Assembly: GCA_037783545.1 (NCBI GenBank)
Contig: JBBELK010001447.1
Location: forward strand, 1 to 64,000
DNA length: 64,000 nt
Direction: 5' to 3'
DNA from: Henricia sp. BOLD:AAB3569
Lineage: Eukaryota > Echinodermata > Asteroidea > Spinulosida > Echinasteridae
The position numbers were made by a program, and so were the translations under genes. The notes under the pieces were generated by a model. It had not been told where the DNA came from. It worked only from the letters and a program-made list of their open reading frames with translations, and made no database searches. Of the stretch, positions 1-64,000 are shown piece after piece. Every line of letters starts with the position of its first letter. Within the stretch, counting starts at the first letter, position 1.

Positions 1-3
1 GGT

Positions 4-15
4 GTACATTTGTAC
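4..15. other. Short dyad in monomer (GTACA-TT-TGTAC)
   Basis: The first monomer is given as representative. GTACA and TGTAC are perfect inverted repeats around a 2-bp centre. The element is present in nearly every monomer in both arms of the window. A 12-bp dyad of this kind could be a dimeric protein-binding site or a small cruciform. No binding protein can be inferred from sequence alone. Confidence 0.6.
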
Positions 16-64
16 GGCCGTTGACTCACCCCAGATTGTGACGGGAATTAGGTCAAAGTGTGTC

Positions 65-84
65 CCAAATGCCGGCAAATTTGG
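65..84. other. 20-bp imperfect palindrome in monomer around GCCGGC
   Basis: The first monomer is representative. CCAAAT (65-70) and ATTTGG (79-84) are perfect inverted repeats flanking GCCGGCAA, whose first six bases are themselves a palindrome. Variants in some monomers change the centre: GCCAGC near 2802 and 3626, and ACCGGC on the minus arm. Dyad symmetry is common in centromere-associated satellites of other organisms, but function here is inference. Confidence 0.6.
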
Positions 85-112
85 AAATCAAGGAATTTTC
101 CAACCAACTTCA

Positions 113-162
113 AATTTTGCATGCTCCAAACTGTATATATTCCGCACTTGTCATGCAAAATT
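113..162. other. 11-bp perfect inverted repeat in monomer, 28-nt loop
   Basis: The first monomer is representative. AATTTTGCATG (113-123) and CATGCAAAATT (152-162) are perfect reverse complements separated by 28 nt, giving a potential hairpin or cruciform in essentially every monomer. The loop contains the TATATA run and CCGCACTTGT. The transposon at 4251 inserted at the loop/right-arm boundary of this structure: its 9-bp target CACTTGTCA matches monomer positions 145-153. The 80-bp hybrid junctions at 35241 and 46268 also break next to the left arm. That it folds in vivo is inference. Confidence 0.7.
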
Positions 163-2490
163 GACAGATTTTTGCTGGGAAATGACGGAGAAATTTCAGA
201 GTTTAGGGAAAACGGAGCTCGGCTACGTGGTTATTCCTCTAACCGTGGCTGTTGGGACACCCTGCGCCGCGCTGGTGTACATTTGTACGGCCGTTGACTC
301 ACCCCAGATTGTGACGGGAATTAGGTCAAAGTGTGTCCCAAATGCCGGCAAATTTGGAAATCAAGGAATTTTCCAACCAACTTCAAATTTTGCATGCTCC
401 AAACTGTATATATTCCGCACTTGTCATGCAAAATTGACAGATTTTCGCTGGGAAATGACGGAGAAATTTCAGAGTTTAGGGAAAACGGAGCTCGGCTACG
501 TGGTTATTCCCCTAACCGTGGCTGTTGGGACACCCTGCGCCGCGCTGGTGTACATTTGTACGGCCGTTGACTCACCCCAGATTGTGACGGGAATTAGGTC
601 AAAGTGTGTCCCAAATGCCGGCAAATTTGGAAATCAAGGAATTTTCCAACCAACTTCAAATTTTGCATGCTCCAAACTGTATATATTCCGCACTTGTCAT
701 GCAAAATTGACAGATTTTCGCTGGGAAATGACGGAGAAATTTCAGAGTTTAGGGAAAACGGAGCTCGGCTACGTGGTTATTCCCCTAACCGTGGCTGTTG
801 GGACACCCTGCGCCGCGCTGGTGTACATTTGTACGGCCGTTGACTCACCCCAGATTGTGACGGGAATTAGGTCAAAGTGTGTCCCAAATGCCGGCAAATT
901 TGGAAATCAAGGAATTTTCCAACCAACTTCAAATTTTGCATGCTCCAAACTGTATATATTCCGCACTTGTCATGCAAAATTGACAGATTTTCGCTTGGAA
1001 ATGACGGTGAAATTTCAGAGTTTAGGGAAAACGGAGCTCGGCTACGTGGTTATTCCCCTAACCGTGGCTGTTGGGACACCCTGCGCCGCGCTGGTGTACA
1101 TTTGTACGGCTGTTGACTCACCCCAGATTGTGACGGGAATTAGGTCAAAGTGTGTCCCAAATGCCGGCAAATTTGGAAATCAAGGAATTTTCCAACCAAC
1201 CTCAAATTTTGCATGCTCCAAACTGTATATATTCCGCACTTGTCATGCAAAATTGACAGATTTTCGCTGGGAAATGACGGAGAAATTTCAGAGTTTAGGG
1301 AAAACGGAGCTCGGTTCCGTGGTTAGTCCCCTAACCGTGGCTGTTGGAACACCCTGCGCCGCGCTGGTGTACATTTGTACGGCCGTTGACTCACCCCAGA
1401 TTGTGACGGGAATTAGGTCAAAGTGTGTCCCAAATGCCGGCAAATTTGGAAATCAAGGAATTTTCCAACCAACTTCAAATTTTGCATGCTCCAAACTGTA
1501 TATATTCCGCACTTGTCATGCAAAATTGACAGATTTTTGCTGGGAAATGACGGAGAAATTTCAGAGTTTAGGGAAAACGGAGCTCGGCTACGTGGTTATT
1601 CCTCTAACCGTGGCTGTTGGGACACCCTGCGCCGCGCTGGTGTACATTTGTACGGCCGTTGACTCACCCCAGATTGTGACGGGAATTAGGTCAAAGTGTG
1701 TCCCAAATGCCGGCAAATTTGGAAATCAAGGAATTTTCCAACCAACTTCAAATTTTGCATGCTCCAAACTGTATATATTCCGCACTTGTCATGCAAAATT
1801 GACAGATTTTCGCTGGGAAATGACGGAGAAATTTCAGAGTTTAGGGAAAACGGAGCTCGGCTACGTGGTTATTCCCCTAACCGTGGCTGTTGGGACACCC
1901 TGCGCCGCGCTGGTGTACATTTGTACGGCCGTTGACTCACCCCAGATTGTGACGGGAATTAGGTCAAAGTGTGTCCCAAATGCCGGCAAATTTGGAAATC
2001 AAGGAATTTTCCAACCAACTTCAAATTTTGCATGCTCCAAACTGTATATATTCCGCACTTGTCATGCAAAATTGACAGATTTTCGCTGGGAAATGACGGA
2101 GAAATTTCAGAGTTTAGGGAAAACGGAGCTCGGCTACGTGGTTATTCCCCTAACCGTGGCTGTTGGGACACCCTGCGCCGCGCTGGTGTACATTTGTACG
2201 GCCGTTGACTCACCCCAGATTGTGACGGGAATTAGGTCAAAGTGTGTCCCAAATGCCGGCAAATTTGGAAATCAAGGAATTTTCCAACCAACTTCAAATT
2301 TTGCATGCTCCAAACTGTATATATTCCGCACTTGTCATGCAAAATTGACAGATTTTCGCTGGGAAATGACGGAGAAATTTCAGAGTTTAGGGAAAACGGA
2401 GCTCGGCTACGTGGTTAGTCCCCTAACCGTGGCTGTTGGAACACCCTGCGCCGCGCTGGTGTACATTTGTACGGCCGTTGACTCACCCCA

Positions 2491-4250
2491 GATTGTGTCG
2501 GAATTAGGTCAAAGTGTGTCCCAAATGCCGGCAAATTTGGAAATCAAGGAATTTTCCAACCAACTTCAAATTTTGCATTCTCCAAACTGTATATATTCCG
2601 CACTTGTCATGCAAAATTGACAGATTTTTGCTGGGAAATGACGGAGAAATTTCAGAGTTTAGGGAAAACGGAGCTCGGCTACGTGGTTATTCCTCTAACC
2701 GTGGCTGCTCTGGGACACCCTGCGCCGCGCTGGTGTACATTTGTACGGCCGTTGACTCACCCCAGATTGTGACGGAATTAGGTCAAAGTGTGTCCCAAAT
2801 GCCAGCAAATTTGGAATCAAGGAATTTTCCAACCAACTTCAAATTTTGCAAGCTCCAAACTGTATATATTCCGCACTTGTCATGCAAAATTGACAGATTT
2901 TGCTTGGAAATGACGGAGAAATTTCAGAGTTTAGGGGAAAACGGAGAGCTCGGCTACGTGGTTATTCCTCTAACCGTGGCTGTTGGGACACCCTGCGCCG
3001 CGCTGGTGTACATTTGTACGGCCGTTGACTCACCCCAGATTGTGACGGGAATTAGGTCAAGTGTGTCCCAAATGCCGGCAAATTTGGAAATCAAGGAATT
3101 TTCCAACCAACTTCAAATTTTGCATGCTGCAAACTGTATATATTCCCGCACCTGTCATGCAAAATTGACAGATTTTCGCTGGGAAATGACGGAGAAATTT
3201 CAGAGTTTAGGGGACAACGGAGCTCGGCTACGTGGTTAGTCCCTAACCGTGGCTGTTGGAACACCCTGCGCCGCGCTGGTGTACATTTGTACGGCCGTTG
3301 ACTCACCCCAGATTGTGTCGGGAATTAGGTCAAAGTGTGTCCAAATGCAGGCCGGCAAATTGGAAATCAAGGAATTTTCCAACCACTTCAAATTTTGCAT
3401 GCTCCAAACTGTATATATTCAGCACTTGTCATGCAAAATTGACAGATTTTTGCTGGGGAAATGACGGAGAAATTTCAGAGTTTAGGGAAAACGGAGCTCG
3501 GCTACGTGGTTATACCTCTAACCGTGGCTGTTGGGACACCCTGCGCCGCGCTGGTGTACATTTGTACGGCCGTTGACTTCACCCCAGATTGTGACGGGAA
3601 TTAGGTCAAAGTGTGTCCCAAATGCCAGCAAATTTGGAAATCAAGGAATTTTCCAACCAACTTCAAATTTTGCATGCTCCAAACTGTATATATTCCGCAC
3701 TTGTCATGCAAAAATTGACAGATTTTTGCTTGGAAATGACGGAGAAATTTCAGAGTTTAGGGAAAACGGAGCTCGGCTACGTGGTTATTCCTCTAACCGT
3801 GGTTGTTGGACATCCTGCGCCGCGCTGGTGTACATTTGTACGGCGTTGACTCACCCCAGATTGTGACGGGAATTAGGTCAAAGTGTGTCCCAAATGCCGG
3901 CAAATTTGGAAATCAAGGAATTTTCCAACCAACTTCAAATTTTGCATGCTCCAAACTGTATATATTCCGCACTTGTCATGCAAAATTGACAGATTTTCGC
4001 TGGGAAATGACAGAGAAATTTCAGAGTTTAGGGAAAACGGAGCTCGGCTACGTGGTTAGTCCCCTAACCGTGGCTGTTGGAACACCCTGCGCCGCGCTGG
4101 TGTACATTTGTACGGCCGTTGACTCACCCCAGATTGTGTCGGAATTAGGTCAAAGTGTGTCCCAAATGCCGGCAAATTTGGAAATCAAGGAATTTTCCAA
4201 CCAACTTCAAATTTTGCATGCTCCAAACTGTATATATTCCGCACTTGTCA
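2491..4250 (+). repeat. Trimer higher-order repeat, indel-rich, left of transposon
   Basis: A diagnostic variant GTGTCGG (instead of GTGACGG) occurs at about 2498, 3318 and 4139, a spacing of 820-821 bp, or three monomers plus small indels. The next occurrence is at about 8171. After subtracting the 3202-bp transposon and 9-bp duplication, that spacing is again 821 bp. The segment carries some 18 or more single-base or few-base indels relative to the consensus, for example an added A at about 3716, a lost G at about 3845, and a disrupted stretch at 3340-3362. Confidence 0.85.
4242..4250. repeat. Target-site duplication, left copy (CACTTGTCA)
   Basis: Nine bases of satellite immediately outside the left terminal inverted repeat. 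They are repeated exactly at 7453-7461 outside the right terminus. An uninterrupted monomer has CACTTGTCA once, so the second copy arose by insertion. Nine bases fits Mutator-like elements (usual range 8-11) better than hAT elements (8). Confidence 0.9.
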
Positions 4251-4368
4251 TAGCCTTTAGTCAAGGCTGCCTTGGCGAGTTATATATTCGCGCGCATTCA
4301 GTTTTCCAACGCTTGAGGAAAGACTAGCACGCACGGACTGTCCGCCCAGACAGCCTTTACCATAGCGT
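4251..4368 (+). repeat. Left terminal inverted repeat
   Basis: Aligned with the reverse complement of 7335-7452. The outer 17 bases, TAGCCTTTAGTCAAGGC, are identical. Further conserved blocks are GGCGAG, CGCTTGAGGAAAGACTA, GACTGT with CGCCC, and GCCTTTACCA with AGCG. Between the blocks the arms differ, so the two ends have diverged or the element is old. Confidence 0.88.
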
Positions 4369-4650
4369 TTTTTGGAGCTTATGTTTTTCTTTATTTCTGT
4401 CTACCGTTTTGGTAGAGGGGTTACGTGCATAATGCATGAGGTCAGCATTCCCCATTGACCAATGAGAAGGTGAACTGTTAAACTGCATGACGTCATACGC
4501 ATAGAAAATTAGGCAGTTGTTGTGTGAATCTTCGAAGAATAAAAAGCTAAATATTTCGGGAAACTTAATAAGTCCCAACATATACAGGCCAAGAAAATGC
4601 TCGCTGGAGATGATCGCGATTTAGGGGAATATTAAATTCACCAACGCCTA
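4369..4650. other. Left subterminal DNA with CCAAT and CRE-like sites
   Basis: No gene is seen. CCAAT lies at 4459-4463, within CATTGACCAATG (an inverted repeat with a 2-bp centre), and the perfect palindrome TGACGTCA lies at 4488-4495. In animals TGACGTCA is the full cAMP-response element bound by CREB/ATF factors, and CCAAT is bound by NF-Y. Both short sites could occur by chance. If real they might be part of an ancestral transposase promoter, but no coding sequence follows. Confidence 0.3.
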
Positions 4651-4770
4651 CTCGTACTCCCGAACCGGCCGGCCGCACAGTACACCGTGCCGCGCCAGTA
4701 TATGCCGCCAGCCGGTCGTCTGCGGCGGCCGCCCCGCTAGTGCATGGCAATGCCGCACGGTGCACTGTTT
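4651..4770. other. GC-rich patch inside transposon
   Basis: About 120 bp far richer in G+C than the surrounding element, with repeated GGCCGG, CCGCCAG and GCGGCGGCCGCC runs and an 8-bp inverted repeat (CACCGTGC at 4683-4690, GCACGGTG at 4755-4762). An 85-codon frame crosses it on the minus strand (4565-4822) but resembles nothing I know and is alanine- and arginine-rich, as expected from composition. It could be a captured host fragment, as seen in Pack-MULEs, or a structured internal region. Neither is demonstrated. Confidence 0.4.
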
Positions 4771-4984
4771 GTTGTTTTGCGTACAATGTATGATGTACTA
4801 ATAAGGCAATGAAGCATGGCATAAAAAAATTTTCAACAAAATCTTACTGCAAAAGAAAATGTTCTTACTGCTAAAATTGCTTCTTTGTCACCCTCTCTGG
4901 AGCATTCATGTCATATTTAAAAGGATTTTATTAGTGAATATTTAAGTTTATATATACCCTGAACAAACAGTTCCTTACTATTTG
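4771..4984. other. AT-rich spacer in transposon, no feature seen
   Basis: A-rich and T-rich sequence without a recognisable gene, repeat or structured element. It separates the GC-rich patch from the TTACGA-rich region. Confidence 0.5.
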
Positions 4985-5420
4985 TTACGATAAACAAGTT
5001 CAAATGTCTGTCAACCTGCGACAAGCCACGACAATTACAACAACTTACAACAAATGTTACGATTACTTACGAAAAACACTGCCACTGTGTGACAATTTGT
5101 ACTAGCTGGCTCTGGTGATTCTTTATAAATCATAAATTTTGGGAATTTCAAAGCCAAATCGCACAGTGGGAGCTAATAGCCGGTATTCCGCTGTGCAATA
5201 TTTTCTTACGACTAGTCGCAATTATCTTAAGATATAAAAGGTACAATTTCGTAGCGTCTCGCAGGTTGTCACAGACTTTTGTACAGTTTTTGGTCACCCA
5301 CTGCATGATTTGCCACAATTTGTTGCGACTGCGACACATGCAAAAGTAGGAAGTATTGTACGTGTCGTAAGGATTCTCAGCCACTTCACGACATTCTAAC
5401 GCTTACGATATGGTTACAAT
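4985..5420. repeat. Degenerate TTACGA/TCGTAA-rich region, both orientations
   Basis: The left part (4985-5100) contains TTACGA and GCGACAAGCCACGAC, which recur in the tandem repeat further right (GCGACAAGCCACGAC also near 6588). The part at 5190-5400 carries related words on the opposite strand, such as CGTGTCGTAAGGATTC and CAGGTTGTCACAGAC, corresponding to GAATCCTTACGACACG. This looks like an inverted, decayed copy of the internal repeat family. A 78-codon minus-strand frame at 5148-5384 is judged to be chance. Confidence 0.5.
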
Positions 5421-5595
5421 GTGCAATTTATTCCGAAAACATACAAATTTTTCCCCTTTATTTTTGTTAGTGATCTCCCAATTTAACAGTTCCTTAAGAG
5501 ATGACACGGTACGATCAGAAAATTTGTTGATCCTGTTTAAATGTCCATGACAATTAAGCCACAGCTTACGAAACTCTACGACAAGCTACGATTGC

Positions 5596-6605
5596 ACGAA
5601 TGTCTGCGATTCTTTACGATTCCTTACGATGACAGTACAAATCTACGACAGCATCTGCGACTTGTTCAGACACATACGAATGTCTGCGATCATGATCATA
5701 CATTGTGCGATTCATTACGATTCCTTACTATTTGTTATGATTCCTTACGATGACGCAGTACAAATCTACTGTTACGACATCTGCGGGTTGTTCACAGACA
5801 GTCATTTTGTTACAAATCTTAGAAAATGTTAACACTTAATTAGCGCTTATCGTATTGTAAAGATAAATGCATTTTCAGTATACGAATGTCTGCGATCATG
5901 ATCATAGAGCACACATTGTGCGATTCATTACGATTCCTTACTATTTGTTACGATTCTTTAATATTTGTTATGATTTCTTACGATGACGCAGCTATACAAA
6001 TCTACTGTGACGACATCTGCGTGTTAATTGTTCAGACAGTCGATCATTTTGTTACAAATCTTAGACAATTTTAACGCTTAGCGCTTATCGTATTGTAAAG
6101 AATAAATGCATTTTCAGTATACGAATGTCTGCGATTCCTTACGATTCCTTACAATGACAGTACGAATCAACGACATCTGCAACTTGTTCAGATACATACG
6201 AATGTCTGCGATCATGATCACACATTGTGCGATTCATTACGATTCCTTACTATTTGTTACGATTCCTTAATATTTGTTATGATTTCTTATGATGACGCAG
6301 TACAAATCTACTGTGACGACATCTGCGTGTTGCAGACAGTCGATCATTTTGTTACAAATCTTAGAAAATTGTAACACTTATTAGCGCTTATCGTATTGTA
6401 ACGATATATGCATTTTCAGTATACAAATGTCTGCGATTCATTACGATTCCTTACGATGACAGTGCGAATCTACGACATCTGCGACTTTTTCAGAAACATA
6501 CAAATGTCTGCGATCATGATTACGCAATGTGCGATTCATTACAATTCCTTAAGATTTAGTTACGATGACAGTACAAATCAACAACATCTGCGACAAGCCA
6601 CGACC
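5596..6605 (+). repeat. Internal tandem repeat of transposon, about four copies
   Basis: Units start at ACGAATGTCTGCGAT: 5596-5881 (286 bp), 5882-6120 (239 bp, lacking the first sub-block), 6121-6422 (302 bp) and a truncated unit from 6423 to about 6605. A full unit has two sub-blocks that both begin ACGAATGTCTGCGAT. The second sub-block contains CATGATCA, ATTGTGCGATTCATTACG, TACTATTTGTTA and an end block TTAGCGCTTATCGTATTG followed by ATGCATTTTCAGTAT. The short word TTACGATTCCTTACGA recurs throughout. Short frames here of 62-90 codons follow the repeat and are not genes. Subterminal or internal arrays like this can bind transposase in some DNA transposons, which is an inference. Confidence 0.85.
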
Positions 6606-6880
6606 ACTTACGATACTCCATGTCAATCTTCGAAAAGCTGTGTTTTACGTAAAACCCCCACTTTGCGATATATCGTATAAAAAGTTGCAGGTAATCTCAG
6701 CAAAATTTAACAGTGAAATTTGTGCTTGTACATCTTGAAATTTTTGCTTCCAAATACAAAATATGGTAGTCGACAGGCCCAAACCGATTATCCTTGCAAC
6801 TTCAGAAAAACCTAGGAGAAAAGTCAGATTTTGTTCAAATTAATTGTCATATGGGCTATAGGTTTTGTACACGGGGTGCA
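6606..6880. other. Transposon interior without recognised feature
   Basis: Mostly AT-rich single-copy sequence between the tandem repeat and the minisatellite. No open frame, RNA gene or repeat was recognised. Confidence 0.5.
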
Positions 6881-7006
6881 AGGACGACTTGTCTCGAGGA
6901 CGACTTGAACCAGGAACGACTTGTCTCGGGGACGACTTGACCTGGGGATGACTTGACCTAGGTGTTAATTGAGGGGAGCGAGTTGACTCGGGGACGACTT
7001 GTCCCG
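6881..7006 (+). repeat. 16-bp minisatellite (GGACGACTTGNCCNGG-like), about 8 units
   Basis: Eight degenerate units of 15-17 bp cover 126 bp. Most contain GACGACTTG followed by TCTCG, AACCAG, ACCTGG or TCCCG; units six and seven are the most decayed (TTAATTGAGG and GCGAGTTGACTCG). Alternating CTCG/CCTG tails suggest an underlying 32-bp dimer. It lies between the TTACGA repeats and the right terminus. A 78-codon minus-strand frame across it (6840-7076) has the serine/proline/arginine composition expected from the repeat and is not taken as a gene. Confidence 0.85.
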
Positions 7007-7334
7007 TTTCGCGTACTAGGCCTACCATCTTCCTCCATGGGCCTATACTCAGTACGCGCGGTGTTTTGTTTGCCACACGAAAAGCATTGTTAGCGAGTTT
7101 ATAACTTTAAAAATGGGAAATTTATGTGGAGTTACTCTATAGAACTTTGACTAATCATGTTTCTTGTATTTTGTTTTCCTGGTACGAATAATAACTTTCG
7201 CTTTTTTTCGTGAATGCTACCTATATTTATATATGGATGATTCCAGAAGCTCCCCGCCGCTGGTTGGTTACAATTTATGAATAATTCACCACCTCCGTTG
7301 CTGTTGAATTATTCAGCACGAAGGTGCACAAATA
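7007..7334. other. Right subterminal region with an 11-bp hairpin
   Basis: No gene is seen. TGAATAATTCA (7278-7288) and TGAATTATTCA (7305-7315) are perfect inverted repeats separated by 16 bp and would form a stable hairpin about 20 bp inside the right terminal repeat. No equivalent was noticed at the left end. AT-rich sequence fills 7080-7260. Confidence 0.55.
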
Positions 7335-7452
7335 CGCTTTGGTAAAGGCGTACGGGGCGAACAGTCTGCAGTATGAATGTTAGTCTTTCCTCAAGCGCTA
7401 GCAAAACAGTGCACAAAACAAACCTCGCCACGGACGCCTTGACTAAAGGCTA
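7335..7452 (-). repeat. Right terminal inverted repeat
   Basis: Reverse complement of the left terminus, with imperfect identity. The outer 17 bases are exact, and the block TAGTCTTTCCTCAAGCG (7381-7397) corresponds to CGCTTGAGGAAAGACTA on the left. The inner boundary, CGCTTTGGTAAAGGC, matches GCCTTTACCATAGCG with one change. The exact inner limit is uncertain by a few bases. Confidence 0.87.
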
Positions 7453-7461
7453 CACTTGTCA
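7453..7461. repeat. Target-site duplication, right copy (CACTTGTCA)
   Basis: Identical to 4242-4250. It is followed directly by the rest of the interrupted monomer (TGCAAAAT and onward), with one base lost soon after compared with the consensus. Confidence 0.9.
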
Positions 7462-8690
7462 TGCAAAATGACAGATTTTTGCTGGGAAATGACGGAGAAA
7501 TTTCAGAGTTTAGGGGAAAAACGGAGCTCGGCTACGTGGTTATTCCTCTAACCGTGGCTGTTGGGACACCCTGCGCCGCGCTGGTGTACATTTGTACGGC
7601 CGTTGACTCACCCAGATTGTGACGGAATTAGGTCAAAGTGTGTGTCCCAAATGCCAGCAAATTTGGAAATCAAGAATTTTCCAACCAACTTTCAAATTTT
7701 GCATGCTCCAAACTGTATATATTCCGCACTTGTCATGCAAAATTGACAGATTTTTGCTTGGAAATGACGGAGAAATTTCAGAGTTTAGGGAAAACGGAGC
7801 TCGGATACGTGGTTATTCCTCTAACCGTGGCTGTTGGGACACCCTGCGCCAGCGCTGGTGTACATTTGTACGGCCGTTGACTCACCCCAGATTGTGACGG
7901 GAATTAGGTCAAAGTGTGTCCCAAATGCCGGCAAAATTTGGAAATCAAGGAATTTTCCAACCAACTTCAAATTTTGCATGCTGCAAACTGTATATATTCC
8001 GCACCTGTCATGCAAAATTGGACAGATTTTCGCTGGAAATAACGGAGAAATTTCAGAGTTTAGGGACAACGGAGCTCGGCTACGTGGTTAGTCCCCTAAC
8101 CGTGGCTGTTGGAACACCCTGCGCCGCGCTGGTGTACATTTGTACGGCCGTTGACTCACCCCAGATTGTGTCGGGAATTAGGTCAAAGTGTGTCCCAAAT
8201 GCCGGCAAATTTGGAAATCAAGGAATTTTCCAACCAACTTCAAATTTTGCATGCTCCAAACTGTATATATTCCGCACTTGTCATGCAAAATTGACAGATT
8301 TTTGCTGGGAAATGACGGAGAAATTTCAGAGTTTAGGCGAAAACGGAGCTCGGCTACGTGGTCATTCCTCTAACCGTGGCTGTTGGGACACCCTGCGCCG
8401 CGCTGGTGTACAATTGTACGGCCGTTGACTCACCCCAGATTGTGACGGGAATTAGGTCAAAGTGTGTCCCAAATGCCAGCAAATTTGGAAATCAAGGAAT
8501 TTTCCAACCAACTTCAAATTTTGCATGCTCCAAACTGTATATATTCCGCACTTGTCATGCAAAATTGACAGATTTTTGCTTGGAAATGACGGAGAAATTT
8601 CAGAGTTTAGGGAAAACGGAGCTCGGCTACGTGGTTATTCCTCTAACCGTGGCTGTTGGGACACCCTTGCGCCGCGCTGGTGTACATTTG
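7453..8690 (+). repeat. Indel-rich trimer HOR continuing right of transposon
   Basis: This carries the GTGTCGG variant at about 8171, in trimer phase with 2498, 3318 and 4139 once the transposon is removed. Small indels include an extra GT near 7643, a lost G near 7673, an extra A near 7853 and an extra T near 8669. A monomer near 8790 lacks nine bases (ATTTTGCAT), which removes the left arm of the monomer hairpin. Confidence 0.8.
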
Positions 8691-11600
8691 TACGGCCGTT
8701 GACTCACCCCAGATTGTGACGGGAATTAGGTCAAAGTGTGTCCCAAATGCCGGCAAATTTGGAAATCAAGGAATTTTCCAACCAACTTCAAGCTCCAAAC
8801 TGTATATATTCCGCACTTGTCATGCAAAATTGACAGATTTTCGCTGGGAAATGACGGAAAAATTTCAGAGTTTAGGGAAAACGGAGCTCGGCTACGTGGT
8901 TATTCCCCTAACCGTGGCTGTTGGGACACCCTGCGCCGCGCTGGTGTACATTTGTACGGCCGTTGACTCACCCCAGATTGTGACGGGAATTAGGTCAAAG
9001 TGTGTCCCAAATGCCGGCAAATTTGGAAATCAAGGAATTTTCCAACCAACTTCAAATTTTGCATGCTCCAAACTGTATATATTCCGCACTTGTCATGCAA
9101 AATTGACAGATTTTCGCTTGGAAATGACGGTGAAATTTCAGAGTTTAGGGAAAACGGAGCTCGGCTACGTGGTTATTCCCCTAACCGTGGCTGTTGGGAC
9201 ACCCTGCGCCGCGCTGGTGTACATTTGTACGGCTGTTGACTCACCCCAGATTGTGACGGGAATTAGGTCAAAGTGTGTCCCAAATGCCGGCAAATTTGGA
9301 AATCAAGGAATTTTCCAACCAACCTCAAATTTTGCATGCTCCAAACTGTATATATTCCGCACTTGTCATGCAAAATTGACAGATTTTCGCTGGGAAATGA
9401 CGGAGAAATTTCAGAGTTTAGGGAAAACGGAGCTCGGTTCCGTGGTTAGTCCCCTAACCGTGGCTGTTGGAACACCCTGCGCCGCGCTGGTGTACATTTG
9501 TACGGCCGTTGACTCACCCCAGATTGTGACGGGAATTAGGTCAAAGTGTGTCCCAAATGCCGGCAAATTTGGAAATCAAGGAATTTTCCAACCAACTTCA
9601 AATTTTGCATGCTCCAAACTGTATATATTCCGCACTTGTCATGCAAAATTGACAGATTTTCGCTGGGAAATGACGGTGAAATTTCAGAGTTTAGGGAAAA
9701 CGGAGCTCGGCTACGTGGTTATTCCCCTAACCGTGGCTGTTGGGACACCATGCGCCGCGCTGGTGTACATTTGTACGGCTGTTGACTCACCCCAGATTGT
9801 GACGGGAATTAGGTCAAAGTGTGTCTCAAATGCCGGCAAATTTGGAAATCAAGGAATTTTCCAACCAACCTCAAATTTTGCATGCTCCAAACTGTATATA
9901 TTCCGCACTTGTCATGCAAAATTGACAGATTTTCGCTGGGAAATGACGGAGAAATTTCAGAGTTTAGGGAAAACGGAGCTCGGCTACGTGGTTAGTCCCC
10001 TAACCGTGGCTGTTGGAACACCCTGCGCCGCGCTGGTGTACATTTGTACGGCCGTTGACTCACCCCAGATTGTGACGGGAATTAGGTCAAAGTGTGTCCC
10101 AAATGCCGGCAAATTTGGAAATCAAGGAATTTTCCAACCAACTTCAAATTTTGCATGCTCCAAACTATATATATTCCGCACTTGTCATGCAAAATTGACA
10201 GATTTTTGCTGGGAAATGACGGAGAAATTTCAGAGTTTAGGGAAAACGGAGCTCGGCTACGTGGTTATTCCTCTAACCGTGGCTGTTGGGACACCCTGCG
10301 CCGCGCTGGTGTACATTTGTACGGCCGTTGACTCACCCCAAATTGTGACGGGAATTAGGTCAAAGTGTGTCCCAAATGCCGGCAAATTTGGAAATCAAGG
10401 AATTTTCCAACCAACTTCAAATTTTGCATGCTCCAAACTGTATATATTCCGCACTTGTCATGCAAAATTGACAGATTTTTGCTTGGAAATGACGGAGAAA
10501 TTTCAGAGTTTAGGGAAAACGGAGCTCGGATACGTGGTTATTCCTCTAACCGTGGCTGTTGGGACACCCTGCGCCGCGCTGGTGTACATTTGTACGGCCG
10601 TTGACTCACCCCAGATTGTGACGGGAATTAGGTCAAAGTGTGTCCCAAATGCCGGCAAATTTGGAAATCAAGGAATTTTCCAACCAACTTCAAATTTTGC
10701 ATGCTCCAAACTGTATATATTCCGCACTTGTCATGCAAAATTGACAGATTTTTGCTGGGAAATGACGGAGAAATTTCAGAGTTTAGGGAAAACGGAGCTC
10801 GGCTACGTGGTTATTCCTCTAACCGTGGCTGTTGGGACACCCTGCGCCGCGCTGGTGTACATTTGTACGGCCGTTGACTCACCCAAGATTGTGACGGGAA
10901 TTAGGTCAAAGTGTGTCCCAAATGCCAGCAAATTTGGAAATCAAGGAATTTTCCAACCAACTTCAAATTTTGCATGCTCCAAACTGTATATATTCCGCAC
11001 TTGTCATGCAAAATTGACAGATTTTTGCTTGGAAATGACGGAGAAATTTCAGAGTTTAGGGAAAACGGAGCTCGGCTACGTGGTTAGTCCCCTAACCGTG
11101 GCTGTTGGAACACCCTGCGCCGCGCTGGTGTACATTTGTACGGCCGTTGACTCACCCCAGATTGTGACGGGAATTAGGTCAAAGTGTGTCCCAAATGCCG
11201 GCAAATTTGGAAATCAAGGAATTTTCCAACCAACTTCAAATTTTGCATGCTCCAAACTATATATATTCCGCACTTGTCATGCAAAATTGACAGATTTTTG
11301 CTGGGAAATGACGGAGAAATTTCAGAGTTTAGGGAAAACGGAGCTCGGCTACGTGGTTATTCCTCTAACCGTGGCTGTTGGGACACCCTGCGCCGCGCTG
11401 GTGTACATTTGTACGGCCGTTGACTCACCCCAAATTGTGACGGGAATTAGGTCAAAGTGTGTCCCAAATGCCGGCAAATTTGGAAATCAAGGAATTTTCC
11501 AACCAACTTCAAATTTTGCATGCTCCAAACTGTATATATTCCGCACTTGTCATGCAAAATTGACAGATTTTTGCTGGGAAATGACGGAGAAATTTCAGAG

Positions 11601-14517
11601 TTTAGGGAAAACGGAGCTCGGCTACGTGGTTATTCCTCTAACCGTGGCTGTTGGGACACCCTGCGCCGCGCTGGTGTACATTTGTACGGCCGTTGACTCA
11701 CCCCAGATTGTGACGGGAATTAGGTCAAAGTGTGTCCCAAATGCCGGCAAATTTGGAAATCAAGGAATTTTCCAACCAACCTCAAATTTTGCATGCTCCA
11801 AACTGTATATATTCCGCACTTGTTATGCAAAATTGACATATTTTCGCTTGGAAATGACGGTGAAATTTCAGAGTTTAGGGAAAACGGAGCTCGGCTACGT
11901 GGTTATTCCCCTAACCGTGGCTGTTGGGACACCCTGCGCCGCGCTGGTGTACATTTGTACGGCCGTTGACTCACCCCAGATTGTGACGGGAATTAGGTCA
12001 AAGTGTGTCCCAAATGCCGGCAAATTTGGAAATCAAGGAATTTTCCAACCATCTTCAAATTTTGCATGCTCCAAACTGTATATATTCCGCACTTGTCATG
12101 CAAAATTGACAGATTTTCGCTGGGAAATGACGGTGAAATTTCAGAGTTTAGGGAAAACGGAGCTCGGCTACGTGGTTATTCCCCTAACCGTGGCTGTTGG
12201 GACACCCTGCGCCGCGCTGGTGTACATTTGTACGGCTGTTGACTCACCCCAGATTGTGACGGGAATTAGGTCAAAGTGTGTCCCAAATGCCGGAAAATTT
12301 GGAAATCAAGGAATTTTCCAACCAACTTCAAATTTTGCATGCTCCAAACTGTATATATTCCGCACTTGTCATGCAAAATTGACAGATTTTCGCTGGGAAA
12401 TGACGGAGAAATTTCAGAGTTTAGGGAAAACGGAGCTCGGCTACGTGGTTATTCCTCTAACCGTGGCTGTTGGGACACCCTGTGCCGCGCTGTTGTACAT
12501 TTGTACGGCCGTTGACTCACCCCAGATTGTGACGGGAATTAGGTCAAAGTGTGTCCCAAATGCCGGCAAATTTGGAAATCAAGGAATTTTCCAACCAACT
12601 TCAAATTGTGCATGCTCCAAACTGTATATATTCCGCACTTGTCATGCAAAATTGACAGATTTTCGCTGGGAAATGACGGAGAAATTTCAGAGTTTAGGGA
12701 AAACGGAGCTCGGCTACGTGGTTATTCCCCTAACCGTGGCTGTTGGGACACCCTGCGCCGCGCTGGTGTACATTTGTACGGCCGTTGACTCACCCCAGAT
12801 TGTGACGGGAATTACGTCAAAGTGTGTCCCAAATGCCGGCAAATTTGGAAATCAAGGAATTTTCCAACCAACTTCAAATTTTGCATGCTCCAAACTGTAT
12901 ATATTCCGCACTGGTCATGCAAAATTGACAGATTTTCGCTGGGAAATGACGGAGAAATTTCAGAGTTTAGGGAAAACGGAGCTCGGCTACGTGGTTATTC
13001 CCCTAACCGTGGCTGTTGGAACACCCTGCGCCGCGCTGGTGTACATTTGTACGGCCGTTGACTCACCCCAGATTGTGACGGGAATTAGGTCAAAGTGTGT
13101 CCCAAATGCCGGCAAATTTGGAAATCAAGGAATTTTCCAACCAACTTCAAATTTTGCATGCTCCAAACTGTATATATTCCGCACTTGTCATGCAAAATTG
13201 ACAGATTTTCGCTGGGAAATGACGGAGAAATTTCAGAGTTTAGTGAAAACGGAGCTCGGCTACGTGGTTATTCCCCTAACCGTGGCTGTTGGGACACCCT
13301 GCGCCGCGCTGGTGTACATTTGTACGGCCGTTGACTCACCCCAGATTGTGACGGGAATTAGGTCAAAGTGTGTCCCAAATGCCGGCAAATTTGGAAATCA
13401 AGGAATTTTCCAACCAACTTCAAATTTTGCATGCTCCAAACTGTATATATTCCGCACTTGTCATGCAAAATTGACAGATTTTGGCTGGGAAATTACGGAG
13501 AAATTTCAGAGTTTAGGGACAACGGAGCTCGGCTACGTGGTTATTCCCCTAACCGTGGCTGTTGGGACACCCTGCGCCGCGCTGGTGTACATTTGTACGG
13601 CCGTTGACTCACCCCAGATTGTGACGGGAATTAGGTCAAAGTGTGTCCCAAATGCCGGCAAATTTGGAAATCAAGGAATTTTCCAACCAACTTCAAATTT
13701 TGCATGCTCCAAACTGTATATATTCCGCACATGTCATGCAAAATTGACAGATTTTCGCTGGGAAATGACGGAGAAATTTCAGAGTTTAGGGAAAACGGAG
13801 CTCGGCTACATGGTTATTCCCCTAACCGTGGCTGTTGGGAAACCCTGCGCTGCGCTGGTGTACATTTGTACGGCCGTTGACTCACCCCAGATTGTGACGG
13901 GAATTAGGTCAAAGTGTGTCCCAAATGCCGGCAAATTTGGAAATCAAGGAATTTTCCAACCAACTTCAAATTCTGCATGCTCCAAACTGTATATATTCCG
14001 CACTTGTCATGCAAAATTGACAGATTTTCGCTGGGAAATTACGGAGAAATTTCAGAGTTTAGGGAAAACGGAGCTCGGCTACGTGGTTATTCCCCTAACC
14101 GTGGCTGTTGAGACACACTGCGCCGCGCTGGTGTACATTTGTACGGCCGTTGACTCACCCCAGATTGTGACGGGAATTAGGTCAAAGTGTGTCCCAAATG
14201 CCGGCAAATTTGGAAATCAAGGAATTTTCCAACCAACTTCAAATTTTGCATGCTCCAAACTGTATATATTCCGCACATGTCATGCAAAATTGACAGATTT
14301 TCGCTGGGAAATGACGGAGAAATTTCAGAGTTTAGGGAAAACGGAGCTCGGCTACGTGGTTATTCCCCTAACCGTGGCTGTTGGGAAACCCTGCGCTGCG
14401 CTGGTGTACATTTGTACGGCCGTTGACTCACCCCAGATTGTGACGGGAATTAGGTCAAAGTGTGTAATTCTGCATGCTCCAAACTGTATATATTCCGCAC
14501 TTGTCATGCAAAATTGA
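8656..14517 (+). other. Open frame of 1953 codons through the satellite, judged non-coding
   Basis: Because the monomer is 273 bp (91 codons) and one frame lacks stops, a frame stays open across about 21 monomers. The translated unit has five to six cysteines and no domain I recognise. No promoter, splice pattern or non-repetitive N- or C-terminal extension is visible. The frame ends where a 49-bp deletion shifts it. Differences between units are often amino-acid-changing (R/C in DFRWEM, W/L, P/S), with no obvious bias to silent sites. A protein-coding tandem repeat cannot be excluded formally but is unlikely. Confidence 0.75.
10092..11456 (+). repeat. Tetramer HOR marker (1092-bp spacing)
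   Basis: Two monomers with the rare variant CAAACTATATATATTCC lie at 10161 and 11253, exactly 1092 bp (four monomers) apart. Both are followed one monomer later by CACCCCAAATTGTG and preceded by a monomer with GTGGTTAGTCCCC. The shared rare variants show that one four-monomer block is a copy of the other. Divergence after about 11500 marks the end of the duplicated block. Confidence 0.8.
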
Positions 14518-14626
14518 CAGATTTTCGCTGGGAAATTACGGAGAAATTTCAGAGTTTAGGGAAAACGAAGCTCGGCTACGTGGTTATTCCCCTAACCGTG
14601 GCTGTTGGGACACCCTGCGCCGCGCT
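14403..14626 (+). repeat. Satellite monomer with 49-bp internal deletion
   Basis: This monomer is 224 bp instead of 273. The sequence jumps from GTGTGT directly to AATTCTGCATGC, losing monomer positions of about 64-112, including the 20-bp palindrome. It terminates the open frame to its left. The AATTCTGCATG variant (consensus AATTTTGCATG) also appears at about 13970. Confidence 0.9.
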
Positions 14627-16323
14627 GGTGTACATTTGTACGGCCGTTGACTCACCCCAGATTGTGACGGGAATTAGGTCAAAGTGTGTCCCAAATGCCG
14701 GCAAATTTGGCAATCAAGGAATTTTCCAACCAACTTTAAATTTTGCATGCTCCAAACTGTATATATTCCGCACTTGTCATGCAAAATTGACAGATTTTCG
14801 CTGGGAAATTACGGAGAAATTTCAGAGTTTAGGGAAAACGGAGCTCGGCTACGTGGTTATTCCCCTAACCGTGGCTGTTGGGACACCCTGCGCCGCGCTG
14901 GTGTACATTTGTACGGCCGTTGACTCACCCCAGATTGTGACGGGAATTAGGTCAAAGTGTGTCCCAAATGCCGGCAAATTTGGAAATCAAGGAATTTTCC
15001 AACCAACTTCAAATTTTGCATGCTCCAAACTGTATATATTCCGCACTTGTCATGCAAAATTGACAGATTTTCGCTGGGAAATGACGGAGAAATTTCAGAG
15101 TTTAGGGAAAACGGAGCTCGGCTACGTGGTTATTCCCCTAACCGTGGCTGTTGGGACACCCTGCGCCGCGCTGGTGTACATTTGTACGGCCGTTGACTCA
15201 CCCCAGATTGTGACGGGAATTAGGTCAAAGTGTGTCCCAAATGCCGGCAAATTTGGAAATCAAGTAATTTTCCAACCAACTTCAAATTTTGCATGCTCCA
15301 AACTGTATATATTCCGCACTTGTCATACAAAATTTACAGATTTTCGCTGGGAAGTGACGGAGAAATTTCAGAGTTTAGGGAAAACGGAGCTCGGCTACGT
15401 GGTTATTCCCCTAACCGTGGCTGTTGAGACACACTGCGCCGCGCTGGTGTACATTTGTACGGCCGTTGACTCACCCCAGATTGTGACGGGAATTAGGTCA
15501 AAGTGTGTCCCAAATGCCGGCAAATTTGGAAATCAAGGAATTTTCCAACCAACTTCAAATTTTGCATGCTCCAAACTGTATATATTCCGCACATGTCATG
15601 CAAAATTGACAGATTTTCGCTGGGAAATGACGGAGAAATTTCAGAGTTTAGGGAAAACGGAGCTCGGCTACGTGGTTATTCCCCTAACCGTGGCTGTTGG
15701 GAAACCCTGCGCTGCGCTGGTGTACATTTGTACGGCCGTTGACTCACCCCAGATTGTGACGGGAATTAGGTCAAAGTGTGTCCCAAATGCCGGCAAATTT
15801 GGAAATCGAGGAATTTTCCAACCAACTTCAAATTTTGCATGCTCCAAACTGTATATATTCCGCACTTGTCATGCAAAATTGACAGATTTTCGCTGGGAAA
15901 TGACGGAGAAATTTCAGAGTTTAGGGAAAACGGAGCTCGGCTACGTGGTTATTCCCCTCACCGTGGCTGTTGGGACACCCTGCGCCGCGCTGGTGTACAT
16001 TTGTACGGCCGTTGACTCACCCCAGATTGTGACGGGAATTAGGTCAAAGTGTGTCCCAAATGCCGGCAAATTTGGAAATCAAGGAATTTTCCAACCAACT
16101 TCAAATTTTGCATGCTCCAAACTGTATATATTCCGCACTTGTCATGCAAAATTGACAGATTTTCGCTGGGAAATGACGGAGAAATTTCAGAGTTTAGGGA
16201 AAACGGAGCTCGGCTACGTGGTTATTCCCCTAACCGTGGCTGTTGGGACACCCTGCGCCGCGCTGGTGTACACTTGTACGGCCGTTGACTCACCCCAGAT
16301 TGTGACGGGAATTAGGTCAAAGT

Positions 16324-19300
16324 GTGTCCCAAATGCCGGCAAATTTGGAAATCAAGGAATTTTCCAACCAACTTCGAATTTTGCATGCTCCAAACTGTAT
16401 ATTCCGCACTTGTCATGCAAAATTGACAGATTTTCGCTGGGAAATGACGGAGAAATTTCAGAGTTTAGGGAAAACGGAGCTCGGCTACGTGGTTATTCCC
16501 CTAACCGTGGCTGTTGGGACACCCTGCGCCGCGCTGGTGTACATTTGTACGGCCGTTGACTCACCCCAGATTGTGACGGGAATTAGGTCAAAGTGTGTCC
16601 CAAATGCCGGCAAATTTGGAAATCAAGGAATTTTCCAACCAACTTCAAATTTTGCATGCTCCAAACTGTATATATTCCGCACTTGTCGTGCAAAATTGAC
16701 AGATTTTCGCTGGGAAATTACGGAGAAATTTCAGAGTTTAGGGAAAACGGAGCTCGGCTACGTGGTTATTCCCCTAACCGTGGCTGTTGGGACAGCCTGC
16801 GCCGCGCTGGTGTACATCTGTACGGCCGTTGACTCACCCCAGATTGTGACGGGAATTAGGTCAAAGTGTGTCCCAAATGCCGGCAAATTTGGAAATCAAG
16901 TAATTTTCCAACCAACTTCAAATTTTGCATGCTCCAAACTGTATATATTCCGCACTTGTCATACAAAATTGACAGATTTTCGCTGGGAAGTGATGGAGAA
17001 ATTTCAGAGTTTAGGGAAAACGGAGCTCGGCTATGTGGTTATTCCCCTAACCGTGGCTGTTGAGACACCCTGCGCCGCGCTGGTGTACATTTGTACGGCC
17101 GTTGACTCACCCCAGATTGTGACGGGAATTAGGTCAAAGTGTGTCCCAAATGCCGGCAAATTTGGAAATCAAGGAATTTTCCAACCAACTTCAAATTTTG
17201 CATGCTCCAAACTGTATATATTCCGCACATGTCATGCAAAATTGACAGATTTTCGCTGGGAAATGACGGAGAAATTTCAGAGTTTAGGGAAAACGGAGCT
17301 CGGCTACGTGGTTATTCCCCTAACCGTGGCTGTTGGGACACCCTGCGCTGCGCTGGTGTACATTTGTACGGCCGTTGACTCACCCCAGATTGTGACGGGA
17401 ATTAGGTCAAAGTGTGTCCCAAATGCCGGCAAATTTGGAAATCAAGGAATTTTCCAACCAACTTCAAATTTTGCATGCTCCAAACTGTATATATTCCGCA
17501 CTTGTCATGCAAAATTGACAGATTTTCGCTGGGAAATGACGGAGAAATTTCAGAGTTTAGGGAAAACGGAGCTCGGCTACGTGGTTATTCCCCTAACCGT
17601 GGCTGTTGGGACACCCTGCGCCGCGCTGGTGTACATTTGTACGGCCGTTGACTCACCCCAGATTGTGACGGGAATTAGGTCAAAGTGTGTCCCAAATGCC
17701 GGCAAATTTGGAAATCAAGGAATTTTCCAACCAACTTCAAATTTTGCATGCTCCAAACTGTATATATTCCGCACTTGTCATGCAAAATTGACAGATTTTC
17801 GCTGGGAAATGACGGAGAAATTTCAGAGTTTAGGGAAAACGGAGCTCGGCTACGTTGTTATTCCCCTAACCGTGGCTGTTGGGACACCCTGCGCCGCGCT
17901 GGTGTACATTTGTACGGCCGTTGACTCACCCCAGATTGTGACGGGAATTAGGTCAAAGTGTGTCCCAAATGCCGGCAAATTTGGAAATCAAGGAATTTTC
18001 CAACCAACTTCAAATTTTGCATGCTCCAAACTGTATATTCCGCACTTGTCATGCAAAATTGACAGATTTTCGCTGGGAAATGACGGAGAAATTTTAGAGT
18101 TTAGGGAAAACGGAGCTCGGCTACGTGGTTATTCCCCTAACCGTGGCTGTTGAGACACACTGCGCCGCGCTGGTGTACATTTGTACGGCCGTTGACTCAC
18201 CCCAGATTGTGACGGGAATTAGGTCAAAGTGTGTCCCAAATGCCGGCAAATTTGGAAATCAAGGAATTTTCCAACCAACTTCAAATTTTGCATGCTCCAA
18301 ACTGTATATATTCCGCACATGCCATGCAAAATTGACAGATTTTCGCTGGGAAATGACGGAGAAATTTCAGAGTTTAGGGAAAACGGAGCTCGGCTACGTG
18401 GTTATTCCCCTAACCGTGGCTGTTGGGAAACCCTGCGCTGCGCTGGTGTACATTTGTACGGCCGTTGACTCACCCCAGATTGTGACGGGAATTAGGTCAA
18501 AGTGTGTCCCAAATGCCGGCAAATTTGGAAATCAAGGAATTTTCCAACCAACTTCAAATTTTGCATGCTCCAAACTGTATATATTCCGCACTTGTCATGC
18601 AAAATTGACAGATTTTCGCTGGGAAATGACGGAGAAATTTCAGAGTTTAGGGAAAACGGAGCTCGGCTACGTGGTTATTTCCCTAACCGTGGCTGTTGGG
18701 ACACCCTGCGCCGCGCTGGTGTACATTTGTACGGCCGTTGACTCACCCCAGATTGTGACGGGAATTAGGTCAAAGTGTGTCCCAAATGCCGGCAAATTTG
18801 GAAATCAAGGAATTTTCCAACCAACTTCGAATTTTGCATGCTCCAAACTGTATATTCCGCACTTGTCATGCAAAATTGACAGATTTTCGCTGGGAAATGA
18901 CGGAGAAATTTCAGAGTTTAGGGAAAACGGAGCTCGGCTACGTGGTTATTCCCCTAACTGTGGCTGTTGGGACACCCTGCGCCGCGCTGGTGTACATTTG
19001 TACGGCCGTTGACTCACCCCAGATTGTGACGGGAATTAGGTCAAAGTGTGTCCCAAATGCCGGCAAATTTGGAAATCAAGGAATTTTCCAACCAACTTCA
19101 AATTTTGCATGCTCCAAACTGTATATATTCCGCACTTGTCATGCAAAATTGACAGATTTTCGCTGGGAAATTACGGAGAAATTTCAGAGTTTAGGGAAAA
19201 CGGAGCTCGGCTACGTGGTTATTCCCCTAACCGTGGCTGTTGGGACACCCTGCGCCGCGCTGGTGTACATCTGTACGGCCGTTGACTCACCCCAGATTGT

Positions 19301-21229
19301 GACGGGAATTAGGTCAAAGTGTGTCCCAAATGCCGGCAAATTTGGAAATCAAGTAATTTTCCAACCAACTTCAAATTTTGCATGCTCCAAACTGTATATA
19401 TTCCGCACTTGTCATACAAAATTGACAGATTTTCGCTGGGAAGTGACGGAGAAATTTCAGAGTTTAGGGAAAACGGAGCTCGGCTACGTGGTTATTCCCC
19501 TAACCGTGGCTGTTGAGACACCCTGCGCCGCGCTGGTGTACATTTGTACGGCCGTTGACTCACCCCAGATTGTGACGGGAATTAGGTCAAAGTGTGTCCC
19601 AAATGCCGGCAAATTTGGAAATCAAGGAATTTTCCAACCAACTTCAAATTTTGCATGCTCCAAACTGTATATATTCCGCACATGTCATGCAAAATTGACA
19701 GATTTTCGCTGGGAAATGACGGAGAAATTTCAGAGTTTAGGGAAAACGGAGCTCGGCTACGTGGTTATTCCCCTAACCGTGGCTGTTGGGACACCCTGCG
19801 CTGCGCTGGTGTACATTTGTACGGCCGTTGACTCACCCCAGATTGTGACGGGAATTAGGTCAAAGTGTGTCCCAAATGCCGGCAAATTTGGAAATCAAGG
19901 AATTTTCCAACCAACTTCAAATTTTGCATGCTCCAAACTGTATATATTCCGCACTTGTCATGCAAAATTGACAGATTTTCGCTGGGAAATGACGGAGAAA
20001 TTTCAGAGTTTAGGGAAAACGGAGCTCGGCTACGTGGTTATTCCCCTAACCGTGGCTGTTGGGACACCCTGCGCCGCGCTGGTGTACATTTGTACGGCCG
20101 TTGACTCACCCCAGATTGTGACGGGAATTAGGTCAAAGTGTGTCCCAAATGCCGGCAAATTTGGAAATCAAGGAATTTTCCAACCAACTTCAAATTTTGC
20201 ATGCTCCAAACTGTATATATTCCGCACTTGTCATGCAAAATTGACAGATTTTCGCTGGGAAATGACGGAGAAATTTCAGAGTTTAGGGAAAACGGAGCTC
20301 GGCTACGTTGTTATTCCCCTAACCGTGGCTGTTGGGACACCCTGCGCCGCGCTGGTGTACATTTGTACGGCCGTTGACTCACCCCAGATTGTGACGGGAA
20401 TTAGGTCAAAGTGTGTCCCAAATGCCGGCAAATTTGGAAATCAAGGAATTTTCCAACCAACTTCAAATTTTGCATGCTCCAAACTGTATATTCCGCACTT
20501 GTCATGCAAAATTGACAGATTTTCGCCGGGAAATGACGGAGAAATTTTAGAGTTTAGGGAAAACGGAGCTCGGCTACGTGGTTATTCCCCTAACCGTGGC
20601 TGTTGGGACACCCTGCGCCGCGCTGGTGTACATTTGTACGGCCGTTGACTCACCCCAGATTGTGACGGGAATTAGGTCAAAGTGTGTCCCAAATGCCGGC
20701 AAATTTGGAAATCAAGGAATTTTCCAACCAACTTCAAATTTTGCATGCTCCAAACTGTATATATTCCGCACTTGTCATGCAAAATTGACAGATTTTCGCT
20801 GGGAAATGACGGAGAAATTTCAGAGTTTAGGGAAAACGGAGCTCGGCTACGTGGTTATTCCCCTAACCGTGGCTGTTGGGACACCCTGCGCCGCGCTGGT
20901 GTACATTTGTACGGCCGTTGACTCACCCCAGATTGTGACGGGAATTGGGTCAAAGTGTGTCCCAAATGCCGGCAAATTTGGAAATCAAGGAATTTTCCAA
21001 CCAACTTCAAATTTTGCATGCTCCAAACTGTATATATTCCGCACTTGTCATGCAAAATTGACAGATTTTCGCTGGGAAATGACGGAGAAATTTCAGAGTT
21101 TAGGGAAAACGGAGCTCGGCTACGTGGTTATTCCCCTAACCGTGGCTGTTGGGACACCCTGCGCCGCGCTGGTGTACATTTGTACGGCCGTTGACTCACC
21201 CCAGATTGTGACGGGAATTAGGTCAAAGT
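16324..21229 (+). repeat. 9-mer higher-order repeat, two copies of 2453 bp
   Basis: A 2-bp-shortened motif CTGTATATTCCGC (normally CTGTATATATTCCGC) occurs at 16395, 18031, 18848 and 20484. The first and third, and the second and fourth, are each exactly 2453 bp apart, which is nine monomers minus the two 2-bp deletions. The same order of other variants follows in both copies: GAAATTACGG with CATCTGTACGG, AAGTAATTTTCC with GTCATACAAAA, GAGACACCC, ACATGTCATG, ACGTTGTTATT, and ATTTTAGAGTTT on the short monomer. The second copy ends without the GAGACACAC monomer found at 18151. Confidence 0.9.
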
Positions 21230-23780
21230 GTGTCCCAAATGCCGGCAAATTTGGAAATCAAGGAATTTTCCAACCAACTTCAAATTTTGCATGCTCCAAA
21301 CTGTATATATTCCGCACTTGTCATGCAAAATTGACAGATTTTCGCTGGGAAATGACGGAGAAATTTCAGAGTTTAGGGAAAACGGAGCTCGGCTACGTGG
21401 TTATTCCCCTAACCGTGGCTGTTGGGACACCCTGCGCCGCGCTGGTGTACATTTGTACGGCCGTTGACTCACCCCAGATTGTGACGGGAATTAGGTCAAA
21501 GTGTGTCCCAAATGCCGGCAAATTTGGAAATCAAGGAATGTTCCAACCAACTTCAAATTTTGCATGCTCCAAACTGTATATATTCCGCACTTGTCATGCA
21601 AAATTGACAGATTTTCGCTGGGAAATGACGGAGAAATTTCAGAGTTTAGGGAAAACGGAGCTCGGCTACGTGGTTATTCCCCTAACCGTGGCTGTTGGGA
21701 CACCCTGCGCCCCGCTGGTGTACATTTGTACGGCCGTTGACTCACCCCAGATTGTGACGGGAATTAGGTCAAAGTGTGTCCCAAATGCCGGCAAATTTGG
21801 AAATCAAGGAATTTTCCAACCAACTTCAAATTTTGCATGCTCCAAACTGTATATATTCCGCACTTGTCATGCAAAATTGACAGATTTTCGCTGGGAAATG
21901 ACGGAGAAATTTCAGAGTTTAGGGAAAACGGAGCTCGGCTACGTGGTTATTCCCCTAACCGTGGCTGTTGGGACACCCTGCGCCGCGCTGGTGTACATTT
22001 GTACGGCCGTTGACTCACCCCAGATTGTGACGGGAATTGGGTCAAAGTGTGTCCCAAATGCCGGCAAATTTGGAAATCAAGGAATTTTCCAACCAACTTC
22101 AAATTTTGCATGCTCCAAACTGTATATATTCCGCACTTGTCATGCAAAATTGACAGATTTTCGCTGGGAAATGACGGAGAAATTTCAGAGTTTAGGGAAA
22201 ACGGAGCTCGGCTACGTGGTTATTCCCCTAACCGTGGCTGTTGGGACACCCTGCGCCGCGCTGGTGTACATTTGTACGGCCGTTGACTCACCCCAGATTG
22301 TGACGGGAATTAGGTCAAAGTGTGTCCCAAATGCCGGCAAATTTGGAAATCAAGGAATTTTCCAACCAACTTCAAATTTTGCATGCTCCAAACTGTATAT
22401 ATTCCGCACTTGTCATGCAAAATTGACAGATTTTCGCTTGGAAATTACGGAGAAATTTCAGAGTTTAGGGAAAACGGAGCTCGGCTACGTGGTTATTCCC
22501 CTAACCGTGGCTGTTGGGACACCCTGCGCCGCGCTGGTGTACATTTGTACGGCCGTTGACTCACCCCAGATTGTGACGGGAATTAGGTCAAAGTGTGTCC
22601 CAAATGCCGGCAAATTTGGCAATCAAGGAATTTTCCAACCAACTTTAAATTTTGCATGCTCCAAACTGTATATATTCCGCACTTGTCATGCAAAATTGAC
22701 AGATTTTCGCTGGGAAATTACGGAGAAATTTCAGAGTTTAGGGAAAACGGAGCTCGGCTACGTGGTTATTCCCCTAACCGTGGCTGTTGGGACACCCTGC
22801 GCCGCGCTGGTGTACATTTGTACGGCCGTTGACTCACCCCAGATTGTGACGGGAATTAGGTCAAAGTGTGTCCCAAATGCCGGCAAATTTGGAAATCAAG
22901 GAATTTTCCAACCAACTTCAAATTTTGCATGCTCCAAACTGTATATATTCCGCACTTGTCATGCAAAATTGACAGATTTTCGCTGGGAAATGACGGAGAA
23001 ATTTCAGAGTTTAGGGAAAACGGAGCTCGGCTACGTGGTTATTCCCCTAACCGTGGCTGTTGGGACACCCTGCGCCGCGCTGGTGTACATTTGTACGGCC
23101 GTTGACTCACCCCAGATTGTGACGGGAATTATGTCAAAGTGTGTCCCAAATGCCGGCAAATTTGGAAATCAAGGAATTTTCCAACCAACTTCAAATTTTG
23201 CATGCTCCAAACTGTATATATTCCGCACTTGTCATGCAAAATTGACAGATTTTCGCTGGGAAATGACGGAGAAATTTCAGAGTTTAGGGAAAACGGAGCT
23301 CGGCTACATGGTTATTCCCCTAACCGTGGCTGTTGGGACACCCTGCGCCCCGCTGGTGTACATTTGTACGGCCGTTGACTCACCCCAGATTGTGACGGGA
23401 ATTAGGTCAAAGTGTGTCCCAAATGCCGGCAAATTTGGAAATCAAGGAATTTTCCAACCAACTTCAAATTTTGCATGCTCCAAACTGTATATATTCCGCA
23501 CTTGTCATGCAAAATTGACAGATTTTCGCTGGGAAATGACGGAGAAATTTCAGAGTTTAGGGAAAACGGAGCTCGGCTACGTGGTTATTCCCCTAACCGT
23601 GGCTGTTGGGACACCCTGCGCCGCGCTGGTGTACATTTGTACGGCCGTTGACTCACCCCAGATTGTGACGGGAATTAGGTCAAAGTGTGTCCCAAATGCC
23701 GGCAAATTTGGAAATCAAGGAATTTTCCAACCAACTTCAAATTTTGCATGCTCCAAACTGTATATATTCCGCACTTGTCA
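21230..23780 (+). repeat. Highly homogeneous satellite stretch
   Basis: Nine to ten monomers with very few differences and exact 273-bp spacing. Rare markers show recent local copying: AATTGGGTC at about 20945 and 22037 (1092 bp apart), and GCCCCGCTGG at about 21710 and 23348 (1638 bp, six monomers). Near identity implies the most recent homogenisation in the plus arm. Confidence 0.8.
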
Positions 23781-25611
23781 TGCAAATTGACAGATTTTCG
23801 CTGGGAAATGACGGAGAAATTTCAGAGTTTAGGGAAAACGGAGCTCGGCTACGTGGTTATTCCCCTAACCGTGGCTGTTGGGACAACCCCTGCGCCGCGC
23901 TGGTGTACATTTGTACGGCCGTTGACTCACCCCAGATTGTGACGGGAAATTAGGTCAAAGTGTGTCCCAAATGCCGGCAAATTTGGAAATCAAGGAATTT
24001 TCCAACCAACTTCAAATTTTGCATGCTCCAAACTGTATATATTCCGCACTTGTCATGCAAAATTGACAGATTTTCGCTGGTAAATGACGGAGAAATTTCA
24101 GAGTTTAGGGAAAACAGAGCTCGGCTACGTGGTTATTCCCCTAACCGTGGCTGTTGGGACACCCTGCGCCGCGCTGGTGTACATTTGTACGGCCGTTGAC
24201 TCACCCCAGATTGTGACGGGAATTAGGTCAAAGTGTGTCCCAAATGCCGGCAAATTTGGAAATCAAGGAATGTTCCAACCAACTTCAAATTTTGCATGCT
24301 CCAAACTGTATATATTCCGCACTTGTCATGCAAAATTGACAGATTTTCGCTGGGAAATGACGGAGAAATTTCAGAGTTTAGGGAAAACGGAGCTCGGCTA
24401 CGTGGTTATTTTCCTAACCTGTGGCTGTTGGGACACCCTGCGCCGCGCTGGTGTACATTTGTACGGCCGTTGACTCACCCCAGATTGTGACGGGAATTAG
24501 GTCAAAGTGTGTCCCAAATGCCGGCAAATTTGGAAATCAAGGAATTTTCCAACCAACTTCAAATTTTGCATGCTCCAAACTGTATATATTCCGCACTTGT
24601 CATGCAAAATTGACAGATTTTCGCTGGGAAATGACGGAGAAATTTCAGAGTTTAGGGAAAACGGAGCTCGGCTACGTTGTTATTCCCCTAACCGTGGCTG
24701 TTGGGACACCCTGCGCCGCGCTGGTGTACATTGTACGGCCGTTGACTCACCCCAGATTGTGACGGGAATTAGGTCAAAGTGTGTCCCAAATGCCGGCAAA
24801 TTTGGAAATCAAGGAATTTTCCAACCAACTTCAAATTTTGCATGCTCCAAACTGTATATATTTCCGCACTTGTCATGCAAAATTGACAGATTTTCGCTGG
24901 GAAATTACGGAGAAATTTCAGAGTTTAGGGAAAACGGAGCTCGGCTACGTGGTTATTCCCCTAACCGTGGCTTTGGGACACCCTGCGCCGCGCTGGTGTA
25001 CATTTGTACGGCCGTTGACTCACCCAGATTGTGACGGGAATTAGGTCAAAGTGTGTCCCAAATGCCGGCAAATTTGGCAATCAAGGAATTTTCCAACCAA
25101 CTTTAAATTTTGCATGCTCCAAACTGTATATATTCCGCACTTGTCATGCAAAATTGACAGATTTTCGCTGGGAAATTACGGAGAAATTTCAGAGTTTAGG
25201 GGAAAACGGAGCTCGGCTACGTGGTTATTCCCCCTAACCGTGGCTGTTGGGACACCCTGCGCCGCGCTGGTGTACATTTGTACGGCCGTTGACTCACCCC
25301 AGATTGTGACGGGAATTAGGTCAAAGTGTGTCCCAAATGCCGGCAAATTTGGAAATCAAGGAATTTTCCAACCAACTTCAAATATTTTGCATGCTCCAAA
25401 CTGTATATATTCCGCACTTGTCATGCAAAATTGACAGATTTTCGCTGGGAAATGACGGAGAAATTTCAGAGTTTAGGGAAAACGGAGCTCGGCTACGTGG
25501 TTATTCCCCTAACCGTGGCTGTTGGACACCCTGCGCCGCGCTGGTGTACATTTGTACGGCCGTTGACTCACCCCAGATTGTGACGGGAATTAGGTCAAAG
25601 TGTGTCCCAAA

Positions 25612-25614
25612 TGC
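25612..25614. other. Satellite inversion junction (orientation flips from plus to minus)
   Basis: Plus-orientation sequence runs to TGTGTCCCAAATGC and would normally continue CGGCAAATTTGG. Instead it continues GGAATATACAGTTTGGAGC, the monomer in reverse orientation (normally AAGTGCGGAATATATACAG). The two parents share only TGC at the joint. The first reversed copy has the 2-bp-short GGAATATACAG, the reverse complement of the rare CTGTATATTCC variant of the 9-mer HOR. Everything to the left of this point apart from the transposon is plus, and everything to the right is minus. The joint sits inside an indel-rich stretch, so an assembly misjoin is possible. Confidence 0.9.
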
Positions 25615-28600
25615 GGAATATACAGTTTGGAGCATGCAAAATTTGAAGTTGGTTGGAAAATTCCTTGATTTCCAAATTTGCCGGCATTTGGGACACACTT
25701 TGACCTAATTCCCATCACAATCTGGGGTGAGTCAACGGCCGTACAAATGTACACCAGCGCGGCGCAGGGGTGTCCCAACAGCCACGGTTAGGGGAATAAC
25801 CACGTAGCCGAGCTCCGTTTTTCCCTAAACTCTGAAATTTCTCCGTCATTTCCCAGCGAAAATCTGTCAATTTTGCATGACAAGTGCGGAATATATACAG
25901 TTTGGAGCATGAAAATTTGAAGTTGGTTGGAAAATTCCTTGATTTCCAAATTTGCCGGCATTTGGGACACACTTTGACCTAATTCCCGTCACAATCTGGG
26001 GTGAGTCAACGGCCGTACAAATGTACACCAGCGCGGCGCAGGGTGTCCCAACAGCCACGGTTAGGGGAATAACCACGTAGCCGAGCTCCGTTTTCCCTAA
26101 ACTCTGAAATTTCTCCGTCATTTCCCAGCGAAAATCTGTCAATTGTGCATGACAAGTGCGGAATATAAACAGTTTGGAGCATGCAAAATTTGAAGTTGGT
26201 TGGAAAATTCCTTGATTTCCAAATTTGCCGGCATTTGGGACACACTTTGACCTAATTCCCGTCACAATCTGGGGTGAGTCAACGGCCGTACAAATGTACA
26301 CCAGCGCGGCGCAGGGTGTCCCAACAGCCACGGTTAGGGGAATAACCACGTAGCCGAGCTCCGTTTTCCCTAAACTCTGAAATTTCTCCGTCATTTCCCA
26401 GCGAAAATCTGTCAATTTTGCATGACAAGTGCGGGAATATATACAGTTTGGAGCATGCAACATTTGAAGTTGGTTGGAAAATTCCTTGATTTCCAAATTT
26501 GCCGGCATTTGGGACACACTTTGACCTAATTCCCGTCACAATCTGGGGTGAGTCAACGGCCGTACAAATGTACACCAGCGCGGCGCAGGGTGTCCCAACA
26601 GCCTACGGTTAAGGGAATAACCACGTAGCCGAGCTCCGTTTTCCCTAAACTCTGAAATTTCTCCGTCATTTCCCAGCGAAAATCTGTCAATTTTGCATGA
26701 CAAGTGCGGAATATATACAGTTTGGAGCATGCAAAATTTGAAGTTGGTTGGAAAATTCCTTGATTTCCAAATTTGCCGGCATTTGGGACACACTTTGACC
26801 TAATTCCCGTCACAATCTGGGGTGAGTCAACGGCCGTACAAATGTACACCAGCGCAGCGCAGGGTGTCCCAACAGCCACGGTTAGGGGAATAACCACGTA
26901 GCCGAGCTCCGTTTTCCCTAAACTCTGAATTTCTCCGTCATTTCCCAGCGAAAATCTGTCAATTTTGCATGACAAGTGCGGAATATATACAGTTTGGAGA
27001 ATGCTAAATTTGAAGTTGGTTGGAAAATTCCTTGATTTCCAAATTTGCCGGCATTTGGGACACACTTTGACCTAATTCCCGTCACAATCTGGGGTGAGTC
27101 AACGGCCGTACAAATGTACACCAGCGCGGCGCAGGGTGTCCCAACAGCCACGGTTAGGGGAATAACCACGTAGCCGAGCTCCGTTTTCCCTAAACTCTGA
27201 AATTTCTCCGTCATTTCCCAGCGAAAATCTGTCAATTTTGAATGACAAGTGCGGAATATATACAGTTTGGAGCATGCCAAAATTTGAAGTTGGTTGGAAA
27301 ATTCCTTGATTTCCAAATTTGCCGGCATTTGGGACACACTTTGACCTAATTCCCGTCACAATCTAGGGTGAGTCAACGGCCGTACAAATGTACACCAGCG
27401 CGGCGCAGGGTGTCCCAACAGCCACGGTTAGGGGAATAACCACGTAGCCGAGCTCCGTTTTCCCTAAACTCTGAAATTTCTCCGTCATTTCCCAGCGAAA
27501 ATCTGTCAATTTTGCATGACAAGTGGGGAATATATACAGTTTGGAGCATGCAAAATTTGAAGTTGGTTGGAAAATTCCTTGATTTCCAAATTTGCCGGCA
27601 TTTGGGACACACTTTGACCTAATTCCCGTCACAATCTGGGGTGAGTCAACGGCCGTACAAATGTACACCAGCGCGGCGCAGGGTGTCCCAACAGCCACGG
27701 TTAGGGGAATAACCACGTAGCCGAGCTCCGTTTTCCCTAAACTCTGAAATTTCTCCGTCATTTCCCAGCGAAATCTGTCAATTTTGCATGACAAGTGCGG
27801 AAATATATACAGTTTGGAGCATGCAAAATTTGAAGTTGGTTGGAAAATTCCTTGATTTCCAATTTGCCGGCATTTGGGACACACTTTGACCTAATTCCCG
27901 TCACAATCTGGGGTTAGTCAACGGCCGTACAAATGTACACCAGCGCGGCGCAGGGTGTCCCAACAGCCACGGTTAGGTGAATAACCACGTAGCCGAGCTC
28001 CGTTTTCCCTAAACTCTGAAATTTCTCCGTCATTTCCCAGCGAAAATCTGTCAATTTTGCATGACAAGTGCGGAATATAAACAGTTTGGAGCATGCAAAA
28101 TTTGAAGTTGGTTGGAAAATTCCTTGATTTCCAAATTTACCGGCATTTGGGACACACTTTGACCTAATTCCCGTCACAATCTGGGGTTAGTCAACGGCCG
28201 TACAAATGTACACCAGCGCGGCGCAGGGTGTCCCAACAGCCACGGTTAGGGGAATAACCACGTAGCCGAGCTCCGTTTTCCCTAAACTCTGAAATTTCTC
28301 CGTCATTTCCAGCGAAAATCTGTCAATTTTGCATGACAAGTGCGGAATATAAACAGTTTGGAGCATGCAAAATTTGAAGTTGGTTGGAAAATTCCTTGAT
28401 TTCCAAATTTACCGGCATTTGGGACACACTTTGACCTAATTCCCCGTCACAATCTGGGTGAGTCAACGGCCGTACAAATGTACACCAGCGCGGCGCAGGG
28501 TGTCCCAACAGCCACGGTTAGGTGAATAACCACGTAGCCGAGCTCCGTTTTCCCTAAACTCTGAAATTTCTCCGTCATTTCCCAGCGAAAATCTGTCAAT

Positions 28601-31600
28601 TTTGCATGACAAGTGCGGAATATAAACAGTTTGGAGCATGCAAAATTTGAAGTTGGTTGGAAAATTCCTTGATTTCCAAATTTACCGGCATTTGGGACAC
28701 ACTTTGACCTAATTCCCGTCACAATCTGGGGTGAGTCAACGGCCGTACAAATGTACACCAGCGCGGCGCAGGGTGTCCCAACAGCCACGGTTAGGGGAAT
28801 AACCACGTAGCCGAGCTCCGTTTTCCCTAAACTCTGAAATTTCTCCGTCATTTCCCAGCGAAAATCTGTCAATTTTGCATGACAAGTGCGGAATATAAAC
28901 AGTTGGGAGCATGCAAAATTTGAAGTTGGTTGGAAAATTCCTTGATTTTCCAAATTTACCGGCATTTGGGACACACTTTGACCTAATTCCCGTCACTAAT
29001 CTGGGGTGAGTCAACGGCCGTACAAATGTACACCAGCGCGGCGCAGGGTGTCCCAACAGCCACGGTTAGGGAATAACCACGTAGCCGAGCTCCGTTTTCC
29101 CTAAACTCTGAAATTTCTCCGTCATTTCCCAGCGAAATCTGTCAATTTTGCATGACAAGTGCGGAATATAAACAGTTTGGAGCATGCAAAATTTGAAGTT
29201 GGTTGGAAAATTCCTTGATTTCCAATTTACCGGCATTTGGGACACACTTTGACCTAATTCCCGTCACAATCTGGGGTGAGTCAACGGCCGTACAAATGTA
29301 CACCAGCGCGGCGCAGGGTGTCCCAACAGCCACGGTTAGCGGGAATAACCACGTAGCCGAGCTCCGTTTTCCTAAACTCTGAAATTTCTCCGTCATTTCC
29401 CAGCGAAATCTGTCAATTTTGCATGACAAGTGCGGAATATAAACAGTTTGGAGCATGCAAAATTTGAAGTTGGTTGGAAAATTCCTTGATTTCCAAATTT
29501 ACCGGCATTTGGGACACACTTTGACCTAATTCCCGTCACAATCTGGGGTGAGTCAACGGCCGTACAAATGTACACCAGCGCGGCGCAGGGTGTCCCAACA
29601 GCCACGGTTAGGGGAATAACCACGTAGCCGAGCTCCGTTTTCCCTAAACTCTGAAATTTCTCCGTCATTTCCCAGCGAAAATCTGTCAATTTTGCATGAC
29701 AAGTGCGGATTATATACAGTTGGGAGCATGCAAAATTTGAAGTTGGTTGGAAAAATTCCTTGATTTTCAAATTTACCGGCATTTGGGACACACTTTGACC
29801 TAATTCCCGTCATAATCTGGGGTGAGTCAACGGCCGTACAAATGTACACCAGCGCGGCGCAGGGTGTCCCAACAGCCACGGTTAGCGGAATAACCACGTA
29901 GCCGAGCTCCGTTTTCCTAAACTCTGAAATTTCTCCGTCATTTCCCAGCGAAAATCTGTCAATTTTGCATGACAAGTGCGGAATATAAACAGTTTGGAGC
30001 ATGCAAAATTTGAAGTTGGTTGGAAAATTCCTTGATTTCCAAATTTACCGGCATTTGGGACACACTTTGACCTAATTCCCGTCACAATCTGGGGTGAGTC
30101 AACGGCCGTACAAATGTACACCAGCGCGGCGCAGGGTGTCCCAACAGCCACGGTTAGGGGAATAACCACGTAGCCGAGCTCCGTTTTCCCTAAACTCTCA
30201 AATTTCTCCGTCATTTCCAGCGAAAATCTGTCAATTTTGCATGACAAGTGCGGGAATATATACAGTTTGGAGCATGCAAAATTTGAAGTTGGTTGGAAAA
30301 TTCCTTGATTTCCAAATTTACCGGCATTTGGGACACACTTTGACCTAATTCCCGTCACAATCTGGGGTGAGTCAACGGCCGTACAAATGTACACCAGCGC
30401 GGCGCAGGGTGTCCCAACAGCCACGGTTAGGTGAATAACCACGTAGCCGAGCTCCGTTTTCCCTAAACTCTGAAATTTCTCCGTCATTTCCCAGCGAAAA
30501 TCTGTCAATTTTGCATGACAAGTGCGGAATATAAACAGTTTGGAGCATGCAAAATTTGAAGTTGGTTGGAAAATTCCTTGATTTCCAAATTTACCGGCAT
30601 TTGGGACACACTTTGACCTAATTCCCGTCACAATCTGGGTGAGTCAACGGCCGTACAAATGTACACCAGCGCGGCGCAGGGTGTCCCAACAGCCACGGTT
30701 AGGGGAATAACCACGTAGCCGAGCTCCGTTTTCCCTAAACTCTGAAATTTCTCCGTCATTTCCCAGCGAAAATCTGTCAATTTTGCATGACAAGTGCGGA
30801 TTATATACAGTTGGGAGCATGCAAAATTTGAAGTTGGTTGGAAAATTCCTTGATTTTCAAATTTACCGGCATTTGGGACACACTTTGACCTAATTCCCGT
30901 CATAATCTGGGGTGAGTCAACGGCCGTACAAATGTACACCAGCGCGGCGCAGGGTGTCCCAACAGCCACGGTTAGGGGAATAACACGTAGCCGAGCTCCG
31001 TTTTCCTAAACTCTGAAATTTCTCCGTCATTTCCCAGCGAAAATCTGTCAATTTTGCATGACAAGTGCGGAATATAAACAGTTTGGAGCATGCAAAATTT
31101 GAAGTTGGTTGGAAAATTCCTTGATTTCCAAATTTACCGGCATTTGGGACACACTTTGACCTAATTCCCGTCACAATCTGGGGTGAGTCAACGGCCGTAC
31201 AAATGTACACCAGCGCGGCGCAGGGTGTCCCAACAGCCACGGTTAGGGGAATAACCACGTAGCCGAGCTCCGTTTTCCCTAAACTCTGAAATTTCTCCGT
31301 CATTTCCCAGCGAAAATCTGTCAATTTTGCATGACAAGTGCGGAATATAAACAGTTTGGAGCATGCAAAATTTGAAGTTGGTTGGAAAATTCCTTGATTT
31401 CCAAATTTACCGGCATTTGGGACACACTTTGACCTAATTCCCGTCATAATCTGGGGTGAGTCAACGGCCGTACAAATGTACACCAGCGCGGCGCAGGGTG
31501 TCCCAACAGCCACGGTTAGGGGAATAACCACGTAGCCGAGCTCCGTTTTCCCTAAACTCTGAAATTTCTCCGTCATTTCCCAGCGAAAATCTGTCAATTT

Positions 31601-31727
31601 TGCATGACAAGTGCGGAATATAAACAGTTTGGAGCATGCAAAATTTGAAGTTGGTTGGAAAATTCCTTGATTTCCAAATTTACCGGCATTTGGGACACAC
31701 TTTGACCTAATTCCCGTCACAATCTGG
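25615..31727 (-). repeat. Indel-rich minus array with tetramer HOR
   Basis: Many monomers differ by single-base gains or losses. Rare markers repeat at tetramer spacing: GGATTATATACAGTTGGG at about 29707 and 30797 (1090 bp), and CCCGTCATAATCTGG at about 29807 and 30897 (1090 bp), then 31441 (two further monomers). Nonsense changes in the otherwise open frame occur at 27363-27365, 27914-27916 and 28187-28189. Confidence 0.8.
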
Positions 31728-32589
31728 GGTGAGTCAACGGCCGTACAAATGTACACCAGCGCGGCGCAGGGTGTCCCAACAGCCACGGTTAGGGGAATAA
31801 CCACGTAGCCGAGCTCCGTTTTCCCTAAACTCTCAAATTTCTCCGTCATTTCCCAGCGAAAATCTGTCAATTTTGCATGACAAGTGGGGAATATATACAG
31901 TTTGGAGCATGCAAAATTTGACGTTGGTTGGAAAATTCCTTGATTTCCCATTTGGGACACACTTTGACCTAATTCCCGTCACAATCTGGGGTGAGTCAAC
32001 GGCCGTACAAATGTACACCAGCGCGGCGCAGGGTGTCCCAACAGCCACGGTTAGGGGAATAACCACGTAGCCGAGCTCCGTTTTCCCTAAACTCTGAAAT
32101 TTCTCCGTCATTTCCCAGCGAAAATCTGTCAATTTTGCATGACAAGTGCGGAATATATACAGTTTGGAGCATGCAAAATTTGAAGTTGGTTGGAAAATTC
32201 TTTGATTTCCAAATTTGCCGGCATTTGGGACACACTTTGACCTAAATCCCGTCACAATCTGGGGTGAGTCAACGGCCGTACAAATGTACACCAGCGCGGC
32301 GCAGGGTGTCCCAACAGCCACGGTTAGGGTAATAACCACGTAGCCGAGCTCCGTTTTCCCTAAACTCTGAAATTTCTCCGTCATTTCCCAGCGAAAATCT
32401 GTCAATTTTGCATGACAAGTGCGGATTATATACAGTTGGGAGCATGCAAAATTTGAAGTTGGTTGGAAAATTCCTTGATTTTCAAATTTACCGGCATTTG
32501 GGACACACTTTGACCTAATTCCCGTCACAATCTGGGGTGAGTCAACGGCCGTACAAATGTACACCAGCGCGGCGCAGGGTGTCCCAACA

Positions 32590-32625
32590 GCCACGGTTAG
32601 GGGAATAGCCACGGTTAGGGGAATA
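32590..32625 (-). repeat. 18-bp tandem duplication inside a monomer (copy 1)
   Basis: GCCACGGTTAGGGGAATA occurs twice in a row, lengthening this monomer to 291 bp, and is followed by ACCATGTAG instead of ACCACGTAG. The same private duplication occurs in the related monomers at 43059 and 44437, which makes it a good lineage marker for the super-block. Confidence 0.92.
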
Positions 32626-35160
32626 ACCATGTAGCCGAGCTCCGTTTTCCCTAAACTCTGAAATTTCTCCGTCATTTCCCAGCGAAAATCTGTCAATTTT
32701 GCATGACAAGTGCGGAATATATACAGTTTGGAGCATGCACATTTTGAAGTTGGTTGGAAAATTCCTTGATTTCCAAATTTGCCGGCATTTGGGACACACT
32801 TTGACCTAATTCCCGTCACAATCTGGGGTGAGTCAACGGCCGTACAAATGTACACCAGCGCGGCGCAGGGTGTCCCAACAGCCACGGTTAGGGGAATAAC
32901 CACGTAGCCGAGCTCCGTTTTCCCTAAACTCTGAAATTTCTCCGTCATTTCCAAGCGAAAATCTGTCAATTTTGCATGACAAGTGCGGAATATATACAGT
33001 TTGGAGCATGCAAAATTTGAAGTTGGTTGGAAAATTCCTTGATTTCCAAATTTGCCGGCATTTGGGACACACTTTGACCTAATTCCCGTCACAATCTGGG
33101 GTGAGTCAACGGCCGTACAAATGTACACCAGCGCAGCGCAGGGTGTCCCAACAGCCACGGTTAGGGGAATAACCACATAGCCGAGCTCCGTTTTCCCTAA
33201 ACTCTGAAATTTCTCCGTCATTTCCCAGCGAAAATCTGTCAATTTTGCATGACAAGTGCGGAATATATACAGTTTGGAGAATGCTAAATTTGAAGTTGGT
33301 TGGAAAATTCCTTGATTTCCAAATTTGCCGGCATTTGGGACACACTTTGACCTAATTCCCGTCACAATCTGGGGTGAGTCAACGGCCGTACAAATGTACA
33401 CCAGCGCGGCGCAGGGTGTCCCAACAGCCACGGTTAGGGGAATAACCACGTAGCCGAGCTCCGTTTTCCCTAAACTCTGAAATTTCTCCGTCATTTCCCA
33501 GCGAAAATCTGTCAATTTTGCATGACAAGTGCGGAATATATACAGTTTGGAGCATGCACATTTTGAAGTTGGTTGGAAAATTCCTTGATTTCCAAATTTG
33601 CCGGCATTTGGGACACACTTTGACCTAATTCCCGTCACAATCTGGGGTGAGTCAACGGCCGTACAAATGTACACCAGCGCGGCGCAGGGTGTCCCAACAG
33701 CCACGGTTAGGGGAATAACCACGTAGCCGAGCTCCGTTTTCCCTAAACTCTGAAACTTCTCCGTCATTTCCCAGCGAAAATCTGTCAATTTTGCATGACA
33801 AGTGCGGAATATATACAGTTTGGAGCATGCAAAATTTGAAGTTGGTTGGAAAATTCCTTGATTTCCAAATTTGCCGGCATTTGGGACACACTTTGACCTA
33901 ATTCCCGTCACAATCTGGGGTGAGTCAACGGCCGTACAAATGTACACCAGCGCGGCGCAGGGTGTCCCAACAGCCACGGTTAGGGGCAATAACCACGTAG
34001 CCGAGCTCCGTTTTCCCTAAACTCTGAAATTTCTCCGTCATTTCCCAGCGAAAATCTGTCAATTTTGCATGACAAGTGCGGAATATATACAGTTTGGAGC
34101 ATTGAAAATTTGAAGTTGGTTGGAAAATTCCTTGATTTCCAAATTTGCCGGCATTTGGGACACACTTTGACCTAATTCCCGTCACAATCTGGGGTGAGTC
34201 AACGGCCGTACAAATGTACACCAGCGCGGCGCAGGGTGTCCCAACAGCCACGGTTAGGGGAATAACCACGTAGCCGAGCTCCGTTTTCCCTAAACTCTGA
34301 AATTTCTCCGTCATTTCCCAGCGAAAATCTGTCAATTGTGCATGACAAGTGCGGAATATAAACAGTTTGGAGCATGCAAAATTTGAAGTTGGTTGGAAAA
34401 TTCCTTGATTTCCAAATTTACCGGCATTTGGGACACACTTTGACCTAATTCCCGTCACAATCTGGGGTGAGTCAACGGCCGTACAAATGTACACCAGCGC
34501 GGCGCAGGGTGTCCCAACAGCCACGGTTAGGGGAATAACCACGTAGCCGAGCTCCGTTTTCCCTAAACTCTGAAATTTCTCCGTCATTTCCCAGCGAAAA
34601 TCTGTCAATTGTGCATGACAAGTGCGGAATATATACAGTTTGGAGCATGCAAAATTTGAAGTTGGTTGGAAAATTCCTTGATTTCCAAATTTACCGGCAT
34701 TTGGGACACACTTTGACCTAATTCCCGTCACAATCTGGGGTGAGTCAACGGCCGTACAGATGTACACCAGCGCGGCGCAGGGTGTCCCAACAGCCACGGT
34801 TAGGGGAATAACCACGTAGCCGAGCTCCGTTTTCCCTAAACTCTGAAATTTCTCCGTCATTTCCAAGCGAAAATCTGTCAATTTTGCATGACAAGTGCGG
34901 AATATATACAGTTTGGAGCATGCAAAATTTGAAGTTGGTTGGAAAATTCCTTGATTTCCAAATTTGCCGGCATTTGGGACACACTTTGACCTAATTCCCG
35001 TCACAATCTGGGGTGAGTCAACGGCCGTACAAATGTACACCAGCGCAGCGCAGGGTGTCCCAACAGCCACGGTTAGGGGAATAACCACGTAGCCGAGCTC
35101 CGTTTTCCCTAAACTCTGAAATTTCTCCGTAATTTCCCAGCGAAAATCTGTCAATTTTGC

Positions 35161-35320
35161 ATGACAAGTGCGGAATATATACAGTTTGGAGAATGCTAAA
35201 TTTGAAGTTGGTTGGAAAATTCCTTGATTTCCAAATTTGCATGACAAGTGCGGAATATATACAGTTTGGAGCATGCAAAATTTGAAGTTGGTTGGAAAAT
35301 TCCTTGATTTCCAAATTTGC
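35161..35320 (-). repeat. 80-bp partial monomer insertion (copy 1)
   Basis: An F-type monomer (GAATGCTAAA) runs to CCAAATTTGC and then jumps back to ATGACAAGTGCGG, repeating 80 bp (35241-35320) before continuing. The extra 80 bp is near-consensus (GCATGCAAAA) and not F-type, so it came from a different monomer. The joint lies at TTTGC shared by both partners and next to the monomer's 11-bp inverted repeat. The identical joint recurs at 46268. Confidence 0.92.
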
Positions 35321-35363
35321 CGGCATTTGGGACACACTTTGACCTAATTCCGTCACAATCTGG

Positions 35364-37001
35364 GGTGAGTCAACGGCCGTACAAATGTACACCAGCGCAG
35401 CGCAGGGTGTCCCAACAGCCACGGTTAGGGGAATAACCACGTAGCCGAGCTCCGTTTTCCCTAAACTCTGAAATTTCTCCGTCATTTCCCAGCGAAAATC
35501 TGTCAATTTTGCATGACAAGTGCGGAATATATACAGTTTGGAGAATGCTAAATTTGAAGTTGGTTGGAAAATTCCTTGATTTCCAAATTTGCCGGCATTT
35601 GGGACACACTTTGACCTAATTCCCGTCACAATCTGGGGTGAGTCAACGGCCGTACAAATGTACACCAGCGCGGCGCAGGGTGTCCCAACAGCCACGGTTA
35701 GGGGAATAACCACGTAGCCGAGCTCCGTTTTCCCTAAACTCTGAAATTTCTCCGTCATTTCCCAGCGAAAATCTGTCAATTTTGCATGACAAGTGCGGAA
35801 TATATACAGTTTGGAGCATGCACATTTTGAAGTTGGTTGGAAAATTCCTTGATTTCCAAATTTGCCGGCATTTGGGACACACTTTGACCTAATTCCCGTC
35901 ACAATCTGGGGTGAGTCAACGGCCGTACAAATGTACACCAGCGCGGCGCAGGGTGTCCCAACAGCCACGGTTAGGGGAATAACCACGTAGCCGAGCTCCG
36001 TTTTCCCTAAACTCTGAAACTTCTCCGTCATTTCCCAGCGAAAATCTGTCAATTTTGCATGACAAGTGCGGAATATATACAGTTTGGAGCATGCAAAATT
36101 TGAAGTTGGTTGGAAAATTCCTTGATTTCCAAATTTGCCGGCATTTGGGACACACTTTGACCTAATTCCCGTCACAATCTGGGGTGAGTCAACGGCCGTA
36201 CAAATGTACACCAGCCGCGGCGCAGGGTGTCCCAACAGCCACGGTTAGGGGAATAACCACGTAGCCGAGCTCCGTTTTCCCTAAACTCTGAAATGTCTCC
36301 GTCATTTCCCAGCGAAAATCTGTCAATTTTGCATGACAAGTGCGGAATATATACAGTTTGGAGCATTGAACATTTGAAGTTGGTTGGAAAATTCCTTGAT
36401 TTCCCAAATTGCCGGCATTTGGGACACACTTTGACCTAATTCCCGTCACAATCTGGGGTGAGTCAACGGCCGTACAAATGTACACCAGCGCGGCGCAGGG
36501 TGTCCCAACAGCCACGGTTAGGGAATAACCACGTAGCCGAGCTCCGTTTTCCCTAAACTCTGAAATTTCTCCGTCATTTCCCAGCGAAAATCTGTCTAAT
36601 TGTGCATGACAAGTGCGGAATATAAACAGTTTGGAGCATGCAAAATTTGAAGTTGGTTGGAAAATTCCTTGATTTCCAAATTTACCGGCATTTGGGACAC
36701 ACTTTGACCTAATTCCCGTCACAATCTGGGGTGAGTCAACGGCCGTACAAATGTACACCAGCGCGGCGCAGGGTGTCCCAACAGCCACGGTTAGGGGAAT
36801 AACCACGTAGCCGAGCTCCGTTTTCCCTAAACTCTGAAATTTCTCCGTCATTTCCAAGCGAAAATCTGTCAATTTTGCATGACAAGTGCGGAATATATAC
36901 AGTTTGGAGCATGCAAAATTTGAAGTTGGTTGGAAAAATTCCTTGATTTCCAAATTTGCCGGCATTTGGGACACACTTTGACCTAATTCCCCGTCACAAT
37001 C
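35364..37001 (-). repeat. Hexamer HOR F-G-H-I-J-E, first of four occurrences
   Basis: Six consecutive variant monomers (about 1638 bp) in the order F, G, H, I (with GCATTGAACATT), J, E. The same six-step order starts again at about 39460, 46392 and 51306. The last two starts are exactly 4914 bp (18 monomers) apart. This is the clearest repeating HOR unit of the minus arm. Confidence 0.85.
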
Positions 37002-38095
37002 TGGGGTGAGTCAACGGCCGTACAAATGTACACCAGCGCAGCGCAGGGTGTCCAACAGCCACGGTTAGGGGAAGATAACCACGTAGCGAGCTCCGTTTTC
37101 CCTAAACTCTGAAATTTCTCCGTCATTTCCCAGCGAAAATCTGTCAATTTTGCATGACAAGTGCGGAATATATACAGTTTGGAGAATGCTAAATTTGAAG
37201 TTGTTGGAAATTCCTTGATTTCCAAATTTGCCGGCATTTGGGACACACTTTGACCTAATTCCCGTCACAATCTGGGGTGAGTCAACGGCCGTACAAATGT
37301 ACACCAGCGCGGCGCAGGGTGTCCCAACAGCCACGGTTAGGGGAATAACCACGTAGCCGAGCTCCGTTTTCCCTAAACTCTGAAATTTCTCCGTCATTTC
37401 CCAGCGAAAATCTGTCAATTTTGCATGACAAGTGCGGAATATATACAGTTTGGAGCATGCAAAATTTGAAGTTGGTTGGAAAATTCCTTGATTCCAAATT
37501 TGCCGGCATTTGGGACACACTTTGACCTAATTCCCGTCACAATCTGGGGTGAGTCAACGGCCGTACAAATGTACACCAGCGCGGCGCAGGGTGTCCCAAC
37601 AGCCACGGTTAGGGGAATAACCACGTAGCCGAGCTCCGTTTTCCCTAAACTCTGAAATTTCTCCGTCATTTCCCAGCGAAAATCTGTCAATTTTGCATGA
37701 CAAGTGCGGAATATATACAGTTTGGAGCATTGAAAATTTGAAGTTGGTTGGAAATTTCCTTGATTTCCAATTTGCCGGCATTTGGGACACACTTTGACCT
37801 AATTCCCGTCACAATCTGGGGTGAGGTCAACGGCCGTACAAATGTACACCAGCGCGGCGCAGGGTGTCCCAACAGCCACGGTCTAGGGGAATAACCACGT
37901 AGCCGAGCTCCGTTTTCCCTAAACTCTGAAATTTCTCCGTCATTTCCCAGCGAAAATCTGTCAATTTGTGCATGACAAGTGCGGAATATAAACAGTTTGG
38001 AGCATGCAAAATTTGAAGTTGGTTGGAAAATTCCTTGATTTCCAAATTTACCGGCATTTGGGACACACTTTGACCTAAATCCCGTCACAATCTGG

Positions 38096-41000
38096 GGTGA
38101 GTCAACGGCCGTACAAATGTACACCAGCGCGGCGCAGGGTGTCCCAACAGCCACGGTTAGGGGAATAACCACGTAGCCGAGCTCCGTTTTCCCTAAACTC
38201 TGAACTTCTCCGTCATTTCCCAGCGAAAATCTGTCAATTTTGCATGACAAGTGCGGAATATATACAGTTTGGAGCATGCAAAATTTGAAGTTGGTTGGAA
38301 AATTCCTTGATTTCCAAATTTGCCGGCATTTGGGACACACTTTGACCTAATTCCCGTCACAATCTGGGGTGAGTCAACGGCCGTACAAATGTACACCAGC
38401 GCAGCGCAGGGTGTCCCAACAGCCACGGTTAGGGGAATAACCACGTAGCCGAGCTCCGTTTTCCCTAAACTCTGAAATTTCTCCGTCATTTCCCAGCGAA
38501 AATATGTCAATTTTGCATGACAAGTGCGGAATATATACAGTTTGGAGAATGCTAAATTTGAAGTTGGTTGGAAAATTCCTTGATTTCCAAATTTGCCGGC
38601 ATTTGGGACACACTTTGACCTAAATCCCGTCACAATCTGGGGTGAGTCAACGGCCGTACAAATGTACACCAGCGCGGCGCAGGGTGTCCCAACAGCCACG
38701 GTTAGGGGAATAACCACGTAGCCGAGCTCCGTTTTCCCTAAACTCTGAAATTTCTCCGTCATTTCCCAGCGAAAATCTGTCAATTGTGCATGACAAGTGC
38801 GGAATATAAACAGTTTGGAGCATGCAAAATTTGAAGTTGGTTGGAAAATTCTTGATTTCCAAATTTGCCGGCATTTGGGACACACTTTGACCTAATTCCC
38901 GTCACAATCTGGGGTGAGTCAACGGCCGTACAAAATGTACACCAGCGCGGCGCAGGGTGTCCCAACAGCCACGGTTAGGGGAATAACCACGTAGCCGAGC
39001 TCCGTTTTCCCTAAACTCTGAAATTTCTCCGTCATTTCCCAGCGAAAATCTGTCAATTGTGCATGACAAAGTGCGGAATATATACAGTTTGAGCATGCAA
39101 AATTTGAAGTTGGTTGGAAAATTCCTTGATTTCCAAATTTACCGGCATTTGGGACACACTTTGACCTAATTCCCGTCACAATCTGGGGTGAGTCAACGGC
39201 CGTACAGATGTACACCAGCGCGGCGCAGGGTGTCCCAACAGCCACGGTTAGGGGAATAACCACGTAGCCGAGCTCCGTTTTCCCTAAACTCTGAAATTTC
39301 TCCGTCATTTCCAAGCGAAAATCTGTCAATTTTGCATGACAAGTGCGGAATATATACAGTTTGGAGCATGCAAAATTTGAAGTTGGTTGGAAAATTCCTT
39401 GATTTCCAAATTTGCCGGCATTTGGGACACACTTTGACCTAATTCCCGTCACAATCTGGGGTGAGTCAACGGCCGTACAAATGTACACCAGCGCAGCGCA
39501 GGGTGTCCCAACAGCCACGGTTAGGGGAATAACCCACGTAGCCGAGCTCCGTTTTCCCTAAACTCTGAAATTTCTCCGTCATTTCCCAGCGAAAATCTGT
39601 CAATTTTGCATGACAAGTGCGGAATATATACAGTTTGGAGAATGCTAAATTTGAAGTTGGTTGGAAAATTCCTTGATTTCCAATTTGCCGGCATTTGGGA
39701 CACACTTTGACCTAATTCCCGTCACAATCTGGGGTGAGTCAACGGCCGTACAAATGTACACCAGCGCGGCGCAGGGTGTCCCAACAGCCACGATTAGGGG
39801 AATAACCACGTAGCCGAGCTCCGTTTTCCCTAAACTCTGAAATTTCTCCGTCATTTCCCAGCGAAAATCTGTCAATTTTGCATGACAAGTGCGGAATATA
39901 TACAGTTTGGAGCATGCACATTTTGAAGTTGGTTGGAAAATTCCTTGATTTCCAAATTTGCCGGCATTTGGGACACACTTTGACCTAATTCCCGTCACAA
40001 TCTGGGGTGAGTCAACGGCCGTACAAATGTACACCAGCGCGGCGCAGGGTGTCCCAACAGCCACGGTTAGGGGAATAACCACGTAGCCGAGCTCCGTTTT
40101 CCCTAAACTCTGAAACTTCTCCGTCATTTCCCAGCGAAAATCTGTCAATTTTGCATGACAAGTGCGGAATATATACAGTTTGGAGCATGCAAAATTTGAA
40201 GTTGGTTGGAAAATTCCTTGATTTCCAAATTTGCCGGCATTTGGGACACACTTTGACCTAATTCCCGTCACAATCTGGGGTGAGTCAACGGCCGTACAAA
40301 TGTACACCAGCGCGGCGCAGGGTTGTCCCCAACAGCCACGGTTAGGGGAATAACCACGTAGCCGAGCTCCGTTTTCCCTAAACTCTGAAATTTCTCCGTC
40401 ATTTCCCAGCGAAAATCTGTCAATTTTGCATGACAAGTGCGGAATATATACAGTTTGGAGCATTGAACATTTGAAGTTGGTTGGAAAATTCCTTGATTTC
40501 CAATTTGCCGGCATTTGGGACACACTTTGACCTAATTCCCGTCACAATCTGGGGTGAGTCAACGGCCGTACAAATGTACACCAGCGCGGCGCAGGGTGTC
40601 CCAACAGCCACGGTTAGGGGAATAACCACGTAGCCGAGCTCCGTTTTCCCTAAACTCTGAAATTTCTCCGTCATTTCCCAGCGAAAATCTGTCAATTGTG
40701 CATGACAAGTGCGGAATATAAACAGTTTGGAGCATGCAAAATTTGAAGTTGGTTGGAAAATTCCTTGATTTCCAAATTTACCGGCATTTGGGACACACTT
40801 TGACCTAATTCCCGTCACAATCTGGGGTGAGTCAACGGCCGTACAAATGTACACCAGCGCGGCGCAGGGTGTCCAACAGCCACGGTTAGGGGAATAACCA
40901 CGTAGCCGAGCTCCGTTTTCCCTAAACTCTGAAATTTCTCCGTCATTTCCAAGCGAAAATCTGTCAATTTTGCATGACAAGTGCGGAATATATACAGTTT

Positions 41001-42185
41001 GGAGCATGCAAAATTTGAAGTTGGTTGGAAAATTCCTTGATTTCCAAATTTGCCGGCATTTGGGACACACTTTGACCTAATTCCCGTCACAATCTGGGGT
41101 GAGTCAACGGCCGTACAAATGTACACCAGCGCAGCGCAGGGTGTCCCAACAGCCACGGTTAGGGGAATAACCACGTAGCCGAGCTCCGTTTTCCCTAAAC
41201 TCTGAAATTTCTCCGTCATTTCCCAGCGAAAATCTGTCAATTTTGCATGACAAGTGCGGAATATATACAGTTTGGAGAATGCAAAATTTGAAGTTGGTTG
41301 GAAAATTCCTTGATTTCCAAATTTGCCGGCATTTGGGACACACTTTGACTAATTCCCGTCACAATCTGGGTGAGTCAACGGCCGTACAAATGTACACCAG
41401 CGCGGCGCAGGGTGTCCCAACAGCCACGGTTAGGGGAATAACCACGTAGCCGAGCTCCGTTTTCCCTAAACTCTGAAATATCTCGTCATTTCCCAGCGAA
41501 AATCTGTCAATTTTGCATGACAAGTGCGGAATATATACAGTTTGGAGCATGCAAAATTTGAAGTTGGTTGGAAAATTCCTTGATTTCCAAATTTGCCGGC
41601 ATTTGGGACACAGTTTGACCTAATTCCCGTCACAATCTGGGGTGAGTCAACGGCCGTACGAATGTACACCAGCGCGGCGCAGCGTGTCCCAACAGCCACG
41701 GTTAGGGGAATAACCACGTAGCCGAGCTCCGTTTTCCCTAAACTCTGAAATTTCTCCGTCATTTCCCAGCGAAAATCTGTCAATTTTGCATGACAAGTGC
41801 GGAATATATACAGTTTGGAGCATGCAAATTTGAAGTTGGTTGGAAAATTCCTTGATTTCCAAATTTGCCGGCATTTGGGACACACTTTGACCTAATTCCC
41901 GTCACAATCTGGCGTGAGTCAACGGCCGTACAAATGTACACCAGCGCAGCGCAGGGTGTCCCAACAGCCACGGTTAGGGGAATAACCACGTAGCCGAGCT
42001 CCGTTTTCCCTAAACTCTGAAATTTCTCCGTCATTTCCCAGCGAAAATCTGTCAATTTTGCATGACAAGTGCCGAATATATACAGTTTGGAGCATGCAAA
42101 ATTTGAAGTTGGTTGGAAAATTCCTTGATTTCCAAATTTACCGGCATTTGGGACACACTTTGACCTAATTCCCGTCACAATCTGG
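38096..42185 (-). repeat. Indel-rich minus array between super-blocks
   Basis: About 15 monomers, including a second F-G-H-I-J-E run from about 39460, then less distinctive monomers with private variants (GTACGAATG at about 41656, CAGCGTGTCC at 41681, GTGCCGAAT at 42069). Single-base losses are frequent, for example at about 38204, 38851, 39100, 40873 and 41350. GTGCCGAAT also occurs at about 54466 with TCTGGCGTGAG in the neighbouring unit, showing a shared origin. Confidence 0.8.
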
Positions 42186-43058
42186 GGTGAGTCAACGGCC
42201 GTACAAATGTACACCAGCGCGGCGCAGGGTGTCCCAACAGCCACGGTTAGGGGAATAACCACGTAGCCGAGCTCCGTTTTCCCTAAACTCTCAAATTTCT
42301 CCGTCATTTCCCAGCGAAAATCTGTCAATTTTGCATGACAAGTGGGGAATATATACAGTTTGGAGCATGCAAAATTTGACGTTGGTTGGAAAATTCCTTG
42401 ATTTCCAAATTTGCCGGCATTTGGGACACACTTTGACCTAATTCCCGTCACAATCTGGGGTGAGTCAACGGCCGTACAAATGTACACCAGCGCGGCGCAG
42501 GGTGTCCCAACAGCCACGGTTAGGGGAATAACCACGTAGCCGAGCTCCGTTTTCCCTAAACTCTGAAATTTCTCCGTCATTTCCCAGCGAAAATCTGTCA
42601 ATTTTGCATGACAAGTGCGGAATATATACAGTTTGGAGCATGCAAAATTTGAAGTTGGTTGGAAAATTCTTTGATTTCCAAATTTGCCGGCATTTGGGAC
42701 ACACTTTGACCTAAATCCCGTCACAATCTGGGGTGAGTCAACGGCCGTACAAATGTACACCAGCGCGGCGCAGGGTGTCCCAACAGCCACGGTTAGGGTA
42801 ATAACCACGTAGCCGAGCTCCGTTTTCCCTAAACTCTGAAATTTCTCCGTCATTTCCCAGCGAAAATCTGTCAATTTTGCATGACAAGTGCGGATTATAT
42901 ACAGTTGGGAGCATGCAAAATTTGAAGTTGGTTGGAAAATTCCTTGATTTTCAAATTTACCGGCATTTGGGACACACTTTGACCTAATTCCCGTCACAAT
43001 CTGGGGTGAGTCAACGGCCGTACAAATGTACACCAGCGCGGCGCAGGGTGTCCCAACA

Positions 43059-43091
43059 GCCACGGTTAGGGGAATAGCACGGTAGGGAATA
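43059..43091 (-). repeat. 18-bp tandem duplication, decayed second unit (copy 2a)
   Basis: The first unit is intact at 43059-43076. The second is shortened to 15 bp by three separate single-base losses (GCACGGTAGGGAATA). It is followed by ACCATGTAG as in the two other copies. Three losses within 15 bp, when the sister copy at 44437 is intact, suggests base-calling error or localised damage. Confidence 0.85.
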
Positions 43092-44436
43092 ACCATGTAG
43101 CCGAGCTCCGTTTTCCCTAAACTCTGAAATTTCTCCGTCATTTCCCAGCGAAAATCTGTCAATTTTGCATGACAAGTGCGGAATATATACAGTTTGGAGC
43201 ATGCACAATTTGAAGTTGGTTGGAAAATTCCTTGATTTCCAAATTTGCCGGCATTTGGGACACACTTTGACCTAATTCCCGTCACAATCTGGGGTGAGTC
43301 AACGGCCGTACAAATGTACACCAGCGCGGCGCAGGGTGTCCCAACAGCCACGGTTAGGGGAATAACCACGTAGCCGAGCTCCGTTTTCCCTAAACTCTGA
43401 AATTTCTCCGTCATTTCCAAGCGAAAATCTGTCAATTTTGCATGACAAGTGCGGAATATATACAGTTTGGAGCATGCAAATTTGAAGTTGGTTGGAAAAT
43501 TCCTTGATTTCCAAATTTGCCGGCATTTGGGACACACTTTGACCTAATTCCCGTCACAATCTGGGGTGAGTCAACGGCCGTACAAATGTACACCAGCGCA
43601 GCGCAGGGTGTCCCAACAGCACGGTTAGGGGAATAACCACGTAGCCGAGCTCCGTTTTCCTAAACTCTGAAATTTCTCCGTCATTTCCCAGCGAAAATCT
43701 GTCAATTTTGCATGACAAGTGCGGAATATATACAGTTTGGAGAATTGCTAAATTTGAAGTTGGTTGGAAAATTCCTTGATTTCCAAATTTGCCGGCATTT
43801 GGGACACACTTTGACCTAATTCCCGTCACAATCTGGGGTGAGTCAACGGCCGTACAAATGTACACCAGCGCGGCGCAGGGTGTCCCAACAGCCACGGTTA
43901 GGGGAATAACCACGTAGCCGAGCTCCGTTTTCCCTAAACTCTGAAATTTCTCCGTCATTTCCCAGCGAAAATCTGTCAATTTTGCATGACAAGTGCGGAA
44001 TATATACAGTTTGGAGCATGCAAAATTTGAAGTTGGTTGGAAAATTCTTTGATTTCCAAATTTGCCGGCATTTGGGACACACTTTGACCTAAATCCCGTC
44101 ACAATCTGGGGTGAGTCAACGGCCGTACAAATGTACACCAGCGCGGCGCAGGGTGTCCCAACAGCCACGGTTAGGGTAATAACCACGTAGCCGAGCTCCG
44201 TTTTCCCTAAACTCTGAAATTTCTCCGTCATTTCCCAGCGAAAATCTGTCAATTTTGCATGACAAGTGCGGATTATATACAGTTGGGAGCATGCAAAATT
44301 TGAAGTTGGTTGGAAAATTCCTTGATTTTCAAATTTACCGGCATTTGGGACACACTTTGACCTAATTCCCGTCACAATCTGGGGTGAGTCAACGGCCGTA
44401 CAAATGTACACCAGCGCGGCGCAGGGTGTCCCAACA

Positions 44437-44472
44437 GCCACGGTTAGGGGAATAGCCACGGTTAGGGGAATA
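44437..44472 (-). repeat. 18-bp tandem duplication inside a monomer (copy 2b)
   Basis: Two intact units at 44437-44454 and 44455-44472, followed by ACCATGTAG. The surrounding monomers are in the same B C D E order as at 32 kb and 43 kb. Confidence 0.92.
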
Positions 44473-46187
44473 ACCATGTAGCCGAGCTCCGTTTTCCCTA
44501 AACTCTGAAATTTCTCCGTCATTTCCCAGCGAAAATCTGTCAATTTTGCATGACAAGTGCGGAATATATACAGTTTGGAGCATGCACATTTTGAAGTTGG
44601 TTGGAAAATTCCTTGATTTCCAAATTTGCCGGCATTTGGGACACACTTTGACCTAATTCCCGTCACAATCTGGGGTGAGTCAACGGCCGTACAAATGTAC
44701 ACCAGCGCGGCGCAGGGTGTCCCAACAGCCACGGTTAGGGGAATAACCACGTAGCCGAGCTCCGTTTTCCCTAAACTCTGAAATTTCTCCGTCATTTCCA
44801 AGCGAAAATCTGTCAATTTTGCATGACAAGTGCGGAATATATACAGTTTGGAGCATGCAAAATTTGAAGTTGGTTGGAAAATTCCTTGATTTCCAAATTT
44901 GCCGGCATTTGGGACACACTTTGACCTAATTCCCGTCACAATCTGGGGTGAGTCAACGGCCGTACAAATGTACACCAGCGCGGCGCAGGGTGTCCCAACA
45001 GCCACGGTTAGGGGAATAACCACGTAGCCGAGCTCCGTTTTCCCTAAACTCTGAAATTTCTCCGTCATTTCCCAGCGAAAATCTGTCAATTTTGCATGAC
45101 AAGTGCGGAATATATACAGTTTGGAGCATTGAAAATTTGAAGTTGGTTGGAAAATTCCTTGATTTCCAAATTTGCCGGCATTTGGGACACACTTTGACCT
45201 AATTCCCGTCACAATCTGGGGTGAGTCAACGGCCGTACAAATGTACACCAGCGCGGCGCAGGGTGTCCCAACAGCCACGGTTAGGGGAATAACCACGTAG
45301 CCGAGCTCCGTTTTCCCTAAACTCTGAAATTTCTCCGTCATTTCCCAGCGAAAATCTGTCAATTGTGCATGACAAGTGCGGAATATAAACAGTTTGGAGC
45401 ATGCAAAATTTGAAGTTGGTTGGAAAATTCCTTGATTTCCAAATTTACCGGCATTTGGGACACACTTTGACCTAATTCCCGTCACAATCTGGGGTGAGTC
45501 AACGGCCGTACAAATGTACACCAGCGCGGCGCAGGGTGTCCCAACAGCCACGGTTAGGGGAATAACCACGTAGCCGAGCTCCGTTTTCCCTAAACTCTGA
45601 AATTTCTCCGTCATTTCCCAGCGAAAATCTGTCAATTGTGCATGACAAGTGCGGAATATATACAGTTTGGAGCATGCAAAATTTGAAGTTGGTTGGAAAA
45701 TTCCTTGATTTCCAAATTTACCGGCATTTGGGACACACTTTGACCTAATTCCCGTCACAATCTGGGGTGAGTCAACGGCCGTACAGATGTACACCAGCGC
45801 GGCGCAGGGTGTCCCAACAGCCACGGTTAGGGGAATAACCACGTAGCCGAGCTCCGTTTTCCCTAAACTCTGAAATTTCTCCGTCATTTCCAAGCGAAAA
45901 TCTGTCAATTGTGCATGACAAGTGCGGAATATATACAGTTTGGAGCATGCAAAATTTGAAGTTGGTTGGAAAATTCCTTGATTTCCAAATTTGCCGGCAT
46001 TTGGGACAAACTTTGACCTAATTCCCGTCACAATCTGGGGTGAGTCAACGGCCGTACAAATGTACACCAGCGCAGCGCAGGGTGTCCCAACAGCCACGGT
46101 TAGGGGAATAACCACGTAGCCGAGCTCCGTTTTCCCTAAACTCTGAAATTTCTCCGTCATTTCCCAGCGAAAATCTGTCAATTTTGC

Positions 46188-46347
46188 ATGACAAGTGCGG
46201 AATATATACAGTTTGGAGAATGCTAAATTTGAAGTTGGTTGGAAAATTCCTTGATTTCCAAATTTGCATGACAAGTGCGGAATATATACAGTTTGGAGCA
46301 TGCAAAATTTGAAGTTGGTTGGAAAATTCCTTGATTTCCAAATTTGC
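46188..46347 (-). repeat. 80-bp partial monomer insertion (copy 2)
   Basis: Same structure as at 35161-35320. The F-type tail is joined to 80 bp of near-consensus monomer at 46268-46347, with an identical breakpoint at TTTGC. The monomer containing it measures 353 bp. Because 80 is not divisible by three, the joint closes the long frame on its left. Confidence 0.92.
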
Positions 46348-49300
46348 CGGCATTTGGGACACACTTTGACCTAATTCCCGTCACAATCTGGGGTGAGTCA
46401 ACGGCCGTACAAATGTACACCAGCGCAGCGCAGGGTGTCCCAACAGCCACGGTTAGGGGAATAACCACGTAGCCGAGCTCCGTTTTCCCTAAACTCTGAA
46501 ATTTCTCCGTCATTTCCCAGCGAAAATCTGTCAATTTTGCATGACAAGTGCGGAATATATACAGTTTGGAGAATGCTAAATTTGAAGTTGGTTGGAAAAT
46601 TCCTTGATTTCCAAATTTGCCGGCATTTGGGACACACTTTGACCTAATTCCCGTCACAATCTGGGGTGAGTCAACGGCCGTACAAATGTACACCAGCGCG
46701 GCGCAGGGTGTCCCAACAGCCACGGTTAGGGGAATAACCACGTAGCCGAGCTCCGTTTTCCCTAAACTCTGAAATTTCTCCGTCATTTCCCAGCGAAAAT
46801 CTGTCAATTTTGCATGACAAGTGCGGAATATATACAGTTTGGAGCATGCACATTTTGAAGTTGGTTGGAAAATTCCTTGATTTCCAAATTTGCCGGCATT
46901 TGGGACACACTTTGACCTAATTCCCGTCACAATCTGGGGTGAGTCAACGGCCGTACAAATGTACACCAGCGCGGCGCAGGGTGTCCCAACAGCCACGGTT
47001 AGGGGAATAACCACGTAGCCGAGCTCCGTTTTCCCTAAACTCTGAAACTTCTCCGTCATTTCCCAGCGAAAATCTGTCAATTTTGCATGACAAGTGCGGA
47101 ATATATACAGTTTGGAGCATGCAAAATTTGAAGTTGGTTGGAAAATTCCTTGATTTCCAAATTTGCCGGCATTTGGGACACACTTTGACCTAATTCCCGT
47201 CACAATCTGGGGTGAGTCAACGGCCGTACAAATGTACACCAGCGCGGCGCAGGGTGTCCCAACAGCCACGGTTAGGGGAATAACCACGTAGCCGAGCTCC
47301 GTTTTCCCTAAACTCTGAAATTTCTCCGTCATTTCCCAGCGAAAATCTGTCAATTTTGCATGACAAGTGCGGAATATATACAGTTTGGAGCATTGAACAT
47401 TTGAAGTTGGTTGGAAAATTCCTTGATTTCCAAATTTGCCGGCATTTGGGACACACTTTGACCTAATTCCCGTCACAATCTGGGGTGAGTCAACGGCCGT
47501 ACAAATGTACACCAGCGCGGCGCAGGGTGTCCCAACAGCCACGGTTAGGGGAATAACCACGTAGCCGAGCTCCGTTTTCCCTAAACTCTGAAATTTCTCC
47601 GTCATTTCCCAGCGAAAATCTGTTAATTGTGCATGACAAGTGCGGAATATAAACAGTTTGGAGCATGCAAAATTTGAAGTTGGTTGGAAAATTCCTTGAT
47701 TTCCAAATTTACCGGCATTTGGGACACACTTTGACCTAATTCCCGTCACAATCTGGGGTGAGTCAACGGCCGTACAAATGTACACCAGCGCGGCGCAGGG
47801 TGTCCCAACAGCCACGGTTAGGGGAATAACCACGTAGCCGAGCTCCGTTTTCCCTAAACTCTGAAATTTCTCCGTCATTTCCAAGCGAAAATCTGTCAAT
47901 TTTGCATGACAAGTGCGGAATATATACAGTTTGGAGCATGCAAAATTTGAAGTTGGTTGGAAAATTCCTTGATTTCCAAATTTGCCGGCATTTGGGACAC
48001 ACTTTGACCTAATTCCCGTCACAATCTGGGGTGAGTCAACGGCCGTACAAATGTACACCAGCGCAGCGCAGGGTGTCCCAACAGCCACGGTTAGGGGAAT
48101 AACCACGTAGCCGAGCTCCGTTTTCCCTAAACTCTGAAATTTCTCCGTCATTTCCCAGCGAAAATCTGTCAATTTTGCATGACAAGTGCGGAATATATAC
48201 AGTTTGGAGAATGCTAAATTTGAAGTTGGTTGGAAAATTCCTTGATTTCCAAATTTGCCGGCATTTGGGACACACTTTGACCTAATTCCCGTCACAATCT
48301 GGGGTGAGTCAACGGCCGTACAAATGTACACCAGCGCGGCGCAGGGTGTCCCAACAGCCACGGTTAGGGGAATAACCACGTAGCCGAGCTCCGTTTTCCC
48401 TAAACTCTGAAATTTCTCCGTCATTTCCCAGCGAAAATCTGTCAATTTTGCATGACAAGTGCGGAATATATACAGTTTGGAGCATGCAAAATTTGAAGTT
48501 GGTTGGAAAATTCCTTGATTTCCAAATTTGCCGGCATTTGGGACACACTTTGACCTAATTCCCGTCACAATCTGGGGTGAGTCAACGGCCGTACAAATGT
48601 ACACCAGCGCGGCGCAGGGTGTCCCAACAGCCACGGTTAGGGGAATAACCACGTAGCCGAGCTCCGTTTTCCCTAAACTCTGAAATTTCTCCGTCATTTC
48701 CCAGCGAAAATCTGTCAATTTTGCATGACAAGTGCGGAATATATACAGTTTGGAGCATTGAAAATTTGAAGTTGGTTGGAAAATTCCTTGATTTCCAAAT
48801 TTGCCGGCATTTGGGACACACTTTGACCTAATTCCCGTCACAATCTGGGGTGAGTCAACGGCCGTACAAATGTACACCAGCGCGGCGCAGGGTGTCCCAA
48901 CAGCCACGGTTAGGGGAATAACCACGTAGCCGAGCTCCGTTTTCCCTAAACTCTGAAATTTCTCCGTCATTTCCCAGCGAAAATCTGTCAATTGTGCATG
49001 ACAAGTGCGGAATATAAACAGTTTGGAGCATGCAAAATTTGAAGTTGGTTGGAAAATTCCTTGATTTCCAAATTTACCGGCATTTGGGACACACTTTGAC
49101 CTAAATCCCGTCACAATCTGGGGTGAGTCAACGGCCGTACAAATGTACACCAGCGCGGCGCAGGGTGTCCCAACAGCCACGGTTAGGGGAATAACCACGT
49201 AGCCGAGCTCCGTTTTTCCTAAACTCTGAAATTTCTCCGTCATTTCCCAGCGAAAATCTGTCAATTTTGCATGACAAGTGCGGAATATATACAGTTTGGA

Positions 49301-52300
49301 GCATGCACAATTTGAAGTTGGTTGGAAAATTCCTTGATTTCCAAATTTGCCGGCATTTGGGACACACTTTGACCTAATTCCCGTCACAATCTGGGGTGAG
49401 TCAACGGCCGTACAAATGTACACCAGCGCAGCGCAGGGTGTCCCAACAGCCACGGTTAGGGGAATAACCACGTAGCCGAGCTCCGTTTTCCCTAAACTCT
49501 GAAATTTCTCCGTCATTTCCCAGCGAAAATCTGTCAATTTTGCATGACAAGTGCGGAATATAAACAGTTTGGAGCATGCAAAATTTGAAGTTGGTTGGAA
49601 AATTCCTTGATTTCCAAATTTGCCGGCATTTGGGACACACTTTGACCTAATTCCCGTCACAATCTGGGGTGAGTCAACGGCCGTACAAATGTACACCAGC
49701 GCGGCGCAGGGTGTCCCAACAGCCACGGTTAGGGGAATAACCACGTAGCCGAGCTCCGTTTTCCCTAAACTCTGAAATTTCTCCGTCATTTCCCAGCGAA
49801 AATCTGTCAATTTTGCATGACAAGTGCGGAATATATACAGTTTGGAGCATGCACATTTTGAAGTTGGTTGGAAAATTCCTTGATTTCCAAATTTGCCGGC
49901 ATTTGGGACACACTTTGACCTAATTCCCGTCACAATCTGGGGTGAGTCAACGGCCGTACAAATGTACACCAGCGCGGCGCAGGGTGTCCCAACAGCCACG
50001 GTTAGGGGAATAACCACGTAGCCGAGCTCCGTTTTCCCTAAACTCTGAAACTTCTCCGTCATTTCCCAGCGAAAATCTGTCAATTTTGCATGACAAGTGC
50101 GGAATATATACAGTTTGGAGCATTGAAAATTTGAAGTTGGTTGGAAAATTCCTTGATTTCCAAATTTGCCGGCATTTGGGACACACTTTGACCTAATTCC
50201 CGTCACAATCTGGGGTGAGTCAACGGCCGTACAAATGTACACCAGCGCGGCGCAGGGTGTCCCAACAGCCACGGTTAGGGGAATAACCACGTAGCCGAGC
50301 TCCGTTTTCCCTAAACTCTGAAACTTCTCCGTCATTTCCCAGCGAAAATCTGTCAATTTTGCATGACAAGTGCGGAATATATACAGTTTGGAGCATGCAA
50401 AATTTGAAGTTGGTTGGAAAATTCCTTGATTTCCAAATTTGCCGGCATTTGGGACACACTTTGACCTAATTCCCGTCACAATCTGGGGTGAGTCAACGGC
50501 CGTACAAATGTACACCAGCGCGGCGCAGGGTGTCCCAACAGCCACGGTTAGGGGAATAACCACGTAGCCGAGCTCCGTTTTCCCTAAACTCTGAAATTTC
50601 TCCGTCATTTCCCAGCGAAAATCTGTCAATTTTGCATGACAAGTGCGGAATATATACAGTTTGGAGCATTGAAAATTTGAAGTTGGTTGGAAAATTCCTT
50701 GATTTCCAAATTTGCCGGCATTTGGGACACACTTTGACCTAATTCCCGTCACAATCTGGGGTGAGTCAACGGCCGTACAAATGTACACCAGCGCGGCGCA
50801 GGGTGTCCCAACAGCCACGGTTAGGGGAATAACCACGTAGCCGAGCTCCGTTTTCCCTAAACTCTGAAATTTCTCCGTCATTTCCCAGCGAAAATCTGTC
50901 AATTGTGCATGACAAGTGCGGAATATAAACAGTTTGGAGCATGCAAAATTTGAAGTTGGTTGGAAAATTCCTTGATTTCCAAATTTACCGGCATTTGGGA
51001 CACACTTTGACCTAAATCCCGTCACAATCTGGGGTGAGTCAACGGCCGTACAAATGTACACCAGCGCGGCGCATGGTGTCCCAACAGCCACGGTTAGGGG
51101 AATAACCACGTAGCCGAGCTCCGTTTTTCCTAAACTCTGAAATTTCTCCGTCATTTCCAAGCGAAAATCTGTCAATTTTGCATGACAAGTGCGGAATATA
51201 TACAGTTTGGAGCATGCACAATTTGAAGTTGGTTGGAAAATTCCTTGATTTCCAAATTTGCCGGCATTTGGGACACACTTTGACCTAATTCCCGTCACAA
51301 TCTGGGGTGAGTCAACGGCCGTACAAATGTACACCAGCGCAGCGCAGGGTGTCCCAACAGCCACGGTTAGGGGAATAACCACGTAGCCGAGCTCCGTTTT
51401 CCCTAAACTCTGAAATTTCTCCGTCATTTCCCAGCGAAAATCTGTCAATTTTGCATGACAAGTGCGGAATATATACAGTTTGGAGAATGCTAAATTTGAA
51501 GTTGGTTGGAAAATTCCTTGATTTCCAAATTTGCCGGCATTTGGGACACACTTTGACCTAATTCCCGTCACAATCTGGGGTGAGTCAACGGCCGTACAAA
51601 TGTACACCAGCGCGGCGCAGGGTGTCCCAACAGCCACGGTTAGGGGAATAACCACGTAGCCGAGCTCCGTTTTCCCTAAACTCTGAAATTTCTCCGTCAT
51701 TTCCCAGCGAAAATCTGTCAATTTTGCATGACAAGTGCGGAATATATACAGTTTGGAGCATGCACATTTTGAAGTTGGTTGGAAAATTCCTTGATTTCCA
51801 AATTTGCCGGCATTTGGGACACACTTTGACCTAATTCCCGTCACAATCTGGGGTGAGTCAACGGCCGTACAAATGTACACCAGCGCGGCGCAGGGTGTCC
51901 CAACAGCCACGGTTAGGGGAATAACCACGTAGCCGAGCTCCGTTTTCCCTAAACTCTGAAACTTCTCCGTCATTTTCCAGCGAAAATCTGTCAATTTTGC
52001 ATGACAAGTGCGGAATATATACAGTTTGGAGCATGCAAAATTTGAAGTTGGTTGGAAAATTCCTTGATTTCCAAATTTGCCGGCATTTGGGACACACTTT
52101 GACCTAATTCCCGTCACAATCTGGGGTGAGTCAACGGCCGTACAAATGTACACCAGCGCGGCGCAGGGTGTCCCAACAGCCACGGTTAGGGGAATAACCA
52201 CGTAGCCGAGCTCCGTTTTCCCTAAACTCTGAAATTTCTCCGTCATTTCCCAGCGAAAATCTGTCAATTTTGCATGACAAGTGCGGAATATATACAGTTT

Positions 52301-55300
52301 GGAGCATTGAACATTTGAAGTTGGTTGGAAAATTCCTTGATTTCCAAATTTGCCGGCATTTGGGACACACTTTGACCTAATTCCCGTCACAATCTGGGGT
52401 GAGTCAACGGCCGTACAAATGTACACCAGCGCGGCGCAGGGTGTCCCAACAGCCACGGTTAGGGGAATAACCACGTAGCCGAGCTCCGTTTTCCCTAAAC
52501 TCTGAAATTTCTCCGTCATTTCCCAGCGAAAATCTGTCAATTGTGCATGACAAGTGCGGAATATAAACAGTTTGGAGCATGCAAAATTTGAAGTTGATTG
52601 GAAAATTCCTTGATTTCCAAATTTACCGGCATTTGGGACACACTTTGACCTAATTCCCGTCACAATCTGGGGTGAGTCAACGGCCGTACAAATGTACACC
52701 AGCGCGGCGCAGGGTGTCCCAACAGCCACGGTTAGGGGAATAACCACGTAGCCGAGCTCCGTTTTCCCTAAACTCTGAAATTTCTCCGTCATTTCCAAGC
52801 GAAAATCTGTCAATTTTGCATGACAAGTGCGGAATATATACAGTTTGGAGCATGCAAAATTTGAAGTTGGTTGGAAAATTCCTTGATTTCCAAATTTGCC
52901 GGCATTTGGGACACACTTTGACCTAATTCCCGTCACAATCTGGGGTGAGTCAACGGCCGTACAAATGTACACCAGCGCAGCGCAGGGTGTCCCAACAGCC
53001 ACGGTTAGGGGAATAACCACGTAGCCGAGCTCCGTTTTCCCTAAACTCTGAAATTTCTCCGTCATTTCCCAGCGAAAATCTGTCAATTTTGCATGACAAG
53101 TGCGGAATATATACAGTTTGGAGAATGCAAAATTTGAAGTTGGTTGGAAAATTCCTTGATTTCCAAATTTGCCGGCATTTGGGACACACTTTGACCTAAT
53201 TCCCGTCACAATCTGGGGTGAGTCAACGGCCGTACAAATGTACACCAGCGCGGCGCAGGGTGTCCCAACAGCCACGGTTAGGGGAATAACCACGTAGCCG
53301 AGCTCCGTTTTCCCTAAACTCTGAAATTTCTCCGTCATTTCCCAGCGAAAATCTGTCAATTGTGCATGACAAGTGCGGAATATAAACAGTTTGGAGCATG
53401 CAAAATTTGAAGTTGGTTGGAAAATTCCTTGATTTCCAAATTTGCCGGCATTTGGGACACACTTTGACCTAATTCCCGTCACAATCTGGGGTGAGTCAAC
53501 GGCCGTACAAATGTACACCAGCGCAGCGCAGGGTGTCCCAACAGCCACGGTTAGGGGAATAACCACGTAGCCGAGCTCCGTTTTCCCTAAACTCTGAAAT
53601 TTCTCCGTCATTTCCCAGCGAAAATCTGTCAATTTTGCATGACAAGTGCGGAATATATACAGTTTGGAGCATGCAAAATTTGAAGTTGGTTGGAAAATTC
53701 CTTGATTTCCAAATTTGCCGGCATTTGGGACACACTTTGACCTAATTCCCGTCACAATCTGGGGTGAGTCAACGGCCGTACAAATGTACACCAGCGCAGC
53801 GCAGGGTGTCCCAACAGCCACGGTTAGGGGAATGACCACGTAGCCGAGCTCCGTTTTCCCTAAACTCTGAAATTTCTCCGTCATTTCCCAGCGAAAATCT
53901 GTCAATTTTGCATGACAAGTGCGGAATATATACAGTTTGGAGCATGCAAAATTTGAAGTTGGTTGGAAAATTCCTTGATTTCCAAATTTGCCGGCATTTG
54001 GGACACACTTTGACCTAATTCCCGTCACAATCTGGGATGAGTCAACGGCCGTACAAATGTACACCAGCGCGGCGCAGGGTGTCCCAACAGCCACGGTTAG
54101 GGGAATAACCACGTAGCCGAGCTCCGTTTTCCCTAAACTCTGAAATTTCTCCGTCATTTCCCAGCGAAAATCTGTCAATTTTGCATGACAAGTGCGGAAT
54201 ATATACAGTTTGGAGCATGCAAAATTTGAAGTTGGTTGGAAAATTCCTTGATTTCCAAATTTGCCGGCATTTGGGACACACTTTGACCTAATTCCCGTCA
54301 CAATCTGGCGTGAGTCAACGGCCGTACAAATGTACACCAGCGCAGCGCAGGGTGTCCCAACAGCCACGGTTAGGGGAATAACCACGTAGCCGAGCTCCGT
54401 TTTCCCTAAACTCTGAAATTTCTCCGTCATTTCCCAGCGAAAATCTGTCAATTTTGCATGACAAGTGCCGAATATATACAGTTTGGAGCATGCAAAATTT
54501 GAAGTTGGTTGGAAAATTCCTTGATTTCCAAATTTGCCGGCATTTGGGACACACTTTGACCTAATTCCCGTCACAATCTGGAGTGAGTCAACGGCCGTAC
54601 AAATGTACACCAGCGCGGCGCAGGGTGTCCCAACAGCCACGGTTAGGGGAATAACCATGTAGCCGAGCTCCGTTTTCCCTAAACTCTGAAATTTCTCCGT
54701 CATTTCCCAGCGAAAGTCTGTCAATTTTGCATGACAAGTGCGGAATATATACAGTTTGGAGCATGCAAAATTTGAAGTTGGTTGGAAAATTCCTTGATTT
54801 CCAATTTTGCCGGCATTTGGGACACACTTTGACCTAATTCCCGTCACAATCTGGGGTGAGTCAACGGCCGTACAAATGTACACCAGCGCGGCGCAGGGTG
54901 TCCCAACAGCCACGGTTAGGGGAATAACCACGTAGCCGAGCTCCGTTTTCCCTAAACTCTGAAATTTCTCCGTCATTTCCCAGCGAAAATCTGTCAATTT
55001 TGCATGACAAGTGCGGAATATATACAGTTTGGAGCATGCAAAATTTGAAGTTGGTTGGAAAATTCCTTGATTTCCAAATTTGCCGGCATTTCGGACACAC
55101 TTTGACCTAATTCCCGTCACAATCTGGGGTGAGTCAACGGCCGTACAAATGTACACCAGCGCGGCGCAGGGTGTCCCAACAGCCACGGTTAGGGGAATAA
55201 CCACGTAGCCGAGCTCCGTTTTCCCTAAACTCTGAAATTTCTCCGTCATTTCCCAGCGAAAATCTGTCAATTTTGCATGACAAGTGCGGAATATATACAG

Positions 55301-55645
55301 TTTGGAGCATGCAAAATTTGAAGTTGGTTGGAAAATTCCTTGATTTCCAAATTTGCCGGCATTTGGGACACACTTTGACCTAATTCCCGTCACAATCTGG
55401 GGTGAGTCAACGGCCGTACAAATGTACACCAGCGCGGCGCAGGGTGTCCCAACAGCCACGGTTAGGGGAATAACCACGTAGCCGAGCTCCGTTTTCCCTA
55501 AACTCTGAAATTTCTCCGTCATTTCCCAGCGAAAATCTGTCAATTTTGCATGACAAGTGCGGAATATATACAGTTTGGAGCATGCAAAATTTGAAGTTGG
55601 TTGGAAATTCCTTGATTTCCAAATTTGCCGGCATTTGGGACACAC
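46223..55645 (-). other. Open frame of 3140 codons through the satellite, judged non-coding
   Basis: The longest uninterrupted frame in the window spans about 34 monomers, each giving a 91-residue unit with little variation. It begins and ends at repeat irregularities (a 1-bp loss near 55607 and the 80-bp insertion). No signal peptide, unique N-terminus or known domain is visible. Nonsense changes in the same frame lie nearby at 56600-56602 (CAG to TAG) and 60083-60085 (TGC to TGA), within otherwise intact arrays. The frame is best explained by a 273-bp unit with one chance stop-free frame, spread by homogenisation. Confidence 0.78.
49122..53221 (-). repeat. Minus array with further hexamer runs, few indels
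   Basis: About 15 monomers. Notable units are a recombinant monomer combining GAAACTTCTCC and GCATTGAAAATT (about 49947-50186), two monomers with CCGTTTTTCC and GCACAATTTG (about 49128 and 51039), and an F-G-H-I-J-E run from 51306 ending in an F-like unit with GAATGCAAAA (about 53123). The sequence GAATGCAAAA also ends the run at about 41278. Confidence 0.8.
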
Positions 55646-56740
55646 TTTGACCTAATTCCCGTCACAATCTGGGGTGAGTCAACGGCCGTACAAATGTACA
55701 CCAGCGCAGCGCAGAGTGTCCAAACAGCCACGGTTAGGGGAATAACCATGCACGTAGCCGAGCTCCGTTTTCCCTAAACTCTGAAATTTCTCCGTCATTT
55801 CCCAGCGAAAATCTGTCAATTTTGCATGACAAGTGCGGAATATATACAGTTTGGAGCATGCACAATTTGAAGATGGTTGGAAAATTCCTTGATTTCCAAA
55901 TTTGCCGGCATTTGGGACACACTTTGACCTAATTCCCGTCACAATCTGGGGTGAGTCAACGGCCGTACAAATGTACACCAGCGCGGCGCAGGGTGTCCCA
56001 ACAGCCACGGTTAGGGGAATAACCACGTAGCCGAGCTCCGTTTTCCCTAAACTCTGAAATTTCTCCGTCATTTCCCAGCGAAAATCTGTCAATTTTGCAT
56101 GACAAGTGCGGAATATATACAGTTTGGAGCATGCAAAATTTGAAGTTGGTTGGAAAATTCCTTGATTTCCAAATTTGCCGGCATTTGGGACACACTTTGA
56201 CCCAATTCCCGTCACAATCTGGGGTGGATCAACGGCCGTACAAATGTACACCAGCGCAGCGCAGGGTGTCCCAACAGCCACGGTTAGGGGAATAACCACG
56301 TAGCCGAGCTCCGTTTTCCCTAAACTCTGAAATTTCTCCGTCATTTCCCAGCGAAAATTTGTCAATTTTGCATGACAAGTGCGGAATATATACAGTTTGG
56401 AGCATGCAAAATTTGAAGTTGGTTGGAAAATTCCTTGATTTCCAAATTTGCCGGCATTTGGGACACACTTTGACCTAATTCCCGTCACAATCTGGGGTGA
56501 GTCAACGGCCGTACAAATGTACACCAGCGCAGCGCAGGGTGTCCCAACAGCCACGGTTAGGGGAATAACCACGTAGCCGAGCTCCGTTTTCCCTAAACTC
56601 TAAAATTTCTCCGTCATTTCCCAGCGAAAATCTGTCAATTTTGCATGACAAGTGCGGAATATATACAGTTTGGAGCATGCAAAATTTGAAGTTGGTTGGA
56701 AAATTCCTTGATTTCCAAATTTGCCGGCATTTGGGATACA
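53222..56740 (-). repeat. Homogeneous minus satellite stretch
   Basis: Near-consensus monomers with scattered private variants: GGAATGACC at about 53832, TCTGGGATGAG at 54035, GCGAAAGTCTG at 54711, ACCATGCACGTAG (a 3-bp insertion) at 55746, and GGGGTGGATCAACGG at 56222. One nonsense change at 56600-56602. Confidence 0.8.
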
Positions 56741-59700
56741 CTTTGACCTAATTCCCGTCACAATCTGGGGTGAGTCAACGGCCGTAAAAATGTACACCAG
56801 CGCGGCGCAGGGTGTCCCAACAGCCACGGTTAGGGGAATAACCACGTAGCCGAGCTCCGTTTTCCCTAAACTCTGAAATTTCTCCGTCATTTCCCAGCGA
56901 AAATCTGTCAATTTTGCATGACAAGTGCGGAATATATACAGTTTGGAGCATGCTAAATTTGAAGTTGGTTGGAAAATTCCTTGATTTCCAAATTTGCCGG
57001 CATTTGGGACACACTTTGACCTAATTCCCGTCACAATCTGGGGTGAGTCAACGGCCGTACAAATGTACACCAGCGCAGCGCAGGGTGTCCCAACAGCCAC
57101 GGTTAGGGGAATAACCACGTAGCCGAGCTCCGTTTTCCCTAAACTCTGAAATTTCTCCGTCATTTCCCAGCGAAAGTCTGTCAATTTTGCATGACAAGTG
57201 CGGAATATATACAGTTTGGAGCATGCAAAATTTGAAGTTGGTTGGAAAATTCCTTGATTTTCAAATTTGCCGGCATTTGGGATACACTTTGACCTAATTC
57301 CCGTCACAATCTGGGGTGAGTCAACGGCCGTACAAATGTACACCAGCGCGGCGCAGGGTGTCCCAACAGCCACGGTTAGGGGAATAACCACGTAGCCGAG
57401 CTCCGTTTTCCCTAAACTCTGAAATTTCTCCGTCATTTCCCAGCGAAAGTCTGTCAATTTTGCATGACAAGTGCGGAATATATACAGTTTGGAGCATGCA
57501 AAATTTGAAGTTGGTTGGAAAATTCCTTGATTTCCAAATTTGCCGGCATTTGGGATACACTTTGACCTAATTCCCGTCACAATCTGGGGTGAGTCAACGG
57601 CCGTACAAATGTACACCAGCGCGGCGCAGGGTGTCCCAACAGCCACGGTTAGGGGAATAACCACGTAGCCGAGCTCCGTTTTCCCTAAACTCTGAAATTT
57701 CTCCGTCATTTCCCAGCGAAAATCTGTCAATTTTGCATGACAAGTGCGGAATATATACAGTTTGGAGCATGCTAAATTTGAAGTTGGTTGGAAAATTCCT
57801 TGATTTCCAAATTTGCCGGCATTTGGGACACACTTTGACCTAATTCCCGTCACAATCTGGGGTGAGTCAACGGCCGTACAAATGTACACCATCGCGGCGC
57901 AGGGTGTCCCAACAGCCACGGTTAGGGGAACAACCACGTAGCCGAGCTCCGTTTTCCCTAAACTCTGAAATTTCTCCGTCATTTCCCAGCGAAAATCTGT
58001 CAATTTTGCATGACAAGTGCGGAATATGTACAGTTTGGAGCATGCTAAATTTGAAGTTGGTTGGAAAATTCCTTGATTTCCAAATTTGCCGGCATTTGGG
58101 ACACACTTTGACCTAATTCCCGTCACAATCTGGGGTGAGTCAACGGCCGTACAAATGTACACCATCGCGGCGCAGGGTGACCCAACAGCCACAGTTAGGG
58201 GAATAACCACGTAGCCGAGCTCCGTTTTCCCTAAACTCTGAAATTTCTCCGTCATTTCCCAGCGAAAATCTGTCAATTTTGCATGACAAGTGCGGAATAT
58301 ATACAGTTTGGAGCATGCAAAATTTGAAGTTGGTTGGAAAATTCCTTGATTTCCAAATTTGCCGGCATTTGGGATACACTTTGACCTAATTCCCGTCACA
58401 ATCTGGGGTGAGTCAACGGCCGTACAAATGTACACCAGCGCGGTGCAGGGTGTCCCAACAGCCACGGTTAGGGGAATAACCACGTAGCCGAGCTCCGTTT
58501 TCCCTAAACTCTGAAATTTCTCCGTCATTTCCCAGCGAAAATCTGTCAATTTTGCATGACAAGTGCGGAATATATACAGTTTGGAGCATGCTAAATTTGA
58601 AGTTGGTTGGAAAATTCCTTGATTTCCAAATTTGCCGGCATTTGGGACACACTTTGACCTAATTCCCGTCACAATCTGGGGTGAGTCAACGCCCGTACAA
58701 ATGTACACCATCGCGGCGCAGGGTGTCCCAACAGCCACGGTTAGGGGAACAACCACGTAGCCGAGCTCCGTTTTCCCTAAACTCTGAAATTTCTCCGTCA
58801 TTTCCCAGCGAAAATCTGTCAATTTTGCATGACAAGTGCGGAATATGTACAGTTTGGAGCATGCTAAATTTGAAGTTGGTTGGAAAATTCCTTGATTTCC
58901 AAATTTGCCGGCATTTGGGACACACTTTGACCTAATTCCCGTCACAATCTGGGGTGAGTCAACGGCCGTACAAATGTTCACCATCGCGGCGCAGGGTGTC
59001 CCAACAGCCACAGTTAGGGGAATAACCACGTAGCCGAGCTCCGTTTTCCCTAAACTCTGAAATTTCTCCGTCATTTCCCAGCGAAAATCTGTCAATTTTG
59101 CATGACAAGTGCGGAAGATATACAGTTTGGAGAATGCAAAATTTGAAGTTGGTTGGAAAATTCCTTGATTTCCAAATTTGCCGTCATTTGGGACACACTT
59201 TGACCTAATTCCCGTCACAATCTGGGGTGAGTCAACGGCCGTACAAATGTACACCAGCGCGGCGCAGGGTGTCCCAACAGCCACGGTTAGGGGAATAACC
59301 ACGTAGCCGAGCTCCGTTTTCCCTAAACTCTGAAGTTTCTCCGTCATTTCCCAGCGAAAATCTGTCAATTTTGCATGACAAGTGCGGAATATATACAGTT
59401 TGGAGCATGCAACATTTGAAGTTGGTTGGAAAATTCCTTGATTTCCAAATTTGCCGGCATTTGGGACACACTTTGACCTAATTCCCGTCACAATCTGGGG
59501 TGAGTCAACGGCCGTACAAATGTACACCAGCGCAGCGCAGGGTGTCCCAACAGCCACGGTTAGGGGAATAACCACGTAGCCGAGCTCCGTTTTCCCTAAA
59601 CTCTGAAATTTCTCCGTCATTTCCCAGCGAAAATTTGTCAATTTTGCATGACAAGTGCGGAATATATACAGTTTGGAGCATGCAAAATTTGAAGTTGGTT

Positions 59701-62700
59701 GGAAAATTCCTTGATTTCCAAATTTGCCGGCATTTGGGACACACTTTGACCTAATTCCCGTCACAATCTGGGGTGAGTCAACGGCCGTACAAATGTACAC
59801 CAGCGCAGCGCAGGGTGTCCCAACAGCCACGGTTAGGGGAATAACCACGTAGCCGAGCTCCGTTTTCCCTAAACTCTGAAATTTCTCCGTCATTTCCCAG
59901 CGAAAATCTGTCAATTTTGCATGACAAGTGCGGAATATATACAGTTTGGAGCATGCAAAATTTGAAGTTGGTTGGAAAATTCCTTGATTTCCAAATTTGC
60001 CGGCATTTCGGACACACTTTGACCTAATTCCCGTCACAATCTGGGGTGAGTCAACGGCCGTACAAATGTACACCAGCGCGGCTCAGGGTGTCCCAACAGC
60101 CACGGTTAGGGCAATAACCATGTAGCCGAGCTCCGTTTTCCCTAAACTCTGAAATTTCTCCGTCATTTCCCAGCGAAAGTCTGTCAATTTTGCATGACAA
60201 GTGCGGAATATATACAGTTTGGAGCATGCAAAATTTGAAGTTGGTTGGAAAATTCCTTGATTTCCAAATTTGCCGGCATTTGGGATACACTTTGACCTAA
60301 TTCCCGTCACAATCTGGGGTGAGTCAACGGCCGTACAAATGTACACCAGCGCGGCGCAGGGTGTCCCAACAGCCACGGTTAGGGGAATAACCACGTAGCC
60401 GAGCTCCGTTTTCCCTAAACTCTGAAATTTCTCCGTCATTTCCCAGCGAAAATCTGTCAATTTTGCATGACAAGTGCGGAATATATACAGTTTGGAGCAT
60501 GCTAAATTTGAAGTTGGTTGGAAAATTCCTTGATTTCCAAATTTGCCGGCATTTGGGACACACTTTGACCTAATTCCCGTCACAATCTGGGGTGAGTCAA
60601 CGGCCGTACAAATGTACACCATCGCGGCGCAGGGTGTCCCAACAGCCACAGTTAGGGGAATAACCACGTAGCCGAGCTCCGTTTTCCCTAAACTCTGAAA
60701 TTTCTCCGTCATTTCCCAGCGAAAATCTGTCAATTTTGCATGACAAGTGCGGAAGATATACAGTTTGGAGAATGCAAAATTTGAAGTTGGTTGGAAAATT
60801 CCTTGATTTCCAAATTTGCCGTCATTGGGACACACTTTGACCTAATTCCCGTCACAATCTGGGGTGAGTCAACGGCCGTACAAATGTACACCAGCGCGGC
60901 GCAGGGTGTCCCAACAGCCACGGTTAGGGGAATAACCACGTAGCCGAGCTCCGTTTTTCCTAAACTCTGAAATTTCTCCGTCATTTCCCAGCGAAAATCT
61001 GTCAATTTTGCATGACAAGTGCGGAAGATATACAGTTTGGAGCATGCTAAATTTGAAGTTGGTTGGAAAATTCCTTGATTTCCAAATTTGCCGGCATTTG
61101 GGACACACTTTGACCTAATTCCCGTCACAATCTGGGTTGAGTCAACGGCCGTACAAATGTACACCATCGCGGCGCAGGGTGTCCCAACAGCCACGGTTAG
61201 GGGAATAACCACGTAGCCGAGCTCTGTTTTCCTAAACTCTGAAATTTCTCCGTCATTTCCCAGCGAAAATCTGTCAATTTTGCATGACAAGTGCGGAATA
61301 TATACAGTTTGGAGCATGCTAAATTTGAAGTTGGTTGGAAAATTCCTTGATTTCCAAATTTGCCGGCATTTGGGACACACTTTGACCTAATTCCCGTCAC
61401 AATCTGGGGTGAGTCAACGGCCGTACAAATGTACACCATCGCGGCGCAGGGTGTCCCAACAGCCACGGTTAGGGGAATAACCACGTAGCCGAGCTCCGTT
61501 TTCCCTAAACTCTGAAATTTCTCCGTCATTTCCCAGCGAAAATCTGTCAATTTTGCATGACAAGTGCGGAATATATACAGTTTGGAGCATGCAAAATTTG
61601 AAGTTGGTTGGAAAATTCCTTGATTTCCAAATTTGCCGGCATTTGGGATACACTTTGACCTAATTCCCGTCACAATCTGGGGTGAGTCAACGGCCGTACA
61701 AATGTACACCATCGCGGCGCAGGGTGTCCCAACAGCCACAGTTAGGGGAATAACCACGTAGCCGAGCTCCGTTTTCCCTAAACTCTGAAATTTCTCCGTC
61801 ATTTCCCAGCGAAAATCTGTCAATTTTGCATGACAAGTGCGGAAGATATACAGTTTGGAGAATGCAAAATTTGAAGTTGGTTGGAAAATTCCTTGATTTC
61901 CAAATTTGCCGTCATTGGGACACACTTTGACCTAATTCCCGTCACAATCTGGGGTGAGTCAACGGCCGTACAAATGTACACCAGCGCGGCGCAGGGTGTC
62001 CCAACAGCCACGGTTAGGGGAATAACCACGTAGCCGAGCTCCGTTTTTCCTAAACTCTGAAATTTCTCCGTCATTTCCCAGCGAAAATCTGTCAATTTTG
62101 CATGACAAGTGCGGAAGATATACAGTTTGGAGCATGCTAAATTTGAAGTTGGTTGGAAAATTCCTTGATTTCCAAATTTGCCGGCATTTGGGACACACTT
62201 TGACCTAATTCCCGTCACAATCTGGGTTGAGTCAACGGCCGTACAAATGTACACCATCGCGGCGCAGGGTGTCCCAACAGCCACGGTTAGGGGAATAACC
62301 ACGTAGCCGAGCTCTGTTTTCCCTAAACTCTGAAATTTCTCCGTCATTTCCCAGCGAAAATCTGTCAATTTTGCATGACAAGTGCGGAATATATACAGTT
62401 TGGAGCATGCTAAATTTGAAGTTGGTTGGAAAATTCCTTGATTTCCAAATTTGCCGGCATTTGGGACACACTTTGACCTAATTCCCGTCACAATCTGGGG
62501 TGAGTCAACGGCCGTACAAATGTACACCATCGCGGCGCAGGGTGTCCCAACAGCCACGGTTAGGGGAATAACCACGTAGCCGAGCTCCGTTTTCCCTAAA
62601 CTCTGAAATTTCTCCGTCATTTCCCAGCGAAAATCTGTCAATTTTGCATGACAAGTGCGGAATATATACAGTTTGGAGCATGCAAAATTTGAAGTTGGTT

Positions 62701-64000
62701 GGAAAATTCCTTGATTTCCAAATTTGCCGGCATTTGGGATACACTTTGACCTAATTCCCGTCACAATCTGGGGTGAGTCAACGGCCGTACAAATGTACAC
62801 CAGCGCGGTGCAGGGTGTCCCAACAGCCACGGTTAGGGGAATAACCACGTAGCCAAGCTCCGTTTTCCCTAAACTCTGAAATTTCTCCGTAATTTCCCAG
62901 CGAAAATCTGTCAATTTTGCATGACAAGTGCGGAATATATACAGTTTGGAGCATGCTAAATTTGAAGTTGGTTGGAAAATTCCTTGATTTCCAAATTTGC
63001 CGGCATTTGGGACACACTTTGACCTAATTCCCGTCACAATCTGGGGTGAGTCAACGGCCGTACAAATGTACACCATCGCGGCGCAGGGTGTCCCAACAGC
63101 CACGGTTAGGGGAACAACCACGTAGCCGAGCTCCGTTTTCCCTAAACTCTGAAATTTCTCCGTCATTTCCCAGCGAAAATCTGTCAATTTTGCATGACAA
63201 GTGCGGAATATGTACAGTTTGGAGCATGCTAAATTTGAAGTTGGTTGGAAAATTCCTTGATTTCCAAATTTGCCGGCATTTGGGACACACTTTGACCTAA
63301 TTCCCGTCACAATCTGGGGTGAGTCAACGGCCGTACAAATGTACACCATCGCGGCGCAGGGTGTCCCAACAGCCACAGTTAGGGGAATAACCACGTAGCC
63401 GAGCTCCGTTTTCCCTAAACTCTGAAATTTCTCCGTCATTTCCCAGCGAAAATCTGTCAATTTTGCATGACAAGTGCGGAAGATATACAGTTTGGAGAAT
63501 GCAAAATTTGAAGTTGGTTGGAAAATTCCTTGATTTCCAAATTTGCCGTCATTTGGGACACACTTTGACCTAATTCCCGTCACAATCTGGGGTGAGTCAA
63601 CGGCCGTACAAATGTACACCAGCGCGGCGCAGGGTGTCCCAACAGCCACGGTTAGGGGAATAACCACGTAGCCGAGCTCCGTTTTCCCTAAACTCTGAAG
63701 TTTCTCCGTCATTTCCCAGCGAAAATCTGTCAATTTTGCATGACAAGTGCGGAATATATACAGTTTGGAGCATGCAAAATTTGAAGTTGGTTGGAAAATT
63801 CCTTGATTTCCAAATTTGCCGGCATTTGGGACACACTTTGACCTAATTCCCGTCACAATCTGGGGTGAGTCAACGGCCGTACAAATGTACACCAGCGCAG
63901 CGCAGGGTGTCCCAACAGCCACGGTTAGGGGAATAACCACGTAGCCGAGCTCCGTTTTCCCTAAACTCTGAAATTTCTCCGTCATTTCCCAGCGAAAATT
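56741..64000 (-). repeat. Distal minus array with its own variant set, trimer and tetramer HORs
   Basis: About 27 monomers carrying variants not seen in the plus arm: ACCATCGCGGCGC, GGGATACAC, GGAACAACCACG, GGAATATGTACAG, GGAAGATATACAG and GCCGTCATT. GGAACAACC with GGAATATGTAC occurs at about 57928, 58747 and 63112; the first two are 819 bp (three monomers) apart. A shared single-base loss, GCCGTCATTGGG (normally GTCATTTGGG), is present at about 60828 and 61918, 1090 bp apart, so a tetramer was copied after the loss. The order of variants in 60.3-62.2 kb repeats itself accordingly. The window ends inside a monomer. Confidence 0.85.

What the first reader, a model, noticed from the sequence alone, without database searches (positions are those of the whole stretch)
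25560..25720. Satellite array flips orientation at a 3-bp microhomology, making a giant inverted repeat
Monomers left of 25612 are all plus and right of 25614 all minus, joined at TGC with about 69 bp between the facing arms. Plus arm and minus arm share the consensus but not the order of variants, so the arms are not mirror copies. The first reversed monomer has the rare 2-bp-short GGAATATACAG motif known only from the plus-arm 9-mer HOR. Orientation switches are described at centromere and satellite array boundaries, and a palindrome this size could be an expansion centre or a fragile site. The joint lies in an indel-rich stretch, so a misjoin is a live alternative.
Basis: partly seen in the sequence, partly recalled or inferred. 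Interest (0 to 1): 0.72.

Follow-up and report, generated by a model that had tools for sequence, protein, structure and literature searches.

The report
Satellite DNA array that reverses direction

Summary
A 273-bp satellite runs plus to 25614 and minus from 25615 to the end of the 73,478-bp contig. The sides share a 3-bp TGC and face each other across a 69-bp loop; the arms are 97.5-97.9% identical over the 1-5 kb measured. It is not a fold-back copy: of 47 substitutions in the first 20 full reversed monomers, 1 occurs in the inner plus arm and 38 in the rest of the minus arm. The junction 26-mer occurs once in 740.7 Mb.

Whether it is real cannot be settled from sequence. It lies in a 7.6-kb stretch rich in homopolymer indels (38 one-base indels in 27 monomers, against 0 in 53 to the left). 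81 of 232 monomers lie in such stretches, as do 4 of 6 satellite contig ends seen. Among listed places, 2 of 55 contigs show both orientations; the other, C28, has an 8-kb spacer.

I favour a real microhomology end-join at 0.5, and a chimera or butt-join of contig ends at 0.45. Neither is a new kind: inverted satellite subarrays are reported in Tribolium and human.

The parts
1..4251 (+). Plus arm, outer part, 273-bp satellite
   Evidence: TRF; k-mer orientation
4251..7452 (.). Insert in plus arm: 3.2-kb element with terminal inverted repeats, flanked by a 10-bp direct repeat CACTTGTCAT of the satellite
7453..25614 (+). Plus arm, inner part
23629..31213 (.). Indel-rich stretch, probably of low consensus quality, that holds the joint
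   Evidence: 38 one-base indels in 27 monomers, 32 of them in homopolymers
25612..25614 (.). Joint: TGC shared by both sides (consensus position 71 plus / 143 minus)
25615..25683 (.). 69-bp spacer (loop) between facing arms; begins with the 2-bp-short GGAATATACAG
25615..64000 (-). Minus arm, continuing past the window to contig base 73478 with one insert

Best explanation
A genuine but ordinary orientation switch inside a satellite block. A double-strand break or stalled fork in one array was rejoined end-to-end, through a 3-bp microhomology, to the opposite strand of another part of the same satellite family (microhomology end-joining or fork template switching). It left an inverted repeat of at least 18 kb per arm with a 69-bp loop. 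Because inverted copies do not pair in register for unequal exchange, each side then homogenised on its own, which is why the variant repertoire changes at the joint. Shown: the joint, the microhomology, the non-mirrored arms, the largely separate repertoires. Inferred: that the molecule exists in the organism, the repair route, and the later history.
For: The joint has 3 bp of microhomology; 5.6% of random inverted site pairs in this monomer have 3 or more, 1.7% if each distinct join is counted once. It lies 2.0 kb inside the indel-rich patch, not at a seam between clean and poor sequence. It is not a fold-back: 1 of 47 right-flank substitutions occurs in the inner plus arm and 38 in the rest of the minus arm; of 18 left-flank substitutions 14 recur in the rest of the inner plus arm (but 8 also occur in the minus arm). 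The best match of the left flank other than itself, among the 40 candidates scored, is the same plus arm one HOR back, at 99%. Both arms are of one subtype: 0 of 240 monomers carry 210G, 254T or 266G and 1 carries 223G. Net distance between plus and minus parts is 0.25-0.84 per monomer, against 0.70-1.54 to the nearest other array (C28 plus) and 1.15 or more to the rest; the two ranges overlap a little. Array blocks of opposite orientation also face each other in C28 across 8 kb of other sequence, with clean satellite at both edges.
Against: The joint sits in an indel-rich stretch of the kind thin coverage gives. It is unique in the genome. Among the places listed, only C28 of 54 other multi-place contigs is mixed. 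The contig is satellite from end to end apart from two inserts that look like mobile elements, so it has no unique anchor. The shared subtype is a common one (its 63-mer occurs 9432 times; the C1411 locus has it too), so sharing it is weak evidence of linkage. The two arms in C28 differ by a fixed site (210A>G, 0.00 versus 1.00), so that contig is not a close parallel.
Confidence: 0.5

Rival explanations
1. Artefact: a chimeric library molecule, or two low-quality contig ends butted together in gap closing, joined two separate satellite molecules in opposite orientation.
For: The joint lies in the indel-rich stretch 23629-31213. 4 of the 6 satellite contig ends seen (C1447 right, C28 left, C49 left, C1400 left; not C1447 left or C1400 right) carry the same indel signature, as expected if two such ends were fused. 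The junction is unique and 53 of 55 contigs keep one orientation at the places listed. Variant sharing across the joint is the lowest in the contig (0.08 against a median of 0.69 over 150 points). Inverted chimeras, most with 2-21 nt of matching sequence, are typical of multiple displacement amplification (PMC1855051, abstract).
Against: 35% of monomers (81 of 232) lie in such stretches anyway, and one of these stretches holds an insert flanked by a 10-bp direct repeat of the satellite, as a target duplication would be, so indel-rich stretches can be contiguous. Repertoire boundaries nearly as sharp or sharper also occur in clean, same-orientation array (C1447 12.5-13.6 kb, C49 22.1 kb, C1400 49.8 kb). 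A blunt butt-join has 3 or more bp of microhomology only about 1 time in 18. An amplified library should have given many such joints; no other direct one was seen in the four contigs read.
Confidence: 0.45
2. Fold-back read artefact or inverted duplication, in which the minus arm is a copy of the plus arm.
For: The arms are 97.5-97.9% identical and the loop is only 69 bp.
Against: Best mirrored-order agreement with the inner plus arm is 1 of 47 substitutions at any offset; ordinary divergence between any two monomers of this contig explains the identity.
Confidence: 0.05

Closest known systems
Macro-dyad symmetries of Tribolium satellites (PMC13081366; abstract and passages seen)
   Same: Satellite arrays that change monomer orientation and form palindrome-like structures of a few to tens of kb (longest annotated 75 kb).
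   Different: There the inversion sites are conserved and frequent, two satellites are intermingled, and the authors checked raw HiFi reads. Here the junction is unique, one satellite is involved, the switch is rare among the places listed, and no reads are at hand.
Mosaic inversion structure of human beta-satellite and HSat arrays (PMC9186530; passages seen)
   Same: Orientation changes within satellite arrays of a complete genome.
   Different: Human arrays are described as having a mosaic inversion structure; here one direct switch in 73 kb.
Long-read fold-back and chimeric artefacts (PMC12870357, passages seen; MDA chimeras, PMC1855051, abstract)
   Same: Inverted join; short matching sequence at the junction for MDA chimeras.
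   Different: Fold-backs map the second segment within 200 bp of the first on the opposite strand; here the variants of the two sides differ.

Membership tests
Satellite macro-dyad / inverted subarrays | Two long subarrays of one satellite in opposite orientation in one array | tested here: met
   in the assembly only
Satellite macro-dyad / inverted subarrays | Conserved, recurrent inversion-site sequence (as in T. madens) | tested here: not met
   junction 26-mer: 1 forward, 0 reverse in 740.7 Mb, exact matches only
Satellite macro-dyad / inverted subarrays | Confirmed on single raw molecules | not testable with these tools
   no reads available
Fold-back read artefact | Second segment is the reverse copy of the first | tested here: not met
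   1 of 47 substitutions shared at best mirrored offset
MDA-type inverted chimera | Inverted join primed at 2-21 matching nt in amplified DNA | tested here: inconclusive
   inverted, 3 bp; whether the library was amplified is unknown
Low-coverage misjoin | Joint in sequence of lowered consensus quality | tested here: met
   by indel density as a stand-in for coverage; but 81 of 232 monomers are in such stretches

The most novel reading that the evidence does not exclude
The monomer consensus carries an 11-bp inverted repeat (AATTTTGCATG / CATGCAAAATT, 28-nt loop with the monomer's one TATATA). If this extrudes as a hairpin it could be a recurrent break point: the minus-side inversion breakpoint and 3 of the 5 inserts seen lie in or at the edge of that loop. 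The satellite would then carry its own breakage site, which drives both orientation switches and mobile-element landing.
Probability: 0.1. Interest if true: 0.5.

Novelty: new member of a known kind. Interest (0 to 1): 0.27.

Why it matters
If real, it adds one more genome (unnamed; no call identifies the species) to those where satellite arrays reverse at a base-resolved joint, and suggests that homogenisation respects orientation, since the variant repertoire changes at the joint. If false, it is a caution that kilobase palindromes in satellite contigs should be checked against local indel density before being called structures.

Tried and rejected
Fold-back or inverted duplication: rejected by variant order. 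Derivation of the first reversed monomer from the plus-arm HOR: not supported, since the motif is in other contigs and the unit has a variant that 0 of 240 other C1447 monomers have. An exact allele elsewhere: the closest outside match to the right flank among 40 scored candidates, C1411 at 99%, is near-consensus sequence without the flank's substitutions; the closest outside match to the left flank among 40 scored, C1598 at 98%, lacks 83A>C and 109C>T. Sharp change of variants as proof of a misjoin: dropped, because sharp changes occur in clean, same-orientation array too (share below 0.2 at 16 of 132 rich and 45 of 500 clean positions). Shared subtype as proof of linkage: weakened. Rfam on 4000-8000: nothing at gathering score. 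Papers on a 273-bp satellite: one search listed 3 of 4 papers, none opened; by title and abstract start they concern other subjects. Searches were searches of which I used only the papers named. PMC10164571 (inverted repeats and rearrangement in yeast) was opened for its abstract only and not relied on. Species not identified.

Full report
WHAT IS THERE. The window is bases 1-64000 of contig C1447 (73,478 bp) in an assembly of 740.7 Mb and 2104 contigs. It is a 273-bp satellite; TRF gives 97-98% matches in the plus parts and 93% over the minus part of the window. The consensus of 46 plus units and that of 88 minus units are identical. Orientation is plus to 25614 and minus from there to the contig end, broken only by two inserts. 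The joint reads AAATGC|GGAATATACAG: TGC (25612-25614) fits both sides. Facing arms are 97.5% identical over 1 kb and 97.9% over 5 kb, with a 69-bp loop.

NOT A MIRROR COPY. Each monomer was compared with the consensus. The first 20 full reversed monomers carry 47 substitutions; 1 is also found in the inner plus arm and 38 in the rest of the minus arm. Best agreement in mirrored order is 1. Of 18 substitutions in the last 12 plus monomers, 14 recur in the rest of the inner plus arm and 8 occur in the minus arm. 133A>T, for instance, is in 24 of 141 monomers of the inner minus arm and in none of the others of this contig, but a 31-mer with it occurs 263 times genome-wide, so it is not private to C1447.

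ARRAY SUBTYPES. Arrays carry near-fixed markers: C1400 and the C113 loci have 210G, 254T and 266G; C28 minus has 210G in all and 266T in 76% of monomers, and C2007 both in 4 of 5; C28 plus has 266T in 94%; C49 has 223G, and so have the 2 monomers read of C1950. In C1447 0 of 240 monomers have 210G, 254T or 266G, 1 has 223G, and 34 have 266T. Net distance between plus and minus parts of C1447 is 0.25-0.84 per monomer, somewhat more than between parts of the plus arm (-0.07 to 0.45) and much like parts of the minus arm (0.17-0.53), against 0.70-1.54 for C28 plus and 1.15 or more for the others; the part beyond the second insert is further off (0.74-1.08 from the plus parts). This would suggest one block, but the unmarked subtype is common: its 63-mer occurs 3880 times forward and 5552 reverse. 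So it is weak evidence.

QUALITY OF THE JOINT'S SURROUNDINGS. One-base indels are almost absent over most of the array but cluster in four stretches. The one at 23629-31213 has 38 in 27 monomers, 32 of them in homopolymers; the clean stretch 8944-23629 has 0 in 53. Substitutions are not raised there (2.11 versus 2.45 per monomer), though they are in the stretch at 2459-8679 (4.70). In all, 81 of 232 monomers lie in indel-rich stretches. I read this as thin read coverage; no reads were available to show it. The same mark is found at 4 of the 6 satellite contig ends that I could see. So the patch could be two fused contig ends, or simply a thinly covered stretch; the stretch at 2459-8679 holds an insert flanked by a 10-bp direct repeat and is therefore probably contiguous.

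VARIANT BOUNDARY. Sharing of variants across a point is lowest in C1447 at the joint (0.08; median 0.69 over 150 points) and was as low at 3 of 281 points away from it, all in C1400. With shorter windows, lows as deep appear in clean, same-orientation array, including C1447 12.5-13.6 kb. It is compatible with separate homogenisation and with a misjoin, and decides nothing.

HOW RARE. The junction 26-mer occurs once in the genome. Satellite places printed fall in 121 contigs; in 55 the places are at least 1 kb apart, and 2 of these (C1447 and C28) show both orientations; of 27 with places at least 10 kb apart, the same 2 do. These are the best or first-listed matches, not a full scan, and not every listed row was entered. 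In C28 the plus and minus arrays are separated by 29423-37393 of other sequence and differ by a fixed site.

MECHANISM. A joint without sequence overlap should not come from ordinary overlap assembly of reads (general knowledge of overlap assemblers); it needs a molecule that holds it, or a butt-join in finishing. In favour of a repair joint: 3 bp of microhomology (5.6% of random inverted site pairs have 3 or more). Amplification chimeras share that mark (PMC1855051, abstract), but such a library should show many inversions. Weighing patch (about 3:1 towards artefact) against microhomology (about 6:1 away from a blunt butt-join, on a frequency of microhomology in real joints that I recall and did not look up), I put real at 0.5, artefact at 0.45 and a fold-back or inverted duplication at 0.05.

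HAIRPIN. The monomer has an 11-bp perfect inverted repeat with a 28-nt loop; 0 of 200 first-order shuffles reached 11, and 3 reached 10. The minus-side breakpoint (consensus 143) and three of five insert sites (131-153) lie in or at the edge of this loop; the other two inserts and the plus-side breakpoint (71) do not. This was noticed after the fact. Folding one monomer (24720-24995) as DNA gives z -1.65, with 14 of 200 shuffles as stable, so the whole monomer is not unusually structured.

KNOWN KIND. Tribolium macro-dyads (PMC13081366, abstract and passages) and human BSat/HSat mosaic inversions (PMC9186530, passages) are the same sort of structure. The Tribolium paper says that macro-dyad symmetries formed by satellite arrays had been documented only in that genus, which sits uneasily with the human report. 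Nothing here shows function.

Noticed in passing
window 4251-7452: Insert with imperfect terminal inverted repeats (38 nt, 82%) flanked by a 10-bp direct repeat CACTTGTCAT; longest stop-to-stop frame that lies wholly inside it is 93 aa, internal CGATTCCTTA-rich repeats; looks like a non-autonomous DNA transposon.
   Followed up: partly
C1447 64578-68301 (L010 about 678-4401): Non-LTR retrotransposon with an endonuclease and reverse transcriptase frame of 1243 aa without stop (the frame starts in flanking satellite), minus strand, its ATA/TAA repeats abutting the satellite's TATATA.
   Followed up: partly
window 31.7-47.5 kb: Rare 18-bp and 80-bp internal duplications each occur twice, 11.85 and 11.03 kb apart, so a multi-monomer block seems to have been copied with a difference of 3 monomers; an indel-rich stretch lies between.
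   Followed up: partly
C28 29423-37393 (L013-L014): 8-kb spacer with its own inverted and tandem repeats separates plus and minus arrays of different subtype.
   Followed up: no
C1447 12.5-13.6 kb: Sharp change of variant repertoire without orientation change, in clean sequence.
   Followed up: no
G000: Near-fixed subtype markers by array (210, 223, 254, 266) suggest block- or chromosome-specific homogenisation of this satellite.
   Followed up: partly
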